A stretch of DNA of 64,000 nt, taken from positions 434,001 through 498,000 of the forward strand of contig CP012158.1 of assembly GCA_001189275.1 (NCBI GenBank). Direction: 5' to 3'. This stretch comes from Pyrobaculum sp. WP30 (GTDB lineage: Archaea > Thermoproteota > Thermoprotei > Thermoproteales > Thermoproteaceae). Positions 1 to 64,000 of this stretch are shown piece after piece; position 1 is the first letter of the stretch, and each line of letters starts with the position of its first letter. Under the pieces are notes generated by a model. That model was not told the DNA's origin, made no database searches, and saw only the letters and a program-made list of their open reading frames with translations. The translations under genes and the position numbers were made by a program.

Positions 1-740
1 ATTATGGCGTTTCTCAAAGCCTCCCTAACCGCCGGGTTGACCCTCCTCCCGTCGAAGACCCCCGGCATAGGCACAACGTCTCCCAGCAACTCCTCCAGCG
101 GCACCACGGGCAGGTCTCTAAACACGGCGTACCTCAATGCGGCGTAGCCCCGGGGGTTCCAGAAGAGGCTCCTCACATAGCCCATGAGCAACTTGTCTCT
201 CTCCTCGTTGGGCTTCTCAGACACGGAGTCAGCCACCGCCCTAAGCGGCGCCTCTAACCACCTGGGCGCACAGACCACCTCCCGCCCAGACACCGTGTCG
301 TGCCTCCGGTAGAGGTAGGGGACCAGGTGTCTCTCCTCTATCGACATGAGGCTTAGATACGCGCGGAACTCCTCCGCGTCCAGGCAACGGGAGTAGGGGC
401 CGTGGTCCTCCAGCTCCCAGTAGAGATACTTGGCGAAGTAGACCACCGCCTCCCAGACCTCCGGCGGGGAAGAAACAGTGGAGACGCTTATCCAGCGGTA
501 GAGGTTCTTCTGGAAGTCGCCGTCGTTGAGCAAGGCGGCGAAGACCTCCTGCAGAACCTCCCTCTCGAGGGCCCTCACGGCCGTATCTACATAACGCCCC
601 AGCTCCTCGGGGAGGCCCATCTGCGTCGCCGCCTCGGCCGCCGAACCCCCCTCGAAGGAGGCCAACACCAAGTGGGCAAGCTCAGAAAAGTGACGTAGCA
701 GGTTTCTAACTCCAATTACCTTAAGATTCGGCGGAAGCAT
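1..740 (-). CDS. Unknown protein, 3' end outside window
   Basis: An open frame runs from an ATG at 740 down to base 1 without a stop, about 246 codons, so the gene continues past the left edge. The start overlaps the last 20 bases of the regulator gene at 721-1437 on the same strand, which suggests one transcript with translational coupling. The product looks soluble and mostly helical, with many Leu, Glu and Arg residues. I see no signal peptide, membrane segment or metal motif, and I do not recognise the family. Its place beside a regulator and divergent to a molybdoenzyme operon suggests a link to that locus, but this is inference only. Confidence 0.7.
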   Translation of the reverse strand, partial: MLPPNLKVIGVRNLLRHFSELAHLVLASFEGGSAAEAATQMGLPEELGRYVDTAVRALEREVLQEVFAALLNDGDFQKNLYRWISVSTVSSPPEVWEAVVYFAKYLYWELEDHGPYSRCLDAEEFRAYLSLMSIEERHLVPYLYRRHDTVSGREVVCAPRWLEAPLRAVADSVSEKPNEERDKLLMGYVRSLFWNPRGYAALRYAVFRDLPVVPLEELLGDVVPMPGVFDGRRVNPAVREALRNAI

Positions 741-1437
741 TTGCGACTTCCTCAATCAACTTCTTGACCTCTGGACACTCCTCTGGGAAGGGGTGGCTAC
801 ATGCGCCGTAGTTGGGGCATCTCACGGCGAGTATATCAACGGCTCTGCCCCTCATCCTAAGCAACAAAGAAATTCTATTGTACCGGGCCATGAAGCCTTC
901 GAGAATTTTTACATGTGTCTCGTAGGACTCCTTAAGGACTTCTTCAGGTACGCCGAGGACGTGATGCAACGACTTGTAGCCGCCCCTTATGAACTCGTTT
1001 ATGTACATGGCGGCGCCGGTGGGCTTGCAGATGTACGCCGCAGTCACGTCGAAGCCCAGCTTCTTCAGGGCGGAGCCCAGCACCACTAGGTACGCCAGCA
1101 GTGCCTCGTCTCTCACCTCGAGACTCCACATCTTTTTTAACGACCGCAAAGCATAGACGTCGCCGCTGACGTAGTATAGAGCCAGCGCGGCCTTCGCCGT
1201 CGCCACGTAACCCCTGCCATCTTGGAATAGAAATCTGCGTCGTGCTAAAGACTTAACTGTTTTGTATGCCGAGGAGAGTTGAAGCCCTGTGTGTTTATAA
1301 AGTTCGTAGGGGGTGGCTGAGGCGGGGTATATATTGATGTAGAAGTTAAGTGCTTGAACCCCGCCGGAGCTCAGAGGGGTAAGTAGGGAGACCCACGTCG
1401 ACTTGAATAAAAAGTAAAGCGTGAGGACATCTATCAC
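721..1437 (-). CDS. Winged-helix-like transcriptional regulator with C-terminal cysteines
   Basis: The 238-residue protein starts with GTG at 1437. A TATA-like AT stretch lies about 23 bases upstream (near 1452-1463), so the mRNA is probably leaderless. Residues about 40-75 look like a helix-turn-helix (PYELYKHTGLQ followed by SSAYKTVKSLARRRFL), the arrangement seen in archaeal ArsR/TrmB-like regulators. The C-terminal part holds three cysteines in CPNYGACSHPFPEEC, which could bind a metal or respond to redox or metalloid state; that role is inference. It is divergent from the TorD/Fe-S operon starting at 1521, only 83 bases away, which is a typical place for its regulator. Exact family is unknown. 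Confidence 0.6.
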   Translation of the reverse strand: MIDVLTLYFLFKSTWVSLLTPLSSGGVQALNFYINIYPASATPYELYKHTGLQLSSAYKTVKSLARRRFLFQDGRGYVATAKAALALYYVSGDVYALRSLKKMWSLEVRDEALLAYLVVLGSALKKLGFDVTAAYICKPTGAAMYINEFIRGGYKSLHHVLGVPEEVLKESYETHVKILEGFMARYNRISLLLRMRGRAVDILAVRCPNYGACSHPFPEECPEVKKLIEEVANASAES

Positions 1438-1520
1438 ATATATACCATGGCATTAATTTAAGTTTTTTCTTACACTGAAGCGGTGGAATAAGATATAGAT
1501 AGATGTGACGGGGCTCCTCC

Positions 1521-2060
1521 GTGGAGGATAGCTGGCCTATGTTTCTCTTTTTGGGGAGGCTCCTTCTGAAGGAGCTGGAGCCCGAGGACGTGCCGAAGGT
1601 GCTTGAGGTGGTGCGCGCCCTGCCTGAGAGGTTTAGGGCGCCTATGGAGGAGGACTTGCTCGGCGAGGAGTCTTATCTCAAGTTGCGGGTCGACTTCACC
1701 AAGACCCTTTTTATGTACGTCCACCCCTACGAGTCGGTGTTTAGAGACCCCTCTGGACTTCTCTGTACCGATGTGTCGCAGGATGTGGTGGAGTTCTACC
1801 GGAGGGCTGGCTACGAGCCGGATCTCCGGGAGGCTAGAGTCAGATGTGGAGACCACCTAGCCCTAGAGATGCTTTTCGTGGGGGAGCTTCTGAAGGCGGG
1901 GCAACGCGACGAGGCTAAGAGGTTTCTAGAAGATCACCTCTTGCAGTGGGGGCCTCTTGCCGCCGTCGCCATAAGAGAAACCGCAGCTACCGGCTTCTAC
2001 AGAGCCCTCGGCGACTTAACGCTACACTTCCTCTTGAGCTACTATGAGGATCTCAGCTGA
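1521..2060 (+). CDS. TorD/NarJ-like molybdoenzyme maturation chaperone
   Basis: The 179-residue soluble protein resembles the TorD/DmsD/NarJ family of all-helical chaperones. These bind the Tat signal peptide of a Mo-bisPGD enzyme and hold it until cofactor insertion. Visible family traits are YESVFRDPSG near residue 70, the YRRAGYEPD stretch near residue 93, and the following helix with GDHLALEMLFV near residue 110. Length is close to the usual size. GTG at 1521 is chosen because an AT-rich box near 1488-1498 sits at leaderless spacing. The gene overlaps the next ORF by 17 bases. The likely client is the Tat-exported catalytic subunit at 6807-10772. Confidence 0.72.
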   Translation: MEDSWPMFLFLGRLLLKELEPEDVPKVLEVVRALPERFRAPMEEDLLGEESYLKLRVDFTKTLFMYVHPYESVFRDPSGLLCTDVSQDVVEFYRRAGYEPDLREARVRCGDHLALEMLFVGELLKAGQRDEAKRFLEDHLLQWGPLAAVAIRETAATGFYRALGDLTLHFLLSYYEDLS

Positions 2061-2601
2061 CTTTTCTAAATGCGTCAGGTCCTACTGGAGGGGGTCTAGA
2101 TGCGACAAATGCGTAACGGCCTGCCCCGCGGGGGCGTTGTACATAGCCGACGGGAGGGTGGAGGCTGAGCCCGCTCTCTGCGCAGGCTGTGGGCAATGCG
2201 CCGCGGCTTGCCCCGCCGGCGTCTTTAAGCTGGAGGGCCTCGGCCCTAGGCTGAGTTGCCGTGAGGGGGCCCCCTGCATCAACGCCTTGAAGCTCACAGA
2301 CTATGTAGACCTCGTGGAGAAGTACGGCGAGGTGGAGGTCGACGCTAGATGCGACGAGTGTAGCCTAAGGGGCCGGGGGCTGGAGGTGCTAGACGAGGCC
2401 GTGAAGCTTGGGCTGAAGGTGAAGGCGGTGAGGGGGAGGGGAGGCGATGTGGGTCGGCGGATGTTGCTGAGAGCCGGCATGCGGCAGGCGTTGCGGGGCG
2501 AGCCGCCCCTACAAGTGGCGAGGGGGTCCCGGGGAGGGTGCAGTACGACAAGTCGAAGTACGTGGAGCGGGGCGCCGCGCGGCCCGTGGGGCCTCGTATA
2601 G
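2044..2601 (+). CDS. 4Fe-4S ferredoxin-type protein, N-terminal part (probably frameshifted)
   Basis: The ORF begins with a ferredoxin-like module: CDKCVTACPAG and CAGCGQCAAACPAG can each ligate a [4Fe-4S] cluster. A middle domain follows with further cysteines (CREGAPC and CDEC). After about residue 153 the sequence stops looking like a natural protein (Gly/Arg/Ser/Thr-rich). From there the +2 frame carries sensible sequence (SGEGVPGR) that runs directly into the ORF at 2538. A missing C near 2500-2506 would restore one protein of about 287 residues. It overlaps the TorD-like gene and probably passes electrons to or from the molybdoenzyme. It may instead be two overlapping genes. Confidence 0.6.
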   Translation: MRISADFSKCVRSYWRGSRCDKCVTACPAGALYIADGRVEAEPALCAGCGQCAAACPAGVFKLEGLGPRLSCREGAPCINALKLTDYVDLVEKYGEVEVDARCDECSLRGRGLEVLDEAVKLGLKVKAVRGRGGDVGRRMLLRAGMRQALRGEPPLQVARGSRGGCSTTSRSTWSGAPRGPWGLV

Positions 2602-2906
2602 ATGTGGAGCGTTGCGTGGGGTGCGGCGTGTGCGCCGGCGTCTGTCCAAGCGGCGCAATCGAATTCGACGAGGAGGCATTCGTCTTTTCGCTAGACCCAG
2701 CGAAGTGTATGGAGTGCGGTCTCTGCGTAGAAGCTTGCGACAGGGGCGCCGTGTCGCTTATGGATTGGGGAGAGCTCTACGTAGACCACGTGTTTCTAGA
2801 GACGGAGAGGTGTCCCAACTGCGGCGCCGTCTACCCTAAGAACAGAGGCGAGTGTCCGGTCTGCGGCTTCGCAGTTAGGCTGATTAAGGAGGTGTATGGC
2901 TTGTAG
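2538..2906 (+). CDS. 4Fe-4S ferredoxin-type protein, C-terminal part or separate gene
   Basis: The 122-residue ORF has a possible GTG start at 2538. It carries two classic cluster motifs, CVGCGVCAGVCPSG and CMECGLCVEACDRG. A zinc-ribbon-like pair, CPNCG and CPVCG, ends the protein. The frame is open and protein-like upstream of the GTG, back to about 2463, which argues that this is the distal part of the ferredoxin gene at 2044 separated by a one-base deletion. If it is an independent gene, translation could be coupled to the upstream ORF. It ends inside the start region of the gene at 2896 (11-base overlap), so the operon continues. Confidence 0.6.
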   Translation: MQYDKSKYVERGAARPVGPRIDVERCVGCGVCAGVCPSGAIEFDEEAFVFSLDPAKCMECGLCVEACDRGAVSLMDWGELYVDHVFLETERCPNCGAVYPKNRGECPVCGFAVRLIKEVYGL

Positions 2907-4674
2907 CGGCTACTTCCCCCGGCCCGTGGATAGAGAGGTGCTGGAGCTTCTGGAGGCTCGGCGGCCCGGGGCCTTGCTGGGGGTGCGTAGGTCGGGCGTC
3001 TCCACCACGGCCAGACGTCTGGCGAACATTGCCGGAGTGCCTCACAAAGACGGCGTGAAATGCGGCGAATACGCCGTCGTTGAGGTCGCTGTGGAGGAGG
3101 TAAAAGACGCCGTTAGATGCGGCCTATTTGCGGCGGCCACCGGCACGTTGGAGGAGGTTTTGAAAGCCGCCGACGGCGGCGTGATCCTCATGCCGCCTAT
3201 GTCTACGTCTGAGCTTGTGGAGTTCCTCGCGTCCAGCGGCGTGTCTATAGACCTAGAAGCCGCCGACCTCCTTCTCTACAAAACAGGCGGCTACCCAGAA
3301 GACGTCTGCAAGGCGCTGGAGGCCATGAACTACCCGGCGCGTGTGACTAGGCAGATGGTGAAGGAGCTTGACGCAAGGCCTGTGTGGTTTATAGATGCGG
3401 CGAGCCGGCTGGGCCGCGGCTTCCTCGTGGCGTCTATACTGGCAACCGCCAGCGAGGAGGAGCTTAAAGCCCTCGGCGGCGAGGCGGGCTTCTGGATGAG
3501 GCGGGAGGGAGGGCTCTACGTGCTCAAGGCGCCGTGGCTTCAGTTCTACGCTGTACAATACGATCCAGAGCTCGCCAAGTCTGTGCTAGAGGAGGCGTTG
3601 AAGATGGTTGAGGATAGGCGGCGGGCGGCGTACTACATGGCTCTTCTGTGGCGGCTAGGCGTGAGAAGCCATGTGGAGAGGAGCATGGAGTACGTGGACG
3701 TGCTGGACGCGGCGCCGCCTCAGCTGGCGCTCGACCTCTCGCTGTACTTCCTAGAGACCGCGCCGCTGGCGGGCCGGCGGGACGTCGAAGCCAAGGCGCT
3801 GAACACGTTGGCGGACTTGATGCCGATTCTCACATACAGCGTCCGCGACGTGGAGTATCTAACCCGCCGCGCAGCCGCGCTTGTGCCGCAGAGAGAGGCC
3901 TACCTGGCCTTGTACAAGATAGGCATGCACCTCCTCACCGCCGGCAAGTTCTCAGAGGCGGAGGTGGTGCTTTCGACGCTGGAGGACCTCCTCTTCAAGA
4001 CTCAGCGAGAGGAGGAGTGGCTGATGGCCAAGAGGGTGTTGAACCTCCTCCAGGCATATAAAGAGGGTCTGCTGGGGCGGTGGAAAGAAACTAAACGTCT
4101 CCTGGAGGAGGAGTACGTCGCTCTCAAGTTTACAGATCTGTTGGGAGACCGCGTGAGACGGAACTTGGGCTGGGCCTACGTAATGCTAGGCGACTTTAGA
4201 CAGGCGAAGCTATACCTAAAGGGCGATAGAGGCTACTACGGGCTCGCCCTCCTGCTCCTCACCACCAAGAAGCTGGGCAGGCTGAGGAGCTTAGCTAAGG
4301 CGGCTAAGGAGCCCATAATCGCGGCGTTGGCCGGCGTGGCGCTGGGTCTCGACGTGCGGGCCGAGGTGGAGGAGCTCGACATAAGGCCGGAGCTTAAAGA
4401 GGCGCTGAAGGCCTTGGCAGACCCCGACCCGGCCGCCGCCCTCCGCCGCCTCGCCGCTGTGCTGAGCCGGACAGACCCCAGCGACAAGTCAGCTCTGTAT
4501 CTATACGCCGTGGAGGCCTATCTCCAGAAGGCGGCCAGCCGCGCCGACGCGGAGGAGGTGAAGAAGTTTTTCGAAAGGCTGAGGGGCCTCGTGGCGGAGG
4601 ACACGCCTGGCGCCGCCAAGTTTCTCAAACCATCCAAAAGGGCCTTGGCCAAGGCCGCCGTATTCTTTCTCTAA
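2896..4674 (+). CDS. P-loop-like protein with helical (TPR-like) repeats, unknown role
   Basis: The 592-residue protein starts at an ATG preceded by a good ribosome site (AAGGAGGTG). Near residue 30 lies LGVRRSGVSTTARRLA, which resembles a P-loop (GxxxxGxST) but lacks the usual GK pair, so nucleotide binding is doubtful. The first 200 residues look like a reduced AAA/STAND-type domain. Residues about 220-590 are helix-rich, with TPR-like pairs such as YLALYKIGMHLLTAGKFSEA and NLGWAYVMLGDFRQAKLYL. STAND proteins use such layouts to sense and signal. It is cotranscribed with the ferredoxin and TorD-like genes, so it may help regulate or assemble the molybdoenzyme. That role is inference. Confidence 0.6.
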   Translation: MACSGYFPRPVDREVLELLEARRPGALLGVRRSGVSTTARRLANIAGVPHKDGVKCGEYAVVEVAVEEVKDAVRCGLFAAATGTLEEVLKAADGGVILMPPMSTSELVEFLASSGVSIDLEAADLLLYKTGGYPEDVCKALEAMNYPARVTRQMVKELDARPVWFIDAASRLGRGFLVASILATASEEELKALGGEAGFWMRREGGLYVLKAPWLQFYAVQYDPELAKSVLEEALKMVEDRRRAAYYMALLWRLGVRSHVERSMEYVDVLDAAPPQLALDLSLYFLETAPLAGRRDVEAKALNTLADLMPILTYSVRDVEYLTRRAAALVPQREAYLALYKIGMHLLTAGKFSEAEVVLSTLEDLLFKTQREEEWLMAKRVLNLLQAYKEGLLGRWKETKRLLEEEYVALKFTDLLGDRVRRNLGWAYVMLGDFRQAKLYLKGDRGYYGLALLLLTTKKLGRLRSLAKAAKEPIIAALAGVALGLDVRAEVEELDIRPELKEALKALADPDPAAALRRLAAVLSRTDPSDKSALYLYAVEAYLQKAASRADAEEVKKFFERLRGLVAEDTPGAAKFLKPSKRALAKAAVFFL

Positions 4675-5099
4675 AGCTTCGCCTTGTAGCTGAGGAAGCG
4701 CATATACGCCCTCTCCACGTCGTCAATTCTCCTCAACAGCTCCTGGCCCCTATTCAGGCTCCACTCCAGGAATCTACCAGAGCGGGGGTACTGCCTCGTC
4801 AGCGCCGACAGCTCCTCCAGACGGCTTTTCACCAGCTGTCTAAGCTCCGCAAGCAGTTGTGGCAACTTCTCAGCGTCGAAGGCCGTCTTCATCACCTCTT
4901 CAAAAAACCACTGCCGGTCGTTGCGGGGCATGGCGGCGATGCCTAGCCTCTCGGCGATTCTGTACATATCCACCGCAGAGATGTAGACTCCGCATTTAGC
5001 TGGAGACGCCATAGTCTTCGCCAGCTGTCTAATCGCAGTCACGACCCCGTAGCCGCTGGCGAACAACGCCAACTCCTCCCTGCTGTACTTAATATCCAT
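4671..5099 (-). CDS. Small helical protein of unknown function
   Basis: The 142-residue gene is convergent with 2896-4674, overlapping its end by four bases, and divergent from the Fe-S subunit at 5185. ATG at 5099 follows a TATA-like box around 5119-5128, at leaderless spacing. The product is rich in Leu, Arg and Glu and is predicted mostly helical, with no membrane segment. Two cysteine-free helical regions end with YMRFLSYKAKL. I do not recognise the family. It is the only minus-strand gene inside the molybdoenzyme cluster, so it may be regulatory or an accessory factor, but nothing in the sequence proves this. Confidence 0.6.
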   Translation of the reverse strand: MDIKYSREELALFASGYGVVTAIRQLAKTMASPAKCGVYISAVDMYRIAERLGIAAMPRNDRQWFFEEVMKTAFDAEKLPQLLAELRQLVKSRLEELSALTRQYPRSGRFLEWSLNRGQELLRRIDDVERAYMRFLSYKAKL

Positions 5100-5184
5100 T
5101 GTTCTAGTCTCTCTTCATATTTTTAACAGTTTCTTCTACCGCATAAGTATAATAATACTTTTAACAACACCTGTATAAAGGGGC

Positions 5185-6072
5185 ATGCCTAAACTCGCGA
5201 TGGCCACGATTGAGGACTTATGTATGCTTTGTTGGGCTTGCGTCGCCGCCTGTAAGCAGGAATTCGACGTGCCGCTGGGCAAGTGGAGACTCTTCATCAC
5301 AGAGTACTACACCGGCGAGTACCCCAACGTGGCTGGCTACATACTCCACCTCCCCCAGTGCAACCACTGTGAAAACGCCCCCTGCGTCAACTCCTGCCCC
5401 ACAGGCGCTCTGAGGCATAACCCCGAGACCGGCATCGTCCAGCTGGACAAGGACCTCTGCATAGGGTGCAGAGCCTGCACAAGGGCGTGTCCTTACAACG
5501 CCGTATATATGGATCCCAGAACAAACAAGGCTGATAAGTGCACCTTCTGCGAACACCTAGTCTACTCCGGCCTACTGCCCGCCTGCGTGGCGGCGTGTCC
5601 CACAGGCGCCAGGATCTTCGGCGACCTGGAAGACCCCAACTCCCTCATCGGCAAGATGTACAGAGAAGGCAAGATAAAGCCGGTAGGCAAGGTGGCCGAG
5701 GTGGTCAAGCCCAGACTCTTCTTCGCGCCGTTTGGCTCTATAAGGCCGATCAACACCGACGCAGGGGCTTTCAAAAAGGTGGTGACTGGCGAAGCCTCCA
5801 ACGCGGCTTTGGTCGACGCCAAGGTCGACCTCTCCACTTGGAACCCCAACGCAGACCCCGCCTTGCTACCCGGCGCCCAGTCCGCTTGGTCACCGGAGCC
5901 AAACGCCCTTGGCCTCTGGAAGGAGTTTACGCCGACTCGCCCGCCCGACACGGCGGAGCTCTCCAACGTGGTTAGAGACACGAGACAGGCGCTGGTCTAC
6001 GCCGCCATTGCGTTGCTGGTGATAGCGGGCGCAGGCGCCGTGTGGACAGGTCTAATAAAGCCTGCGCATTAG
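5185..6072 (+). CDS. Four-cluster [4Fe-4S] electron-transfer subunit of molybdoenzyme
   Basis: The 295-residue protein has the four cysteine groups of the DmsB/PsrB/TtrB/NrfC family in order: CMLCWACVAACK (13-24), CNHCENAPCVNSCP, CIGCRACTRACPYN, and CTFCEHL followed by ACVAACP. These bind four [4Fe-4S] clusters that wire the catalytic subunit to the membrane anchor. Unlike many homologues it ends in a single hydrophobic helix (about residues 267-288), so it may be membrane-tethered itself. I see no Tat signal, so it would be carried out with the catalytic subunit. ATG 5185 sits about 25 bases after an AT-rich box. The anchor gene begins three bases after its stop. Confidence 0.85.
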   Translation: MPKLAMATIEDLCMLCWACVAACKQEFDVPLGKWRLFITEYYTGEYPNVAGYILHLPQCNHCENAPCVNSCPTGALRHNPETGIVQLDKDLCIGCRACTRACPYNAVYMDPRTNKADKCTFCEHLVYSGLLPACVAACPTGARIFGDLEDPNSLIGKMYREGKIKPVGKVAEVVKPRLFFAPFGSIRPINTDAGAFKKVVTGEASNAALVDAKVDLSTWNPNADPALLPGAQSAWSPEPNALGLWKEFTPTRPPDTAELSNVVRDTRQALVYAAIALLVIAGAGAVWTGLIKPAH

Positions 6073-6075
6073 GCC

Positions 6076-6810
6076 ATGACGGCGAGACCTCTCTACAAGG
6101 TCGAGGGCGGCCGCGAATATATTCTGCGGTTCAAGCCGATTACGCAGTTGGGACATTTGTTTTTGTTAATAGGTATGACCCTCAGCTTCATCACGGGGCT
6201 TGCCATGTTCTTTAAATTCGGGGAGAGGAACATCTTCGATTCGCTAGGTCTCGCCCTGGGCCTCCCGGCGCCCAACACCTCACAACAGCTTATAAGCTGG
6301 CTTCACGACTGGGTAGGGCCAATCCTCATGCTCATCGCTGTGGTAATTGTACTAGTCGCCTCAGATAAGAAGAGCGGTCTAAAGTATATTACCAACGTCG
6401 GCGAGGCATATCGTGTACTTGTGGAGACAGCTAAATACAGGTTTGGAAAGCGTAAGGACTATCCGCCGACGCCGTTTTACCACCCCTGGCAGGTGCTCTG
6501 GGTATGGGGCGTCATAGTGGGGCTGTTGCTACTCGGAGTTTCAGGTCTCTTCCTAGTACTGGAGAAGTGGTTCTACATGTACATCCTGCCGCCGTGGTGG
6601 CGCGGCTTCATGTCGCTGTTGCACATAATAGGCGCCTTTATATTCTTCGCGGCTCTGCCTATACACTTCCTCATGGGTCTGTTCCCCACCAACTGGCCTA
6701 TGCTTAAGTCGCAACTACTCCTCCGGGGCTACGTCGAGAAGGAGTGGTGGATGGCGCACCACAAGGCCTATGCAGAGGAAGTGTTGAAGAAGTCCGGCGG
6801 GGGGCTATGA
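6076..6810 (+). CDS. Cytochrome b-type membrane anchor subunit
   Basis: The 244-residue protein has about four to five membrane helices and resembles the gamma subunit of formate dehydrogenase and related di-heme cytochrome b anchors. Candidate heme ligands are the histidines in LGHLFLLIGMT, SWLHDWVGP, LLHIIGAF and LPIHFLMG. This class exchanges electrons with (mena)quinone and passes them to the four-cluster Fe-S subunit. It lies between the Fe-S subunit and the catalytic subunit; its stop overlaps the catalytic ATG at 6807. The heme-type anchor differs from the NrfD-type anchor used by classic polysulfide and tetrathionate reductases. Confidence 0.78.
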   Translation: MTARPLYKVEGGREYILRFKPITQLGHLFLLIGMTLSFITGLAMFFKFGERNIFDSLGLALGLPAPNTSQQLISWLHDWVGPILMLIAVVIVLVASDKKSGLKYITNVGEAYRVLVETAKYRFGKRKDYPPTPFYHPWQVLWVWGVIVGLLLLGVSGLFLVLEKWFYMYILPPWWRGFMSLLHIIGAFIFFAALPIHFLMGLFPTNWPMLKSQLLLRGYVEKEWWMAHHKAYAEEVLKKSGGGL

Positions 6811-9800
6811 CGGCTGAGGTCAAGATGCTTAGGCGGGACTTCCTCCGCGCCGCCGCCGCGGCGGCGTTGGTGGGCATTTCAGCCAGCGTCTTTGTAAGGG
6901 CGCAACTGTATCCCGAGGTGGAGAAGCAGGAGAACTGGTGGTCAGGCCAGACCGGCCGCGTCTTCAACTACTCAACGCTGTACCGCGTCCCGCCTCCCGG
7001 CAAGCTGAGAGAGACCGGCGGCGCCCTGGAGCTCAGCACGCCGGACGGCCTCAAAACTATTACGCTTAAGTGGTGGGAGAACTGGATAGACTGGCGGGAG
7101 TACGACGCCAGGGCCTGGCCCAAGCCGAGGGATAGGCGCTATTTCATAGCCACAGGCGGCGTCTGCGGCGGATGCGAGGTCTCATGTCATTACGTCGTGT
7201 GGATAGACAAAGAGACAAAGCTGGCAAGGAAGGTGCTTGTGAATCCGTTGAACAAGAGTAATTGGTCTCTTTGCGTCCGCGGCCAGTCGGCGGGCGCGGC
7301 GGCTGCGCACCCCGACAGAGTAGTGTATATCTTGAGCAAGATAGACCCCAAGACCGGCAAGAGAGTGGGGGTCAGGGGCGACGACAACTTCGTCCGCATT
7401 ACCTACGACGAGTCGCTGGAGATAGTGGCGACGTACTACGCCAAGGCCTTCTATGAGTACTTCGTAGAAGGCAACCCGCTGGGCTCCATGAGGTTGCACT
7501 GGCACGAGGGGAGGCCTCTGCAGACCGGCTTCTTCACCCACCACCCATGGACCAAGGACTGGGAGCAACAACACGCATTCGGAAGCCACACAAACCTCTG
7601 CTCCGCCGGCGCCCGTCTCGGCAATAATGCGTGGATCGCCATGGACCGCAACTCGCCGGACTACTACAGCGCTAAGACCGTGGTTCAACACGGCATGGGA
7701 CATCTAGGCGACGCCGCCCACTTCCTCATGGCTCACGGGCCTAGGTTGGCCGTGGCGCGGTTTAGAGGTACGAAGGTGATTTCGGTTAGGGAGAAGTACT
7801 TCCACACCGAGTTGCTTGCCGACTACTGGGTAACGCCGTGGACCGGCACTGAGGCGTGGCTGTGGATGGCCGTGGCTAATGTCCTCATTAACGAGCTGAA
7901 CGCTGTGGATTGGGAATTCATTAGGAAGTGGTGGAACTGGGACTGGTTCCTCAGAGATAGGAAGCTTCTGCAACACCTCTACAACATGGGCTACATAAAG
8001 ACCCTGCCGCCCGACGACATCTACGGCGTGACGGAGGACGGCGTGATCTACATAAAGGACTACGAAAGGGCGTGGAGCTACTTCCAGCAGTTCCTCAAGG
8101 AGTACTTTGCCAACTTCACCCCCGAATATGTGGCGTGGGTGACTAGGCTGAATGCCAAGACGCCGCCGCCCGACCCGCTGACGCCTGAGGAAATACGGAA
8201 CGCCGCCACGCTCATCAGAGCAATAGCTAAGGAGGTTGCAGCGGCCGGGAAAGCCCTCTCCATAAACCAGTGGAGAGGTCCAGGCCAGACATACGGCGGG
8301 TGGATGCTCGCCAGAGCCTTCTACTTGCTCATAGCGCTTACTGGCGCCGTGGGCACCGTGGGCGGCACCGGCGCCGCCTCGTGGCACAACACCGACTTCT
8401 TATATTACTGGTGGAAGGGGACTTTGGCGGCCCAGGTCTTGAAGCGTAGCTTGGATGGGCCGGCAATATGGAACCTCAACATGATCGCGCCGGAGGAGTC
8501 CGCCTTCGGCGCCTACGACCCCACCAATACTATTCCATTTAGGATGTACGACAAGGAGTGGCAGAACTACTGGGGGAGGCTCGGCTTCGCTGTGCCCGAT
8601 AGGGTATATGTCTGGGTTTGGCGTGTTGTGAATCCGCCAGCTACTTACCAGGCCGGCGCCCAGTGGGTGAAGTTTTTCTCCAACCCAGACTTGGTGGAGT
8701 TGGCGGTCCATATGACTCCCTTCTGGAACGAGTCCTGCTACTTCGCTGATCTCTGTGTCTCTGAGGGCTTCTGGCACGAGCGCCACGACCCGCAACCGGC
8801 GGCTCCTGGCATCTACGCGCCGGACAGATGGTTTAGCGTCAGATGGCCGGCCTACGTGATATATCTAATGAGAGAGGGCTGGAGGCCGAAGGACATCTAC
8901 AGAGCCACCTTGGAGGCTCACCAGTATATCGGCCTCGGCGACGTCATCTCGCCGGAGGAGTGGTATATGGAAATGGTCTGGAGAGCCGTTGCTAAGGCCG
9001 TGTTGATGGCCAAGGAAAAGGGGAGACCTTTGGACGATCTGCTTAAGGATAAGGAGATTGATTATCTAGGCGCTAAAGTGAAGATCCCCAGCCTCGCCGA
9101 CCGCCTCGCCTTCCTTATCGATGTAAATAGGGGCAAGAGGTACGCGGCGCAGTTGGGCATCGCGCCTGAGGAGCTACCCGCCCGCCTCATCAGAGATCTC
9201 TACGAGGGCAGGGTTACTTATGAACAATTTATAAACGACGTTCGGCGCCAGCTGTTGGCGACGCTGTGGGATGTGTACAACTGGGCCGTCTACGCGTTCT
9301 CGCCGCCGGCCACGAAGTTCGCCAAGGACCAAGGTCTTGAGCCGGTGGAGGCCCTCGAGCTGTACCAGTTCCTGCTACACGACACCAACGTCTACGCCGA
9401 CAAGACCTACCTCAAGAAGGTGCCGCGCGACCAAGTGGCGCGGATTGACCCCATAACTAAGCTCGCCTACGACGCCAAGGGCGGCATCGTTGGCATCGAG
9501 ATAGACGGCGAGGTGTACGTGGGCTTCAACGTATTGGGCACCGTGACGCACACCCTCAAGCTGGAGTGGTACAACCCGGCGATGGCCGAGCAGGAGTTAA
9601 GGGAGGTCAGCATACCTATCGTCCCGCTGGAGAGGGACCTAAAACGCGCCATGGAGGGCGATCTGGCCACAATACAGAAACTCATTAACGCCAAGTTGCA
9701 CTACGTAATACCCATACATGACTTCTGGGCGAGGATACCCGGTCTCACCACCGGCATCAACGTGAAGAAGGGCGAGTTCGTCTTCGTCGCCAACTCCCGC

Positions 9801-10772
9801 TTCTTGTACCAAGGCGAAAATAGCCGTGTCCAGCAGATGTGGTACTCCTTTGAGCTGTGGCCCTCGCTGTACCTCTGGGTGAATCCGATAGATGCGCAAC
9901 TGCTGGGTCTAAAGACCGGTGACACCGTGAGGGTGAGAATCTTGATACAGGCGCTTAACGACCTCGAGGTCGGTAGCTTCGTGACTAAGGTGTGGGTCAC
10001 GCCGAGGGTTAGGGAGGGCGTCGTGGTTCTCCTACATGGCGCCTACCGCTGGAGGCCGGCGTGGTGGGATTTCAAGAAGGTGCTGGAGACCGCCGGCTCC
10101 TACCCCACCACCGTGGTGTTCCAGACGGTGGATATCAAAGTAGATGGGGCGTCGCTGGTTGATAAGATAAGGGCGGGCGATTTCAACTGGAGGAAGCTGA
10201 CGTGGGTTAAGACGGCGGATCCGGCCCCTGTGTCGGAGGAGGACTTGGCAAAGATCGCAATCACTAAGCTATATAGGCAACGTGGTATGCCGTTCTGGGA
10301 CCTGGCCAAGTTCGTGTGGTGGAAGGAGACCGGCACCACCTACGACTTCGTCCTTCCGCAGACCAACGACCCCATTGCGTGGACCAACTTGTGGCACTTC
10401 AAGGTGAGGATCGAAAAGGCTGATCCGAAGGAGTACGGCAGTATGGAGTACGACTTCGAGGCCGGCAAGCAGGCCTTCGACTTCTTCTACAAGCTGTTAA
10501 CCCACGGAAGCGGCGGCGAACTGGCCAAGTCTATATACGACTTCTGGCGCCAGAGGTGGGGCGGCCTAGACCTCAAATTCCCGCGTATATTGGGCGTAAT
10601 AAGAGGCGACGTTCTATGCCCCAACAAGAAGCCGGGCTCGCCTGGATGCGCCCGTCCTGACCTCATAGGCATGAGGCGTACCTTCTTGTGGGGCTTGGGC
10701 ATAGGGCCGAAGCCTGCTAAGTCTGCCTACTACTGGCCGCCGAAGGTGCCGGATCTGAGGGAACTTCCGTGA
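6807..10772 (+). CDS. Tat-exported molybdopterin (Mo-bisPGD) oxidoreductase catalytic subunit
   Basis: The protein has 1321 residues from ATG 6807, chosen because it overlaps the anchor stop and puts a Tat signal at the front (MLRRDFLRAAAAAALVG, twin Arg at 9-10). An N-terminal [4Fe-4S] motif follows: C120, C123, C127 and C156. Near residue 265, HTNLCSAGARLG places a cysteine where the Mo ligand lies in polysulfide, thiosulfate, tetrathionate and arsenate reductases (serine in DmsA, aspartate in NarG). The C-terminal part contains the usual cofactor-binding domain (for example NPIDAQLLGLKTGDTVRVR). It is larger than most relatives, which are about 750-1050 residues. The substrate is probably a sulfur or arsenic oxyanion, but sequence alone cannot decide. 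Confidence 0.82.
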   Translation: MTAEVKMLRRDFLRAAAAAALVGISASVFVRAQLYPEVEKQENWWSGQTGRVFNYSTLYRVPPPGKLRETGGALELSTPDGLKTITLKWWENWIDWREYDARAWPKPRDRRYFIATGGVCGGCEVSCHYVVWIDKETKLARKVLVNPLNKSNWSLCVRGQSAGAAAAHPDRVVYILSKIDPKTGKRVGVRGDDNFVRITYDESLEIVATYYAKAFYEYFVEGNPLGSMRLHWHEGRPLQTGFFTHHPWTKDWEQQHAFGSHTNLCSAGARLGNNAWIAMDRNSPDYYSAKTVVQHGMGHLGDAAHFLMAHGPRLAVARFRGTKVISVREKYFHTELLADYWVTPWTGTEAWLWMAVANVLINELNAVDWEFIRKWWNWDWFLRDRKLLQHLYNMGYIKTLPPDDIYGVTEDGVIYIKDYERAWSYFQQFLKEYFANFTPEYVAWVTRLNAKTPPPDPLTPEEIRNAATLIRAIAKEVAAAGKALSINQWRGPGQTYGGWMLARAFYLLIALTGAVGTVGGTGAASWHNTDFLYYWWKGTLAAQVLKRSLDGPAIWNLNMIAPEESAFGAYDPTNTIPFRMYDKEWQNYWGRLGFAVPDRVYVWVWRVVNPPATYQAGAQWVKFFSNPDLVELAVHMTPFWNESCYFADLCVSEGFWHERHDPQPAAPGIYAPDRWFSVRWPAYVIYLMREGWRPKDIYRATLEAHQYIGLGDVISPEEWYMEMVWRAVAKAVLMAKEKGRPLDDLLKDKEIDYLGAKVKIPSLADRLAFLIDVNRGKRYAAQLGIAPEELPARLIRDLYEGRVTYEQFINDVRRQLLATLWDVYNWAVYAFSPPATKFAKDQGLEPVEALELYQFLLHDTNVYADKTYLKKVPRDQVARIDPITKLAYDAKGGIVGIEIDGEVYVGFNVLGTVTHTLKLEWYNPAMAEQELREVSIPIVPLERDLKRAMEGDLATIQKLINAKLHYVIPIHDFWARIPGLTTGINVKKGEFVFVANSRFLYQGENSRVQQMWYSFELWPSLYLWVNPIDAQLLGLKTGDTVRVRILIQALNDLEVGSFVTKVWVTPRVREGVVVLLHGAYRWRPAWWDFKKVLETAGSYPTTVVFQTVDIKVDGASLVDKIRAGDFNWRKLTWVKTADPAPVSEEDLAKIAITKLYRQRGMPFWDLAKFVWWKETGTTYDFVLPQTNDPIAWTNLWHFKVRIEKADPKEYGSMEYDFEAGKQAFDFFYKLLTHGSGGELAKSIYDFWRQRWGGLDLKFPRILGVIRGDVLCPNKKPGSPGCARPDLIGMRRTFLWGLGIGPKPAKSAYYWPPKVPDLRELP

Positions 10773-11332
10773 TATATATCTACTCCGTCCCTAAAACCCA
10801 CCCTTTTTTGATTAACCTCTTCAGAAAGGGGGTCACAGTCTACCTCCCCCTCCCCTCTTGCGAACTTCTCCTCCTCCACGCCTACGGCCGCCTCTCCAAG
10901 ACCCAGCTCCTTGCCGAGCTGGGGCTCAGCGAAGGCTTCTACGCCAGGTCGTCGCAATTAATAGCTATGCTTCCGTCCCTGGCGAAGCTGTACCAAGTCA
11001 GATGTTTTCTAAGCCTAGAAACTGCGCGGGCTAGAGACAGGGCGTATTACGAAGCGGCCAAGGCCGCGTATCTCCTCATCTTCTCCAGGGCCTCCCCTCA
11101 GCCCCCCAGCTTCCCCATGCCTGAGCCCCCCGAAGGAGGGCCCTCTGACGTCGTCGTGGTGGATAACTACGTGGACTACTTCGCGTGGAAGAGGAGGGGA
11201 GACTGGGCGTACTTGGCAACGCCGCGTCCCGGCCCCGTTGAAAAATTTTTAATATACGGCGTGCTAGACATCGATGAATATCTCAAAACTTCAATTACAG
11301 CAAGGCGGCATGAAGAAGCGGTTTTTAACTAG
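10769..11332 (+). CDS. Unknown protein downstream of molybdoenzyme
   Basis: The 187-residue ORF starts with GTG at 10769, overlapping the catalytic subunit stop by four bases, so it is translated from the same mRNA. It begins with YSVPKTHPFLINLFRKGV and has no clear membrane segment or signal peptide. A proline-rich linker near residue 110 (PMPEPPEGGP) divides a helical N-terminal half from a shorter C-terminal half. I do not recognise the family. Its position after the structural genes is where maturation factors often lie, so an assembly role is possible but unproven. Confidence 0.6.
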   Translation: MIYIYSVPKTHPFLINLFRKGVTVYLPLPSCELLLLHAYGRLSKTQLLAELGLSEGFYARSSQLIAMLPSLAKLYQVRCFLSLETARARDRAYYEAAKAAYLLIFSRASPQPPSFPMPEPPEGGPSDVVVVDNYVDYFAWKRRGDWAYLATPRPGPVEKFLIYGVLDIDEYLKTSITARRHEEAVFN

Positions 11333-11708
11333 AAGAGTTGCTGTAATAGATCCACAGATATGTAGAAAATGTAAAATGTGTACCAGTGCATGTCCCCTTT
11401 CGGCGTTGGATCCTCCACGTGTCGACCACAAAAGGTGCGTCGGTTGCGGCCTCTGCACATCTGCTTGCCCATTTGGGGCTATTCATGTCGTAGAAAAAAT
11501 AAGCATAGGCGCCGTAGCGGCGGTCATCCTAATGTTGATTATTGCCGCGGTGGCCATATACTATGCCATTTCTGTCTCTCCCTTCTACCAGCAACAGGTC
11601 AACCCCATAAACTTTACCACAGCTGGCATGGCTTACACATATGTCCCCGAAGGCGCCGAAATACCAACCGGCGAGGCGGCTGCAGGCGCAGGTTCTGGCT
11701 TCGGGTAA
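11310..11708 (+). CDS. Membrane-anchored two-cluster ferredoxin
   Basis: The 132-residue protein starts at ATG 11310, overlapping the preceding gene by 23 bases and preceded by AAGG. It has two [4Fe-4S] motifs close together, CRKCKMCTSACP and CVGCGLCTSACP. One hydrophobic helix follows (about residues 65-85, AVILMLIIAAVAIYYAIS). The tail after the helix is short and Gly/Ala-rich. The layout suggests a cytoplasmic ferredoxin domain tethered to the membrane, which could feed electrons to or from the respiratory complex; this is inference. An in-frame ATG at 11274 would add 12 residues. Confidence 0.72.
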   Translation: MKKRFLTRRVAVIDPQICRKCKMCTSACPLSALDPPRVDHKRCVGCGLCTSACPFGAIHVVEKISIGAVAAVILMLIIAAVAIYYAISVSPFYQQQVNPINFTTAGMAYTYVPEGAEIPTGEAAAGAGSGFG

Positions 11709-11734
11709 CTGAGGAGGTTTTTCTGTACCTCAGG

Positions 11735-12025
11735 ATGTACGGCGGCAGTGTTCCCAGGGATTTAAAAATCGATGCGATACGCCAGGTAGTTAGGGAGGAG
11801 GAGTACAAGCGGTGTGTAGAGGGTGGGAGGAGGCTACAGATGTGTTACGTTCTCCTGGCCGATGGGCTCATTGACAAGTTCAGCTCTCCTCTGCCGTCTG
11901 TAACACATGACGGCGAAGACCGCTTCTACGCCCTAAAAGGCGCAGACGGGAAACTCCTAGTGTACGATGTAGATAAATACGGGGTCGTAGAGCTGTCTCA
12001 AGCGGCGGCGACGTTGTTCAGCTAA
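11735..12025 (+). CDS. Small unknown protein at end of molybdoenzyme operon
   Basis: The 96-residue ORF begins at ATG 11735, 26 bases after the ferredoxin stop; a strong GAGGAGG ribosome site lies at 11711-11717. A non-ATG start nearer that site is possible. The sequence is hydrophilic, with two cysteines (YKRC and LQMCYV) and no recognisable motif. I cannot assign a function. As the last gene in the operon it may be an accessory factor of the molybdoenzyme. Confidence 0.5.
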   Translation: MYGGSVPRDLKIDAIRQVVREEEYKRCVEGGRRLQMCYVLLADGLIDKFSSPLPSVTHDGEDRFYALKGADGKLLVYDVDKYGVVELSQAAATLFS

Positions 12026-12787
12026 GTAAGACATTCAGGGTCGTATTGAGGTGTCTCCGTAAAAAGGACCGCCACATCTATCAACGGCGACTTGACAGAG
12101 CGGCCAAGACCCAGGCCCGGCCCCTTGGATCCTTAAGTACGCAAATAAGCCGCCTCTTCGCGTCTCTCGAATGCGAGAAGCTTGCGACATCTCCCGCCGC
12201 AAGTTCGGTCTAGATTGCGAAGAGCCCTTGTTGACGCTCGGCGAGGTTGTCTTGCGGTGGCCCAAGGCACTGGGACGGCTGGGCTTGTGGCCGAGCTGAG
12301 AGGGGTCAGTCTCCTGCGATATTTGCCTTTATTAAGCGCCACGTAGAGGAGCAAGGCACAGAAATCGTGGATGAGCTCTTCGGCTCTGCGCATCGTGGCC
12401 GAGTGTATTGGCCGTCTCCATCTTTGACCTCGGCTAGGCGGCCTCGGCCCTCGACAAGAAAGCCCGGAGGGGCGAACTCGCCAACGCCGCTGGTTGGCAG
12501 AATCCTAAGAGACGCCGTCTCTGTATCGCTTAACCATCTACTAGCAGATGTGTTGCAGACCGTCTCCTGGATATGTGAAGCGCGCCTCCTTTTAAGCCGC
12601 CGATAGGGGCTAGGCTGAGTTGCTGAGGGGGAGGGGCTACGCCGGTTCTGGTAAGAGGACGGCTCACTGCTTTACCACCAGGTTGTGGGGCACGACGTAG
12701 CGCTTAACCTCGTTGAAGCGTAGGGCACGGCTAATCTTTGGCCGCTAATCTTTACTGCGCCGAGAGGATTAACGATATCGTCGCTGA
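12026..12787. other. Gene-poor stretch with decayed coding remnants
   Basis: No convincing intact gene is present. Short minus-strand reading frames switch frame and hold stops: one around 12133-12393 starts with a protein-like stretch (AEELIHDFCALLLY), then loses sense. Another at 12664-12787 is described separately. I see no RNA gene or promoter with a gene behind it. The stretch looks like degraded coding DNA next to a PaREP1 gene. Confidence 0.4.
12664..12787 (-). pseudogene. C-terminal gene remnant behind PaREP1
   Basis: Directly after the PaREP1 stop the same strand reads DDIVNPLGAVKISGQRL in one frame, then FNEVKRYVVPHNLVVKQ and a stop (12664-12666) after a frame change. The two pieces together look like the natural end of a protein that lost its front and gained an indel. 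I cannot name the family. Confidence 0.35.
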
Positions 12788-13285
12788 CTAAGCTGTCTTT
12801 CGGAGTTTCTCCACGGCTTCTCTGACGTATTGCGTAAGGGCCTTCACGTCTTCTGCCACAGATTCAAGCCTGGCATATCGGCTCAAGACGCCGGTTTTGT
12901 CGAGGCCGTTGTATTGAAACTCGTGAAGGTTTAGGGCGATGTTGGCGTAGTGGAGTAGCTCCGGCCCAGCCAACTGCGAGAGGTCCCGCGCCACCTCCAG
13001 CATGAGTCCCGTCGGCATGACGGCGATTACCCAGTCCACAGCCTCAACCGCCTTGCCGCTCCTCAGCCGCTTCCTGCCGGGGTACCTCTGGGCCAGGGCG
13101 TCTCTGTATTTCATAGCCAGCGCCGCCAGCAACGCCTTGAAGGCTTGAAACGCCTTGCCCGCCGCGTTTCTATACAAGCCGGCCTCCAAGAACCTAAGGG
13201 CTAGGTCGGCCTCATACGCCGCCTCCATCAAACGCCCCTCTAGATACTTCTGAGAGTCACGCCAAGGCTTTTCAAGCTCGAGCAC
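12788..13285 (-). CDS. PaREP1-family protein
   Basis: This belongs to the PaREP1 family (PF05942), a repeated gene family first noted in Pyrobaculum aerophilum; its biochemical role is not established. The 165-residue helical protein shares an obvious core with the copy at 36708-37199: PWRD near the start, YRNAAGKAFQAFKALLAALA in the middle, and the NIALNLHEFQYNGLD stretch near the end. GTG at 13285 is chosen because a TATA box (GATATATAAAA) is centred about 28 bases upstream and because it gives the same N-terminus as the other copy. Longer starts up to 13366 would place the TATA box inside the gene. Confidence 0.75.
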   Translation of the reverse strand: MLELEKPWRDSQKYLEGRLMEAAYEADLALRFLEAGLYRNAAGKAFQAFKALLAALAMKYRDALAQRYPGRKRLRSGKAVEAVDWVIAVMPTGLMLEVARDLSQLAGPELLHYANIALNLHEFQYNGLDKTGVLSRYARLESVAEDVKALTQYVREAVEKLRKTA

Positions 13286-13590
13286 AAAAAAGAGTAATCC
13301 AAACATTTTATATATCAACACGGTTAGCCCGTGAAGCGCATCAGCCTTGCGCCTGACGATGTACAAAAAGCTGGAGCTCGCAACGGCTACGCTCGGCGAG
13401 ACGAATAGGTCTCGCTTTGTGGCGTCTCTAATGGCTGAGGTGTATAAAACTCCCTCAAATAATTATTAGATCCGCAGCTGGAGTATCATGATGGCAAGAT
13501 AGCTATATGTATGAAATTATTCTAAGTTGCTTAAAGACACACAAAATATATAATATATGTCACTTTATATATAGTTGTACATACACTATA

Positions 13591-13604
13591 AATATTTAAA
13601 TATT
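13591..13604 (+). promoter_or_regulatory. TATA box of ATPase subunit I gene
   Basis: AATATTTAAATATT is a perfect palindrome centred at 13597.5, which is 23.5 bases before the GTG at 13621. The same spacing occurs before many genes in this window and fits leaderless archaeal transcription. Confidence 0.5.
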
Positions 13605-13620
13605 GCTAGGAATATTTAAT

Positions 13621-15552
13621 GTGCCTTTTGAAAAGGTTTTACTAGTTAAAATCGGCCTACCTCCCCCGGTTCTATTCGAGGTGATATATCGACTTGGGAG
13701 ACTTGGCAAGGTTGTCTTTATAGATCGGCCAGAGCCCTTCGCCCCGGTCCCGCCCCTCTCTGATGTGGAGAGGAGTTTAGAAGTACTTAACGGATTCTTT
13801 ACGCTACTCGGTATAGAGGGAGGTGGAGCAGGCCTGTCTGAGAATCGTCTTCTGACCGAGATGCTAGACAGCGCGGCGGCCGCAATACGGCAGTGCGTTA
13901 AAAAGCTAGAAAGAGGCGACGTGGTCGCCGAGACGCTGAGCAAGAAAGAGGTAGTGGATTGCGTACAGGTTCTGGGGTGGAGCCTCGATGCCTTATTCAC
14001 CCTGCGGAGATATGCGACCTGGACGCTGGAGATCTACGAGAAATCAGCATATTCGGAGGGACCTGAAACCGGGCGCCAATTTATATCGCTGGAAAAGGAG
14101 CTCTTGGCGAGGGAGGCGGAGCTTAGGAAACTTCAAGCGCTGTATAAGTTTCTCCGGGCAGTACCGCGGGGAGTTTCTGTTCCCAGAGGTTACCAAATTG
14201 TGATAAACCCCACGAAACTGGTAACGACGCCCCACGAAAAGATACAGGTCGAGGATCTTGAAGTTTACATCACTGCGGGGGGAGACAGCTACGGCGGCGT
14301 GGTGGTTCCGCCGGACTACATGAAGGACCCTAAGCTTGCTGTTCAGCTGGTTTCGCAGGCATTGAGATCTACGGAGGAGTCTCTCCGCAAGTTGCGGAAG
14401 ACATATAAAGATATGCGAGATCTTTACCTAAAGTTTTCTGCCTTTGGAGATTTCAACTGGGAACGGGAGGTTGCCACGGTCGCCTTTTACGTGTTGGAGA
14501 AAGACATGAAGCTTGTAGATGAGGTCGTGGCGTCTGTGGTCGCCAAGTTCTACGTCGCTACGGCCTTCTCATATAGGCTTGAGGTGTCTACTAAGTTTAT
14601 TTACACGGAAGAGGCGCCGCGGGCCGAGAGGTGGCCCCGCCCACTTCAAGCCTTCACCACTCTTGTGTATTGGATGGGGGCCCCTGGCCCTAAGGAGCTG
14701 TCGCCTGTGCCCCTCGTGGCTGTGCTTTTCCCGCTTTACTTCGGCTGGATGTTCGGCGACGTGGGACACGGCCTTCTCCTAGCGTTATTTGCTGTGTTGC
14801 TCTATAAGCTGGGGAAGAGGGACTGGGCTTGGATATGGGGGTTCGCCGCCGTTTCTGCAGTGTTTTTTGGTTTATATTACGGCGAGGTGTTCGGCATGAG
14901 TTTTAGGGGCGGAGAGGAGGCTGTAACTCCGCTGGAAGGCATAGCATCCGCCGTGTTGTTCGGATTTACGGTGCTTCTAATAGCATTTATTCTCAAAGTT
15001 GTGAACCTGGTGATCCGCGGGGATCACTACGTCGCTGTGGGGCTCCATGTTCCGCTTATTTTGCTATTTACGGCCACAGGCGCATTACTGCTTGGCGTTG
15101 TAAGAGTCCCAGAGATACTATATTCAAAGCCGGGCATCTGGCTGGTGTCTCCGTTGCCCAGCCTCAGCCCGGCATTAGCTCTTCTTGGGCTGGCTTGGCT
15201 GGCGGCTTCCATACTTTACGGCAAAATGAGGCGCGTCGGCGAAGTAGGCGTTTTACTCTCTGAACTTCTTGTGGCTCTCATAGAGGTTCTCATCGCGTCA
15301 TTTGCAAATCTTTTCAGCTTCGTAAGGCTAGAGCTCCTGCACGTAGTTCACGCCACGTTGACGCATCTTTCTCTTAAAGCGCTACAACTACCCGGCGGAA
15401 TAATGGTAGTAATCCTCCTACAACTTCTAATCATCTTAGGCGAAGGCTTCTTCGCAAGCGTGCAGTCACTCCGCCTCCTCTACTACGAGACACTTACCAA
15501 GTTCTATGAAGGCAGCGGCAGAGTCTTTAAACCACATAAGATCCCCTCTTAA
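13621..15552 (+). CDS. atpI: A-type ATP synthase subunit I (a subunit)
   Basis: The 643-residue membrane protein matches subunit I/a of archaeal A1Ao ATPases. This stator subunit forms the half-channels through which protons or sodium cross the membrane beside the rotor ring. The N-terminal half (1-330) is soluble with long helices (for example LAREAELRKLQALYKFL). The C-terminal half has about seven to eight membrane helices, with the typical PVPLVAVLFPLYFGWMFGDVGHG near residue 360 and SFANLFSFVRLELLHVVHA near 560, whose Arg is the likely essential channel residue. GTG 13621 fits the TATA spacing; TTG 13603 is the alternative. No other ATPase genes are nearby. Confidence 0.9.
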   Translation: MPFEKVLLVKIGLPPPVLFEVIYRLGRLGKVVFIDRPEPFAPVPPLSDVERSLEVLNGFFTLLGIEGGGAGLSENRLLTEMLDSAAAAIRQCVKKLERGDVVAETLSKKEVVDCVQVLGWSLDALFTLRRYATWTLEIYEKSAYSEGPETGRQFISLEKELLAREAELRKLQALYKFLRAVPRGVSVPRGYQIVINPTKLVTTPHEKIQVEDLEVYITAGGDSYGGVVVPPDYMKDPKLAVQLVSQALRSTEESLRKLRKTYKDMRDLYLKFSAFGDFNWEREVATVAFYVLEKDMKLVDEVVASVVAKFYVATAFSYRLEVSTKFIYTEEAPRAERWPRPLQAFTTLVYWMGAPGPKELSPVPLVAVLFPLYFGWMFGDVGHGLLLALFAVLLYKLGKRDWAWIWGFAAVSAVFFGLYYGEVFGMSFRGGEEAVTPLEGIASAVLFGFTVLLIAFILKVVNLVIRGDHYVAVGLHVPLILLFTATGALLLGVVRVPEILYSKPGIWLVSPLPSLSPALALLGLAWLAASILYGKMRRVGEVGVLLSELLVALIEVLIASFANLFSFVRLELLHVVHATLTHLSLKALQLPGGIMVVILLQLLIILGEGFFASVQSLRLLYYETLTKFYEGSGRVFKPHKIPS

Positions 15553-15938
15553 TACCCACCACCAAATACCCGCCTTTCTACGGCCGCCGTTTTTACAGTA
15601 GAAGGCTCGCGGCTTGGCATCTCTACTCTATCGCATCCCGGGATGGTACATATACAAAAATAGCGTCGTATGGAGCTCTTAATTGCACCGACGCCGACTG
15701 CACTATCTTCATGAAGAAAGGCATTATTCACACCGCAGGTCTGTGGAGAAGATCTTCGCCGAGGTGGTGATAGAGGAGGTCTACGACGTGCCTACGAGAC
15801 GTTACGGGAAAGAGACTTGTTCAAGTGGTGCAGTGGGTCCGCACGTCTCGGCCACGGGCTACGCATACGGCGAGGCGCCGAGGGGCCTTTTCATGTTAAT
15901 AAAAATTTATTTTTTAAATCCAGTAAGTGTAATACTCC
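15553..15938. other. Intergenic stretch before the cobalt transporter genes
   Basis: I see no intact gene or RNA gene. A strongly AT-rich box (AAAAATTTATTTTTTAAAT, about 15900-15919) lies about 25-30 bases before the cbiM ATG and is its probable promoter. Confidence 0.4.
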
Positions 15939-16549
15939 ATGCATATACCCGATGGATACCTCGATCCAATTTTGGCGGGCGTTACGTGGGCCGTAATGCT
16001 GGCCTTCGGTTACTACGCCTATAGGCGCAGCGAGTTGCTGAAATACATGGAGCTGGTGATCTCGCTAGCTGCCGCGATTTTCGTGGCCCAGATGCTCAGC
16101 TGGCCAATACCGGGCGGGACCTCTCTCCACTTTGTGGGCGCCGCGCTTGCGGCCATACTGCTGGGGCCCTTTGTAGCGTTTTTCGTCCTCCTTCTGGTGT
16201 TGCTGGTGCAGACGTTGGTGTTCCACGACGGCGGGATCACCACGTTAGGTGCTAACGTGATAAACATGGGCGTCGTGGCGCCTCTTGTGGGATATGCCGT
16301 GTACAAGGTGTTAAACCCCGCGTCGGCGTCTTTTGGTCGGCCTTCGCCGCGGGGTGGGCCAGCATAACTGCTGCGGCGGCTACCGCCGGCTTGGAGATAG
16401 GCCTATCCCCTTGGTTCCCCTACGGCTGGACTATCAGCGTCCCCGTGATGGCGGTCTGGCACGCGTTGCTGGGCCTTGTGGAGGGCGCCATAACTGGCTT
16501 CGTGGTGCTCTACCTCTCCAAGAGGGCCCCCGAGTACGTGAGGCTATGA
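15939..16549 (+). pseudogene. cbiM: CbiM, cobalt/nickel ECF transporter S component, frameshifted
   Basis: The first 130 residues are a clear CbiM: MHIPDGYLDP at the start, where the N-terminal Met-His amine and side chain bind the metal, then several membrane helices and the FHDGGITTLGANVINMG motif. At about 16315-16322 the frame breaks in a run of four Cs. Reading one base earlier restores CbiM sequence to the TGA at 16547-16549 (WASITAAAATAGLEIGL, then VWHALLGLVEGAITGFVV). One missing C explains it. Uncorrected, the protein ends at 16367 with 142 residues and loses its last helices. It may be a sequencing error, a strain mutation, or a slippage site. Confidence 0.8.
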
Positions 16550-16857
16550 CGAGGAGGTTTCTCATCCTCTTGATAGCCCTCGCACTAATCTCGCCGGTCT
16601 TCGGCGTGTGGCTCGCCGATTTGATAAACTACCACGAGCCGTTAGACGTGGCGGCCGACCTCATAAACCAAGCGGCTAACCGCACAGTCCTCAACGACAC
16701 CCGGGACCAGATGAACTGGACCCCCTTCATGGACTACACAGTGCCTGGGCTCCCCGACTGGGCGGGCTATATAGTCTCGGCGTTTATAGGTCTCGCAATA
16801 TACTTCCTGTTATATATGGCGCTGGTGAGGTGGAGACGTGTTAAGAGAACTGGTTGA
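16546..16857 (+). CDS. CbiN/PDGLE-like small membrane component of cobalt transporter
   Basis: The 103-residue protein has two membrane helices: residues 1-22 (FLILLIALALISPVFGVWLA) and about 73-92 (YIVSAFIGLAIYFLLYMAL). Between them is an extracytoplasmic loop ending VPGLPDWAG, which resembles the PDGLE/CbiN accessory subunits that support CbiM. ATG 16546 overlaps the cbiM stop (ATGA). Its end overlaps the cbiQ start by 20 bases, so cbiM, this gene, cbiQ and cbiO form one operon. Confidence 0.7.
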   Translation: MTRRFLILLIALALISPVFGVWLADLINYHEPLDVAADLINQAANRTVLNDTRDQMNWTPFMDYTVPGLPDWAGYIVSAFIGLAIYFLLYMALVRWRRVKRTG

Positions 16858-17431
16858 GGAAATAACGAAGGCCGTAGCGGCCTTTGAAAGAGTTCGCAAG
16901 ACGCACGTCTTATACCCATATCTTTTTTCAGCCGCCGCAGTCACCGCCGCCTTTTCGCCCACTTTGGCTACAGCCCCTCTTTTCATGACCATGGGCGCAT
17001 TAGCCGCCTGGAGGGGACATGGCCTCAGAGAGTGGTTGATAGTCGTGGGGATCTCCACGTTCTTCGCATGCTTTGTGTCTCTGCCAGCGGCGTTGGGTCT
17101 CCTACCTGCGAAGACAGATCTTGCCCTCTTCATAGCGAGGGCGGCCTCCTCAGCCGCAGTCCTTACAGGTGGGCTTCTCTACTGCGGGTGGAGCGGCTTC
17201 TTGGCGGCGTTTAGACGCGTCTTGCCGCAGCCGATGTATAAGATGCTGGAGTTGTTTCCGCCGTCTGTCTACGTCCTCGGGAGGGCCGCCATAGTGGTGA
17301 CGGCGGCGAGGGAGGCGCGGACTCCTCACTTCGACAAGAGGGCCTTCGCGGCGGCCGTCGGCGACATACTGATTTACGGCATAGAGAGGGGGAGGGCCTT
17401 GAGGATGGCGTATGAGGCGAGAAGTCCTTAG
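16838..17431 (+). CDS. cbiQ: CbiQ, energy-coupling (T) component of cobalt/nickel ECF transporter
   Basis: The 197-residue membrane protein has about four hydrophobic segments and a charged C-terminal part. Its size and its position between the small CbiN-like protein and CbiO identify it as the transmembrane coupling subunit. The segment LPQPMYKMLELFPPSVYVLG and the later ARTPHFDK region correspond to the cytoplasmic coupling helices that contact the ATPase in this family; the exact Ala-Arg-Gly signature is not obvious. Start is GTG at 16838. It is a little shorter than the usual 220-250 residues. Confidence 0.78.
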   Translation: MLRELVEEITKAVAAFERVRKTHVLYPYLFSAAAVTAAFSPTLATAPLFMTMGALAAWRGHGLREWLIVVGISTFFACFVSLPAALGLLPAKTDLALFIARAASSAAVLTGGLLYCGWSGFLAAFRRVLPQPMYKMLELFPPSVYVLGRAAIVVTAAREARTPHFDKRAFAAAVGDILIYGIERGRALRMAYEARSP

Positions 17432-18137
17432 GGCGTCGGGTCTGGAGTTCGGGTACCACGGCGAGCCGGTTTTAAGGGGGGTCGAGCTGTCTGTGAGCGA
17501 GGGCGAGGTCGTGGCGATCTACGGCCCCACGGGGTCTGGCAAGACGACCATCCTACTACTCCTGGCGGGCTTGTTGCGGCCTTGGAGAGGTGAGGTGTAC
17601 ATCATGGGCGAAAGGCTAGACGAGAGGACTCTGCCCCAGATTAGGAGACTCATCGGCATATCTTTCCAAAACCCCGACGACATGTTCTTCAACAGCACGG
17701 TGCTCGACGAGATTGCATACACCTCTGCGAGGATGTACGGCGCAGACGTTGGGCTCAAGGCGGCGAGGGATATCGCCGAGAAGTTAGGCATTTCACACAT
17801 TCTAAACAAGCCGCCTTATAAGCTGAGCGGCGGGCAGAAGAGACTTGTTGCGTTGGCAGCCGCCGTGGTACATCAGCCTAAGCTTCTTCTGTTAGACGAA
17901 CCTAGTACATATCTTGACGAGGAGTCTACAGAGCGGGTGATTAAGTTATTTAAGGAGCTGAAAAGCCGCGGAACCGCAGTATTGGTGGCCACGCACGATG
18001 CAGAGTTCATCTGCAGAATTGCGGACAAGTCATACCTGTTGACTGGAGGCAGACTGATCAACGGCGTGCCGGGTTACAGACAGCCGCTGTGTATATGCGG
18101 AGAAGACCGCCGGAGTCAGGCTCCTGGCCGGGTATAA
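17412..18137 (+). CDS. cbiO: CbiO, ATPase of cobalt/nickel ECF transporter
   Basis: The 241-residue ABC ATPase has Walker A GPTGSGKTT (38-46), a Q-loop in SFQNPDDMFF, signature LSGGQ near 137, Walker B LLLLDEPS near 157 and a switch histidine in ATHD near 190. FQNPDDQ-like wording at the Q-loop is typical of ECF-type ATPases. It powers CbiMNQ uptake of Co2+ or Ni2+. The ATG overlaps the end of cbiQ by 20 bases. With cbiM broken, transport would depend on the remaining subunits or on another S component. Confidence 0.88.
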   Translation: MRREVLRASGLEFGYHGEPVLRGVELSVSEGEVVAIYGPTGSGKTTILLLLAGLLRPWRGEVYIMGERLDERTLPQIRRLIGISFQNPDDMFFNSTVLDEIAYTSARMYGADVGLKAARDIAEKLGISHILNKPPYKLSGGQKRLVALAAAVVHQPKLLLLDEPSTYLDEESTERVIKLFKELKSRGTAVLVATHDAEFICRIADKSYLLTGGRLINGVPGYRQPLCICGEDRRSQAPGRV

Positions 18138-18746
18138 AACGAAGAAGACGCCTAAAATTGAGTGGAGAGGGGCGAGGAGGTGGGATGCGCGCTTTATAAA
18201 AACGCTAGTTGCCGAGGGTCGCTCCAACCCGGATGATTTTTACTTTGTTCTTATACCGCGATATTGAGCCGCTTCTCCGCAATGAGAACTACGTAACAAC
18301 TGAGAAGGCGTTGGGAAGGGTCGGCGTAAGGCGTCTGGGGCTCGCGCGCTTGAAGAGCTAAGCGGCAAGGGAGCTTCAACTTCATCTTAAAGGCCTTGGC
18401 TGTCAGACCGAGGCTTCTCCTACATGACGAGCCGCTCTGAAATGTATGTAAAGAACCAGCCTGATACGGCTCCTTCGCCGATTGTCGTCGAAATAAGCAT
18501 AGCGGCCGCGCTCCACGGCTGAACACTGCCATAAGATATGCCGACTTAGCCATCTAAGGCGTCGCTGTATACGCTGCGGGCCCGATAAGAGAGGTACCGA
18601 GGAGCTGACCTCCTCCCCGTCCTAGAGGGCGAGGCTTTCGCCTGCTGTAATCCTTGCGGTCTACGGCGTCTTTGCCATAATACTGCTGGAATATTGGTCG
18701 TGGTCCTTAGATATTAAAATTTATATTGAACGAAAAACAATTATGT
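18138..18746. other. Gene-free stretch with decayed sequence and a possible IS605-type end
   Basis: All six frames are broken by stops. One part of the plus strand around 18410-18520 reads like coding sequence (YMTSRSEMYVKNQPD) but is not open. At 18607-18643 a short hairpin-forming block (CCCGTCCTAGAGGGCGAGG) is followed by CTTTCGCCTG, which resembles the terminal structures of IS200/IS605 elements. An AT-rich promoter box for the CBS gene lies near 18710-18724. Confidence 0.35.
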
Positions 18747-19184
18747 ATGAACGTCGGTTCGCTTATTAAGGGCAGGCCGCTGGTTTTACGAAGCAACGCT
18801 GCTCTCCGAGAGGCTGTGAAACTTATGGCTGATCACAACGTCGGACTTCTGCCCATAGTAGACGACGAGGGGAGGCCCTTGGCTGTTATTTCTGAGAGAG
18901 ATGTGATTAAGGCCTTGGCGGCTGGGGCATCGCTGGACAGCCCCGCCCTGGCGGCGGCGCGGAGGGGGCCTCTCATCACAGCGACGCCAGATGTAGATGT
19001 CTACGAAGCCGTAGTTAAAATGCAGCGGGGCGGCGTGCGGCACCTCTTGGTGGTGGATGAGGAGGGGCGGCTGGTGGGGGTTGTCTCCATCAGAGACTTC
19101 ATGAGAGACGATGTGCTGGCTTATCTGGGCTTCAAGGTGTGGCAACCCCCAGACTACGGCCAGCCTGAGTTCATGTCGCTGTGA
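18747..19184 (+). CDS. CBS-domain pair protein
   Basis: The 145-residue protein consists of two CBS motifs, about residues 1-60 and 68-128. CBS pairs bind adenine nucleotides or S-adenosylmethionine and act as energy-sensing switches. Typical strings are VGLLPIVDDEGRPLAVISERD and GVRHLLVVDEEGRLVG, then VVSIRDFMRD. ATG 18747 is preferred to TTG 18726 because the AT-rich box lies about 30 bases upstream. The gene stands alone and its end overlaps the convergent ATPase gene by 14 bases, so no partner is indicated. Confidence 0.82.
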   Translation: MNVGSLIKGRPLVLRSNAALREAVKLMADHNVGLLPIVDDEGRPLAVISERDVIKALAAGASLDSPALAAARRGPLITATPDVDVYEAVVKMQRGGVRHLLVVDEEGRLVGVVSIRDFMRDDVLAYLGFKVWQPPDYGQPEFMSL

Positions 19185-20361
19185 CGCCGGCGAGCTCCAG
19201 CAGGAACCGCGGCGTCGCCTCCTTGGTCAACGTAACGACGCCGCGTGGGTAGCCCCGCCGCGGCCTAGTGGTTTTTACCTCCACCTTGTAGGGCCCGGCG
19301 ACTGCGTCGATTTCTGTCTTGTTGCGGTGGTAGTACACCTCGCCGAATTTCCGGTATAGGTGTTCCTGCACCACGTGTTCCAGCAACGCCGCCTCGTTTA
19401 TCTTTTTGGATGTCCAGTCGGCGAAGGCCCGGTATATCAGCGGGTCCCGGAAGAAGATCTTCTTCTCCTTCCGCGGTTGCGGTTTGTGGCCAGCCGCCGC
19501 ATATGCAATGCCTATCATGTATATGTCTGATAGGAATTCCAGGTACTCCCTCACCGTGTTGTGCGAGACGCCGATTTCTTGCGCCAAGGAGTGGTAGGAT
19601 AGGGGGCTCGGCACCCTCTCCACAACTGCCGCCGCGAGGTCTTTAAGTAGTTGCGGGCTTTTTCCGTGTCTATACGCCTCAGACACCACGCTGTCGAGCA
19701 ACGCCTCGGCCGCGTCTGGATGCCGGTTTATAGACTTGGGGAAGCCACCTGTCTCTAGATACTCTTCGAAGAGCTCCTTGATTACCGCCGGCTCCGTTGA
19801 CTGCGCCGACTGCACCGCTAGGTAGGTGGGGAAGTCTAGGGGGAGCACCACCACGTCGCGCCCCGACCCCCTCCTCCCGGGGAAGCGCTCCGGAGTCTTG
19901 ACAAGCCCCACAGTCGACGAACCCGTGGCGGTTATCACCGCCTTGTGGAGGAGACCGGCGTCTATGTAGTTCTTAACCACGCGCCACCAGCCCCTCACCG
20001 AGGTCACCTCGTCAAGGAAGAGATACAGCGTCTTAACCCCCCGCCGCGCCGCCCTCCCAGCCACGTATTCAAATGCCCTACGCATCTCGGCGGGAGACAG
20101 CAGTATGTCCAAGTCGAGATACGCCACGGAGTCGGGCGGGTAGCTCCGCAACAGCTCTCTAATCAAAAGCTTAATGCCAGTGGTCTTCCCGGTCTGCCTC
20201 GGCCCGTAGACAAAGTTCAACGAGGGAGGCTCAAGAGAAAGCTCCCAAATCCACCGGGGCACCCACCTGACCCTCTCCTCCTCCCACTGGCGGATGTGGC
20301 GGTCACGCTCCTCCCACCACGGATCAAACCACCAAGGGTTGATCCTCTCAACCACGTCCAT
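19171..20361 (-). CDS. AAA-type ATPase with C-terminal DUF4143 (nuclease-like) domain
   Basis: The 396-residue protein has Walker A GPRQTGKT (53-60), a Walker B in LYLFLDEVTSVRGWW, and a sensor region ITATGSS, as in the AAA_14/DUF4143 family that is multiplied in archaea. A winged-helix stretch (SYHSLAQEIGVSHNTVREYL) comes next. The C-terminal domain has EVYYHRNKTEIDAVAG and YKVEVKTTRPRRG, a D...ExK layout like restriction-endonuclease folds. Function is unknown; a role in DNA transactions or mobile elements is often proposed. ATG 20361 follows GGTGA; GTG two codons upstream is possible. A paralogue is at 49591-50916. The promoter is framed by an inverted repeat. Confidence 0.78.
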   Translation of the reverse strand: MDVVERINPWWFDPWWEERDRHIRQWEEERVRWVPRWIWELSLEPPSLNFVYGPRQTGKTTGIKLLIRELLRSYPPDSVAYLDLDILLSPAEMRRAFEYVAGRAARRGVKTLYLFLDEVTSVRGWWRVVKNYIDAGLLHKAVITATGSSTVGLVKTPERFPGRRGSGRDVVVLPLDFPTYLAVQSAQSTEPAVIKELFEEYLETGGFPKSINRHPDAAEALLDSVVSEAYRHGKSPQLLKDLAAAVVERVPSPLSYHSLAQEIGVSHNTVREYLEFLSDIYMIGIAYAAAGHKPQPRKEKKIFFRDPLIYRAFADWTSKKINEAALLEHVVQEHLYRKFGEVYYHRNKTEIDAVAGPYKVEVKTTRPRRGYPRGVVTLTKEATPRFLLELAGVTAT

Positions 20362-20371
20362 CGTCACCTTT

Positions 20372-20400
20372 CTGACAAATATTTTTTAAAGATTTGTCAG
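20372..20400. promoter_or_regulatory. Inverted repeat framing the TATA box of the DUF4143 ATPase
   Basis: CTGACAAAT (20372-20380) and ATTTGTCAG (20392-20400) are perfect inverted arms separated by an 11-base AT-rich spacer. On the minus strand the spacer is the likely TATA box, about 24 bases before the ATG at 20361. A protein dimer bound here would block TBP, so it looks like an operator, perhaps for autoregulation. A smaller inverted repeat, GTCAG/CTGAC, follows at 20396-20409. Confidence 0.5.
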
Positions 20401-20484
20401 TGAACTGACAACAAAAGGAGTTTGGATACAGCGACGAGGAGACCAATGAAGTGCTAGACGCGGGCAGACACAGTCCGCTCGCCG

Positions 20485-21294
20485 TCAAGGAAACTTGCCC
20501 CGCGCGGGGCGGCCCTCCAGCGAAGCCAGCAGGGCGGCCGCAGTTATGAGGACGTACGCAGAGAGTGCAGTGGAGTCGGGGGCCTGGCCGAAAAGCAGTA
20601 GCCCCCAGACGGCGGCAAGCACGGGCTCCAGCGTAGCTATGACAGACGCCCTGGACCCCCTCACCGTCTTGACGGCTGAGGCGAAGAGCTTATACGGCAG
20701 AAGCGTCCCGAAGATACCTAGATACACTCCGGCAACAACCGCCTCCAAGCCCGGAGGCTCCCGGCGGAGAAGCAGGAGAGGAGCTGTTATAACGAGGGTG
20801 TAGGGCATGGCGCCTAGCGAGGCGGCTTTTTCATCTCCCGACATCGACAGCCTCCGGGCGGCGGCGATGTAGAGCCCATAGAGTGCCCCAGATGCCAAAC
20901 CCGCGAGGAGGCCCACGGGGGAGAGGGCGCCGGAAAGGGACTGATACGCCATTAGACCCACGGCGGCAAGCACCAGGGCCACCGCGGCCAGCTCCCGCCT
21001 CGTGGGCCGCTCGCCTGTCAGGGCAAGGGCGGCGGTTGTCCACAGAGGCGCCGTGTAGAGGAGATACGCCGCCGTCCCAACACCCGCCGATACTACAGCC
21101 AGCGGGTACGCGGAGAAAAGCCCGCCGAGGAGGAGCCCCGGCACCAGCCCCCTCCTGCTGGGTCTCGCCGTTAGGGATATCAGCGACGCCGTGAAGGAGC
21201 GAAGGAAGGCTAGCCAGATTACGTCTCTGCCGTACGTCGCCGCTACGCCAATTGTCGACCAGAGAAACGCCGCTGTAAAGATCCTCAACAACAT
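20485..21294 (-). CDS. EamA/DMT-family membrane permease
   Basis: The 269-residue protein has about ten hydrophobic helices in two similar halves, the layout of the drug/metabolite transporter superfamily (EamA). The start MLLRIFTAAFLWSTIGVA is typical, as is the second-half motif LPYKLFASAVKTVRGSRAS before the last helices. Members export metabolites or amino acids, or take up nucleotide sugars; the substrate cannot be told. It is a single gene with about 250 bases on its upstream side. A second family member is at 28630-29481. Confidence 0.78.
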   Translation of the reverse strand: MLLRIFTAAFLWSTIGVAATYGRDVIWLAFLRSFTASLISLTARPSRRGLVPGLLLGGLFSAYPLAVVSAGVGTAAYLLYTAPLWTTAALALTGERPTRRELAAVALVLAAVGLMAYQSLSGALSPVGLLAGLASGALYGLYIAAARRLSMSGDEKAASLGAMPYTLVITAPLLLLRREPPGLEAVVAGVYLGIFGTLLPYKLFASAVKTVRGSRASVIATLEPVLAAVWGLLLFGQAPDSTALSAYVLITAAALLASLEGRPARGKFP

Positions 21295-21543
21295 GGGGAG
21301 GGATATGTCTGCACTATAAAAGCATGGTTAAACAGCGTCTCTCACATCGTCTTGTGGCTGACTAGTTGGTTGCAGTTGTGCCCACTGGTCTGCCCCTAGA
21401 GGTCGCCAGAGGCCTCCCGCAGTTGGAGGGGCCAGATCTTCTCTGCTACGCAGGTTAGGTAGACCCGCCGCCTTCTCTGCTCATGGCTTAGACGGGAGCT
21501 GTACGTAGCGGTACAGTTAATAACATGTTGCTGTAGCGTCTCC

Positions 21544-22347
21544 ATGTTGAAGATAGCCCATTCACCCGACGCCGATGATGCCTACATGTTCTTCGGCATA
21601 GCCACAGGCGCCGTGAGGATGCCCGCTCCGCATGTGGAGTTTCTAGCCGACATAGAGACCCTCAACAAGTTGGCTCTGGAGGAGCTTCTAGACGTCTCCG
21701 CCGTGAGCGTCCACGCCTATGGCCACATGTGCGACAAGTACTACGTCATGGAGGTAGGCGCCTCCATGGGCGACGGCTACGGCCCCGTGGTGGTGGCGGG
21801 CCCCGGCGTGGACAAGCCCAGGCACGTGGCTGTGCCCGGCCGCTACACCACGGCGACGCTCCTTGTGAAGCTGGCCATGCCCGGGGTGAAGACCGTGGAG
21901 GTGCCCTTCGACAAAATCATAGACGCCGTGGCGGCCGGCGTTGTGGACGCAGGCGTGTTGATACACGAGGGTCAGATCACCTACCACAGACACGGCCTCA
22001 GGAAGGTTCTGGACCTCGGCGAGTGGTGGATGCGGGAGACGGGCCTGCCCACGCCGCTGGGCATAGACGTGGTTAGTAAAGCCCTGGGGAGGGAGCTGGC
22101 GGAGAAGGTGGCAAGGGCCCTTGCGGAGTCCATCGCATATGCCGACAGCCACAGAGAGGAGGCGCTGAGGTACGCCCAGAGGTTCTCCCGGGGGCTGACC
22201 CTGGAGGAGACCGCCCGCTTCGTCGACATGTACGTAAACGCATATACCAGATACCTCGGCGCCGCGGGGCGCCGCGCCGTGGAGGAGCTCCTCGCCCGCG
22301 CCTCCGAGGCGGGGCTAACGCCTAGTTGCACGCCGGAATACGTCTAG
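21544..22347 (+). CDS. mqnD: MqnD-like 1,4-dihydroxy-6-naphthoate synthase
   Basis: The 267-residue protein matches the MqnA/MqnD fold, a periplasmic-binding-protein-like enzyme family. MqnD converts cyclic dehypoxanthinyl futalosine to 1,4-dihydroxy-6-naphthoate in the futalosine route to menaquinone. The signature AHSPDADDAYMFFGIATG at residues 5-22 is the family start, and GLPTPLGIDVVSK near residue 170 is also conserved. There is no signal peptide, so it is cytoplasmic. ATG 21544 lies about 25 bases after a TATA-like GTTAATAAC. No other menaquinone genes are adjacent. It could supply quinone for the respiratory complex at 5-12 kb. Confidence 0.72.
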   Translation: MLKIAHSPDADDAYMFFGIATGAVRMPAPHVEFLADIETLNKLALEELLDVSAVSVHAYGHMCDKYYVMEVGASMGDGYGPVVVAGPGVDKPRHVAVPGRYTTATLLVKLAMPGVKTVEVPFDKIIDAVAAGVVDAGVLIHEGQITYHRHGLRKVLDLGEWWMRETGLPTPLGIDVVSKALGRELAEKVARALAESIAYADSHREEALRYAQRFSRGLTLEETARFVDMYVNAYTRYLGAAGRRAVEELLARASEAGLTPSCTPEYV

Positions 22348-22820
22348 CCCACAGCGCAAACCCCGCCACGCGCCTTTATCTGCGCGCCACATGAACAAAG
22401 GCGAAACGCAGAAGCCTCAAAGGCTCGTCGGCATGCAGTTTCCAGACCGCCGCAGAGCACCCCCTGACACAAACCACCAAAGCCAGTTCTGACCCAGTTA
22501 AAAACGCAACCTCCGGCGGCCGACGGCGGCGAACCGCCCCTATTGACGCACCGGCGAAGCATCCAACCGCGCACTGGATAGCCTTCGTTGGACGTCTTGC
22601 CTTAGACCTCCGTCTATGTAGGACAAAGGATGAATGCAGAGCTGGACCCTCTGCCCAGCGTGTAGGCACGAGATCGCGACATGTTGCCAGCCGCCGATGG
22701 TCATCCCCCCATCTGCTGGAGGCTTCAACACGCTAGTTTTGTCTCTAGTATGAACTCTCTGGCCGCATCGTCGCTTGGTATGTTGCTGAGAACTACTGTG
22801 GGATCTGGATCGTTGTATAT
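22348..22820. other. Intergenic stretch without recognisable genes
   Basis: Frames here are short and lack protein-like composition. I see no tRNA, no clear promoter beyond weak AT stretches near 22805-22815, and no repeat. Some sequence may belong to the 5' region of tmcA. Confidence 0.35.
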
Positions 22821-25232
22821 GTGGCGCCGCGGCATCTCAGTTATTTAGGGGATGTATTTAGACTTGTGATCTTCGAAATTGCGAAGAGGGAAATGGAGGT
22901 AGCCCGCGCGTCGCGGCACAGGAGGCTTTTCGTGCTGGTGGGCACCGACGACAAGAGGCTGGCGGAGGCGGCGGCTGAGGTTCTGCGGGGCTACGAGGCG
23001 GCTGGCGGAGGTGGGGAGGGGCTCTACGTGTTTCAGCCGGAGTTCTCAGACGCCAACAAGCGGATGAACTACTTCAGAGACGCCGTGGCTGGCTCGGCGC
23101 TGGAGGTGGACTTCCGGCCGTATAAAGACACGCCGCGTATACTGGGCACCACCTACGACTTCGCCGTGCTCGACCTCGTGAACGACCTTAAGCCTAACGA
23201 CGTGGGGAGGCTGGGCGGCGTGGTGCGGGGCGGCGGCGTATACATCTTTCTGGTGCCGCCCCTGGACGCTTGGAGGAGGTACGTAACCAAGTTCCAATCT
23301 ACGCTCCTCGTGCCCCAGTTCACCCCCAGCGACATCCGGCACAGGCTTAAGGAGAGGTTTTGGCGTAGCCTCTACAGCCACAGAGGCGTGGTGATATACG
23401 ACGTAAACCGCGGCGTCTTGCTCAAGTCCTCCGGCGTCGAGGAGGTGCAACCCCACGAGCCCAAGAAGCCGGAGCCGCCTGAGAAGGCTGTTCTCCCCCT
23501 CAAGATCTACCGCCTAGCCGCCACCCAGGACCAGGTGGAGGTTTTGAAGCTGTTTGAAAACTTCTACCAAAAGCCCAGGAGGAAGCAGGCGTTGGTCGTC
23601 ATAGCGGACCGCGGCAGGGGGAAAAGCGCCGCGTTGGGCCTCGGCCTCGCCGGCATAGGCCACAAGCTACGCAAGGCCAAGTCGAGGGTTCAGATAGTGG
23701 TCACCGCAATGGAATACGGCAACTTGGAGACCCTCCTGGAGTTCGCCATAAAGGGGCTGGAGGCGCTTGGGTACAAGCCCGGCGCGGAGAGGGAGGGGGG
23801 CGAGGTAAGGGCTGTAAAGGCCAGCGGCATATTCATCGACGTGGTCACCCCCTACATGTTGCTGAAGCGGGAAAACGCCGACGTCGTCGCCGTCGACGAG
23901 GCGGCGGCTGTGCCGCTCCCCGTGCTCTACGGCGTCCACAGGAGGTTTGACCGCCTGGTCTTCGCCACAACCATCCACGGATACGAAGGCGCCGGCCGCG
24001 GGTTCTCCATCAGGTTCCTCAAGTACCTACGGGAGTCGAAAGACACAGACGTATACCTCTACGAGATGGAGGAGCCCATAAGATACGGCAAGGGAGACCC
24101 GGTGGAGCAGTGGCTTTTCGACGCCTTCCTCCTAAACGCCGAGCCCGCCAAGGTGGAGCCTGCGGACCTCGAGCACGTGAAGAGACAGGAGGTAGCTTAC
24201 CTAGGCGAGGAGGATATACTGAGAGACGAGGACACCCTTAGGCAGTTCTTCGGCATCTACGTCCAAGCGCATTACCGCAACGAGCCCGACGACCTGGGGA
24301 TGTTGCTAGACGCGCCGCACCACACCGCCCGGGCGCTGGCGTTGCCCAGCGGCAAGATCGCGGTGTCGGCAGAGCTGGCGTCTGAAGGCGCCCTCGACGA
24401 CTTGTCCATCGACCAAGCCCTCCGCGGGCTTAAGCTACCGGGCAACATAATCCCGGACCGCTTCCTCAAGTACTGGCGCCTTCCTGAGTTCGCCAAGCTG
24501 AAGGGCTGGCGGATCGTCCGCATCGCCACGCATCCAGAGCTTCAAGACATGGGGCTGGGCAGCGTCATGCTGAAGAAGATCGAGGAGGAGGCGCGTCAGC
24601 AGGGCATGGACTGGGTCGGCGTTGGGTTCGGCGTTTACGACAAGCTGCTGAGGTTCTGGGTGAGAAACGGCTACGTCCCCATACACCTCTCGCCTGAGCG
24701 GAACCCCTCCTCTGGCGAATACAGCGTCCTGCTGGTGAAGCCGCTTAACGAGAAGGCCGAGGCCTACGTGAAATACGCCAACGTGGAGTTCCGCAGGCGG
24801 CTTATCCACTCCCTCATGGGCCCCTACGGCGACCTCCTCCCCACGGAGGTCCATCTGTTGCTGGAGGACTGGGGGTGGGAAGTAGACGCGGCGCCCTCCC
24901 TCTCAAAGAACCAGCTAGACCGGCTTGTGGCCTATGCCTACGGCCCCATGACGTTTGAAAACGTGACAGACGCCATGTATATGCTGGCCGCTCAGTACTT
25001 CTACAGCCCGAAAACAAGGCGGCCTAGCCTTCCCGACGTCGCCGCGAGGGTGCTCATAAGCAAGGTGCTGCAGGCCAAGCCCTGGAAGGAGGCCGCGGAG
25101 GCCGCCGGCGTGAGGCGGGGCGACCTCATGCTCCTCCTCCGCGAAGTGGTTAAGGTCCTCCTCTTCTACTACTACGGCGGGGAATTCGAGGTGCCCCTCT
25201 TCGTCGTGGGGACGGTGCGCGGCAGAGATTAA
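22821..25232 (+). CDS. tmcA: tRNA(Met) cytidine acetyltransferase TmcA
   Basis: The 803-residue enzyme forms N4-acetylcytidine in tRNA, and in archaea also in rRNA, using ATP and acetyl-CoA. It has the full domain order: an N-terminal DUF1726-like domain (1-200), a helicase-type ATPase with Walker A ADRGRGKSA (about 261-269) and Walker B VAVDEAAAVPL (about 357-367), a GNAT acetyltransferase domain with IATHPELQDMGLGS (about 568-581), and a tRNA-binding C-terminal region. N4-acetylcytidine is abundant in hyperthermophiles, where it stabilises RNA. Start is GTG 22821. The gene is monocistronic or followed by 25260. Confidence 0.9.
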   Translation: MAPRHLSYLGDVFRLVIFEIAKREMEVARASRHRRLFVLVGTDDKRLAEAAAEVLRGYEAAGGGGEGLYVFQPEFSDANKRMNYFRDAVAGSALEVDFRPYKDTPRILGTTYDFAVLDLVNDLKPNDVGRLGGVVRGGGVYIFLVPPLDAWRRYVTKFQSTLLVPQFTPSDIRHRLKERFWRSLYSHRGVVIYDVNRGVLLKSSGVEEVQPHEPKKPEPPEKAVLPLKIYRLAATQDQVEVLKLFENFYQKPRRKQALVVIADRGRGKSAALGLGLAGIGHKLRKAKSRVQIVVTAMEYGNLETLLEFAIKGLEALGYKPGAEREGGEVRAVKASGIFIDVVTPYMLLKRENADVVAVDEAAAVPLPVLYGVHRRFDRLVFATTIHGYEGAGRGFSIRFLKYLRESKDTDVYLYEMEEPIRYGKGDPVEQWLFDAFLLNAEPAKVEPADLEHVKRQEVAYLGEEDILRDEDTLRQFFGIYVQAHYRNEPDDLGMLLDAPHHTARALALPSGKIAVSAELASEGALDDLSIDQALRGLKLPGNIIPDRFLKYWRLPEFAKLKGWRIVRIATHPELQDMGLGSVMLKKIEEEARQQGMDWVGVGFGVYDKLLRFWVRNGYVPIHLSPERNPSSGEYSVLLVKPLNEKAEAYVKYANVEFRRRLIHSLMGPYGDLLPTEVHLLLEDWGWEVDAAPSLSKNQLDRLVAYAYGPMTFENVTDAMYMLAAQYFYSPKTRRPSLPDVAARVLISKVLQAKPWKEAAEAAGVRRGDLMLLLREVVKVLLFYYYGGEFEVPLFVVGTVRGRD

Positions 25233-25259
25233 TTTATAATGAGAATTCGGGGAGAAGCC

Positions 25260-25661
25260 ATGAAAATAGCAATAGCCACGTCGCCAGAAGGCGCAGTGTT
25301 CCACGGCCACTTCACACACGCCCCCATATTTAGGATCTACCAATACGAAAACGGCAAGCTTCAGCTGGTGGAGGAGAGGAAAAACCCGCTGGGGGACGCC
25401 CCCGACCTCGACGCCGGCGAAGGCCATCACCACCATCACCACCACATGCACGGCATAGCCAAATACAGGTGGCTTAGGGAAAAAGTCCTCCCAGACGTAG
25501 ACGTGGTTCTGGCCGGCGGCGCCTGCCAGACCAGCTACATGTACTTCACCTCAGAGGGCGTGAAGCTCCTCTTCACCGAGCCCGTCGAGGTGGACATGTT
25601 GACACGGTACATAGAGGAGAACCCCAAGGAATTTGAAGACGCCCTCCGGGAGTCAGCCTAG
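25260..25661 (+). CDS. NifX/NafY-type Fe-Mo cofactor-binding-fold protein with histidine run
   Basis: The 133-residue protein belongs to the dinitrogenase iron-molybdenum cofactor biosynthesis fold (NifX/NafY/MTH1175 group), beginning MKIAIATSPEG. Family members bind metal clusters; many occur in organisms without nitrogenase. A run of seven histidines, then Met-His, sits near residues 61-69, likely a metal-binding loop. The segment VVLAGGACQTSYMYF holds a cysteine near the proposed ligand site. ATG 25260 is chosen because an AATTTATAAT box is about 25 bases upstream and the family start aligns; ATG 25239 would add seven residues. Its role here is unknown. Confidence 0.75.
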   Translation: MKIAIATSPEGAVFHGHFTHAPIFRIYQYENGKLQLVEERKNPLGDAPDLDAGEGHHHHHHHMHGIAKYRWLREKVLPDVDVVLAGGACQTSYMYFTSEGVKLLFTEPVEVDMLTRYIEENPKEFEDALRESA

Positions 25662-25663
25662 CT

Positions 25664-27667
25664 CTAAAGTCTGTACGCCTCCCTCCGAAACTCCAAGATG
25701 TTTTCCCTGAGCTTCTCCGGCTCAGTCAGCGGCATGGAACACGCCATGCCGGCGCAGACAAACGCCGCCGGCCTCCGCCCCCTCAGCATCGCCCTTATCG
25801 ACTGCTCGGGGTACGGCCACTCCCCCGCGGCGACCGGAACCGCGAGGTGCCACGGCCGGTAGGTGGAAAGCGCCGTCTCCGCCAGCGCAGGCGCATCGCC
25901 CACCACCACCGTCCTAGGCGGCTCCATCAAATAGAGATCCACAGCTACGGCGAGCCCGGCGGCCGAGGGCCCAACCCGCCGCAACTTGCCGAAGAGGGCG
26001 CGGAGGGCCTTGCCCGCCGCCTCCCGGAGGTCCTGTCTGCCGGTGACCATGGAGAGGAGGACCAGCGAAACTGCGGCGACCGAGTTGCCCGAGAAGTTGG
26101 GCGTGTCTAGGAAGGGGTAGTGAGGCGTCGCCACGACGGGGTCCACCTCCTCCACGTCTCTGAAGCCGCCGCCGTCTAGATGCCCAGCCACGAGGGCCCC
26201 GGCCAGCTCCAGCGCCCAATCCACGTATTTCAACGCCCCGGACCTGCCGTATGCCTCCAGCGCCGCCAAGATGCAGTATCCGTAGTCCTCCACCACGGCC
26301 CTCCCGGCGGCTACGCCGTCCCGCCACCCATGCAACAGCCGGGCCCCGTCCCACATCTTAGCCATGACGAAATCCACCGTCTCCAAGGCATGCCTCCAGT
26401 TGCCCACGCCGGCGAGCCTAGCCGAGAGAAGCTCGCCCCGCGCCGCCGCGCAACTCCACCCCGAGTACACCGTCGTGTCCACCCGAGGCGGCCTCCACCT
26501 GCGCCTAGCCTCCATAAGCCGCCGATACAGCTCCTCCACCTCCGGCCCCTCCGCCGGCTCGGCGACGCGCAAGGTGGCCTTGCCCTCTGGCCACTCCACG
26601 CCTAGAAGCCCGAAGTGCTTGACGGCGAGGGGCCACAAGTCGCCGGACACCTTCCTGATTTCGTCTAGGTCCCACCGGTAGTAGCCCCCTTCCTCCCCCT
26701 CCACGTCTGCGTCTTGGCTTGCATAGTACCCTCCGCCGGGTCTCCTCATGAATTCGTCGAACCACGCCGCTATGCCTCTGGCAGTCCTCAAATACAGCGG
26801 CTTGCGGAAGAGGGCGTAGGCTTCGGCGTAGATGGCTAGAAGCTCCGCGTTGTCTATGAGAAGCTTCTCGTAGTGCGGAATGAGCCACATCCGGTCGGTG
26901 GAGTAGCGAAAGAAGCCGCCCAGCAGATGGTCGTAAACACCGCCGAGAGCCATGGCGTCAAGCGTGGCCTCGGCCATCTTCCGGTAGAGACCCACCCCGT
27001 CGTAGAAATACCGCGTCAACAAAAGCTCCAGCTGGGCGATAGGCGGGAACTTGGGCGCGCCGCCGAAGCCGCCGTACTCCGCGTCGAAGCTGGAGGCGAG
27101 CGCCGTTAAGAGCTCCAGCTGGACCTCCCTCTCGGGCTCCCCAGGCGCCGGCGAGTGCCAAGCCGCCACCTCAGCCTTGAGCTCCTCGGCGAATTTTGCA
27201 ATGTCGCCCCGCTTCCCTCTATACGCCTCAAGCACCGCCTTAAGGATCGTGAGCATCCCCGGCGTCCTTCCCATGTCGCGCGGGGGGAGGTAGGTGGCCG
27301 CCCATATGACTTCTCCGCCTGGCGTCATGAAGACCGTAAGCGGCCACCCGGCTTGGCCGGAGATGAGCTGGGCCATCTCCTGGAGCCGCCTATCCACGTC
27401 TGGCCTCTCGTCTCTATCCACCTTGACGGCGATGAAATGCTCGTTGACAAGCGAAGCCACCTCGGGATCCGAATACGTGGTTTCGTCCATGACGTGGCAC
27501 CAGTGGCACCACACGGCGCCCACGTCAACCAGAACCGGCCTATCCAGAGCCCTCGCCGCCTCAAACGCCTCGCGGCACCACCCCCACCACTTCACCGGGC
27601 TGTGAAGACCCTCCAGCACAAAAGGCGACTTGGTTGCCTTGAGGCAAGAAAGCCTAACATCCTCCAT
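25664..27667 (-). CDS. DUF255 thioredoxin-fold protein (YyaL/SPATA20 family)
   Basis: The 667-residue protein begins with a thioredoxin-like DUF255 domain holding a CxxC site, VWCHWCHVM (Cys54 and Cys57), followed by an (alpha/alpha)6-barrel region of about 450 residues. This is the YyaL/SPATA20 family found in all domains; its activity is not settled. The conserved strings HSPVKWWGW, DRDERPDVDRRLQ and GGFFRYSTDRMWLIPHYEKL are visible. Length is normal for the family. It is convergent with the NifX-like gene (two bases apart) and starts at ATG 27667. Confidence 0.85.
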   Translation of the reverse strand: MEDVRLSCLKATKSPFVLEGLHSPVKWWGWCREAFEAARALDRPVLVDVGAVWCHWCHVMDETTYSDPEVASLVNEHFIAVKVDRDERPDVDRRLQEMAQLISGQAGWPLTVFMTPGGEVIWAATYLPPRDMGRTPGMLTILKAVLEAYRGKRGDIAKFAEELKAEVAAWHSPAPGEPEREVQLELLTALASSFDAEYGGFGGAPKFPPIAQLELLLTRYFYDGVGLYRKMAEATLDAMALGGVYDHLLGGFFRYSTDRMWLIPHYEKLLIDNAELLAIYAEAYALFRKPLYLRTARGIAAWFDEFMRRPGGGYYASQDADVEGEEGGYYRWDLDEIRKVSGDLWPLAVKHFGLLGVEWPEGKATLRVAEPAEGPEVEELYRRLMEARRRWRPPRVDTTVYSGWSCAAARGELLSARLAGVGNWRHALETVDFVMAKMWDGARLLHGWRDGVAAGRAVVEDYGYCILAALEAYGRSGALKYVDWALELAGALVAGHLDGGGFRDVEEVDPVVATPHYPFLDTPNFSGNSVAAVSLVLLSMVTGRQDLREAAGKALRALFGKLRRVGPSAAGLAVAVDLYLMEPPRTVVVGDAPALAETALSTYRPWHLAVPVAAGEWPYPEQSIRAMLRGRRPAAFVCAGMACSMPLTEPEKLRENILEFRREAYRL

Positions 27668-27739
27668 GTACTCCCCCGGACATTACTAAATAAATATAGG
27701 GAGGGCGCAATGGTTATTAAGGGGAGGCGGTGAGGTGGC

Positions 27740-27904
27740 ATGGTTAAGATAATGGCACGGGAGAAGGGACCCTACCTGGTGGAGGTCGACGGCCAGGTAA
27801 AGGCGGCGCTGTGTAGATGCGGCCACTCGTCCAACAAGCCCTTCTGCGACGGGACGCACAAAAAGGTCGGGTTCCAGGTCCAGCCTCACGTAGTGGCGCT
27901 GTAG
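27740..27904 (+). CDS. CDGSH iron-sulfur domain protein
   Basis: This 54-residue gene is translated from ATG 27740 to TAG 27902-27904. It contains the CDGSH-type [2Fe-2S] motif: CRCGHSSNKPFCDGTHKKV, with two Cys in CRC, a third Cys and a His in CDGTH. Such small proteins bind a redox-active 2Fe-2S cluster with 3Cys-1His ligation and are common in archaea. A ribosome-site-like GAGGTGG lies just upstream. No signal peptide is present. It lies divergent to the DUF255 gene, which suggests but does not prove a shared redox role. Confidence 0.85.
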   Translation: MVKIMAREKGPYLVEVDGQVKAALCRCGHSSNKPFCDGTHKKVGFQVQPHVVAL

Positions 27905-28154
27905 CGCTACTTAAGCCTGAAGACATGGAGGCCCTCGATCTGCCTCACAAAGGACGCCGCGTCGACACCACCTCCTCTACCTTGAGGACGGGCAGATAGA
28001 CGGGCTCAATGCCGTGTTCCAGCATATTTGACCAACAACTCGGCCTTGTGCGCCCCACCCCGACGTACGACGGCCGTATATCATCCAAATTCCCTATTTT
28101 AACATAACGCCGGCGGCTTGACAAACGTTTTTAAAGTCCCGAAGACGCCTAAGT

Positions 28155-28547
28155 GTGGAGGGCTTGTGGCCGTTGCTGAAGGCGATTCATCTCCTCTCGT
28201 TTGCCGTGTGGACGGCGGCGGGCCTCGGCGCCTACCTCGTGGTCCGCGACATATGCAACGACGACGTCTTGGCCAAATACCGACAGGTAGCCCACCTCCA
28301 GGCCCTGGCGCTGGCGGCGCTGGGGGCCACCGGGCTTATAATGGCGCACGCGCTGGGCTTCCCAAGCTGGACAAAGGCAGCGGCTTTGCTCTACGGCCCC
28401 CTAGTGGTCCTAGAGCTTCTGCACATCTCGGCGACGGAAAACTGCACAAAGCTGAAGAGGCTAGTCAACGCCTTGACGCCCATATGGACTCTGTTGCTTG
28501 TAGCCATCCTATACCTCAAGCTCTACAAACCCACACTCGCCCCGTGA
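28155..28547 (+). CDS. Small four-helix membrane protein
   Basis: The 130-residue protein has four hydrophobic helices: about residues 5-28, 45-68, 72-92 and 105-125. The first carries HLLSFAVWTAAGLGAYL, and another His follows in ELLHIS, similar to the small CopD/DUF2269-type membrane proteins. Histidines on the helices could bind heme or metal, but this is not proven. GTG 28155 is taken as start; a TTTTTAAAG box is about 25 bases upstream. It stands alone. Confidence 0.65.
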   Translation: MEGLWPLLKAIHLLSFAVWTAAGLGAYLVVRDICNDDVLAKYRQVAHLQALALAALGATGLIMAHALGFPSWTKAAALLYGPLVVLELLHISATENCTKLKRLVNALTPIWTLLLVAILYLKLYKPTLAP

Positions 28548-28629
28548 TGTAGCGGCCGACCACCCCCGCCACGCAACACGAGAAATGGGGGTCTCATTAA
28601 TCAACGCGTCATTTACGTGCAGGCTCAGC

Positions 28630-29481
28630 CTAGGGCTGGGTTGGGGCGGCGCTGGGCGTTGACCCCACCGCCGTGAGGACCGCGGCGAAGATGGCCACGG
28701 CGCCTGCCATCTGTCTGGGCTTCAGGTTCTCGACACCTGTGAGTTTTGCGTAGAGCTGTGTTATTAGGGGGGAGGCGGATACCAGTATGGTCGTAAGTGC
28801 CAGGCCTATTTTCCCGACTGCGAAGGCGAAGAGGGCGGACCCGACGCCTAGATCCATGAGGGAGGCCGCCGCGAAGAGGGGGGACTTGACCACCTTCAGC
28901 CTCCTCTTCGCTGCCAGATATAGGCCGAGGGCGGCGCAGGCCGAGGCGGCCCTTAGGTAGGCGACTGCCAGGGGGTTTACGTTCCCCAGCACGGCGAGCT
29001 TCACTGCGGTCATGCCGAGGGACCACAGAAGGGCGGCGCCGGCGGCCGCCGCCAGGCCCAGGGGGCTAAGCCGCGCGTCGCCTCCGCCGGCGAGGAGGGA
29101 GACGCCGGCCACCGCCAGGATGGACGAAAGGAATAGCCACTGCGAAACCTTCTCTCCGAGGAGTAGGGCGAAGTACTGAGCCATCACGATGTACGTGTAG
29201 GCGAGGGGGGCCGCCACGGAGCCGCCCACCTTGTGGATGGCGTAGAAGTAGAGGCTGTCCCCGACAAACAGCGTCACGACGCCGCTGACCACGGCCGCCC
29301 ACAGGCCGGGGGCCGGCTCGGTGAACAACGCCGTGGGCGCCAGGAGGACCGCGACGTACATCAGTCGGGAGAAGTTGACGGCGGCTGCGTCTAGGCTCTG
29401 CATGTGTCTCTTGTAGAGAAATATGACCAGGGCCCAGATGGCGGCGGCCGCCAGGGCCGCCCCTACGCCGAGTGGGTCCAT
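28630..29481 (-). CDS. EamA/DMT-family membrane permease
   Basis: The 283-residue protein has ten hydrophobic helices in two EamA halves and a short Ser/Pro tail. The second half contains FAFAVGKIGLALTTILVSASPL, a typical EamA segment. The ATG at 29481 overlaps the TGA of the aIF2-beta gene (ATGA), so it is cotranscribed with a translation factor, which is probably a chance neighbour. The substrate is unknown. Confidence 0.78.
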   Translation of the reverse strand: MDPLGVGAALAAAAIWALVIFLYKRHMQSLDAAAVNFSRLMYVAVLLAPTALFTEPAPGLWAAVVSGVVTLFVGDSLYFYAIHKVGGSVAAPLAYTYIVMAQYFALLLGEKVSQWLFLSSILAVAGVSLLAGGGDARLSPLGLAAAAGAALLWSLGMTAVKLAVLGNVNPLAVAYLRAASACAALGLYLAAKRRLKVVKSPLFAAASLMDLGVGSALFAFAVGKIGLALTTILVSASPLITQLYAKLTGVENLKPRQMAGAVAIFAAVLTAVGSTPSAAPTQP

Positions 29482-29885
29482 CAAAGCGGCTTAACCGGCG
29501 TAGATGCTCCGCAGGCTAGACACTTCATGACGAATATCCTGCCTTCTCTATTCAGTTCTGTGTCTATGGAGTTGCAGACTGGACAGATGACGTAGTACCT
29601 AATGAAGCGTTCGTAGACCGCCTCTACGACCTTCGGCGACTTCTCGCCGTGGAGCGTGAAGACGTCGCCCTCAACGGTGCCCGGCACGGCGAGCTCCTTC
29701 TGGAAGAACTTGGCCATGAAGTAGACGTCTCTATTGAGCCTCTTGGCTATCTGGCCGAAGTTCGGTATCACAGTCTTCCGCGGCATGTTGGTCACCTCTA
29801 TCTTTGGTATCTCCGCCCTCCTCTGGGCCTTTGGCGCCACCAGCTTATACGCCCGCTCCAGAAGAGCCAAATACTCCTCATCCAT
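29481..29885 (-). CDS. Translation initiation factor 2 subunit beta
   Basis: The 134-residue archaeal aIF2-beta, part of the heterotrimer that carries initiator tRNA to the ribosome, has the core strings [20 protein letters not shown] and [22 protein letters not shown]-terminal zinc ribbon follows, with CPVC and CLAC cysteine pairs. ATG 29885 is selected because a TTTTTATACC box is about 25 bases upstream; a TTG three codons earlier is possible. Length is normal for the family. Confidence 0.92.
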
Positions 29886-29955
29886 TGGGCCCAAGAAGGG
29901 GGAGGTATAAAAACTAAGCTTGCTTGAACCAGTACGTGATGTAGTTCTCGCCGGG

Positions 29956-30255
29956 TCACCTGTCGACCACCAGCCGCACCTTCATCCCGGGCTTCAACGC
30001 CTTGGGGTCGGCGTCTATCGAGGCAGTTACGTTGAAGCCGTCTGGCATCTTCACGATACCCACCACGTAATCGCCGTGGTGAGAGAAGCCGGCGGACTTC
30101 GCGTATATCACAGTCCAGGTAATCAGCTCGCCCTCTGCACCGACCTCGCGCCACTCCACATCCGACGTCTTGCATTTCGGGCAGTCCACCTGCGGCGGGA
30201 GGTACTTGCCGCCGCACATCTTGCACTGGGTATACATGAGCCTGCCCCGTTGCAT
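29956..30255 (-). CDS. DUF35 OB-fold zinc-ribbon protein (thiolase partner)
   Basis: The 99-residue protein has a rubredoxin-like zinc ribbon, [18 protein letters not shown], followed by an OB-fold ([19 protein letters not shown] and [10 protein letters not shown]). DUF35 proteins form complexes with thiolases or HMG-CoA synthase in archaea and channel acyl-CoA between enzymes. Its expected partner, a SCP2-type thiolase, should lie directly upstream and is present only as a decayed fragment at 30256-30470. The protein itself looks intact. ATG 30255 is used; ATG at 30237 is an alternative. Confidence 0.82.
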
Positions 30256-30470
30256 CCCCTCTACAAATTCCTCAGTACTCCCCCACGACCACGGCTGGCA
30301 AAGCCTCGGAAGACCAGCCTCCTACGTTCCCAACCACGAACCCTTGGACGGCCTCCGGCCCAAGCCTGGCGTCGTCAAGAGCCTCCTTGACGGCCTCCCA
30401 CGCGAGCTCCGGCAGGAGACATCGGCTCTATTACCAAACCCACTGGTACCTACGCCTACTACTTAGCCTT
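30256..30470 (-). pseudogene. Remnant of a SCP2-type thiolase gene (N-terminal part)
   Basis: On the minus strand one frame reads VGVGTSGFGNRADVS, then after a frame change ELAWEAVKEALDDARLGPEA, VQGFVVGNVGGWSSEALPAV and VVVGEY, ending in TGA just before the DUF35 gene. These are the beta-strand and helix pattern and the glycine-rich loop of an archaeal acetyl-CoA acetyltransferase N-terminus. Only about 70 of the usual 390 residues survive, no catalytic Cys or His region is left, and there is at least one frameshift. The rest was deleted right up to the DUF35 start. Confidence 0.65.
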
Positions 30471-30524
30471 TCTCATGTAAAGAAACGACATAAATAAATA
30501 TTTCTTTCCTTAAACTAATTAAAT

Positions 30525-31757
30525 TTATGTAACTAATTTAGCTATTTCCTCAGGTATCTGACCCTTCTCCCTCAGTATTCTTACCAGCTGGCGGTACGCC
30601 ACAAGCTTCTGGATGTTGTTGGCGCCTTCGTATATCTGAGTAATCTTAACACTTCTCAGGAACCGCTCCACGCCGGTCTCCCTTATCACGCCCACGCCGC
30701 CGTGTAGGTTGATTGCCTCTGAAATCACCTCCTCCGCCACCTCGGTGGCGTAGAACTTAGCCAGCGACGCCGCGAAGGTGTACTCCTTCCGGTCCTCGTC
30801 GGCGAGCTTCGCCGCTAGGTACGTCAAGAGACGCGCCGAGAAGATCTTAGCCATCATCTCCACGAGACTGAACTGTATGGCTTGGAAGTAGGCGATAGGT
30901 ACGCCGAAGGCCTGCCTCTGGTGGACGTATTTAAACGCCATCTCGAAGGCGCCTTGGGCCATGCCCACCGCCTGCGCCGCAACCCCGATCCTCGTCCTGT
31001 CGAAGGTCTCCATGGCGTAGAGGAACCCCATCCCCTCCTCACCCACCCTGTTCTCGTCCGGCACCTCCACGTTTTCAAGAACAAGCTCGCAGGCGTGGTC
31101 GCCGTGGAGGCCCATCTTGTGGTAGCACTGCTCTACCTTGAAACCAGGCGTGTCCTTCTCCACAATGAAGAAGGTCAGGCCGAGGTACCTCAGCCGCTTG
31201 TCCGGGGGCGGGTATGTGCGGGCGAGCACCACGAAGTAGTCGGCGACGTCCGCGCTGCTTATGAAGGCCTTCCTCCCGTTTATCACCCATTTGTTTCCAA
31301 CCTTCTCCGCCTTTGTCTGTATGCCGGCCACGTCGGAGCCGCAACAGGGCTCCGTGACCGCAAACGCGCCGAATTTCTCGCCCCTGGCAATCGGGGGGAT
31401 GTACTTCTGCTTCTGCTCCTCCGAGCCGAAAAGCATTATAGGCGTGAGGAACAGCTCGTTAGTGCCTATGTACACGCTGAGCCCCGGCAGAACTCGGCAG
31501 ATCTCCTCAGACATTATGACGCCCATCCTGTGGTCGCCTCCTTGTCCGCCGTATTTCTCGGGGATGCCGATTCCGAAGAAGCCCTGCTCCGCCATCTTCC
31601 TCAAAATGTCGCGAGGCACCTCGTCTGTCTCCTCTATCTCCATGGCCCTCGGCGCCACCTCCCTCTCCACAAACTCCCTCACAGCCTTCCTAAACATCTC
31701 GTGCTCCGGCGTCAGCACAACAGAGTAGTCCTGTATCGTGTCAAATGGGAACACCAT
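30525..31757 (-). CDS. Acyl-CoA dehydrogenase
   Basis: The 410-residue flavoenzyme oxidises acyl-CoA to trans-2-enoyl-CoA, the first beta-oxidation step. It has the N-terminal helical domain (LTPEHEMFRKAVREFVE), the FAD/substrate strand AVTEPCCGSDVAGIQTKA, and the C-terminal FLRSVKITQIYEGANNIQ. The Glu of YEG near residue 386 is in the position of the catalytic base in short- and medium-chain enzymes. ATG 31757 is chosen because a TTTTAAATATC box is about 24 bases upstream; a longer frame reaches 31799. Electron acceptor genes (ETF) are not nearby. It is divergent from the acyl-CoA ligase. Confidence 0.9.
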   Translation of the reverse strand: MVFPFDTIQDYSVVLTPEHEMFRKAVREFVEREVAPRAMEIEETDEVPRDILRKMAEQGFFGIGIPEKYGGQGGDHRMGVIMSEEICRVLPGLSVYIGTNELFLTPIMLFGSEEQKQKYIPPIARGEKFGAFAVTEPCCGSDVAGIQTKAEKVGNKWVINGRKAFISSADVADYFVVLARTYPPPDKRLRYLGLTFFIVEKDTPGFKVEQCYHKMGLHGDHACELVLENVEVPDENRVGEEGMGFLYAMETFDRTRIGVAAQAVGMAQGAFEMAFKYVHQRQAFGVPIAYFQAIQFSLVEMMAKIFSARLLTYLAAKLADEDRKEYTFAASLAKFYATEVAEEVISEAINLHGGVGVIRETGVERFLRSVKITQIYEGANNIQKLVAYRQLVRILREKGQIPEEIAKLVT

Positions 31758-31863
31758 GAGCGCCCCCACGCCCCGATATTTAAAAGTTTGTTTCGTCAAG
31801 TCGTTTAACTTTTACATATATCTAGTGTAGATAGATTTTTAAGACGCTATTTTCAATGTATAT

Positions 31864-33600
31864 ATGTCAACAGTAGAAATATTCGAGAAATACATAAAGA
31901 GCCGCGTATGGACAAAGAACTACGACGAGGGCGTCCCCCCGGAGGTTGAGATAAGACCAGCCCCCCTCTTTACGTATTTAGATAGGCAGACCTCGGAAAA
32001 CGGCGGCAGAACTGCCTACATATACTTCAACAATAAGGTGAGCTTCAAGAAAGTTGGCGAACACAGCGATAGGGTGGCAGCGGCGCTGAAGGAGTGGGGC
32101 ATTGGCAAGGGGAGCGCCGTGGCGATTTATCTGCCGAACACGCCGGCGTTCCCCGTTATTTACTACGCCGCTTTGAAGCTGGGCGCCGTCGTGACGCCGA
32201 TGAACCCGCTCTACACTCCGCGAGAAATCGCGTGGCAGGCTAAGGACGCAGGCGCCAGGGTGATATTCTCCGCCGACGTCCTCTACAAAAACGTGGAGGA
32301 GGCCGCAAAGATGTACCGGTTCGACAGAGTCGTGGTGGTGGAGGTGACTGAGTACATGCCAAGCCTCATCAAGCCCTTGGCAAAAATGAAGCTGAAGCCG
32401 CCGAAGATACAGTACACAGGCCGCGTAGTCCCCTACAGAGATCTCCTTAAATACGCCCCCACGTCGTATAGGGCAAGCGTAGACCCTACTCAGGACCTCG
32501 CCGCGTTTATGTATACAGGCGGGACCACCGGCCTCCCCAAAGGCGCCGAGATAACCCACGCCAACATATCGTCCAACCTGCAACAGCTGAAGCCGCTGTA
32601 CGACGCCGTGAGACGAAAGAGGGGTCTCAACACGCTGGTGATGATGGGGCTCTTGCCGTGGTACCACATCTACGGCCAGGTAACAGTCATGCACTACGGG
32701 ATCTTCGACGGAGCCACTGTGGTGGTCATGCCCAGACCCGACATAGAGCAGTTGATGAAGCTAGTGCAGAAGCACAACGTCCACGTAATGCACGGAGTCC
32801 CCACCCTCTACAACATGATAAACAACCACCCCAAGGCGCGCCAGTTCAACCTCAGTAGCCTCGCCTTCTGTATCTCCGGCGCGGCCCCCCTGCCCGTGGA
32901 GGTGGCCAAGAAATTTGAGGAGCTGACAGGCGCCGTGCTTAGGGAGGGCTACGGGCTCACAGAAACCGCCGTGGTTACCCACGTCAACCCGCTCTACGGC
33001 AAGGCCAAGGCCGGCTCCATCGGTCTGCCCATACCCTCTACCTACGCCGCAATAGCTGACCCAGACAAGCCGGAGCTGTTGCCGCCGAACCAGGTGGGGG
33101 AGATCGTCATCTACGGCCCACAGGTCTTCAAGGGATACCACAACAGACCTGAGGAAAACGCCCTCGCCTTCTTCCAGTGCTGTGGCTTGCGGTGGTTCAG
33201 GACCGGCGACATGGGCTACATGGACGAGGAGGGCTACTTCTACGTGGTGGACAGGAAGAAAGACATGATTAAGTACAAGGGATACTCGGTGTTCAGCAGA
33301 GAGATTGAGGAAGTGCTGTACCAGCACCCCTGCGTAAAGGAGGCTGCGGTCATCGGCGTGCCGCATCCAGAAGCCGGCGAGATACCAAAGGCCTTCATAG
33401 TGCTGAAAGACGAATGCAAGGGCAAGGTCACCGCCGAGGACATCATAAAGTGGACGGAGGACAAGCTAGCCCACTACAAGAAGCCGCGAGCGGTTGAGTT
33501 CAGAGACGAGCTACCCAAGTCGGCCGTGGGCAAGATATTAAAACGGGAGCTGAAGGCGGAGGAGCTGAAGAAGATACAAGCAAGCGCCGCGAAGGCTTAA
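31864..33600 (+). CDS. Long- or medium-chain acyl-CoA synthetase (AMP-forming)
   Basis: The 578-residue ligase activates a carboxylic acid with ATP and CoA through an acyl-adenylate. Motifs include the ATP-binding YTGGTTGLPKGAEITH (near 218), EGYGLTE (near 364), WFRTGDMGYMDEEGYFYVV (near 442), DRKKDMIKYKG and the C-terminal lysine segment PKSAVGKILKREL. This is the fatty-acyl/aryl ligase clade; exact chain length cannot be judged. ATG 31864 is preceded by AT-rich promoter sequence. It is the entry step of the acyl-CoA degradation cluster. Confidence 0.9.
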   Translation: MSTVEIFEKYIKSRVWTKNYDEGVPPEVEIRPAPLFTYLDRQTSENGGRTAYIYFNNKVSFKKVGEHSDRVAAALKEWGIGKGSAVAIYLPNTPAFPVIYYAALKLGAVVTPMNPLYTPREIAWQAKDAGARVIFSADVLYKNVEEAAKMYRFDRVVVVEVTEYMPSLIKPLAKMKLKPPKIQYTGRVVPYRDLLKYAPTSYRASVDPTQDLAAFMYTGGTTGLPKGAEITHANISSNLQQLKPLYDAVRRKRGLNTLVMMGLLPWYHIYGQVTVMHYGIFDGATVVVMPRPDIEQLMKLVQKHNVHVMHGVPTLYNMINNHPKARQFNLSSLAFCISGAAPLPVEVAKKFEELTGAVLREGYGLTETAVVTHVNPLYGKAKAGSIGLPIPSTYAAIADPDKPELLPPNQVGEIVIYGPQVFKGYHNRPEENALAFFQCCGLRWFRTGDMGYMDEEGYFYVVDRKKDMIKYKGYSVFSREIEEVLYQHPCVKEAAVIGVPHPEAGEIPKAFIVLKDECKGKVTAEDIIKWTEDKLAHYKKPRAVEFRDELPKSAVGKILKRELKAEELKKIQASAAKA

Positions 33601-33622
33601 TAACGGTTTTCTACCCACCCCT

Positions 33623-34567
33623 GTGAAAATCGGTGGCCTAGAGGTGGGCAGGGTAGGCCTCGGCGCTTGGCAGGCAGGCGGCGGGGCTTGGCATGTCGAC
33701 TTCTCCGAGCTGAAGAAGGCATATGAATACGCGCTGGACAACGGCATAAACTTCATCGACACGGCGGAGGTCTACGGCAACGGCCGTAGCGAGGAGTTCG
33801 TGGGAGTGCTGGTGAGGAGCAGGCCCCACGTCGTTGTGGCGACTAAGGTCGCCGGGTTCCACTGGGGCAGGATGTTGAAAAGCGCGGAGAGGAGCAGGAG
33901 GAGGCTGGGCAGGGTAGACCTCCTCCAGCTCCACTGGCCGCCGCCGTTCTACGTGCCCATATGCAAGGTGATTAGAGACATGGAGAAGGCCGTGGAGGCG
34001 GGGCTCACGGCGGAGATCGGCGTCAGCAACTTCGACCTGGGGCTTATGGAGAAGGCGAAGACCTGCGCCAAGAAGTATGAGCTGGTCTCCGACCAGGTGG
34101 TGTACAACGCACTTCACCGGGCCGCCGAGCCGCTCCTAGAGGCCGGAAAGCGGCTGGGGTTTGTGGTAATTGCTTGGAGCCCCTTGGCTAAAGGCGCCGC
34201 CGTGAAGGAGGCGGTGGGGCGCGATAGGGCTAGGGCGCTGGACCCGGCCGTGAAGAGGGCGCAGACCCCCGAGGGCAGGAGGGTCGTCGCGACTATAAGG
34301 AGAATTGCAGAGCGGCGGGGAGCCAGCCCGGCCGCTGTGGTTTTGGCCTGGCACGCGGCCAAGGGGACGTACCCCATACCCGGCATAAAAAACACAACGC
34401 AGGCAAGAGAAGCGGTGGAGGCGACCCGCCTTACGCTTACAGAGGGAGAGGTGAGGGAGATCGACGAGGCGTCTGCCCCCTTTGTTGCTGGCTCTTTGTG
34501 GCCTGGAGTGATGAGGGTTATACCTGGCTTTTTACAGAAGCTTGCTTTTACATTAGCTAGGGTGTAA
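33623..34567 (+). CDS. Aldo/keto reductase
   Basis: The 314-residue (beta/alpha)8 NADPH-dependent oxidoreductase has its catalytic tetrad visible: Asp in NFIDTAEVYGNGRSEEF, Tyr in the same string, Lys in VVATKVAG and His in LLQLHWPPP. The C-terminal cofactor stretch is PIPGIKNTTQAREAVEA. Start GTG 33623 follows the ligase by 22 bases, so the two may be cotranscribed. Its physiological substrate is unknown; it could reduce aldehydes formed in lipid breakdown. Confidence 0.85.
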   Translation: MKIGGLEVGRVGLGAWQAGGGAWHVDFSELKKAYEYALDNGINFIDTAEVYGNGRSEEFVGVLVRSRPHVVVATKVAGFHWGRMLKSAERSRRRLGRVDLLQLHWPPPFYVPICKVIRDMEKAVEAGLTAEIGVSNFDLGLMEKAKTCAKKYELVSDQVVYNALHRAAEPLLEAGKRLGFVVIAWSPLAKGAAVKEAVGRDRARALDPAVKRAQTPEGRRVVATIRRIAERRGASPAAVVLAWHAAKGTYPIPGIKNTTQAREAVEATRLTLTEGEVREIDEASAPFVAGSLWPGVMRVIPGFLQKLAFTLARV

Positions 34568-34618
34568 ATTCAACTATAGACGTATACATTACTTAAATAG
34601 ATGTGTCTTTAGTACTGC

Positions 34619-36607
34619 ATGCCTAAGGCCGCGGTAATCGGGGCCGGCACGATGGGCCACGGCATCGCGGAGCTCTTTGCCATAGCTGGCTACGAGGTGG
34701 CCCTTGTGGACGTCGCCGAGGAGTACCTAAAAAGGGCGTTGCAGAATGTTGAATGGTCTCTTAAGAAGTTCGCTGAGAAGGGTCAGATAAAGGAAGATGT
34801 CCAGACGATACTAAGTAGGATAAAGCCGGTGGTTAACGATGTTTGTAGGGCTGTTGAGGGTGTTGAGATTATGGTGGAGGCTGTGGTGGAGGATATTGAG
34901 GTTAAGAAGAAAGTGTTTAGTGAGGCTGACCGCTGCGCTCCGCCTAACGCCATATTGGCCACAAACACCTCCTCGCTACCCATCACAGAAATAGCCGAAG
35001 CCGTAAAACCAGAAAGAAGACCGCTGGTAGTGGGGATGCACTTCTTCAATCCTCCGCCGCTGATGCCGCTTGTGGAAATAATTAAGGGCAAGTACACAAG
35101 CGACGAAACGGTAAAGAAAGTCGCCGAATATGCGGCTCGGCTGGGTAAACAGACCGTTGTTGTAAATAAAGACATACCTGGCTTCATAGTAAATAGAATA
35201 TTTGCCAGAGTAAATGAGGCAGCTTGTTGGATGGTGGCCCGCGGCGAAGCCACAATACAAGAGGTTGACTCGGCCTTGATCTACAAAGCGGGGCTACCCA
35301 TGGGCGCCTTTATCTTGATGGACTTCACCGGAATCGACGTAGTGTGCTTCATTGGCGATGCCATGTTGAGACGCGGCTTTAAATCTCATCCATGTCATTT
35401 GATTATTGAAAAGTGCCAACAGAAGAAATTCGGCGTAAAGTCTGGAGAGGGCTTCTACAAATACCCAGCGCCAGGCAAGTTCCAGTGGCCTGAGGTGTCT
35501 AAGTCAGCTGGCGATAGAATTGACGTATCTTATCTCTTGGCGCCAGCTGTTAATGAGGCGGCTTATCTATTGAGGGAGGGTATTGCCACTAGGGAGGATA
35601 TCGACAAGGCTGTGAAGTTAGGTTTAAACTGGCCGAAAGGACCGCTTGAGTTGGCAGACGAAATAGGAATAGACGCAGTAGTAAAAACGTTAGAGGAGTG
35701 GCGGCAGAAGACAGGATATGAGGAGTACGAGCCAGACCCCCTGCTGAGGGAGATGGCGGCAAAGGGGAAGCTTGGGAAGAAGACGGGCGAGGGGTTCTAC
35801 ACCTACGCCAAGGCCGAGGAGAAGAAGCTGGAGACCCTCATAGTGAGGTACGAGCCCGGCATCGCCTGGATTATCCTCAACAGGCCTGAGAGGCTGAACG
35901 CCATAAATCCCAAGATGGTTGAGGAATTGTGGAAGGTCCTCGACGAGATTGAACAGATGGACTACGACAAGGTTAGGGTGGTCGTAATCACAGGAACGGG
36001 CAGGGCCTTCTCGGCGGGCGCAGACGTCACGGCGTTTATGGGGGCCACGCCCATAACCATCTTCAAGACGTCGCGGAAGCTCCAGATGCTTTTCGAGAAG
36101 ATGGAGTCGCTGGATAGGCCAGTCATCTGTGGGTTAAACGGCTACACGCTAGGCGGCGGGCTCGAGCTGGCGATGTCGTGCGACTTCAGAATAGCCGCCG
36201 AAACGGCCGAGCTGGGCCAGCCTGAGATAAACCTCGGCTTCATACCTGGCGCAGGCGGAACCCAGAGGCTGCCTAGGCTCATCGGCAGAGATAGGGCCAA
36301 AGAGCTGATATTCACCGGCGACAGGATACCCGCCAGAGAGGCAGAGCGGCTCGGCCTAGTCAACAAGGTGGTGCCCGCCGACAAGCTGGAGCAGGAGCTC
36401 AGGTCCTTCGCCAACAAACTCGCCGAGAAGCCGCCTCTGGCTCTCGCCATGGCGAAATACGCCATAAACTTCGGCCTAGAAGCGCCGCAGTGGGCCGGCA
36501 TGATGTTAGAAGCCGCGCAATTCGGCATACTCTTCAGCACCGAAGACGTAGTAGAGGGCGTCTCGTCGTTCCTCCAGAAGAAGAAGCCCCAGTTCAAAGG
36601 CAGATAA
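34619..36607 (+). CDS. Fused 3-hydroxyacyl-CoA dehydrogenase / enoyl-CoA hydratase
   Basis: The 662-residue two-domain enzyme covers the second and third beta-oxidation steps. The N-terminal NAD domain opens with IGAGTMGHGIAELFAIAGY (residues 7-25), and MHFFNPPPLMPLVEII holds the His of the catalytic pair. The crotonase domain starts near residue 400: TGRAFSAGADVTAF, LGGGLELAMSCDFRIA and LGQPEINLGFIPGAGGTQR, with both catalytic Glu residues present. The dehydrogenase-first order is the archaeal and some bacterial type. ATG 34619. A thiolase to complete the cycle is missing here (see the remnant at 30256). Confidence 0.92.
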   Translation: MPKAAVIGAGTMGHGIAELFAIAGYEVALVDVAEEYLKRALQNVEWSLKKFAEKGQIKEDVQTILSRIKPVVNDVCRAVEGVEIMVEAVVEDIEVKKKVFSEADRCAPPNAILATNTSSLPITEIAEAVKPERRPLVVGMHFFNPPPLMPLVEIIKGKYTSDETVKKVAEYAARLGKQTVVVNKDIPGFIVNRIFARVNEAACWMVARGEATIQEVDSALIYKAGLPMGAFILMDFTGIDVVCFIGDAMLRRGFKSHPCHLIIEKCQQKKFGVKSGEGFYKYPAPGKFQWPEVSKSAGDRIDVSYLLAPAVNEAAYLLREGIATREDIDKAVKLGLNWPKGPLELADEIGIDAVVKTLEEWRQKTGYEEYEPDPLLREMAAKGKLGKKTGEGFYTYAKAEEKKLETLIVRYEPGIAWIILNRPERLNAINPKMVEELWKVLDEIEQMDYDKVRVVVITGTGRAFSAGADVTAFMGATPITIFKTSRKLQMLFEKMESLDRPVICGLNGYTLGGGLELAMSCDFRIAAETAELGQPEINLGFIPGAGGTQRLPRLIGRDRAKELIFTGDRIPAREAERLGLVNKVVPADKLEQELRSFANKLAEKPPLALAMAKYAINFGLEAPQWAGMMLEAAQFGILFSTEDVVEGVSSFLQKKKPQFKGR

Positions 36608-36646
36608 ACCATTAAAATCTTTTTTAAGCCTTAACCAGGCTCACCT

Positions 36647-36736
36647 ATGGATCGTTCTTCGCTGTACCTCATGTTTGTCGCCAGGTTGCTAGGCGAGCCT
36701 GCGGGGGTTATCTCTTTTTTTTCACCCACTCCATAG
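36647..36736 (+). pseudogene. Possible truncated gene with promoter, 29 codons
   Basis: ATG 36647 lies about 24 bases after a TATA-like CTTTTTTAAG (36619-36628), the leaderless spacing used in this genome. It encodes a protein-like start (MDRSSLYLMFVARLLGEPAG) but stops after 29 residues inside the end of the PaREP1 gene on the other strand. It may be the front of a gene cut off by the arrival of PaREP1, or chance. Confidence 0.3.
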
Positions 36737-37199
36737 TTTTTTCCGCTAGATACTTAACGTCCTTCTCGACGTCTTCTAAATTTGTGTAACGGCTGACTAC
36801 CCCCTCGGGGTCTAGGCCGTTGTGTTGAAACTCGTGTAAATTCAGGGCGATGTCTGTGAGATGTATCAGCTCTCTTCCATATACCTCCTCCAGGGCGGAG
36901 GCCACTTCTCTCATTCTGGTGGTGGGCATGAGGGCTATGACCATGTCGGCTCTGGACCTCAGCTTGCCGGTCTTGTCCCTAACGGCGCCGGCGTACCGCT
37001 TCGCTATCGCCTCTCTGTGTTGGGCCGCAACTGCGGCCAGCAACGCCTTCCACGCCTGAAACGCCTTTCCAGCCGCGTTTCTGTGGAGGTCTTGACCGAG
37101 GAACTTAAGCGCCAGCTCGGCCTCCCGTAGAGCCTCCTCCAGCCTTATTTTTACGTATTGGGAAATATCTCGCCAGGGAGGGGCGTAGGTCAACGCCAC
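36708..37199 (-). CDS. PaREP1-family protein
   Basis: The 163-residue helical protein is paralogous to 12788-13285, with the shared core LHRNAAGKAFQAWKALLAA and the DIALNLHEFQHNGLDPEG stretch. PaREP1 (PF05942) is a Pyrobaculum repeat family of unknown function; its helical form and paired occurrence with other small genes recall HEPN-like proteins, but I would not assert that. GTG 37199 lies 23.5 bases from the centre of the palindromic TATA box at 37219-37226, which also serves the divergent peptidase gene. The stop is followed by a T-rich run on the plus strand. Confidence 0.75.
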   Translation of the reverse strand: MALTYAPPWRDISQYVKIRLEEALREAELALKFLGQDLHRNAAGKAFQAWKALLAAVAAQHREAIAKRYAGAVRDKTGKLRSRADMVIALMPTTRMREVASALEEVYGRELIHLTDIALNLHEFQHNGLDPEGVVSRYTNLEDVEKDVKYLAEKTMEWVKKKR

Positions 37200-37218
37200 G
37201 GAAAGAAGCAGGCTACTG

Positions 37219-37226
37219 ATTTAAAT
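37219..37226. promoter_or_regulatory. Palindromic TATA box shared by divergent genes
   Basis: ATTTAAAT is a perfect palindrome centred at 37222.5. The starts of the two divergent genes, GTG 37199 (minus) and GTG 37245 (plus), are 23.5 and 22.5 bases away, the spacing seen at other promoters here. A single TBP site could therefore drive both. Confidence 0.45.
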
Positions 37227-37244
37227 TTCTACCAACTGGGAGCC

Positions 37245-38333
37245 GTGGAGGATTTCATAAGGCTTTTCAAGACGCTGTCGGAGGCGCGTGGCCCCTCTGG
37301 GTTCGAGGATGATGTGAGAGAGGTGGTGATCAAGGAGATGGAGCCGTACGTGGACGAGGTGGTGGTGGACAGGTGGGGTAACGTCATCGGCGTCAAGAGG
37401 GGGAGCTCGAACCACAGGGCCATGGTGGCGGCGCATATGGACGAGATTGCACTCATCATCGACTATATAGATAAGGACGGGTTCCTCCGGATCAGACCTA
37501 TCGGGGGGTGGAGCGAGGTGACTCTCGCGGGGCAGCGGGTGTGGGTGCGGGCCGCCGATGGGAGGTGGGTGAGGGGCGTCGTGGGTGTGACGCCGCCGCA
37601 CGTCACGCCGTCTGGCAAGAAGAGGAAGGTGCCTGAGATTAAGGATATGTATGTTGACGTCGGGGCTAGGAGCAGGGAGGAGGTGGAGAGGATGGGCATT
37701 GCCGTGGGCTCCGTGGCGGTGCTGGATAGGGAGTTTGCCGTGCTTAACGGAGGCGTCGTCACAGGCAAGGCCTCTGACGACAGAGTTGGCGTTGCGGTCA
37801 TGCTGTACGCACTGAGGCAACTTAAGGAGGTGCCCGTGACTCTCTACGCCGTGGCCACCGTGCAGGAGGAGGTGGGCCTACGAGGTGCTCAGATAGCGGC
37901 GGAGAGGATTAATCCGCACCACGCCGTCGCGTTGGACACCACAATAGCCGCCGACGTCCCGGGCGTGGAGGAGAGGCAACACGTTACGAAGATGGGGAGG
38001 GGGGTGGCCATAAAGGTGCTCGACGGGGGCCGCGGCGGCCTCTTCATCGCGCACCCAGCCCTCAGAGACCACATCGTAGACATCGCAAGGGAGGTCGGCA
38101 TTCCCTACCAGCTTGAGGTTCTATACGGCGGCACCACAGACGCCATGGCCATAGCCTTCAGGAGGGAGGGGGTACCGGCCGTGGCCATCTCCATACCGAC
38201 AAGGTACGTCCACTCGCCGGTGGAGTTGCTAGACGTAAGAGATGCGGTGAACGCCGCCACGTTGCTTAGACACGTGACCGAGAAGACGCCGCCCCCAGTC
38301 ATAGACAAGTTCCTAGAGAGGAGAGTCAAATGA
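37245..38333 (+). CDS. M42-family metallo-aminopeptidase
   Basis: The 362-residue cytosolic peptidase is of the M42 (tetrahedral TET aminopeptidase) family, which trims peptides left by the proteasome. Zinc and catalytic motifs are visible: MVAAHMDEIALII, VATVQEEVGLRGAQIAAE with the catalytic Glu pair, VALDTTIAADVPG and YGGTTDAMAIAF. GTG 37245 is preferred to ATG 37158 because the TATA box ATTTAAAT at 37219-37226 lies inside the longer version. The following gene overlaps its stop by four bases. Confidence 0.87.
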   Translation: MEDFIRLFKTLSEARGPSGFEDDVREVVIKEMEPYVDEVVVDRWGNVIGVKRGSSNHRAMVAAHMDEIALIIDYIDKDGFLRIRPIGGWSEVTLAGQRVWVRAADGRWVRGVVGVTPPHVTPSGKKRKVPEIKDMYVDVGARSREEVERMGIAVGSVAVLDREFAVLNGGVVTGKASDDRVGVAVMLYALRQLKEVPVTLYAVATVQEEVGLRGAQIAAERINPHHAVALDTTIAADVPGVEERQHVTKMGRGVAIKVLDGGRGGLFIAHPALRDHIVDIAREVGIPYQLEVLYGGTTDAMAIAFRREGVPAVAISIPTRYVHSPVELLDVRDAVNAATLLRHVTEKTPPPVIDKFLERRVK

Positions 38334-39301
38334 AGAGGCGGCTGGTAGCGGTAACTCTATCTAAGCTTGTATTTGTCGGCATAGTTTCTGTCGCTCCGTA
38401 CTACTTCGCTAAGCTGTTTCTGCCTCTTTTTGGGGTAGTCCTAGACGCGGAGCAGCTCAACCTGGTGAAGTCCCTGATTATAGTGGTCGCAGGAATCATT
38501 GCCATAAACATCGTGGGGAACGCGATTATAGTGTACCTAAGAGATAGGGTGAAGGAGAAGGCGTATGCCGTAGGCAACGTGGTAAAGGTCATCGGCATAC
38601 TGGCGGTGTTGCTGTTTGCGATATCCACCTCCCGCCTGGGCGCCGAGCTCGCCCTGCTCGGCGGCGCCGTGACGGGCCTCGTGCTGGGTCTGGCCCTCCA
38701 GCCCGTCTTAGGCAACCTATTCGCAGGCATCATCATATTAACCACGCGTTTTGTGGAGGTGGGCGGCACGGTTAGGATAGTTGCCTCTCAAATACCTTAC
38801 CAGGTCGCCTCTCTACCTGTCTACAAATACTTCTCGCCTGACTACGTGGCGCCTGGATACAAGGGGAGGGTTATAGAGATAGGGCTCATCTACACGACCT
38901 TAATCCTAGACACGGGCTACGAGCTGAGGGTGCCCAACATGGTTCTCCTGAGCTCGGGCGTCGTGGACTACACGCCTAAGTGGAGCGAGAAGCAGGTGGT
39001 TCTGGTCAGGTTGGAGCTCCCCCTCCCAGTCATCGACCTAGATAAGCTCGAGGAAGAGATTAGGAAGGCTTTAGAAGGGCTTAACGTCGTGGCGGTGGAC
39101 TACACCGAGCAGAGCGACAAGGACTTCGTCATCGTGCGGGTGAAGCTGGAGATACCGCCCGGCGAAAACTGGAGGGCGGTCAAAAGCGAGGCCTTGAAAC
39201 GGCTTTTGAAATACCGCGACGAAAAAATCGGACAAAACCTCCCCCGCTACCTCTGCCTCACCAAAGGCGTGGAGTGCTCACGTTACCTAACACAGATGTA
39301 A
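38330..39301 (+). CDS. MscS-type mechanosensitive channel
   Basis: The 323-residue protein has three to four N-terminal membrane helices; the last, rich in Gly and Ala (LALLGGAVTGLVLGLALQPV), is the pore-lining helix typical of MscS. A beta domain follows with VEVGGTVRI and an alpha/beta cytoplasmic domain. These channels open under membrane tension and release solutes during osmotic downshock. ATG 38330 overlaps the peptidase stop by four bases (ATGA), so the two are cotranscribed. Length is typical. Confidence 0.82.
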   Translation: MKRRLVAVTLSKLVFVGIVSVAPYYFAKLFLPLFGVVLDAEQLNLVKSLIIVVAGIIAINIVGNAIIVYLRDRVKEKAYAVGNVVKVIGILAVLLFAISTSRLGAELALLGGAVTGLVLGLALQPVLGNLFAGIIILTTRFVEVGGTVRIVASQIPYQVASLPVYKYFSPDYVAPGYKGRVIEIGLIYTTLILDTGYELRVPNMVLLSSGVVDYTPKWSEKQVVLVRLELPLPVIDLDKLEEEIRKALEGLNVVAVDYTEQSDKDFVIVRVKLEIPPGENWRAVKSEALKRLLKYRDEKIGQNLPRYLCLTKGVECSRYLTQM

Positions 39302-39324
39302 AACCGGTCTACCTGTATAGGCTA

Positions 39325-39930
39325 TCAGCGCCTCGTCTGCCCCGTTACGAGGTAGTACGCGTGGCCTGCTATGTATACGGCGTGGTCGGAGGCCCTCTCC
39401 AGGAGGCGCAACACCACCGTCTCCATCACCTTGCACCTGTCGGCGCTCTTCAACACGTCCAGCAGAGCCTCCTCGTAGCTCTTGTCCACCACCTCGTCGT
39501 CTAGCCTCTCCACCTCCTCCAACGCCGAAACGTCGCGGCTGAGAAACATGTCAACAGCCTTAGCCACCATTTCTTTAACCACCCCGCCCACAGCCTCAAC
39601 CCTTTTCGACCAGCAACCTCCCCCCAGTTTTTCAGACACAGCCGCTATGTCAAAGGCGTAGCGGGCAACCCTGTAGAGGTCGTATGAGACAAACAACGCG
39701 CTTTTCAAGAAGCGGAGGTCCGTGGCCACGGGCGAGTACCTAGCGACGGCCTCCATCACAAAATCCGACACCTCGTCGTGGAGCCTGTGGAGCCTGGAGG
39801 CGAGTTCCCTTACCTCCTCCGCCTTAGCCCCCTCCTCAAGCGCCATGGAGAGCGCCTCCACAGCCAGCTTTACGCCCTCCCTCAGCCTCCGCGAGATCTC
39901 CTCCTCGGCTATGTCCAGCAACCTCCTCAT
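39325..39930 (-). CDS. PhoU-domain protein
   Basis: The 201-residue all-helical protein resembles PhoU-like proteins, which form three-helix bundles and bind metal clusters while controlling phosphate uptake. Typical features are RLHRLHDEVSDFVMEAVARYSP and, in the second repeat, RLDDEVVDKSYEEAL and LERASDHAVYIAGHAYYLVTG, with acidic and His residues at the metal sites. It lies next to the liv operon and about 5 kb from the pst genes, on the same strand, so a link with PstSCAB is likely but indirect. ATG 39930 follows TTTTTAAAG. Confidence 0.78.
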   Translation of the reverse strand: MRRLLDIAEEEISRRLREGVKLAVEALSMALEEGAKAEEVRELASRLHRLHDEVSDFVMEAVARYSPVATDLRFLKSALFVSYDLYRVARYAFDIAAVSEKLGGGCWSKRVEAVGGVVKEMVAKAVDMFLSRDVSALEEVERLDDEVVDKSYEEALLDVLKSADRCKVMETVVLRLLERASDHAVYIAGHAYYLVTGQTRR

Positions 39931-39970
39931 GGAAGCCCCAATCCACGTCTTTAAAAATTGTTTTCATATG

Positions 39971-40675
39971 TCACACGCCTAGGTACGCCTTCTTCACATG
40001 TTCGTTCGCGGCGAGCTCCTCCGGCTTGCCTTGGAGGATGATCCTCCCGTTTTCAATTACATATGCATAGTCGCTTATCTCCAGCGCCGCCGCCACGTTC
40101 TGCTCCACCAGCAACACCGACATCTCCTCCTTAAGCCGCTTCACGGTCTGGAAGAGGTCGCTGACTACCTTGGGCGCGAGCCCGGCGCTGGGCTCGTCTA
40201 CCAGCAACACCCTGGGCCTCGACATAAGCGCCCGGGCGATCGCCAACATCTGTTGCTCGCCGCCGCTCATGGTCCCCGCCTTCTGGCGCCTACGCTCCTT
40301 CAGCCGCGGAAAGAGCGCATACACAAACTCCAAGGTGTCCTGCATCTTATCCCTGGCCCTCTTCGTGAAGGCCCCCATAAGCAAGTTCTCCTCCACGGTC
40401 ATCTCAGGGAATAGGCGCCGCCCCTCGGGCACCAGCGCAAGCCCCAGCTCCACCTTCTTATGAGGCGGCACCTTCGTCACGTCTGTGCCCCCCAGCAGTA
40501 CCATGCCCTCCCAGGGCCTCACCACGCCCATGACGGTCCAGAGCGTGGTGGACTTCCCGGCGCCGTTTGGCCCCAGGAGAGATATTACGGACTTATCCGG
40601 CACCTCCAGGCTGATGCCAAACAGCACCTGAAGCCTCCCGTAGCCCGAGGAGAGGTTCTGAACGCTCAGCGCCAT
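39971..40675 (-). CDS. livF: Branched-chain amino acid-type ABC transporter ATPase LivF
   Basis: The 234-residue ATPase has Walker A GPNGAGKST (about 34-42), signature MSGGEQQML, Walker B VLLVDEPSAGLAP and the LivF-type C-terminal DYAYVIENGRIILQGKPEEL. It pairs with LivG to power the LivHM permease. The start overlaps the end of livG by ten bases. It is the last gene of the five-gene liv operon. The cargo could be an amino acid, amide or other small organic solute. Confidence 0.9.
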   Translation of the reverse strand: MALSVQNLSSGYGRLQVLFGISLEVPDKSVISLLGPNGAGKSTTLWTVMGVVRPWEGMVLLGGTDVTKVPPHKKVELGLALVPEGRRLFPEMTVEENLLMGAFTKRARDKMQDTLEFVYALFPRLKERRRQKAGTMSGGEQQMLAIARALMSRPRVLLVDEPSAGLAPKVVSDLFQTVKRLKEEMSVLLVEQNVAAALEISDYAYVIENGRIILQGKPEELAANEHVKKAYLGV

Positions 40676-41394
40676 GGCCTCCCCAGATACACCTCCACCA
40701 CCTTGGGGTCGTTCAGAGCCTTCTCGGGGGGCCCCTCGGCTATTATCTTCCCCTGGTGCATCACGATTACTCTGTGCGCCAGCTGCGCCACGGCACGCAT
40801 TCTGTGCTCAACCAGCGAAATCGCGGCGATGCCCCGCTCCTCCGCCATCTTCCTAATCAGCTGGACCATGGCGTCTATCTCCTTAGGAGTTAAGCCAGCC
40901 ATCACCTCGTCGAGGAGCAACAGCTTCGGGTTGCCCGCGAGCGCGCGGGCGAGTTCCAGAAGACGCAGTTCGTTAAACGTGAGCCGGCCGGCTAGCTCGT
41001 GCCGCTTGTCGTATAGACCCACGTACCTAAGCGCCTCCTCAGCCACCTCCCTAGCTCTCCTCAGGTCGTAGCCGCCGTTGAAAAGCGCGCCTACAACGAC
41101 GTTGTCAAGCACCGTGCTTTCGGGAAACGGCCGGGGCACCTGGAAGGCGCGGGACATGCCAAGCCTCGCCCTCTTGTAAGGCGGTAGCTCCGTTACGTCA
41201 ACCCCCTCGAAGAATATCCTTCCCTCGTCCGGCTTGTAGACCCCGTTTATTAGGTTGAGAAGCGTGGTTTTTCCGGAGCCGTTGGGGCCCACGACGGCTA
41301 GGAACTCCCCTCTGTCTAGAGCAAACGACACGCCGTCTACAGCTCTAAGCCCCCCGAACTTCTTAACCACGTGTTCCACCTTGAGGAGCGTCAT
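40666..41394 (-). CDS. livG: Branched-chain amino acid-type ABC transporter ATPase LivG
   Basis: The 242-residue ATPase from ATG 41394, which overlaps the livM stop (ATGA), has Walker A GPNGSGKTT, the LivG-specific FQVPRPFPESTVLDNV after the Q-loop, Walker B LLLLDEVMAGLTPKEI and a His in LVEHRMRAV. The conserved signature helix is LTFNELRLLELARAL, with the non-LSGGQ signature usual for LivG. A longer frame to 41517 is not used because it starts inside livM. Confidence 0.9.
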   Translation of the reverse strand: MTLLKVEHVVKKFGGLRAVDGVSFALDRGEFLAVVGPNGSGKTTLLNLINGVYKPDEGRIFFEGVDVTELPPYKRARLGMSRAFQVPRPFPESTVLDNVVVGALFNGGYDLRRAREVAEEALRYVGLYDKRHELAGRLTFNELRLLELARALAGNPKLLLLDEVMAGLTPKEIDAMVQLIRKMAEERGIAAISLVEHRMRAVAQLAHRVIVMHQGKIIAEGPPEKALNDPKVVEVYLGRPWR

Positions 41395-42356
41395 GGCAAC
41401 CACTCCCTGGCCTTGGGGGGCAGGTGGAGCCTTAGGGTGCCCACTATGCCTCTTGGCAGAAGCACCACTATTATAAACACGAGAAGCGCCGTCACAAGCG
41501 CCTGGGCTCCTGGCCACACCTGACCGACGAGGTCCCTGGCGAAGTAGTAGATGAGACCTCCCACTATGGGCCCTGTCACCGTGGCGGCGCCGCCTAGGAA
41601 CATAACCGCCATGCCGTCTAGTATATACTCTATGAAGAAGACGTTCTCCGGGAACACCTGCATGTTGCCAACTGCGAAGTAGGAGGCGCCAAGTAGACCA
41701 GACAGCGACGCGCTCGTCATGAAGGCCAGTAGCTTATACTTCGTGGGGTTTATGCCCATGACCTTCGCCGCGTCCTCGTCCTGCCTCACCGCCGCCAGGG
41801 CGTATCCGGCTCTGCCGGACTGAATTAGATACATCGCCACCACGGCTAGGGCGCCTGCGAAGAGTATCAACGCCGTGGAGCCCACTGTGGACAGAAACAG
41901 CGCGGTCTCCCTCCCAAACTCCCTAAACATGGCCGAGCTGAGTATCAGACCTGCGCCGCCGCCCCAGATGTTGGCCCCCACTATGAGGTGCTTCAAACCC
42001 TCGTTAACCCCTATCGTGGCGATGGCGAAGTAAGCGCCTCTCAGCCTAAGCGCTATGGCCCCCACGACGGCGGCCAAGGCGGCAGCCATGGCGACACCCA
42101 GGGCGATGCCTACGGGCAACGCCGCGAGGCCCAGCCCGGGGAGATACGTCAGCACTACGCCGACTCCGTATGCCCCCATGGCGAGGAAAGCCACGTATCC
42201 GAAGTCCACGTACCTAGTCAGCCCCACAAATATGTTCACGGCCTGGCCCAGCGCCATGAAAAAGGCCACGGAGGCTATCAGCTTCGAGTACTCAGGCGCC
42301 GCGAAGGCCGCCGCCATCAAGGCCAGGTAAATCCCCAGCGGGATGTAAGGCTTCAC
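41391..42356 (-). CDS. livM: Branched-chain amino acid-type ABC permease LivM
   Basis: The 321-residue membrane protein has about eight to nine helices. It resembles LivM, with the LTRYVDFGYVAFLAMGAYG and LRGAYFAIATIGVNEGLK strings and an AVRQDEDAAKVMGIN cytoplasmic loop that contacts the ATPases. It forms the translocation path with LivH. The start overlaps the livH stop by four bases. Confidence 0.9.
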   Translation of the reverse strand: MKPYIPLGIYLALMAAAFAAPEYSKLIASVAFFMALGQAVNIFVGLTRYVDFGYVAFLAMGAYGVGVVLTYLPGLGLAALPVGIALGVAMAAALAAVVGAIALRLRGAYFAIATIGVNEGLKHLIVGANIWGGGAGLILSSAMFREFGRETALFLSTVGSTALILFAGALAVVAMYLIQSGRAGYALAAVRQDEDAAKVMGINPTKYKLLAFMTSASLSGLLGASYFAVGNMQVFPENVFFIEYILDGMAVMFLGGAATVTGPIVGGLIYYFARDLVGQVWPGAQALVTALLVFIIVVLLPRGIVGTLRLHLPPKAREWLP

Positions 42357-43228
42357 AGCCTAAACAGCCCTGTGGGCTTGAAGAGCAGTATAAGCAGGAG
42401 GAGGACAAAGGCAAGGAAGAGCGCCATCTCGAAGGGCTGGGCGAACCCCATGAGCGAGAAGACGTAGTACCCCACAGACTGGAAGACGCCGAAGAGCAGG
42501 CCGGCCATGTAGGCCCCCATGATAGAGCCGAGGCCTCCCATCACGGCAATTACGAAGCTTATCAAGGTGTAGATCCCGCCCATGTATGGGTTGATGCCCA
42601 CGGGGATAAACAACGTGAGCATCACGCCCCCCATAGTCGTTATCCCTACGCCCATGGCTGTGCTCAGCAGAAAGACCCTCTCCACGTCTATACCCACCAC
42701 CTGGGCCCCCACCGGGTCCTGCACCACCGCCCTCACAGCCCGTCCGAAGTAGGTCCGCCTTAGAAACACCTCGAGACCCACCGCTGTGGCCAGCGCCGTC
42801 AACGCGCCGAGGGCCTTAGAGAGCTCGAGCACAAGTCCCCCCAAGCTCACGGAGCCTATGCTCCAGGTGTAGCCCCGGAAGTCGGGCCCCCAGGCCATCC
42901 GCGCCGCCTCGGCGATTAGAAGCCCCAGCGCAAACAGCGCCACCAATATGTTCAACTCGCCGGCCTTCATCAGGGGCTTGACGACGACGTAGTAAACCAA
43001 TGCGCCTAGCCCGGCCCCCAGCGCCAATGCGCCAATCCCCGCCGCGGGAGGCGGCGCCCCCCACAGCGTGAAGCCGAAGAAGGCCACGTACGCCCCAATC
43101 ATCACAAACGAGCCGTGGGCCACGTTGGCCACCCTCAAAACGCCAAAGATGAGGCTAAGCCCAAGCGTGATGAGGCCGTAAACAGAGCCAATAATGAGGC
43201 CGCTCAAAAAATAGGGAATTACCTCCAT
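42353..43228 (-). CDS. livH: Branched-chain amino acid-type ABC permease LivH
   Basis: The 291-residue membrane protein has about eight helices, with the LivH strings YGLITLGLSLIFGVLRVAN and HGSFVMIGAYVAF near the start and AVRAVVQDPVGAQVVGID as the coupling loop. It begins with ATG 43228, one base after the solute-binding protein stop, so all liv genes form one transcript. It ends overlapping livM by four bases. Confidence 0.9.
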   Translation of the reverse strand: MEVIPYFLSGLIIGSVYGLITLGLSLIFGVLRVANVAHGSFVMIGAYVAFFGFTLWGAPPPAAGIGALALGAGLGALVYYVVVKPLMKAGELNILVALFALGLLIAEAARMAWGPDFRGYTWSIGSVSLGGLVLELSKALGALTALATAVGLEVFLRRTYFGRAVRAVVQDPVGAQVVGIDVERVFLLSTAMGVGITTMGGVMLTLFIPVGINPYMGGIYTLISFVIAVMGGLGSIMGAYMAGLLFGVFQSVGYYVFSLMGFAQPFEMALFLAFVLLLLILLFKPTGLFRL

Positions 43229-43229
43229 C

Positions 43230-44687
43230 CTATCTACAAGTCTGGCCCGCCGCCTTCTGGTCCCAGGTCAGCGATGGATACACCAGCTTCCCTTCGGCGA
43301 CTCCGGCTGGCCACACGACGTATCTATTCCCGCCCTGCCACTGAATCACAACCATGGAATGCGCCACGTTTAGGTTTGTGGCCGGGTCCAGCTTGAACTC
43401 GCCGAAGAATGTCATAAATCTGGCATTTCTCAGCGCCTCCAGCACCTTATCAGCCTCAACCGTGCCGGCCTTCTGCACCCCGTATAGAATAGCCAACACG
43501 CCCTCGGCAGCCCAAGCGGCGTGGTAGCCAGGATCCACCTCCTGCCCGCCCATCTGCTTAGCCACCGACTTGAAGTACTGTATAAACTCCTCCTTCGTGG
43601 GGCCGAACCACTCCACGCCTCTCTGCTTCGCCAGCTCCGGCGTGTAGTTGACGCCGGGCTCCCAGTGTGAGGGACCGACGATGCACTCCGCCTTGGTCTG
43701 CAAGGCCTTGTAGAAGTCGGGCACCAGAGGAGCCACAGACAGCGCGACGAGCTTGGCGTCTACCTTCTGCTCCGCCAGTTGCCTCACGGCCAGCTGCCCA
43801 TCGGCGAAGTGGCTGGCCACGATTATTATGTCGGGGCTGGCCTGCTTAACCTTTAAGATCTGCGGCGTCAGGTCTTGGGGAGACGCCGGGTACTTCTCAT
43901 ACACCACCACCTGCAGGCCCAGCTTCTCCGCGTATTTCTTGGCCCCCTCGGCCACCATGATGTTGAACTCGCTGTCTCTGTACAGTATGGCAACCTTCTT
44001 AACTGTGGGGTCCGTCTTCACCGCCATGTCCAACACCGGCACCATGTACTGACTGGCCACGGCCGCCACGCCGATCACGTATCTGAACCCCTGCTGGAAG
44101 ATCCTGTCAGACGAGGCGCCCACAACAGCCATCAAGACGCCGTATTTCTCCGCAATAGACGACACGCCCAATGCGAGGTCAGAGCCGTAGGGGCTCAGGA
44201 GGAAGTGCACCTTATCCCTCGTGATGAGAGACTCCGTGAGACTCTGGGCGAGCTCTAGTTTGGACTCGCTGTCTCTGTACAGCAACTTCACCTTCACCTT
44301 CTTCCCTCCGCAGTCTACGCCGCCCTTGTCGTTGATCCAGTTAACCACGGCAAGAGCGCCCCACAGCGAGTACTGGGCCTCGGCAGCGTATCTGCCGGAG
44401 ATGGGCATGGGCGTGCCGATCACAATCTCGTCAGGACATTTACCCACAGGTGGCTGGGTTGTTGTGGGTGGCTGTGTTGCGGTGGGGGTGGTCGGCAGAG
44501 ACGTCTGAGGAGTCTGGGCCGTGGTAGGCGTCTGAGCTGGAGAGGTCGGCGAAGGAGACGTGGTCCGTGGCGGCGATGTCGCGGTGGGAGCGCCGGCGGG
44601 GGGTTGAGTTGCCATCCAAGCAACCACACCTAACACAATCACAACTACAGCCGCAATCACACCCCAGAGAGTTTTTGAACCAGCCAT
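43230..44687 (-). CDS. Extracytoplasmic solute-binding protein LivK-like
   Basis: The 485-residue binding protein has an N-terminal membrane helix (about residues 7-27, VIAAVVVIVLGVVAWMA) and no lipobox. A Thr/Pro/Ser-rich linker of about 55 residues follows, likely glycosylated and acting as a spacer on the cell surface. The binding domain (about 85-485) is of the Peripla_BP_6 type (IVIGTPMPISGRYAAEAQ, KVKLLYRDSESK, VKKVAILYRDSEFN). It captures the substrate of LivFGHM. AT-rich sequence at 44690-44720 holds the promoter. Confidence 0.87.
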   Translation of the reverse strand: MAGSKTLWGVIAAVVVIVLGVVAWMATQPPAGAPTATSPPRTTSPSPTSPAQTPTTAQTPQTSLPTTPTATQPPTTTQPPVGKCPDEIVIGTPMPISGRYAAEAQYSLWGALAVVNWINDKGGVDCGGKKVKVKLLYRDSESKLELAQSLTESLITRDKVHFLLSPYGSDLALGVSSIAEKYGVLMAVVGASSDRIFQQGFRYVIGVAAVASQYMVPVLDMAVKTDPTVKKVAILYRDSEFNIMVAEGAKKYAEKLGLQVVVYEKYPASPQDLTPQILKVKQASPDIIIVASHFADGQLAVRQLAEQKVDAKLVALSVAPLVPDFYKALQTKAECIVGPSHWEPGVNYTPELAKQRGVEWFGPTKEEFIQYFKSVAKQMGGQEVDPGYHAAWAAEGVLAILYGVQKAGTVEADKVLEALRNARFMTFFGEFKLDPATNLNVAHSMVVIQWQGGNRYVVWPAGVAEGKLVYPSLTWDQKAAGQTCR

Positions 44688-44840
44688 AGCGTAGGAGTTA
44701 TTTAATTATTTAAACATTATCCATCATTATATATAATTATATACTAATCACAAAACAAGATGCAGGATGTGAAATATCTTTGCCGCAGTAGATTTAAGAT
44801 TTTGAATATTATTATTTTAATTTTTGGTTATTTCTATGCG

Positions 44841-45593
44841 TTAATATAGTCTTCCAGTTACGTATTTTTCCGTAAGTTCGTGCCCCGGCTTTGTAAATAT
44901 GTCTTTTGTAGGCCCCCACTCCACGATTTGACCTTTGTACAGGAAGGCCGCGTAGTCGCTTATCCGCGCCGCCTGCGGCGGGTAGTGGGTAACCAGCACA
45001 ATGGTCATCTCCTTCTTCAGCTCCAGGAAAAGCGCCTCCACCTTCGCCGTGTTTTCAGGGTCCAGGTTGGCGGTGGGCTCGTCGGCGAGCAGAACCTCCG
45101 GCTCGAAGGCGAGGGCCCTCGCGACGCAGAGCCTCTGTTGCTGCCCGCCGGACAGCTTGCCGGCCGGCATGTCGAGTCTATTCCTGACCTCGTCCCAGAG
45201 CTGGGCCTTCTCAAGCGCGGATTTGACCCGCTCAAAGAGCTCCCCCCTGCCCCTGACCAGGCGGTTGAGCTTAAGGCCGAGCGCCACGTTTTCAAAGATG
45301 GACAGATTGGGGATGGGGTTGGGGATCTGGAAGATCATCTGGACCTTCCTCCTCAGCTCCAACACGTTCATATCGAAGATGTTCTGCCCGTCTAGATAGA
45401 CCTCGCCGCTGACCCTGGCCTCGGGGTAGAGCTCTATAAGCCTGTTGAGGACCCTCAAGATGGTAGATTTGCCGCTTCCAGAGGGCCCCATGAGCGCCGT
45501 TATGCTCCGATCTGGTATAGAGAGGTTAACCCCCGTTATGACCGGGGATGCGCCGAAGGAGACGCGCAGATTCTTGAACTCGACCTTGGCCAT
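44841..45593 (-). CDS. pstB: Phosphate ABC transporter ATPase PstB
   Basis: The 250-residue ATPase has Walker [10 protein letters not shown], the PstB hallmark [20 protein letters not shown], signature [15 protein letters not shown] and Walker [13 protein letters not shown]. It energises phosphate import by PstAC. ATG 45593 lies two bases after the last base of pstA's stop region and is preferred to TTG 45599. It is the final gene of the pstSCAB operon. Confidence 0.9.
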
Positions 45594-45595
45594 GG

Positions 45596-46537
45596 TCAAC
45601 CCCTAATGCGGGCAATTATAAATATTGTTAATATGATTGTAAGCAAGACGGCAGCTGCGCCGTAGGCAGATGCTATCTGGACTTCATATGGAGTCTGCGC
45701 CGCGTACCAAACCCAGAGCGGCACCGCGGCTGTGGGGCCGGTGAAGGGAGCGTAGTAGAAGTTGCCGAAGGCGGTGAATAAAAGAGGAGCCGTCTCCCCC
45801 GCGATCTTCGCCGTCCCCAGCAACGCCGCGGTGAGGACAGCCCTGGAGACTGCCTTACGGAGAACTACAAACAACGCGTTGAACTCCCGGCCGCCCGTGG
45901 CGTAAGCCGCCTCGCGTAGCGGCTGCTCTATGGAGGCGTAGGCGCTTGCCGTGATCAAAGCCACATAAGGTATCATTATTATTGACAGAGCCGCAGCGCC
46001 TGCGTAGGCGTTGAAACCGTCTAGCGGACCTATAAATTGAGTGATCCATCCGCCCACCGGCGAGATGGTCCTGGAGAGCGGATCCAACAGATATAGGTTG
46101 AGGTCCTCCTTTGCGAGGCTCATCACGGCGTAGACGAAGAGACCGATCACTATGGTGGGAAACTCCACTAAGACGTTTACACCTGCCCGCGCGACGTTGG
46201 CGAACTTCTCTCTGCGCATCTCGCCGATGTAGACGCCTAGCGGAAATCCCACGGCGATGCCGAGGAGGGCGCCCAGCACGGTCATGTACAACGTGCCCAC
46301 GAGCATGGGCCCTATGCCGCCGCTCTCCTCGTAGGGGGTAGGCGGAAGCCCCGTGAGGAAGTGCCAGAGGCCGCCGAGTCTGTTGATGGCGTCTATACCC
46401 TTGACGTAGACGTCGCCTATTATTAAGAAAAGCGGCACGACGGCAGCCACGCCAAGGAGGGCGAAGAGCCCCAGCCCGAGCCAGTTAATCACCATGCGCA
46501 CGGCGGTTATATTTTCCGCTTTTCGTTCGGCGGTCAT
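45596..46537 (-). CDS. pstA: Phosphate ABC permease PstA
   Basis: The 313-residue membrane protein from ATG 46537, which overlaps the pstC stop (ATGA), has six to seven helices with the permease domain from about residue 75. Characteristic strings are [31 protein letters not shown] and [16 protein letters not shown] (the EAA loop, which contacts PstB), then [18 protein letters not shown] longer frame reaching 47119 lies inside pstC and is not used. Confidence 0.9.
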
Positions 46538-47457
46538 ATCTGCCCCCTCTGGATTATATATATCGCAACTGCGTTTATGGCTAGGCCGAACAAGGTGAGG
46601 AGCAACGCACCTGCAAACAACGCAGGCACCATGTACTGATACGAGGCGGCGTTGGGGAACTGAAGCGCTATGAGCGAAGAGATGGTTATGCCGCTTTCGA
46701 AGATGTTTGTGGTGAATCTGACGAAGTTGCCACCCACCACCATGGCCACCGCAACCGTCTCTCCCATGGCTCTGCCAAGGGCGAGGAAGAAGCCGCCAAG
46801 TATGTAGTTCCGGACGTACCTCAGCTTTATAAGCGCCGCCTCGAACCTCGTGGCCCCCACCGCATATATCGCCTCCTCGACAGGTTTGGGAACTAGGGCG
46901 TAGCCCTCTCTGATCACCGCGGCGGCGTAGGGGGTGATCATTATGGCCAGCAAGACCCCAGCCGTAAAGAGCGTATATGGAGATGTCATGGTGTCGCGTG
47001 CCAGGGTGTTGACCAGGCTCTGGAGGGTAGGCCCCAGCACGAAAAGGCCCCAGAGGCCGTAGATCACCGTGGGCATCGTGGCTGTGAGGTCTACTAAGGA
47101 GCCAAAAACGCCCCTCCACCTAGCGGGTAGAATCTCGTTTATGGTCACCGCGACTCCCAAGGCCATCGGCATGGCCAGCGCCATGGCTACGGCGGACGTC
47201 AAGACCGTGCCGGTGAGAGCTTGGAGCACCCCGTAGCTCTCCCTTACGGGGTCCCAGCCGGTTTGGAGGAATACTGCTACGCCGTCGCGCGCAATTATTG
47301 GGTAGGCCTCCACGAGAAACATAACGGTCAACAGGCCGATAGTTGCTACAATAAACGCGCCGAACAGCCTCAGGCCCCACCTCAGCTTCACAAAGAGGAG
47401 CCCATATGCGGCGATTAGATACGGGATTAGAAGCACGACGAGGAGAAACCCGAGCAT
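46534..47457 (-). CDS. pstC: Phosphate ABC permease PstC
   Basis: The 307-residue membrane protein has six helices; its strings MALGVAVTINEILPARWRG, DLTATMPTVIYGLWGLFVLG and KPVEEAIYAVGATRFEAAL (EAA loop) and the ALGRAMGETVAVAMVVGGN end are typical of PstC. It pairs with PstA. It starts 21 bases after the pstS stop. Confidence 0.9.
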   Translation of the reverse strand: MLGFLLVVLLIPYLIAAYGLLFVKLRWGLRLFGAFIVATIGLLTVMFLVEAYPIIARDGVAVFLQTGWDPVRESYGVLQALTGTVLTSAVAMALAMPMALGVAVTINEILPARWRGVFGSLVDLTATMPTVIYGLWGLFVLGPTLQSLVNTLARDTMTSPYTLFTAGVLLAIMITPYAAAVIREGYALVPKPVEEAIYAVGATRFEAALIKLRYVRNYILGGFFLALGRAMGETVAVAMVVGGNFVRFTTNIFESGITISSLIALQFPNAASYQYMVPALFAGALLLTLFGLAINAVAIYIIQRGQI

Positions 47458-47478
47458 GGGGAAAAATACGGGTTGTTT

Positions 47479-48822
47479 TTATGGCTTTACGAGGTTAAGC
47501 GCCTCCAGACCTATCTTGGCGACCTCGGGCGGCAACGGGATGTAGCCCTCCACTACGTTCCCCTGCTTCTGGCCCTCGGTGAGCACCCACTTGAAGAACT
47601 CCTTTAGAAGCGCCGCCTTGGTGGCGGCGTCGCCGTAGCCCTCAGCCGCGTAGTCCTTCCACAAGAAGACATATACAAAGGACATTATGGGATAGCCCCG
47701 CGGCGGGTTAGAGAACTCTATGGACACGGGATTCCAGTCGGCTTCGGGCGCGGGCTTTGATCCGTATCTCCTCGTGTACCTCTCAAGGCCGGCGGCGGCG
47801 CCCATGGCCACGTTCTCCGTCGTGGGGAAGTAGTACTTCCCGTCGTTGTCGTTGCGCACGAAAGCAACGCCGCCCACTTGGTCGTATTTATCCTTGTTTT
47901 TAGCCCAATAGGCGAACTCTATGTAGCCTATGGAGTACGGGGTCTGCAGAACTGCCTGGGCCACGCCCTCGTTGCCCTTGGCGCCGGTTCCCTTGGCCTT
48001 CTCGTCGGCGGGCCACTTCACCGTGTAGCCCCAGCCCACCGTCTGGTTCCACGGCTGGTAGGCCCTGGTGAGATACAGCGTGAAGGCGGCCGTGGTGCCG
48101 GAGCCGTCGCTTCTGTGAGCCGCCACGATGTCCTTGCACGGGAGCTTATCGGCGAGGCCGGGGTTAAGCGCCTTAATCCTCGGGTCGCACCACTGCTTGA
48201 TCTCGCCCATATAGATGAGGGCGATGACTTCGGCCGTCAAATTCAGGTACTTCCCCGTCTTTTGATAGGCTATCTCGGGCACGTTGTAGGTCATCACGAT
48301 TGAGCCTATGACGACGGGGAACTGGACAAACCGGCCGGCAATCTGTTCATACTTGTCTCTGGGCATCGGCACGTCTGAGGCGCCGAAGTCTAGCTTCTTC
48401 TCCAGGAACTGGGCGGCGCCGGCGCCGGACCCGATGGACTGGTAGTTAACTTGGATCTTGCCTCCTGTGACTTGATAAAACGTCTTAGACCAGGTAAACA
48501 TCTGAGGAGCCACAAACGTCGAGCCGCCCCCAGTCAACGCACCGCTCAGCCGACTCGGCACGGATGTCGTAGTAGGCGTTGGGGAGTTGATGGCTGTAGG
48601 CGTTGTGGTGGGTTGCGACGGGGAGGTGGTGGCTGTGGGCGTAGTGGCAGGCGTTGTTGTAGGAGTTGGGGTGGGGGTGGCTGTAGGCTGAGAGGCAGGC
48701 GGCGGAGTGGTGGGTTGCGGAGACCCGCCGGGTGGCATCGCGAGGAGGGCTATGGCCACGACGGCCACTATGGCTACCGCTGCTATTATTGCTAGAAACT
48801 TGGGGTTTTGGGTTGGACTCAT
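47479..48822 (-). CDS. pstS: Phosphate-binding protein PstS
   Basis: The 447-residue protein from ATG 48822 has an N-terminal hydrophobic helix (about residues 9-29) and a Pro/Thr-rich linker of about 70 residues, like the LivK-type protein. The phosphate-binding domain follows. Binding motifs include TGGGSTFVAPQMF, SIGSGAGAAQFLEKKLDFGASD and AAHRSDGSGTTAAFT, which hold the Ser, Thr, Asp and Arg that grip phosphate. The longer frame to 48867 lacks a good promoter. It is the first gene of pstSCAB and should rise under phosphate limitation. Confidence 0.9.
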   Translation of the reverse strand: MSPTQNPKFLAIIAAVAIVAVVAIALLAMPPGGSPQPTTPPPASQPTATPTPTPTTTPATTPTATTSPSQPTTTPTAINSPTPTTTSVPSRLSGALTGGGSTFVAPQMFTWSKTFYQVTGGKIQVNYQSIGSGAGAAQFLEKKLDFGASDVPMPRDKYEQIAGRFVQFPVVIGSIVMTYNVPEIAYQKTGKYLNLTAEVIALIYMGEIKQWCDPRIKALNPGLADKLPCKDIVAAHRSDGSGTTAAFTLYLTRAYQPWNQTVGWGYTVKWPADEKAKGTGAKGNEGVAQAVLQTPYSIGYIEFAYWAKNKDKYDQVGGVAFVRNDNDGKYYFPTTENVAMGAAAGLERYTRRYGSKPAPEADWNPVSIEFSNPPRGYPIMSFVYVFLWKDYAAEGYGDAATKAALLKEFFKWVLTEGQKQGNVVEGYIPLPPEVAKIGLEALNLVKP

Positions 48823-49495
48823 GGGCCGTGGATGGAGGTATGGTAAAAACCTGTTTGCTATGTTCAACAGCGGATATATAGATGCGGTAAGGCATAGCTT
48901 GAGGCATAATTCATATGAATGTTATCTGTGTCCTGCTGTGGTGGGGAAGTCGTCGAGCCTGGGGGTCTTACCTTGTCTGTCCAAGACGCCGCATCGTTGT
49001 CTTCTTGGTCGGTATCAGGTGGGCTGCTGAAAACGACGCCGAGGCGCGGCGGAGAGGTAGGGGTAGGAGTAGTGGATTTGTTACAGGTGGTCTTTATCGT
49101 ATGGCCAGGTATTGATTTAGGCTGGGGATCCGTGGCGACGGCCTGGTTACGGCCGTGACCATGTTATTCGGCGAGCCGTGTGGGTCGAGGGAGGGGTCTC
49201 TATGGGTGTCCAACGTCATACGCGACCTACGCTGTTTGGGTGGAGAGACGTCGCTGATGTGGATGTCGCCGGTTGGTTACCGTAACTGTTGTTGGAAACC
49301 GGCGCCGGGCGCTCAGGACCCACGCGAAAGGTCCATTGTTTATAGACGTAGGAGGTGGGAATCCGCTGGACGGGGGTCGGTGGGTTACGAACCTTATGCA
49401 ATACGGCGTTCTGCGCCGTATTAATGACCTGAGGCGGAGTCCATGCGGCTTGTTGCTCGGTGTAGGCCGCCTGGCAACCCGACCGCGCAACGGGT

Positions 49496-49508
49496 GGGGG
49501 GGGGGGGG
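49496..49508. repeat. Homopolymer tract of 13 G
   Basis: Thirteen consecutive G residues, followed by T and three more G, lie 83 bases before the DUF4143 ATPase gene and outside any gene. Long mononucleotide runs are prone to slippage. Confidence 0.7.
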
Positions 49509-49534
49509 TGGGCGCGGCTCTTGGGGTTTATAAG

Positions 49535-49561
49535 ACTTTGTGGAGTTTGGGTCTACAAAGT
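49535..49561. promoter_or_regulatory. Inverted repeat before second DUF4143 ATPase
   Basis: ACTTTGT (49535-49541) and ACAAAGT (49555-49561) are perfect inverted arms with a 13-base spacer. The TATA-like TTTTTAAGG begins at 49561, about 26 bases before the ATG at 49591. The repeat is therefore placed to act as an operator. Its sequence differs from the repeat at the first paralogue. Confidence 0.4.
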
Positions 49562-49590
49562 TTTTAAGGTATTGTGGAGTGTAAGTAAAC

Positions 49591-50916
49591 ATGATTGAGG
49601 ATTTTAACCCTTGGTGGGCGTCTAGGGAGGGGGTTGAGGAGGTGGAGATCTACCGTCGGTATGCGGAGTCTGAGGTTAGGTGGAGGCCTGACCTCATCGA
49701 CAGGATGTCGCTGAGGCCGTTTGCGCTGAACTTTGTCTTTGGGCCTAGGCAGGTGGGCAAATCCACGGCGCTTATACTACTGGTGAAGGAGCTTCTGGAG
49801 AGGGGCGTCCATCCGAAGTCTATCTTCTACCTCTCCTGCGACGCGATTGCGGACTACAGGGAGCTCGCCGAGGTGCTGAGGATGTACCTAAAGGTGAGGA
49901 GGGCGGAGGGCATCTCCTCGTCTTACATACTGCTCGACGAGGTGACGTACCCCAGGGAGTGGTTTAGGGCGGTCAAGAGCATGATAGACATGGGCTATTT
50001 CAGAAACGACGTGTTGGTGCTGTCGGGCTCCCTCTCCATCTCGGCGAGGAGGGAGGCCGAGACCTTCGCCGGCAGGAGGGGCCACGGCAAGAACTTGGTC
50101 ATGTTGCCTCTGCCCTTCGGCAGGTTCGCGGAGCTCCTCGGGCTCAGGCTTCCCCGGGGCGGGCTGGAGCACGTGCTCGGCGGCTACATGCGTTTTCTCC
50201 AGTACGTCTCGCGCCTCGTCGACGCCTTCGAGACGTACCTCGCCGTGGGGGGCTTCCCCAACGCCGTGCGGGAGTACTTCAAATACGGCAAAGTCTCAAC
50301 AGCATACGGCGACTTCGTCTCGGCGGTCCTCAGCGATTTGAACAAGCTCCGGAGAAGCGAGACGTTCTTCAAGCTCACCGTGAGGGCCATAGTGGAAAAG
50401 ACGCCGTCTAGGTTCAGCTACCACACGATCTCCAAATCGTTCGGAGTCGGGACGGTCAAGACCGCCGTAAGCTACGTGGAGCTACTCGAGAAGATGTTCC
50501 TCCTCAAGACGGTATACGCCATGGACGCCGCGGGCGAGGTGCAGCCGAGGAGGGAGAAGAAGTTCTACTTCATCGATCCCTTCATCTACCGCGCCTTCGC
50601 CCGCTGGACCATGGCCAAGCCCCCAGACGAACACGCCCTGGCCGAGGCGGCCGCCGCGACCCACCTAGCCCGGCTGTACGACGTGTTCTACCTCAGACAC
50701 GACGGGGAAATCGACGCGGTGGTGAGAAGCGGCGACGCGCACATAGGCATCGAGGTGAAGTACGGCAGGGCCGAAGGCGCCAGGAGAGTCCTCGGCGTCG
50801 TTAAGCGGATCTACACGCTGAGCAGAGACTCCGCAGACGAGGGAGTCATCCCAACCCCCCTCTTCCTAGCGCTACTGGACATCCCCCAGACCGTGGAGGT
50901 GCCCATACTCGCCTAG
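49591..50916 (+). CDS. AAA-type ATPase with C-terminal DUF4143 (nuclease-like) domain
   Basis: The 441-residue paralogue of 19171-20361 shares the N-terminal NPWW motif, Walker A GPRQVGKST (51-59), Walker B ILLDEVTYPREWF and the sensor string LVLSGSLSISARREAETF. A winged-helix segment (SRFSYHTISKSFGVGTVKTA) and the C-terminal EIDAVVRSGDAHIGIEVKYG come after, giving the D...ExK pattern of nuclease folds. Function is unknown. It stands alone next to mobile-looking DNA and a toxin-antitoxin pair. ATG 49591. Confidence 0.78.
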   Translation: MIEDFNPWWASREGVEEVEIYRRYAESEVRWRPDLIDRMSLRPFALNFVFGPRQVGKSTALILLVKELLERGVHPKSIFYLSCDAIADYRELAEVLRMYLKVRRAEGISSSYILLDEVTYPREWFRAVKSMIDMGYFRNDVLVLSGSLSISARREAETFAGRRGHGKNLVMLPLPFGRFAELLGLRLPRGGLEHVLGGYMRFLQYVSRLVDAFETYLAVGGFPNAVREYFKYGKVSTAYGDFVSAVLSDLNKLRRSETFFKLTVRAIVEKTPSRFSYHTISKSFGVGTVKTAVSYVELLEKMFLLKTVYAMDAAGEVQPRREKKFYFIDPFIYRAFARWTMAKPPDEHALAEAAAATHLARLYDVFYLRHDGEIDAVVRSGDAHIGIEVKYGRAEGARRVLGVVKRIYTLSRDSADEGVIPTPLFLALLDIPQTVEVPILA

Positions 50917-51269
50917 AGGCCGGCCGCGAGCCTGTAACCGACACGGCAAGAACCCGCCCCTCTATCGGATACAAACCCAGCCACGTCCGCCGCGGCCTCC
51001 TCTGCCTCGTGTGTATAGAGGGGGCCATGTCGAGACTGGATAGACGGTCGTGGAGGTTAAGCGGGTAATGGATGCAAGGCCGACAGGTCCTACGTCTTGT
51101 GGCCGGTACGCGTAAACGCCGCGAGCATACCGTAGCAGTCCATGGCCGCCGCTAGGGGCTCGAAACAGCGGCGGCGCCGACGCCGAGCGGCCGGCCTCTC
51201 AGCGGCTACTCGTATTAGCAATCGGCATCGCCCGCTCTAGCCAGCGCGGCGCTGGAGAGCTGGCGCAAG
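50917..51269. other. Stretch without recognisable genes
   Basis: Frames are short and unlike protein. No RNA gene or promoter with a gene behind it was seen. It separates the ATPase from the toxin-antitoxin remnant. Confidence 0.35.
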
Positions 51270-51663
51270 TTAGGGGTCTCCCGTGGCCTCCAAGATCTTC
51301 AGGGCGAGGTTCGCCAGCTTTCTGTACTCCCGCCCCGCGAGTATCTGCGAGATCCTCAATATATCTACAGAGGTGTAGCCGTGGACCAGCACGTTTCTAA
51401 ACCCCACCACCGCCCTGTACAGCCTCAAGTCCTCCGGAGAGAAGACGCGCCTCCTCGCCAACGCCGCGCCCGCCTCCGCGTAGCTTTGGGCTGGCTCGCC
51501 CATCAAGGCCGCAGCCCTCTGCACCATGTCTATCAAGACCTGCGCCTGAAGCTGAAGCGCGTGGAGGAACTTCATGATGTCCCTTGTCGTTTAGGTCGAA
51601 GCCCTTAGACACCTCCTGGCCTAACTCTGTGAGTTTAAGCAGGTATTCAGCCAGCGTCTTTAT
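51270..51663 (-). pseudogene. HepT-like HEPN ribonuclease toxin, frameshifted
   Basis: The intact ORF 51270-51575 encodes 101 residues ending with the HEPN catalytic motif RNVLVHGY (R-x4-H-x-Y). Its expected N-terminal helix lies upstream in another frame, IKTLAEYLLKLTELGQEVS then KGFDLNDK (51663 to about 51585). Removing one G from the GGG near 51582-51584 joins them as NDKDIMKFLHAL, which matches the normal HepT helix order. HepT proteins are RNases neutralised by the MntA nucleotidyltransferase, which AMPylates the HepT tyrosine. The shortened ORF could still make a partial domain. It directly follows mntA with overlap. Confidence 0.6.
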
Positions 51664-52058
51664 GCGCGCCGTCGCGCCGCTAAGGCCTCGTGGAGCTTCT
51701 TGGCGTCTATTTCCCAGTCTTGGCACACGTTGAAGAGGCGGAAGACGAGATCCCAGTCCTCCACGTGCAGAGGCACACCTCTCAAAGCCTCCAGAACCAG
51801 TGGGCAGGGCGTATCGGGCCCCACCTCGACTAGGTCTATGTAGTCCTCTCTGACGCCAAGCCACAGCGCCAGCTCGGCCAGCAACTCGGAGTAGGTCTCC
51901 AAATCCGCCCTGGGGATAGCTATGTCTACATCCTCCGCGGGGCCTCCCGCAACGGCCGAGCCGAAGAGGAAGGCAAACTTCACGTAGCGGCCCCAAGGAA
52001 ACTGGCGAAGCTTCTCAAGAGAAACCCTATAGCACCTCCCCACCAAGATCTCCTGCAT
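51660..52058 (-). CDS. MntA-like nucleotidyltransferase antitoxin
   Basis: The 132-residue minimal nucleotidyltransferase has the motif GSAVAGGPAEDVD (Gly33-Ser34, then Asp43 and Asp45). This matches the GSx10DxD signature of MNT proteins that AMPylate HepT toxins. ATG 52058 is used; a longer frame reaches 52118. An AT-rich box (ATTAAAATACTTT) lies about 25 bases upstream. It overlaps the broken hepT frame, the usual operon order of archaeal HEPN-MNT systems. The antitoxin looks intact although the toxin does not. Confidence 0.75.
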   Translation of the reverse strand: MQEILVGRCYRVSLEKLRQFPWGRYVKFAFLFGSAVAGGPAEDVDIAIPRADLETYSELLAELALWLGVREDYIDLVEVGPDTPCPLVLEALRGVPLHVEDWDLVFRLFNVCQDWEIDAKKLHEALAARRRA

Positions 52059-52879
52059 GGCGCAAATTGAGCGCTTATTAAAATACTTTCCCAGGTCCGC
52101 CGTCAACCCCCTCGTCAACTAAGTTCAACCATCTTAAAAAGCGGGACGCCTCCAGAGCTTCAAGTCACCACGGCTAAGGGGGGCAGGCGTGCCACAGCCC
52201 CTCCAACCCCCGCGAAAGAGACGCCCATCCACCCAGCCTCCCCGCCGACTCGAGCAGTCAAGCGCCGAACGCTAAGAAAGAGCACCGTAAACGCGGCAAG
52301 GAGCAGACGTGCAGGCTCGACGCAGTCACGCATCTACGACGTCTTAGGCTGGAGACTATTTCAGGCACCTAGGAGCTCCCTAAGATATCTGCCAGTGACG
52401 GCTCCTGCAGGTCTCTAACAGAGCAACTCTTAACCCCTCTTCGAGGTGCTTGATTACCGCCCTGCCTACCTACCTCTCTAAGGCCTTGCCCTCTATTGAT
52501 TCGAATTTCCGGGCCTCGCTGGGCTCCACGCCCGTTGTCCCAAGTCTCTCCCTCCTCATCCGCGTGCACGTGCCGCCTGCATCCAACGATCAGCTCGGTT
52601 TCTGCTCATTTACTGCTGACCAGTGGATTGCAGATCTTGACCGCGGCCGCCGTGCGGCCCATCGTCATCCTTAGATTTAAGTTATGGCTAAGCCTTGGGT
52701 TGCTTTTGGTTGAGGTAGATGCTTTTCGGTGCTGAGGACCCCCCCGGTGGGTGGGATACGGGACCTCGCCAAGCTGGTGCACCTTGATGCCCCCAATAGG
52801 TCTTCCTCTCATCTGCACCGGAGGAGCCCTTATATAGTCTCGCCAAGGAGGTTCACAACAGGCGCCGGGGCGGGGGCCG
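52059..52879. other. Long gene-poor stretch with a possible small remnant
   Basis: No intact gene. On the minus strand between about 52560 and 52380 protein-like pieces appear in shifting frames: EPSEARKFESIEGKALER and then VIKHLEEGLRVALLETC. They recall a small charged antitoxin-like protein, but stops and a frame change separate them. No RNA gene seen. Confidence 0.35.
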
Positions 52880-53290
52880 CTACGGGCTTGTGAGCCTTTC
52901 GAGGGCGCGTTCGGCGCCCTTGCGGAAGTGGGAGGATATCCAAGGCTTGAGGGGGATGAACAAGGCGCTGATTGTGACATTCCAATCGCTGACGAGGACG
53001 CCGCTGGCGACGTAGTTCTTCACGACGCCTCTGAAGGGGCCTTTGACGTAGTTCAGCAGAACCTCCCGCCTAGCCTCGTCGACGGCCGCCTCGGCGTACC
53101 CCACGTTGAGGGGTCCAGGGAAGGCAAAACTTATCTTGAGGGAGTATCTGCCCGAGCTGACGCCGAGCACCTCGACCCGCCTATGGCCGCCCCAGTACTT
53201 AGGCATGTCCTCCAGCCTAGAGAGGCGGCGCCAGACGGCCTCCGCGTCGCCGAGGCGACGCTCCACCCTGAACTTGACAGCCCCCAACAC
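52880..53290 (-). CDS. SRPBCC/START-like ligand-binding protein
   Basis: The 136-residue protein has the pattern of the SRPBCC (polyketide cyclase/START-like) fold: VKFRVERRLGDAEAVWRRLS at the start, DMPKYWGGHRRVEVLG, a curved-sheet centre, and a C-terminal helix (FRKGAERALERL). Such proteins bind hydrophobic ligands in a helix-grip cavity. GTG 53290 lies about 25 bases from ATTAAAAACT (53311-53320), consistent with a leaderless mRNA. Function is unknown. Confidence 0.62.
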   Translation of the reverse strand: MLGAVKFRVERRLGDAEAVWRRLSRLEDMPKYWGGHRRVEVLGVSSGRYSLKISFAFPGPLNVGYAEAAVDEARREVLLNYVKGPFRGVVKNYVASGVLVSDWNVTISALFIPLKPWISSHFRKGAERALERLTSP

Positions 53291-53610
53291 GAGGGGCCCA
53301 CCGTACTGACATTAAAAACTTATTCCACATCGGCGGTACCCGTAACCCCCTCCACGGCCCGTGGAGCCGATGCGCTGAGGTGTGGATGGCGACGTCCCGT
53401 CTGCTACCGTAGAGACGCCGGCAACACCTTCAAAAGCCTTGAGCCCTCTCTGAAACAGGCGTTGCGGAGTACATACCTGCGGCGCCGACCACCGCCGCGT
53501 GCAGATGCGCCCGCCATCGGCGCAGAAGGCCGAGCTCCTCCTATGCGGCCAGCCGATGAGGACTCCCCCGGAGGGAGTAAGCGTTTTTTACACCAGCCAG
53601 CGGATGAACC
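53291..53610. other. Intergenic stretch at the edge of an AT-richer island
   Basis: Nothing gene-like beyond the promoter of the 53290 gene at its left end. Base composition falls from GC-rich to AT-richer at about 53600, where the next genes begin. Confidence 0.35.
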
Positions 53611-54270
53611 GTGATTAGGATCGATAAAGCAAAGTGGAGAAGTGCATTAATCAGGTCTGCCATAGTAGTGCTGGTGTTTGTAATACTACTTGAAATCACG
53701 TATATGTATATCAACATCAGGGCTAATAGCCTAAGTCGACCCGGGTTCGAATACGTGTTGCTTAATGAGAACGATGCTTATGCGTTGATCATCGATTCTC
53801 TGCCAAACGTTAAGTATAGATTAGATGTGAGACTCGAGGTTACTAGAGGCTCAGCGCTGGTTATTCTTAATAACGGCAGTAAGATCTTGATCGAGGCGGG
53901 TCTTATATCTCCGCCCCCCATTGAGATAACCCTAATTAGGGATTTAAGATACGACGGCTTCATCTCGCGGGGTCTTTGGTCTTATACGTGGCTCAACATT
54001 AATGGAAGCTTGTACAAATCAGTCCCCCCTTCAATACCTGGCAACTTAACGTTTAAGGTCATCGAGGTGTCCTTCGAACTATCCAGAGAGAGACCCGTTG
54101 ACGCAAAACTGATCCACCTAGGCCCGCTTTCAGCCTCAACGCTAGGTAATGCCACATATTTGGTAGAAGTGCTCAGCGGCGCGGCCGGCCCAACCCCAGC
54201 CTTGATAGTGGTCGGCCTATCTGGTGGAACCATTATCAGACTGTCGTGGTACTGGGTGGTTGTGGCATGA
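53611..54270 (+). CDS. Single-pass membrane protein, unknown, in AT-richer island
   Basis: The 219-residue protein starts with GTG 53611. It has one N-terminal membrane helix (about residues 14-34, AIVVLVFVILLEITYMYI), then an extracytoplasmic domain rich in beta strands with several N-x-S/T sites, and a hydrophobic C-terminal end (IIRLSWYWVVVA). It has more Ile, Asn and Ser than neighbours and AT-richer codons. I do not recognise the family. Its stop overlaps the next ATG (ATGA), so it is the first gene of a three-gene operon with a membrane protein and a winged-helix protein. Confidence 0.65.
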   Translation: MIRIDKAKWRSALIRSAIVVLVFVILLEITYMYINIRANSLSRPGFEYVLLNENDAYALIIDSLPNVKYRLDVRLEVTRGSALVILNNGSKILIEAGLISPPPIEITLIRDLRYDGFISRGLWSYTWLNINGSLYKSVPPSIPGNLTFKVIEVSFELSRERPVDAKLIHLGPLSASTLGNATYLVEVLSGAAGPTPALIVVGLSGGTIIRLSWYWVVVA

Positions 54271-54923
54271 TGAGCGACGTGGCTGAGAAGGTGCTAAGGC
54301 TCCGGGACGCGTTAGAGACCGTGGAGAGCATCAACAACCAGCTTGATGAACTGCGCAAGATCTTCATAGTGGTGCTAACCGTGGCCGTAGCGACGCTGGG
54401 GATCGCCAGCATCTTGTGGTACATGTGGGGGACCACATATCCTCAATTGTACAACATGTGGGTGTTGGTGTACCTCGTGTTGTTCTTCTTTCCGCTGGCG
54501 TATGCGGCGCGCAGGTTGGACAAGGCCGCCGAGGTCAAGGGGTTTTACCAAGATTGGGGCGAGAAGCTTAAGGAGGGGGAGCTGGGAGTATTGGCTATAC
54601 TGGAGAGTCTTGACTGGGACTACGTAGAGTATAGAGTCAACAGGGCTAAGACGCTCTACCCAATCCTGCTCATCATAGACGAGGCTCTGTGGATAGCGTT
54701 CCTGCTGATCTTCGTAGCGCCTGCCTACGGGTTTCTCAACAACCTCCTATTTCACACAATAGACACCCCGGTGCTGGTTGGTTCAGTGGTTTTGGCGGTG
54801 GCCATAGCCCTAGCCATAACCTGGGGCGAGGTAGTCGACAAATTCAAGACCCTGTGGAGCCTCGACTCGTTGCTATGGGAGGTTAGGTGGCTCTACCATG
54901 AGTACAGAAAACTTCAAACCTAA
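54267..54923 (+). CDS. Four-helix membrane protein with coiled N-terminus, unknown
   Basis: The 218-residue protein has an N-terminal charged, coiled-coil-like helix (RLRDALETVESINNQLDELR). Two membrane helices follow (about 34-56 and 70-90), then a cytoplasmic middle segment and two further helices (about 137-157 and 170-190). No enzyme motif is seen. It starts in the ATGA overlap with the previous gene and overlaps the winged-helix gene by 26 bases. Tight overlaps suggest the three products work together. The family is unknown to me. Confidence 0.65.
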   Translation: MMSDVAEKVLRLRDALETVESINNQLDELRKIFIVVLTVAVATLGIASILWYMWGTTYPQLYNMWVLVYLVLFFFPLAYAARRLDKAAEVKGFYQDWGEKLKEGELGVLAILESLDWDYVEYRVNRAKTLYPILLIIDEALWIAFLLIFVAPAYGFLNNLLFHTIDTPVLVGSVVLAVAIALAITWGEVVDKFKTLWSLDSLLWEVRWLYHEYRKLQT

Positions 54924-55194
54924 CCTCTACGTACTGGCGAGGATAATCAAAGCCCTGATCGACAACGGAGCCATGAAGAGAACCAACCTGGCCCAGGCCT
55001 CGGGGCTGTCCTACGACAAGCTCCAGAAGTACCTAAACTGGATGATCGAAAAAGGCCTGATCACGGTAGACGGCGACGGCTACGTCAGCCTAACCAGGGA
55101 AGGGGCAAAGACCTACGACGAGCTAGTCCAGTGGATAATAAAATACGTCGGAAGCCTGAGATTGGACAGACGCTGGCGCCCACGCCCCACCTAA
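54898..55194 (+). CDS. Winged-helix DNA-binding protein
   Basis: The 98-residue protein is a compact winged-helix domain of the archaeal HTH_45/PF14947 style: RTNLAQASGLSYDKLQKYLN forms the helix-turn-helix, then GLITVDGDGYVSLT the wing. A short basic tail RLDRRWRPRP follows. Such proteins often regulate their own operon. It is the third gene of the island operon, overlapping the membrane gene by 26 bases. Confidence 0.75.
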   Translation: MSTENFKPNLYVLARIIKALIDNGAMKRTNLAQASGLSYDKLQKYLNWMIEKGLITVDGDGYVSLTREGAKTYDELVQWIIKYVGSLRLDRRWRPRPT

Positions 55195-55467
55195 CCCATC
55201 AACCCCAACCGCGCCGAGCCCCTTAAAGTGTAAGCGCGCGGCAAGCGGGGATCATACGGCGAGTTTCAAGATACGTGCGGGTTTAGGACAGCCGATAAAG
55301 AGGCACCCGCAACCACTGTCCACATCACGGCTGTAGTGTATTAGCATGAGCTTGTGTCGCTAATCATATCCCACAGTACATCCACCTAAATGAAGCGGTG
55401 TTGATTAATGATGTACGTCTCGACATCCTCAGGCTTATCCCCCTCGTTTTATAGATGCTCTTATGCA

Positions 55468-56937
55468 CTATCTAATGGGTTCCAGCAAGCCAGAGTCGAA
55501 CAATTCGCTTAAAGTCATCTTGTGCTTCTTAAGCGCCTCTTCAGCCTCCTTCCCAAGCCGGTAAGCCTTCGTTTCCCCGCCTTCGAGCTCTAGAACAACG
55601 ACCTCATTCACGCTTTTGGCATAGTCGAGAGGCACGGTGGAGTGTGTGATCAGTATTACGAAGGCGTCGCGGCTCCTAAACTCGTCCATCAAGAACTGCT
55701 GAAGCTCAGGGTGTAAACTATTTTCAAACTCATCAATAACGATAACGCCAGCTCTGCTGAGAAGCGACTCAATGATTAGGGTCTTAAGGACGCCGCTAGG
55801 TATGGAGGCCGGAGTCAACGTAGTGCCGTCAGCGACGACCTTCAAGAAAACCCTACCGTCCTCAGTAACGCTGAAACCTAGCCTTAGATCATTAGCTCCG
55901 ACGAACGCGTACCTCAACGCCTCCACAAGGGACTCGGAAACGCTACCCTCGGCAATTGTGTAGAGAAACGGTACAAAATTAGAGACATCCGGCGACAACC
56001 TATTCTGTTTAGTAAGGGGCTGGGGGCTTCTAATCGCCTTCCAATCAATATCCTTAATGACTGTGATGCTGTTTATAAATTTGCGCATCTCATTAATAGC
56101 TTCTGACAGATACCTTTCAATATAGTCTATAATGTATTCTGAGAAATAAATTATTATTTTTATATTGGTTACCTCCTCAACAGTTATTTGTTCTTGGATT
56201 GTTTTTACTAAGTGAGCCATATCTTTTCTAGTGGTGACAAACATAAGACGGTGTACGCCCTTTGTGATGAGGGGCATAGCTTCTTGGATCGCCCTAAGCT
56301 TAACACTCAGCCTTAATGAGTCAGATTTAAGTGTAATCCTGGGTGTTTCGCTTGTAAATAATTTTTTGAAGGCTTGCACAATTTCTTCGAAAGCTTCCTT
56401 ACTTATGGTGGCTGTCAATTCCCCCTTATCAGTATCAATGCTTGCGTCTAAGCCGTTACCTTGAGCCCTAAGGCTCTCTTTCAAAATTTGGAAACGCCCT
56501 CCCTTACCTGTAATGTATATTTCATAAAAGATTTTAGTAGGCGCTTTACATGTATCTATTATTACAGAGAGTGATGGCTTTCTATCTTTATATTCTAGTT
56601 TTAATATTGTACTGCATGATTTCTCTGTGCATTCTTCTGTATTTTTATATTCAAGTTCCAGACCAAGTATAATTGGGAGGTTCTCATCGTGTTTCCATAC
56701 TACTTTGTCGTAACCCCACCACTTTAGGAATGGGTTTGTGGTCCTTCCCATAGCCCACTCCACAGTGCTCGTCAACAGCTCGAAGGCTTCCGTTAAGGCT
56801 GTTTTACCTGAGCCGTTGGTCCCCACGACCATTGTTAGTCTCGTTGGGAATTCAAGCGTCACGTCTCTTAACGACTTGAAGTTCTTGACCCAGAACTTCT
56901 TCAGCTCCACGCACTCGTTGACGACCTTTAGATCCAC
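55468..56937 (-). CDS. OLD/RecF-like AAA ATPase
   Basis: The 489-residue ATPase belongs to the ABC/RecF-like AAA_15/AAA_21 group. It has Walker A VGTNGSGKTAL (about 33-43), a long divergent middle region (about 150-330), a signature-like stretch in TLTPASIPSGVLKTLIIESL, Walker B VIVIDEFENSLHP and a switch ILITHSTVPL. No C-terminal TOPRIM nuclease is visible, so it differs from full OLD proteins. It lies in the AT-richer island, convergent to the winged-helix operon. Related ATPases serve in defence or repair, but function here is unknown. Confidence 0.78.
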   Translation of the reverse strand: MDLKVVNECVELKKFWVKNFKSLRDVTLEFPTRLTMVVGTNGSGKTALTEAFELLTSTVEWAMGRTTNPFLKWWGYDKVVWKHDENLPIILGLELEYKNTEECTEKSCSTILKLEYKDRKPSLSVIIDTCKAPTKIFYEIYITGKGGRFQILKESLRAQGNGLDASIDTDKGELTATISKEAFEEIVQAFKKLFTSETPRITLKSDSLRLSVKLRAIQEAMPLITKGVHRLMFVTTRKDMAHLVKTIQEQITVEEVTNIKIIIYFSEYIIDYIERYLSEAINEMRKFINSITVIKDIDWKAIRSPQPLTKQNRLSPDVSNFVPFLYTIAEGSVSESLVEALRYAFVGANDLRLGFSVTEDGRVFLKVVADGTTLTPASIPSGVLKTLIIESLLSRAGVIVIDEFENSLHPELQQFLMDEFRSRDAFVILITHSTVPLDYAKSVNEVVVLELEGGETKAYRLGKEAEEALKKHKMTLSELFDSGLLEPIR

Positions 56938-56984
56938 GTAACCGTACGGTGGTTATAATTAAGTTTTTATGCCCAGAATCCCGG

Positions 56985-56995
56985 CCCCCCCCCCC
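56985..56995. repeat. Homopolymer tract of 11 C
   Basis: Eleven consecutive C residues lie 48 bases upstream of the OLD-like ATPase start, outside coding sequence. Together with the 13-G tract at 49496 it is a candidate slippage site. Confidence 0.7.
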
Positions 56996-57353
56996 AATTT
57001 GTACTTTTCCGGAGAACTATGTTTACAGGGGCTTACGAGCCCAGGTTAGAGAACTTAGTTATAGGCAACCCATATAACCGTAGGGAAAACTGTGAGAACC
57101 CCATCAGCAAGCTCCATGGACGGTGTTGGGTAGCAAGAGCCTGTTGAATCGGCGTTTAGATGCTTGTTTGCAAGCACGTATCTCATCCTTAATCAAAGCC
57201 TTGACGCGTTCACCGACTCCCTCAATTATCCTCGCATCTGACTGCGTCGAGAACGTTTATGTTGGCTCTAGCCAAGACCCGATTCCTCGGAGCTTGCGCC
57301 TGAGGAGCCTCACGAGTTGTTTATGGAGCCGAAACGCCCCAGCAACCTGCCCC
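56996..57353. other. Stretch with decayed coding sequence
   Basis: On the minus strand a broken frame around 57245-57125 reads RIIEGVGERVKALIKDEIRA followed by CKQASKRRFNRLLLPN, which looks like real protein but lacks a start and is preceded by a stop. The family is not recognised. Nothing else is seen. Confidence 0.35.
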
Positions 57354-57635
57354 TCATCTGCTCCTCTTGACCTCCTCGACGTAGGGCCGCGCCGGCTCGG
57401 CGTACATCCCAGCTACCTCCGGCGGCTTGCCTCCGACTTCCACGTAGGTGGCCTGCGCGGCCGAGGCCGCCGCGCAGTATATGCCCTCGCCCGTCGAGTC
57501 GTCCACGAGGCCCGCCGCCTCTATGGAGACCGCCACGCGGCCCGGCGAGAGGTCGACGTCTACGATGCCCAGGATTACGCCGAGGAGGAGCCACTTCTCG
57601 AAATAGGGGAGCGACCAGAGCCTGAGGGCCCGCAT
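57354..57635 (-). pseudogene. Chimeric ORF: ClC start fused to geranylgeranyl-reductase-like fragment
   Basis: The first 25 residues ([19 protein letters not shown] and on) are identical to the start of the ClC protein at 60680-62038 and come with its promoter. At 57562 the sequence switches to a different protein containing AAGLVDDSTGEGIYCAAAS, the AGLVxxxTGEGI motif of FAD-dependent geranylgeranyl reductases. The fragment ends after about 70 residues. Neither parent is complete, so no known activity is expected. Confidence 0.65.
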
Positions 57636-57801
57636 GGGCCCGTCGCCGGCAACCGGTTTTTAAGCCTTTCTGCGGCTTAGCCTTTGGTGAACCCCAGCAC
57701 GTCGGCGAAGTTGGCCATATCCAGCAGGCCGTGTCCGCTGAAGCTTATCAGCACCACCTTCCTCTCGCCGGTCCTCTTGGCCTCGTCTGCCACCTCCTTG
57801 A
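57562..57801. repeat. 240-bp direct repeat, copy 1 (of the ClC-trpB junction)
   Basis: This block matches 61965-62204 at 239 of 240 positions (T at 57788 against C at 62191), in the same orientation, 4403 bases apart. It carries the first part of the ClC gene, its promoter, the intergenic gap and the last 39 codons of trpB. Flanking sequences are unrelated. Confidence 0.9.
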
Positions 57802-58036
57802 TCCCCTCCGCGGCCTTGGCGAGCTCCCTGACAAGCCTAATGAGGGAGTGCATACGGGGGTAGGCACCTGTCTTGAGGAGGAGCTTGTACTTCAACATAA
57901 GCTGGCAGTACTGCTCCACGCCGAACGCCGCTAAGTCGTATTCGCCCTCGGCGTACAGCCGCTCCGCGTTCCTCAGAAACGCCTCAGCCCTCAGCCGGAG
58001 GAGCTCCGCCTCCTCGAAGCTCACGCATGGAAGCAA
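57677..58036 (-). pseudogene. Chimeric ORF: HEPN domain fused to TrpB C-terminus
   Basis: The 119-residue ORF starts as a HEPN-domain protein ([39 protein letters not shown] and [13 protein letters not shown]). After about residue 80 it changes, at 57801, into the exact C-terminal 39 residues of TrpB (ending [19 protein letters not shown]). The HEPN part is shorter than the usual 120-130 residues, and no nucleotidyltransferase partner lies beside it. Whether the fusion folds is unknown. It was created by the 240-bp duplication. Confidence 0.7.
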
Positions 58037-58090
58037 CCACAGACTTAAAGCAGTTGTCCCGAAGCCCCAACCCCCAGAAGCCGGTTGCCG

Positions 58091-58540
58091 CTACCCCAGC
58101 GCCTCCTCGAGGGGCACGACCTCCCTCTTGCTTTCGATGAGCCACATCTTGAGCTCCTTGGCCCTCTGGACGGCCGAGGGCCCTGCGACGAGGGTATAGA
58201 GGACGGGCACCAGCCCGCCGGAGTTCTTCTCCGGCCGCCTCCTCTGGAGTTCTCGTATTCTTTCAACGGTCCTCTCCACGTCCCTCCGGCCGGCCCTAAC
58301 TTTGGCCTCGCCTACTGCGGTGATGGCGCCGGCGTTGCAGTAGACGTCAAACTCGTAGTCAGCGTCTAGACGCAACCTCTCCGCCGCGCGTCTATAGCCC
58401 CTCCGCTCAAGCAGATACTGGACCATCTCACGGCCACTATCCTCCACGCTGATGGCTATAGCTTCAAACTGCTCCTTAGTCGCTATCTTGTCCTCAATAC
58501 GCTTTATATCTTCCTTCGTGGCGAACCTCTCCTCAGCCAC
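58091..58540 (-). CDS. PD-(D/E)XK nuclease-like protein (DUF3782-type), C-terminal part
   Basis: The 149-residue ORF has a coiled start with repeated ATKED/ATKEQ motifs. A nuclease-like core follows: YEFDVYCNAGAITAVGEAKV has the Asp and the E-x-K of the PD-(D/E)XK fold, then helices RDVERTVERIRELQRRR. Such proteins are numerous in Thermoproteales and of unknown function. The upstream ORF 58552-58845 carries the matching coiled-coil N-terminus in another frame, so the pair is probably one broken gene. Taken alone it would start with GTG 58540. Confidence 0.62.
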   Translation of the reverse strand: MAEERFATKEDIKRIEDKIATKEQFEAIAISVEDSGREMVQYLLERRGYRRAAERLRLDADYEFDVYCNAGAITAVGEAKVRAGRRDVERTVERIRELQRRRPEKNSGGLVPVLYTLVAGPSAVQRAKELKMWLIESKREVVPLEEALG

Positions 58541-58551
58541 CTCTTCAGTTG

Positions 58552-58845
58552 CTACACCGCCGTCCCTAGGACCTGCTTTGTGGCGTATTGCCTCAGATCC
58601 TCCTTGGTGGCCATGGCGTTCTTGATCTCCTTCACCTCCCTCTCCAGCCTGGCCGTCCGCCTCTCCAACCTCCTCAGGTCCTGCTTGGTGGCGACGTCCA
58701 GCGGCACGGCCACGACGCCGGCCACGACGGACGCCAGCTTGAGGGCGAGGTCGCGCCGCGAGGAGGCGGCATCGGCGATGAGGTCTATGAGGAACTCCGG
58801 CTCCCGCCTCGCGGGCTCCCTCAAGGCGGTCTTCAGCTCCTCCAC
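58552..58845 (-). CDS. Coiled-coil protein, probable N-terminal part of the DUF3782-type gene
   Basis: The 97-residue ORF has a helical start (PEFLIDLIADAASSRRDLAL) and a coiled coil (LERRTARLEREVKEIKNAMA) with ATKQD and ATKED motifs like those at the start of the next ORF. After ATKQ the frame gives only VLGTAV and a stop, whereas the neighbouring frame reads PRDGGVATEEVAEERF into the nuclease-like ORF. A one-base deletion near 58562-58575 would explain the split. The combined protein would have about 245 residues, normal for the family. Confidence 0.6.
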   Translation of the reverse strand: MEELKTALREPARREPEFLIDLIADAASSRRDLALKLASVVAGVVAVPLDVATKQDLRRLERRTARLEREVKEIKNAMATKEDLRQYATKQVLGTAV

Positions 58846-58887
58846 GTCAATACCTAAAGGATATAAAAGCTAGTTGCGGCAGTTTGA

Positions 58888-59703
58888 GTGGTCTTCACGC
58901 CGTTTCACCTAGGCCCTGGGCTCCTTCTCGCCATGGCGCTCCGTCGTTGGCTGAGCCCGGCGGCGCTCGTCGCCTCGAGCGCAGTTATCGACTTAGAGCC
59001 GTTTCTCCATCTAATGGCCACGGGCATGCCGGCGCACGGGATCGCCCATTCCCTCCTCGGCGGAGTTGCCCTCGGCGCTGTGACGGGGCTACTCGCCGCG
59101 AGGATACGCCTGCTCTGGCGCTTCTTCGGCCTAGAGGGATCCCCGCGGTCAACCCTTGCGGGGGCTGTGGCCGGGCTTATACATGTGCTCATAGACGCGC
59201 CGCTGTACCCCGAGATGCCGCTTTTGTTCCCTCTGGGCGGAAACCCGCTCTACGGCGTCGGCGGCTTTATCGATGGCATACCGCGCCTGTCGGTCGATTT
59301 AACGGCCGTATGCGCGTTGATGTACGCAGTAGCACTTCCGCTCTACGCCTGGCAACTCTCCAAAGAGAGCGTGGAGAGGGGACGCGCGATGATTGCCTCA
59401 GTCCTTGGAGTAGCCTTGTTGCTCCCAGTTCTCGTGGCGTTGGATAGCCAAGCCCAGCGAGCCCTAGGGGCCGTGGGGCTGGCCGCGCTGGCCGCCGGCG
59501 CGTCTCTAAGCTACGTGCGGCCCAGGCCCGCCCTCTTCCTCGCGTATTTCGGCTTGCTTGCAGATACATCGTTCTTCGGGCTACTGTGTCTCTCCGACCT
59601 GTTCGGACCGGCCTCCCGTGCGGCGTGTATAGCCGTGGTCGCCAGCGCCCTTCCCTTTGCGTTGTTAAGAATAAACGCCCTCCGTTCAAAGGCCGCGTTT
59701 TAG
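58888..59703 (+). CDS. YdjM/DUF457-like membrane metal-dependent hydrolase
   Basis: The 271-residue protein starts VFTPFHLGPGLLLAMALRR and has seven to eight hydrophobic helices. Conserved polar residues are D36 and E38 in SAVIDLEPF, GIAHSLLGG and LIHVLIDAPLYPEMP, the His/Asp pattern of YdjM-type predicted membrane metal-dependent hydrolases. The substrate is unknown; some relatives act in lipid or cell-envelope metabolism. GTG 58888 is the first codon fitting the family start. It is a single gene. Confidence 0.68.
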   Translation: MVFTPFHLGPGLLLAMALRRWLSPAALVASSAVIDLEPFLHLMATGMPAHGIAHSLLGGVALGAVTGLLAARIRLLWRFFGLEGSPRSTLAGAVAGLIHVLIDAPLYPEMPLLFPLGGNPLYGVGGFIDGIPRLSVDLTAVCALMYAVALPLYAWQLSKESVERGRAMIASVLGVALLLPVLVALDSQAQRALGAVGLAALAAGASLSYVRPRPALFLAYFGLLADTSFFGLLCLSDLFGPASRAACIAVVASALPFALLRINALRSKAAF

Positions 59704-60181
59704 CCCAGATAGGGGCTTGGATGGAAGTATGTCGAGCCGCCGACATGCCGCCATCCGGCCTAGTGTGGATATAGATATATGCACTACCGGCGGCCCTCTG
59801 CGTCACGTGGGCAACTTCGTCGGCCGGCGCATCGAGAACTATTGCGCATGCTATCCGGGGTGGCCCGGGAATAATCGCCGTGTTAAGTAATCAATATTTG
59901 CCCTCTCGCTCGTATCTGCAACACGGATATGAGTATAGCGACACTCGATACATCGCGGCGCCTCCGTGCAATACGTCGGACGCGGCCCTTGAACCCGATA
60001 CTGCCGACACGACCGCAAGAACCAACGCGGCGAGGACAGCCGCCAGGGCGGAGCCGCCTGGGTCTCTGTAGATCGACGACCGAAGTGTTTTTAGTTGTTT
60101 TTGACATCTAGGGCTTCGATCAACGGCCTTAGTTTAGGACAGAGAATCGTTCCACGCCTTGAGAACCGTATGTTGGAACCG
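59704..60181. other. Intergenic stretch with a possible membrane-gene remnant
   Basis: On the minus strand near 60075-59900 one frame reads SALAAVLAALVLAVVSAVSG then RAASDVLHGGAAMYRVSLYS without a usable start codon. It may be a decayed small membrane gene. No other feature is seen before the tRNA-Ser gene. Confidence 0.35.
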
Positions 60182-60299
60182 TGGCGCCGGGGGTGGGATC
60201 TCTGGGCGGCTCGGCCTGAGCCCACGCCCCTTTGCGGGGACGGGATACCCCGTCGACAGATCTCAAGTCCCGCGCCTTGGGCCGCTCGGCCACCCCGGC
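60182..60299 (-). tRNA. tRNA-Ser (anticodon TGA) with two introns
   Basis: On the minus strand the gene opens GCCGGGGTGGCCGAGCGG. It ends with the matching acceptor strand CCCCGGC, G73 and an encoded CCA. The anticodon stem CGGGA/TCCCG holds the loop CTTGAG|A with anticodon TGA, and a 15-base intron at 60247-60261 in the canonical 37/38 position. The T-arm GTGGG/CCCAC encloses 23 bases rather than 7, so a 16-base intron lies in the T-loop (within 60198-60220). The mature form would be about 87 bases including CCA. The spliced T-loop (CTCAGAT) is unusual. The AT-rich box 60320-60331 is at promoter distance. Confidence 0.82.
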
Positions 60300-60319
60300 T
60301 GTTACCTCCAGCTCCGCGG

Positions 60320-60331
60320 TATTTAATTTTT
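60320..60331. promoter_or_regulatory. AT-rich box between divergent tRNA genes
   Basis: TATTTAATTTTT lies about 26 bases before the tRNA-Ser 5' end on the minus strand and about 35 bases before the proposed tRNA-Leu 5' end on the plus strand. It may serve as TATA box for both. A second AT stretch (AAAAACTTTTAT, 60343-60354) is closer to tRNA-Leu. Confidence 0.4.
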
Positions 60332-60359
60332 GCCTCGGCGGGAAAAACTTTTATGCGCG

Positions 60360-60503
60360 TGCGGTATGGACTATCGGCTGGGTGCCCGAGCCAGGTCAAA
60401 GGGGCAGGTAGGGGCATCAAGCCACTGGCTATGCTTAAGACCCTGTGGCGTAGGCCCGCGTGGGTTCAGGCGACGCCGCCTCCGAATCCCACCCCCGCAT
60501 CCA
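60360..60503 (+). tRNA. tRNA-Leu (anticodon TAA), apparently with three introns
   Basis: The core GGTGCCCGAGCCAGGTCAAA is typical of archaeal tRNA-Leu. The anticodon arm CAGG+G CTTAAGA CCCTG forms only if 24 bases (60409-60432) are removed at 30/31. The T-arm GTGGG TTC+GAAT CCCAC forms if 16 bases (60468-60483) are removed after C56. The 3' acceptor strand CCCCGCA pairs with TGCGG+GG only if 16 bases (about 60365-60380) are removed from the acceptor stem. The mature length would then be 88 bases with CCA, normal for Leu. Doubts are the U1-A72 pair, the T at 73, and the unproven acceptor intron; a defective gene is possible. Confidence 0.58.
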
Positions 60504-61964
60504 CGTGGACATCTCCATCGCCGTCATCGCGGCCGAAACGGCGGGCTTAATTGTGTCCGGTCTCGGCGGGATCGGCCCTCATGCACGCCCCCATCCTGCG
60601 GCGCGATTGCCGAGGCCGGCGTCCCCGACGCGCGGACGCGATCCAGGCGGTCGGGCCTACTGCGCCGGCCGGCTCGGCCTCACCCGCCGGCGTGAGCCGG
60701 CGAGTCCCTCCTGGTGGGGACTTGAGATCGGTAGATGGAATCGTTTCCCGTGACTATGTAGGACACGGCCACGGCGATCACAGCAGCCGGGAGTAGTTGA
60801 AAGCTTCCCGTCATCTCGACGACCATTACGGTCACAGATAGGGGGGCCTTGGCGGCTCCGCCGAACAGAGCGGCCATCCCGACGATCACGAAGGGGGCTA
60901 TTGACGGCGCCAGCTGGGGGAAGGCCAAGTGGAACAGCAACCCAAGACCCCCTCCCACGAAGGCCCCTATGAACAGACCCGGGGCGAACACGCCGCCGCT
61001 TCCTCCGGAGCCCACGGTCAGCCCAGTGGCCACTATCTTGAGGAAGGGCAACAGGGCGAGCAGATAGACCGCGGGCAGAGCCGACGGGAAGGAGTCGAGT
61101 CTCCCATATTCGAGGAGGCTTATCCAGCCGTAGCCTACGCCCATAACCTCGGGGGCCAGCAACGCTATCGCACCGGTCAAGAGCCCGCCCAACGCAGGCT
61201 TGAGGTAGGGAGGCACGCGGAGCCTCTTGAAGGCGTTATGTATGCCGTAGAACGCCCTTATGTAGAGCAGGCCCACCAGCCCCGCCGCGGCTCCCAGCAC
61301 GGCGTAGAGGGGGAGGGCCGCCGGGTTGAACGCCTCGGTGTAGTTGCCGAATATGGGGGCGAAGCCCACGACCGAGCCGAATATGGAGTAGCCGACCGCG
61401 GACGCCACGAGCGCGGGGTAGATCACCTCGACCTCCATGTCCCTCCTGTAGAGTATCTCGGCCGCCAGCAACGCTCCCCCTAGAGGGGCCTTGAATATAG
61501 CCCCTATCCCGGCGCCTATGCCAACGGCTACGGCGATCCGCCTATCCTCGGGAGAGAGGCCCAGGAGGTCGGCCACCATGGACCCCAGGCTCGCCGACAG
61601 TTGCGCTATCGGTCCCTCGCGCCCCGCACTTCCGCCGCTCCCTATGGTGACGGCAGAGGCCAACAGCTTTATGGGCGCAACCCTCCACCTAATCCTTCCC
61701 TGCCTGTAGTGGTAGGCGGCGATAGCGGCGTCGGTGCCGTGCCCCTCGGCCTCAGGCGCCAGGTAGTACACCAGAAGCCCCGCGATGGCTCCGCCCGCCG
61801 CCGTGATTAGAGGGATCAGATAATATCTGTCCGCGCTGAATTGATACTCCAAGGTCCCTCCCTCGCCGAGAGGCCTGGGCATCGAGAGGCCCGCCAGCCT
61901 CTCCAGGAAGAGGTATTCGGCCCCCCTCAGAGCGAAGTAGAAAGCCAGCGCCGAGAGGCCGGCC

Positions 61965-63770
<1,806 letters not shown>

Positions 63771-64000
63771 CTATTTGCCGCAGAGCTTCTCCGGCTTGGG
63801 CGGCGGAGGCGTGGGCAGGAGGTCGAGCTGAACCACATCGCTGACGGCGATAGCGCGGTAGAGGCGCTCTGCGCATTCGCCATCGCCGAGCTCTACGCCG
63901 AGCGCGACCACTGGGGGCGGCGTCTTGCCGAAATAGACCCCATATACCGTGAGGTAGGGCTGGGTGGTTGCCACCGCGAGGTAGTAAAGTCCGCTCAACC
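63771..64000 (-). CDS. Unknown protein, 5' end probably outside window
   Basis: The minus-strand frame ends with TAG at 63771-63773 and is open to the window edge. About 75 residues are visible, including YYLAVATTQPYLTVYGVYF and a Pro-rich tail (LLPTPPPPKPEKLCGK). A TTG at 63998 could be a start, but the frame probably continues beyond. I do not recognise the family. Confidence 0.5.
   Translation of the reverse strand, partial: LSGLYYLAVATTQPYLTVYGVYFGKTPPPVVALGVELGDGECAERLYRAIAVSDVVQLDLLPTPPPPKPEKLCGK

Follow-up and report, generated by a model that had tools for sequence, protein, structure and literature searches.

The window analysed here is a 64,000-nt stretch of Pyrobaculum sp. WP30 DNA (GCA_001189275.1, contig CP012158.1, positions 434,001–498,000, forward strand). 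Four of its genes, A to D, are two unrelated things: a three-gene unit, A-B-C, and a separate gene, D (Table 1). The ORF listing starts gene B at 54246; the start is probably at 54267, in an ATGA overlap with the stop codon of A, and the overlaps are then 4 nt between A and B and 26 nt between B and C. A sequence-only reading of this region had described a tightly overlapping operon encoding a single-pass protein, a four-helix protein with a coiled N-terminus and a winged helix, facing an ATPase lacking TOPRIM and lying beside a toxin-antitoxin remnant; all of this was confirmed, positions included, the N-terminus of B being one long helix and the toxin-antitoxin neighbours being a HepT-like gene, a weak nucleotidyltransferase match and a HEPN gene. 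Its description of the four genes as one island of low GC and deviant codons held in part. GC over the gene patch is 0.41–0.54 versus 0.58 for the window, and D (0.44) and A (0.47) have the lowest GC among the 50 window ORFs of at least 150 aa, both with odd codon use, whereas third-position GC and codon scores of B and C are ordinary (ranks 22 to 28 of the 50), so that codon use does not delimit a single island.

Table 1. Genes and predicted control elements at the locus, in window coordinates.
Feature	Position	Strand	Description
Gene A	53611–54270	+	219 aa; N-terminal transmembrane helix and predicted extracytoplasmic beta-sandwich
Gene B	54267–54923	+	218 aa; four long helices (4 TM), conserved cytoplasmic segments
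Gene C	54898–55194	+	98 aa; HTH_45-type winged helix, predicted regulator
Gene D	55468–56937	-	489 aa; orphan AriA/HEC-01A/MAD3-like ATPase, outside the A-B-C module
Predicted operator, ACTC-N9-GAGT	53562–53578	no strand	17-bp palindrome, putative C site; conservation across the phylum sample
TATA-like element	53584–53590	+	sequence reading; 5 bp past the operator, 27 nt before the A start
HepT-like gene and weak nucleotidyltransferase match	51270–52118		toxin-antitoxin neighbours
HEPN gene	57677–58036		toxin-antitoxin neighbour

Neither A nor B matched a Pfam or NCBIfam family, and no known enzyme or transporter family was found in either. The structure model of A was of low confidence (pLDDT 65.7) and that of B was good (pLDDT 88.5, pTM 0.79); Foldseek returned nothing at E ≤ 0.001 with either model, for B despite its quality, and VIA-align of B gave a best Z of 6.0 with generic helical rows and weak TolQ/ExbB-like rows. 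No known fold clearly resembles that of B, so structural comparison lends its role no support. Kinship of B to the membrane protein encoded next to a C-like gene in genomes G093 and G249 was rejected (1.8% probability in profile comparison). C matched HTH_45 (E 6.6e-11), as did all 26 aligned C members, and the C ORFs carry no predicted transmembrane segment, such segments sitting in A and B. Relative to Caldivirga, dN/dS was 0.41 for A, 0.23 for B and 0.09 for C, a comparison indicating purifying selection on A-B-C.

B-C, often as A-B-C, was present in 32 of the 397 sampled genomes of the phylum. C occurs in every one of the 32 genomes with B; the two genes are neighbours in 31 of these, and the remaining genome has both at contig ends. 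The B-C overlap is 26–38 nt in all 24 measured loci and the A-B overlap 4 nt in 13 of 14, and many f14 loci lack A ahead of B. In 8 of the 12 sampled g8 genomes, the relatives are flanked by the genes for NAC and ribosomal protein L10e, and f35 relatives adjoin a phosphoribosyltransferase gene. DNA homology to Caldivirga sp. MU80 forms a block spanning exactly 53562 to 55194, from the palindrome through the C stop codon; judged by such comparison, the A-B-C unit evidently entered this Pyrobaculum-like genome horizontally. Searches of phages, plasmids and IMG/VR viral contigs found no relatives of B, and an origin from a virus or plasmid was rejected. An empty-site check in genome G028, near a CLC channel gene, found no window ORF other than that channel gene.

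The palindrome lies directly upstream of A-B-C, and its 5-bp spacing to a TATA-like element, with TTATAT-like sequences, recurs in most relatives; from the position of this element, the A-B-C mRNA is expected to be leaderless. Of 31 promoters, 27 matched the eight-position operator core at seven or more positions and 18 at all eight, against means of 1.7 and 0.06 promoters, respectively, in shuffles; at other ORFs of the same loci, all eight were matched in 3 of 344. In the 200-bp test, four promoters (L109, L110, L112, L127) fell below seven core matches; among the 27 that passed, two have the site at an odd distance (L082, 145 nt; L123, 1 nt). A matrix derived solely from loci of orders other than the window's put the window site first among ~64,000 positions; in cross-validation, the site came out on top in 10 of the 11 Thermoproteales loci and in 12 of the remaining 20. 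Matrix scanning produced 35 hits in 501 kb versus none in three mononucleotide shuffles, and 25 of the 35 are operon or solo-C promoters. Solo C copies occur in L132 and L083, the operator being kept beside the copy in L132. In some relatives, further sites precede ABC exporter, PAP2, PAP2-VTT and DUF996/MscS genes, and a site is also shared with a divergent PQQ-like (surface protein) gene. Genome-wide, the combined operator and TATA pattern gave 20 additional hits across the 32 B-carrying genomes versus 14 in 20 without B (hand count); as the pattern has no genome-wide excess away from operon loci, any regulon would be local. The whole window genome (G000) holds one match, the A-B-C operon itself. 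The palindrome could belong to a regulator other than C.

Comparison across loci shows the operon, the pairing, the overlaps, the operator with its fixed TATA spacing and the extra sites. The earlier suggestion that the membrane proteins come with a dedicated regulator was upheld and made more precise, C always accompanying B and a conserved palindrome marking the operon promoter. A-B-C is likely a membrane-coupled transcription switch in which C would act at the palindrome and B would control C. In this switch, the ACTC-N9-GAGT site that C would bind sits just before the BRE/TATA of the A-B-C operon; in relatives, C could also act at the sites that precede neighbouring exporter and envelope genes. 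B, translated in strict coupling with C, would hold or control C through its conserved cytoplasmic segments, and A, where present, would contribute an outer-face domain. A membrane or surface change felt by A/B would alter the access of C to DNA and adjust operon expression, by activation or repression. The unit probably monitors the condition of the cell envelope and controls its own promoter, and the output is probably an envelope-stress response; with the operon as the sole match in the window genome, the envelope-stress idea rests on the relatives.

Our best reading, by analogy, is a split membrane sensor/transcription-factor system that would work like LytTR regulatory systems (LRS; HdrRM, BrsRM) or HAAS-PadR and is built from apparently unrelated proteins. 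According to PMC6193735, LRS also occur in some archaea, co-transcribe a DNA-binding regulator with a membrane partner, carry repeats just ahead of the operon promoter and are often linked to ABC transporter genes, in all of which A-B-C resembles them. The LRS membrane protein inhibits its regulator. The LRS repeats described there are direct, whereas A-B-C has one inverted repeat at the same position; relative to the same text, A-B-C also differs in placing the membrane gene before the regulator and in having a third, surface protein, A. C is an HTH_45 winged helix, and LytTR is absent from the 11 Pfam families found among 26 C members. The HAAS-PadR dyad of PSP/Lia envelope-stress modules likewise couples a helical membrane-linked protein always to a stand-alone wHTH, as a proposed membrane-signal transducer (PMC11237479), but B, with its four TM helices, is not assigned to the HAAS family. 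HAAS gave no match in 27 B members at E ≤ 0.1 and PadR none in 26 C members at E ≤ 0.01; a whole-genome HAAS_TM search gave no matches, its controls being likewise silent, and a remote fold relation of B to HAAS is conceivable. ArnR/ArnR1 and other one-component transmembrane regulators also represent archaeal membrane-linked HTH control of surface structures, but are described in PMC6396743 and PMC10269533 as one polypeptide, whereas the DNA-binding and membrane parts here are encoded by separate, overlapping genes. No description of the A-B-C operon was found among open-access PMC papers by title or abstract start.

It is conceivable, if somewhat short of probable, that A-B-C forms a separate class of archaeal envelope-stress signalling across Thermoproteota, in which an outer-face sensor and a four-helix transducer would seize or release a winged-helix factor that acts at a palindrome fixed 5 bp upstream of TATA, in several lineages switching exporters, lipid-phosphatase, VTT-type membrane and surface proteins, convergent with bacterial LRS and HAAS-PadR. 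How archaea sense membrane damage or change is poorly known, and two families lacking Pfam or NCBIfam matches are now tied to a regulator, an exact predicted 17-bp site and named target genes, which makes the idea testable.

Autoregulated operons are common in which a regulator represses a complex that has an independent function, be it enzymatic, transport-related or structural. C might repress such an A-B complex, with B sending no signal to C and the overlap serving co-expression; B-C binding is itself a prediction, but C is far more conserved than A and B by dN/dS, similar sites precede other, unrelated membrane genes, and the lack of a known enzyme or transporter family in A and B also makes this unlikely. 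It is similarly improbable that B (with A) is a membrane toxin and C a DNA-binding antitoxin autoregulating through the palindrome. The small DNA-binding protein, the promoter palindrome, the gene overlaps, the solo C copies, the toxin-antitoxin-type neighbours in the window and the fact that B never occurs in a genome without C would fit, whereas the stable g8 position beside ribosomal and NAC genes, the operator sites at ABC exporter, PAP2 and surface-protein genes and the lack of phage or plasmid relatives of B in our searches argue against it. Neither a component like A nor cytoplasmic helices as long and conserved as those of B are known as typical features of membrane toxins.

The nearest curated family of C is that of the Sso10a chromatin proteins (PMC4941522), and C could in principle anchor the chromosome to the membrane via B, the palindrome being merely its own control site. 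The Sso10a_fam model is matched by each of the 26 C members at E ≤ 0.001, and C is basic (net charge +3 to +13), but the window C scores 43.2 bits, below the NCBIfam cut-off of 60 bits, and differs in being locked to a membrane partner and, presumably, a specific operator; the rarity of the palindrome-TATA pattern would leave a site-specific tether with one or few anchor points, and presence is patchy, making such a role very unlikely.

A defence or conflict module, with A/B as a membrane effector silenced by C and acting with D, is highly improbable: D, HEPN and HepT/MNT-type genes lie nearby and A-B-C is patchy and horizontally acquired here, but a unit with D was rejected because the ranges of D and the trio are independent (in the loci read, D relatives occur without the trio and trio relatives without D), and PADLOC models gave nothing better than E 0.039 for A and B and generic wHTH matches only for C. 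The earlier defence suggestion is not supported for A-B-C itself, given the stable housekeeping sites, the lack of phage, plasmid or viral relatives of B in the collections searched and the extra operators found next to genes for exporters and membrane proteins. Finding the homologues as isolated housekeeping genes lacking pairing had been named as its refutation, and the housekeeping location was found, with the pairing retained. D itself looks like an unrelated defence-type leftover, and what seemed a mixed AT-rich patch consists of a mobile regulatory unit plus this orphan. D matched AAA_21 (E 7.8e-18), HEC-01A (E 1.5e-25), AriA (E 1.8e-19) and mad3 (E 1.7e-17), and is an AAA_21/AAA_15 ATPase as in HEC-01, MADS mad3-mad4 and AriA-AriB. 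HEC-01, MADS and PARIS-like two-gene systems have a TOPRIM-like or nuclease partner, whereas D stands in the window without one; tblastn found no remnant of a TOPRIM partner in the 273 nt between C and D, and no D relatives were found in phages, plasmids or IMG/VR contigs. A TOPRIM-like gene lies directly downstream in 4 of the 6 D relatives examined (L152–L155).

All four open reading frames that a sequence-only reading had grouped as one AT-richer island were confirmed in the ORF listing of the window (G000:C1:434001–498000, from a single-contig genome of 1,993,257 bp). A (219 aa) has a single N-terminal transmembrane helix, and its model (pLDDT 65.7) predicts a beta-sandwich, B, for which the tabulated start is the best choice, was modelled with good confidence (pLDDT 88.5, pTM 0.79) as four long helices and two short cytoplasmic helices, C (98 aa) belongs to the HTH_45 winged helices (E 6.6e-11), and D (489 aa), on the opposite strand, encodes an ATPase of AAA_21/AAA_15 type. 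Low GC held for A and D, the lowest of 50 window ORFs, but B and C were ordinary in third-position GC and codon use, so composition does not unite the four genes as one island.

Coordinates of features in the window and in sampled loci (L) and genomes (G)
Feature	Position	Strand	Remark
A	53611-54270	+	
B	54267-54923	+	
C	54898-55194	+	
D	55468-56937	-	
Predicted operator	53562-53578		ACTC-N9-GAGT
AAA_14/DUF4143 ATPase	49591-50916		upstream of A-B-C
HepT-like gene and adjacent gene with weak nucleotidyltransferase (Polbeta) match	51270-52118	-	HepT-like E 5.4e-14
Short ORF	57354-57635		created by CLC 5'-end duplication
Direct repeat, 245 nt, 99% identity	57557-57801 and 61960-62204		duplicated 5' end of CLC gene
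Stand-alone HEPN-domain gene	57677-58036	-	beside duplicated CLC segment; E 3.3e-16
CLC channel gene	60680-62038	-	
Broken AAA_14/DUF4143 relative, Caldivirga sp. MU80	L075:222-729		just downstream of A-B-C
Intact C and last part of B, G019	L083:7055-7499		between NAC and L10e genes
C-like winged helix after different helical membrane protein	L136:3396-4025; L137:2453-3157		two distant genomes
ACTCAC-N5-GTGAGT sites	G202:C23:101967; G253 C8:58551, C22:207500, C44:239210; G002, G003, G004, G005		single sites in G002 to G005

Within the order, 12 of 45 genomes carry B: the own genome but none of the 18 others of its family, and members of two genera of another family, one of them g8. With alignments as queries, B was detected in 32 of 397 sampled phylum genomes (8/162 genera) and C in 40 of 397 (E≤1e-18), including all 32 with B; B and C lie side by side in 31 of these, contig ends cutting them in the remaining one. 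B and C overlap by 26, 29, 32, 35 or 38 nt in all 24 measured loci, and A and B by 4 nt in 13 of 14, with start codons picked by hand wherever more than one was possible. A was assigned by position and a 16-row alignment; a single A sequence matched in just 3 of the 45 genomes of the order, so A evolves fast. dN/dS was 0.41 for A, 0.23 for B and 0.09 for C, and all three are under purifying selection. A-B-C is an old, fixed operon.

The eight C-only genomes, G102 and G173 among them, gave weaker matches (E 1e-19 to 1e-26). Six were read (G184, G201, G326, G346, G093, G249), together with a second, solo C copy in G072, and some of these C copies adjoin other membrane proteins. The membrane proteins preceding the C-like genes of L136 and L137 have no detectable homology to B, which suggests that membrane/winged-helix pairs of this type originated more than once.

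In genus g8, presumably Vulcanisaeta, 8 of 12 sampled genomes carry A-B-C or its remains flanked by genes for NAC and ribosomal protein L10e (neighbour identities from Pfam matches for L077); several of these are drafts, with frameshifts in the ribosomal gene too. In single-contig genome G019, C is intact, and A and most of B are lost. A second copy in G016 adjoins what we take to be a triosephosphate isomerase-like gene, with the G025 copy at the same site, and in family f35, which like f14 we assume to resemble Bathyarchaeia, the operon follows a phosphoribosyltransferase gene. These neighbourhoods are unlike the defence-island pattern, and the proposal of a defence or conflict module was not upheld for A-B-C.

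DNA similarity to Caldivirga sp. MU80 (74% over 1,677 columns, window 53562–55194) starts with the palindrome's first base and runs to the C stop codon; nothing else within 53.0–57.5 kb matched that genome. A B+C tree of 24 loci paired the window with Caldivirga sp. MU80 (99/99) within the Thermoproteales branch, and A-B-C arrived horizontally in the own genome. The tabulated AAA_14/DUF4143 ATPase and its broken Caldivirga relative share 62% and 42% identity in pieces.

The predicted operator, just before the operon, emerged from side-by-side upstream sequences. Scored on eight core letters within 200 bp upstream, at least seven were present in 27 of 31 promoters and all eight in 18, versus means of 1.7 (maximum 7) and 0.06 (maximum 2) promoters in dinucleotide shuffles; two of the 27 (L082, L123), lying at odd distances, may be chance matches. 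Four loci scored below seven (L109, L110, L112, L127), L110 carrying a strong matrix site 200 bp upstream of the ORF. Among 344 other ORFs of the same loci, three reached eight letters, all in G270 beside an operon copy, two of them preceding ABC ATPase genes. To avoid circularity, a matrix was trained on one group and tested on the other. Built from 15 sites outside the order, it placed the window operator at the top of ~64,000 positions (score 19.8, runner-up 13.6); among Thermoproteales loci, the operon site had the top rank in 10 of 11. With training and test groups exchanged, the operon site came out on top in 12 of 20 loci. Of the remaining eight, six (L108, L109, L112, L117, L118, L119) have their higher-ranked sites within that locus, most of them preceding exporter genes; L124 and L127 are the two exceptions. 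L083 gave no matrix hit. In most loci 5 bp separate the palindrome end from a TATA-like element; in the window this element stands 27 nt before the A start, making a leaderless A-B-C mRNA probable.

Across 501,226 bases of 34 loci the matrix gave 35 hits, against none in three mononucleotide shuffles. Of the 35, 25 fall on the operon or on a solo C copy and 10 at other places in the same loci. Extra sites, or sites shared with a divergent gene, stand before ABC ATPases in L108, L109, L114, L117 and L118, with weaker ones in L112 and L119; further sites precede PAP2, DUF996 and MscS genes in L108, a PAP2-VTT protein gene in L126, and, as preceding or shared sites, a large surface protein gene in L113, L115, L116 and L122 (PQQ_2 shown for L116 alone). 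Some assignments were made by distance alone; for MscS, the gap between site and gene start is ~260 nt. A genome-wide scan for the palindrome pattern plus TATA gave a single match in the own genome, at A-B-C, and 51 matches in the 32 genomes with B, 31 of these at B/C loci (manual count); the operon promoter itself carries it in 20 of the 32. The remaining 20 hits, or 0.63 per genome, are at the background level of 20 genomes lacking B (14 hits, 0.70 per genome), so any regulon of the predicted operator is local. Another palindrome family, ACTCAC-N5-GTGAGT, adds to this background. It too has an equally spaced TATA-like element, is present whether or not a genome carries the operon, and is probably the site of a different regulator.

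Conservation of B is highest in segments that topology places in the cytoplasm (N-helix, short helices, helix 3 start and C-helix; means 0.49–0.58), against 0.35–0.41 in the membrane parts. Given this, the constant pairing with a DNA-binding protein and an operator bordering BRE/TATA, the best explanation is that B controls C. Activation would fit a site just upstream of BRE, and repression would fit occlusion. Functional parallels are LytTR regulatory systems (PMC6193735), in which a membrane inhibitor goes with ABC linkage and an autoregulated promoter, and HAAS-PadR dyads (PMC11237479). C fails the family tests of both regulators and no HAAS domain could be detected in B, so the likeness is one of parallel, not membership.

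D matches the HEC-01A, AriA, AbiLi and mad3 models, with relatives in 23 of 300 phylum genomes, own genome counted (E≤1e-10), the best in family f4. In four of six regions read (L152, L153, L155 and the marginal L154), a small gene judged by eye to be TOPRIM-like lies directly downstream, three of the four giving weak mad4, HEC-01B or RloB matches; the ATPase is truncated in the other two. These four loci represent a Thermoproteota branch of two-gene ATPase systems poorly covered by libraries. Since the D–C gap spans only 273 nt and contains no partner-gene remnant, and four relatives have the TOPRIM-like gene alongside, D is best read as a defence ATPase orphaned from its two-gene system, which may be inactive or work with another partner.

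Near these genes, the HepT-like and nucleotidyltransferase matches likely represent a HEPN/MNT toxin–antitoxin pair, and the duplicated 5' end of the CLC channel gene adjoins the stand-alone HEPN gene.

What the first reader, a model, noticed from the sequence alone, without database searches (positions are those of the whole stretch)
57562..57801. 240-bp templated duplication of the ClC-trpB junction created two chimeric genes
The block at 57562-57801 equals 61965-62204 at 239/240 positions, same orientation, 4403 bases apart. At the source it spans the trpB end, the gap and the ClC start. At the copy it is spliced between a geranylgeranyl-reductase-like fragment and a HEPN gene, giving a HEPN-TrpB-tail ORF and a ClC-start-reductase ORF that inherits the ClC promoter. 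Unrelated flanks and near identity suggest a recent copy-paste event such as template switching in break repair, without transposon marks. Recombination between the copies would delete both tRNA genes and ClC.
Basis: partly seen in the sequence, partly recalled or inferred. Interest (0 to 1): 0.75.

Follow-up and report, generated by a model that had tools for sequence, protein, structure and literature searches.

The report
Old gene-fragment duplication, recently re-copied
A 240-base stretch spanning the end of one gene and the start of the next occurs twice, 4.4 kb apart, in a heat-loving archaeon; one edge of the second copy is also present in a sister species, so the duplication began long ago and the two copies were made alike again recently, which is an interesting but ordinary piece of genome debris.

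Summary
In detail: window 57562-57801 equals 61965-62204 at 239/240 bases, and it is the only direct repeat of at least 60 bp in the window. The interpretation (one recent copy-paste that made two new genes) is only partly right.

A sister-species MAG in the same genus (G008, Pyrobaculum-like) carries the same left junction, reductase fragment joined to the ClC start at the same base. Its 70-bp left flank is 83% identical and its block about 90%, so that junction predates the species split. The two window copies differ at 1 site where about 23 are expected, so they were homogenised or re-copied recently.

The right junction (HEPN to TrpB tail) is known only here, sits on a short microhomology, and looks younger: the HEPN part has about 3 private amino-acid changes where about 15 are expected if unconstrained since the split. 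The two edges therefore have different ages.

G008's contig reads reductase-block-trpB: an untrimmed copy, the predicted deletion product, or an assembly cross-join. The ClC-start/reductase ORF is broken in G008, the HEPN is truncated without its nucleotidyltransferase partner, and both tRNAs in the interval have second copies elsewhere. Interest is low.

The parts
57562..57801 (.). Copy 1 of the 240-bp repeat: ClC codons 1-25, ClC promoter/gap, trpB 3' end
61965..62204 (.). Copy 2 (source context) of the repeat at the intact trpB-ClC boundary
57345..57561 (-). Decayed internal fragment of an FAD-dependent (geranylgeranyl reductase-like) gene; intact genes are in Thermoproteus-like genomes. 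Its 70 bp next to the block are shared with G008
57354..57635 (-). 93-aa chimeric ORF, ClC 1-25 + reductase fragment; broken in G008
57677..58036 (-). 119-aa chimeric ORF: N-terminal ~75 aa of a HEPN protein + TrpB tail (~41 aa); C-terminal HEPN part and MNT partner absent
57793..57806 (.). Right junction, with short microhomology (CAAG(G)AGGT) between trpB and the HEPN paralogue
60680..62038 (-). Intact ClC-type (Voltage_CLC) protein gene, 452 aa; native N-terminus lies in the repeat
62080..63384 (-). Intact trpB gene (PALP; closest to Thermoproteus, ~90% aa); start as used for the searches
60185..60299 (-). tRNA-Ser(UGA) with introns; a second Ser(UGA) gene lies at G000:C1:686619
60376..60499 (+). 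tRNA-Leu(UAA)-like gene with introns and 3 mismatches in its acceptor stem; an intact Leu(UAA) lies at G000:C1:1487903
   Evidence: direct reading

Best explanation
The block is the remnant of an old duplication of the trpB/ClC-start boundary. The ClC start was joined to a reductase-gene fragment before this species split from G008 (shown). The two copies were then kept or made alike by recent ectopic gene conversion or re-copying from the functional trpB-ClC locus (inferred from near identity). The right edge is younger: most likely a microhomology-mediated deletion removed the rest of copy 1's trpB together with the 3' end of a HEPN gene and its MNT partner, leaving 240 bp fused to the truncated HEPN (inferred). 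The repeat needs no dedicated machinery and probably has no function. It leaves the 4.4 kb between the copies (HEPN remnant, two spare tRNAs, ClC) open to loss by homologous recombination.
For: Left junction: G008:C75 aligns through reductase fragment and whole block (86% over window 57492-57801; left 70 bp 83%, block 90%) with the join at the same base, in a contig collinear with the window over pst genes (92%) and an SRPBCC-like gene (91%). The 25 ClC codons are native to ClC, since homologues align from residue 4-10. Recent homogenisation: 1 difference between copies, about 23 expected on one branch since the split (mean dS 0.19; flank distance 0.195; P about 3e-9). Right edge young: dN 0.04-0.07 against dS 0.85-1.05 for chimera versus intact paralogue, about 3 chimera-private amino-acid changes against about 15 expected (P about 2e-4). 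Beyond the 240 bp, G008 reads on into trpB, not HEPN. Intact HEPN/MNT pair at G000:1736469 and in G006.
Against: Only one other genome carries the junction, a 74%-complete MAG, and its contig ends 18 bp past the block, so G008's copy number and right flank are uncertain. A HEPN-TrpB-tail protein that is still used would also explain the low dN, and then both edges could be old. At the slowest rate seen (SRPBCC gene, dS 0.108) the HEPN test weakens to P about 0.03. That copy 1 was once longer rests on those 18 bases alone. A right-junction microhomology this short could be chance.
Confidence: 0.55

Rival explanations
1. Ancestral G000-like arrangement with both junctions old. G008 then lost the 4.4 kb by recombination between the two copies, and the two G000 copies are kept alike by gene conversion.
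For: G008's reductase-block-trpB order is exactly the product of recombination between the direct repeats, and no orthologue of the HEPN, tRNA pair or ClC was found in G008. G008 also lacks window 53508-57491, which cuts into the reductase fragment, so this locus has suffered deletion in G008. The tRNAs are redundant, so loss is tolerable.
Against: The HEPN part shows too few amino-acid changes to have been a dead truncated gene since the split. G008 is only 74% complete, so absence is weak evidence.
Confidence: 0.22
2. One recent copy-paste (template switch in break repair) in this lineage made the whole repeat and both chimeras.
For: 239/240 identity up to both edges, unrelated flanks, microhomology at the right junction, no transposon marks. 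A recent re-copy that used the old ClC-start remnant as its homologous end would be a version of this.
Against: The left junction is present at the same base in G008 at 83-90% identity, so it cannot be recent.
Confidence: 0.1
3. A G008-like single block is ancestral, and a 4.4-kb circular or foreign segment (HEPN...tRNAs...ClC) was integrated in G000 by a single crossover in the block, duplicating it.
For: It yields exactly the observed order and edges, with an old left edge and a new right edge. trpB and the tRNA pair look Thermoproteus-like in sequence or order.
Against: Recipient and donor blocks would have to be nearly identical although the recipient's ClC start had been non-functional since before the split; it needs homogenisation anyway, plus a donor with a matching trpB-ClC join.
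Confidence: 0.1
4. About G008 only, and compatible with the readings above: C75's end is an assembly cross-join at a collapsed repeat, so it says nothing on a deletion form or an untrimmed copy, although the left junction stands.
For: The contig ends 18 bp past the block, and no flanking contigs are in the bin.
Against: A collapsed repeat should also break the contig at its left edge, and it did not. If true, it implies that G008 too has two near-identical copies, which supports concerted evolution.
Confidence: 0.3

Closest known systems
Concerted evolution / ectopic gene conversion between intragenomic repeats in prokaryotes (PMC6053082, PMC5485169; titles and abstracts seen)
   Same: Paralogous copies in one genome are more alike than either is to the other species' copy
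   Different: Here the repeat is a 240-bp gene-boundary fragment, not a whole functional gene or rRNA; it rests on one pair of species
Deletion between direct repeats by homologous recombination (general knowledge)
   Same: G008's arrangement is the exact expected product
   Different: Not proven, since G008's contig ends just after the block
HEPN/MNT toxin-antitoxin pair (general knowledge; Pfam PF05168, PF01909)
   Same: N-terminal part of the chimera matches the HEPN profile and has an intact paralogue with its MNT partner
   Different: C-terminal part and MNT partner missing; TrpB tail instead

Membership tests
Concerted evolution by gene conversion | Within-genome copies more alike than between-species orthologues, with the duplication older than the split | tested here: met
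   99.6% within, about 90% to G008; left junction shared. That the duplication itself is older is inferred from that one junction
Concerted evolution by gene conversion | Second species also holds both copies | tested here: inconclusive
   Only one match in the 74%-complete G008 assembly
Single recent templated insertion | Both junctions absent from relatives | tested here: not met
   Left junction present in G008
Transposon or integron insertion | Terminal inverted repeats, target duplication, transposase or integrase at the copy | tested here: not met
   No inverted repeats of at least 60 bp in the window; the only inverted pair of at least 25 bp in 50000-64000 is the tRNA pair; no transposase or integrase among the proteins scanned near the copy
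Functional HEPN/MNT toxin-antitoxin | Full HEPN domain plus adjacent nucleotidyltransferase | tested here: not met
   HEPN profile 1-79 of 117 only; no MNT next to it, while the paralogue in L100 has both

The most novel reading that the evidence does not exclude
The HEPN-TrpB-tail fusion is a selected, working protein whose tail is repeatedly rewritten from trpB, so that gene conversion with a housekeeping gene keeps updating part of a HEPN protein.
Probability: 0.06. Interest if true: 0.55.

Novelty: new member of a known kind. Interest (0 to 1): 0.22.

Why it matters
It is a small warning that near-identity of two repeats does not date their origin: one edge of this repeat is older than the species split, while the sequence inside it was refreshed recently. 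It also gives a test case for gene conversion between short repeats, and for deletion between them, in Pyrobaculum-like archaea.

Tried and rejected
No plasmid match to 57100-58100 and no Rfam family in 57000-63000. ARAGORN found no tRNA at the site, with or without longer introns; the tRNAs were read by comparison instead. A third weak block match at G000:432746 (40 bp, 83%) lies in an unrelated coding frame with a similar peptide and was dismissed as chance. The genome-contig scan with TrpB returned no Pyrobaculum, so no further close relative was gained. A genus-wide search held only 11 genomes, and only G008 shares the junction. Essential tRNAs as an argument against deletion in G008 was considered and dropped once second Ser(UGA) and Leu(UAA) genes were found. 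The dN/dS values that one search printed for G013 and G011 came from a wrong reading frame and were not used.

Full report
What is there. Window 57562-57801 and 61965-62204 are a 240-bp direct repeat with one mismatch (57788 T / 62191 C), same orientation, offset 4403; identity drops to background at once on both sides. It is the only direct repeat of at least 60 bp in the 64-kb window. In the own genome (G000, one contig, 1,993,257 bp; window = 434001-498000) the block has just these two full matches; a third 40-bp match at 432746 falls in an unrelated reading frame and was dismissed.

Contents. Read on the minus strand, copy 2 holds the last 41 codons or so of trpB, a 41-bp gap with a TATA-like CTTAAAAACC about 20 bases upstream of the ATG, and the first 25 codons of a 452-aa ClC-type protein (Pfam Voltage_CLC, E 1e-97; TrpB: PALP, E 4e-35). 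The 25 codons belong to ClC, because ClC homologues in other genomes align from residue 4-10 onwards. At copy 1 the same 240 bp lie between a decayed internal fragment of an FAD-dependent reductase (46-51% aa identity to intact genes in Thermoproteus-like genomes) and the first ~75 aa of a HEPN protein (HEPN profile 1-79 of 117). An intact paralogue of that HEPN with an adjacent nucleotidyltransferase (MNT) sits at G000:1736469, and another in G006. The truncated HEPN has neither its C-terminus nor an MNT partner.

The left junction is old. Of the 11 genomes held for the genus, only G008 (a MAG, 200 contigs, 74% complete) has the block. Its contig C75 is collinear with the window: 3-3923 = window 44705-48618 (92%, pst genes), 4513-5157 = 52860-53507 (91%), 5159-5462 = 57492-57801 (86%). 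The last alignment crosses the reductase/ClC junction at the same base: 83% identity in the 70 bp of reductase fragment, about 90% in the block. Coding genes between the two genomes have dS 0.11-0.27, mean 0.19, so block and flank diverged along with the species. The join therefore predates the split. In G008 the ClC-start ORF has lost its ATG (ACG), carries an in-frame stop, and lacks the TATA region through two 3-bp deletions, so no conserved chimeric gene is indicated.

The sequence inside the block is young. If copy 1 had evolved freely since the split, about 23 differences from copy 2 would be expected on one branch; there is 1 (P about 3e-9; with the slowest gene's rate 13 expected, P about 3e-5). 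The copies were homogenised or re-copied recently. The one difference is a change in copy 1, since copy 2 and G008 share the other base.

The right junction looks young too. The HEPN part and its intact paralogue differ with dN 0.04-0.07 and dS 0.85-1.05, and only about three amino-acid changes (positions 35, 36, 58) are private to the chimera when other genomes are consulted; about 15 are expected had it been a dead fragment since the split (P about 2e-4, or 0.03 with the slowest rate). Either the fusion is younger than the split or the fused protein is still used. The junction shows a short shared motif, CAAG(G)AGGT, between trpB and the HEPN paralogue. G008 reads on into trpB for its last 18 bases, not into HEPN.

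What happened. The best account is an old duplication that placed the trpB/ClC-start boundary next to a reductase fragment, recent homogenisation with the functional trpB-ClC locus, and a recent deletion that fused what was left to a HEPN gene. The contig ends 18 bp past the block, which hints at a repeat problem, but it was not broken at the block's left edge, which speaks against one. The data do not decide. G008 also lacks window 53508-57491, a loss that cuts into the reductase fragment and so is more simply a deletion in G008.

Consequences. The tRNAs between the copies are a Ser(UGA) and a Leu(UAA)-like gene. G000 has another Ser(UGA) at 686619 and an intact Leu(UAA) at 1487903, and the window's Leu gene has three mismatches in its acceptor stem (anticodons read by eye after allowing for introns). 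Loss of the interval would cost ClC and spare tRNAs, not essential ones. Thermoproteus-like genomes have a Leu(UAA) just after trpB (G016) or a Leu/Ser pair 2 kb after it (G015), and TrpB is ~90% identical to theirs and missing from the other Pyrobaculum-like genomes, so trpB and the tRNAs probably came together, by transfer or shared descent.

Verdict. Real and correctly described, but not one recent copy-paste and not evidence of new genes. It belongs with known duplication, gene conversion and deletion.

Noticed in passing
60376-60499 (+) and 60185-60299 (-): A divergent pair of multi-intron tRNA genes, Leu(UAA)-like and Ser(UGA), extra to the genome's own copies; the Leu gene has three acceptor-stem mismatches and may be a pseudogene.
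   Followed up: partly
53508-57491 and 49025-52860: Stretches present in G000 but missing from the collinear sister-species contig G008:C75; the first holds an AAA-type ATPase gene (55468-56937). The region seems prone to gain or loss.
   Followed up: partly
57335-57411; L106:3117-3193: 77 bp of the reductase fragment are 95% identical to a stretch in a Thermoproteus-like MAG (G018), far above the similarity to the intact reductases; both look like fragments.
   Followed up: partly
62080-63384: TrpB of a type ~90% identical to Thermoproteus homologues and absent from the other held genomes of the genus except the G008 fragment, suggesting transfer.
   Followed up: partly
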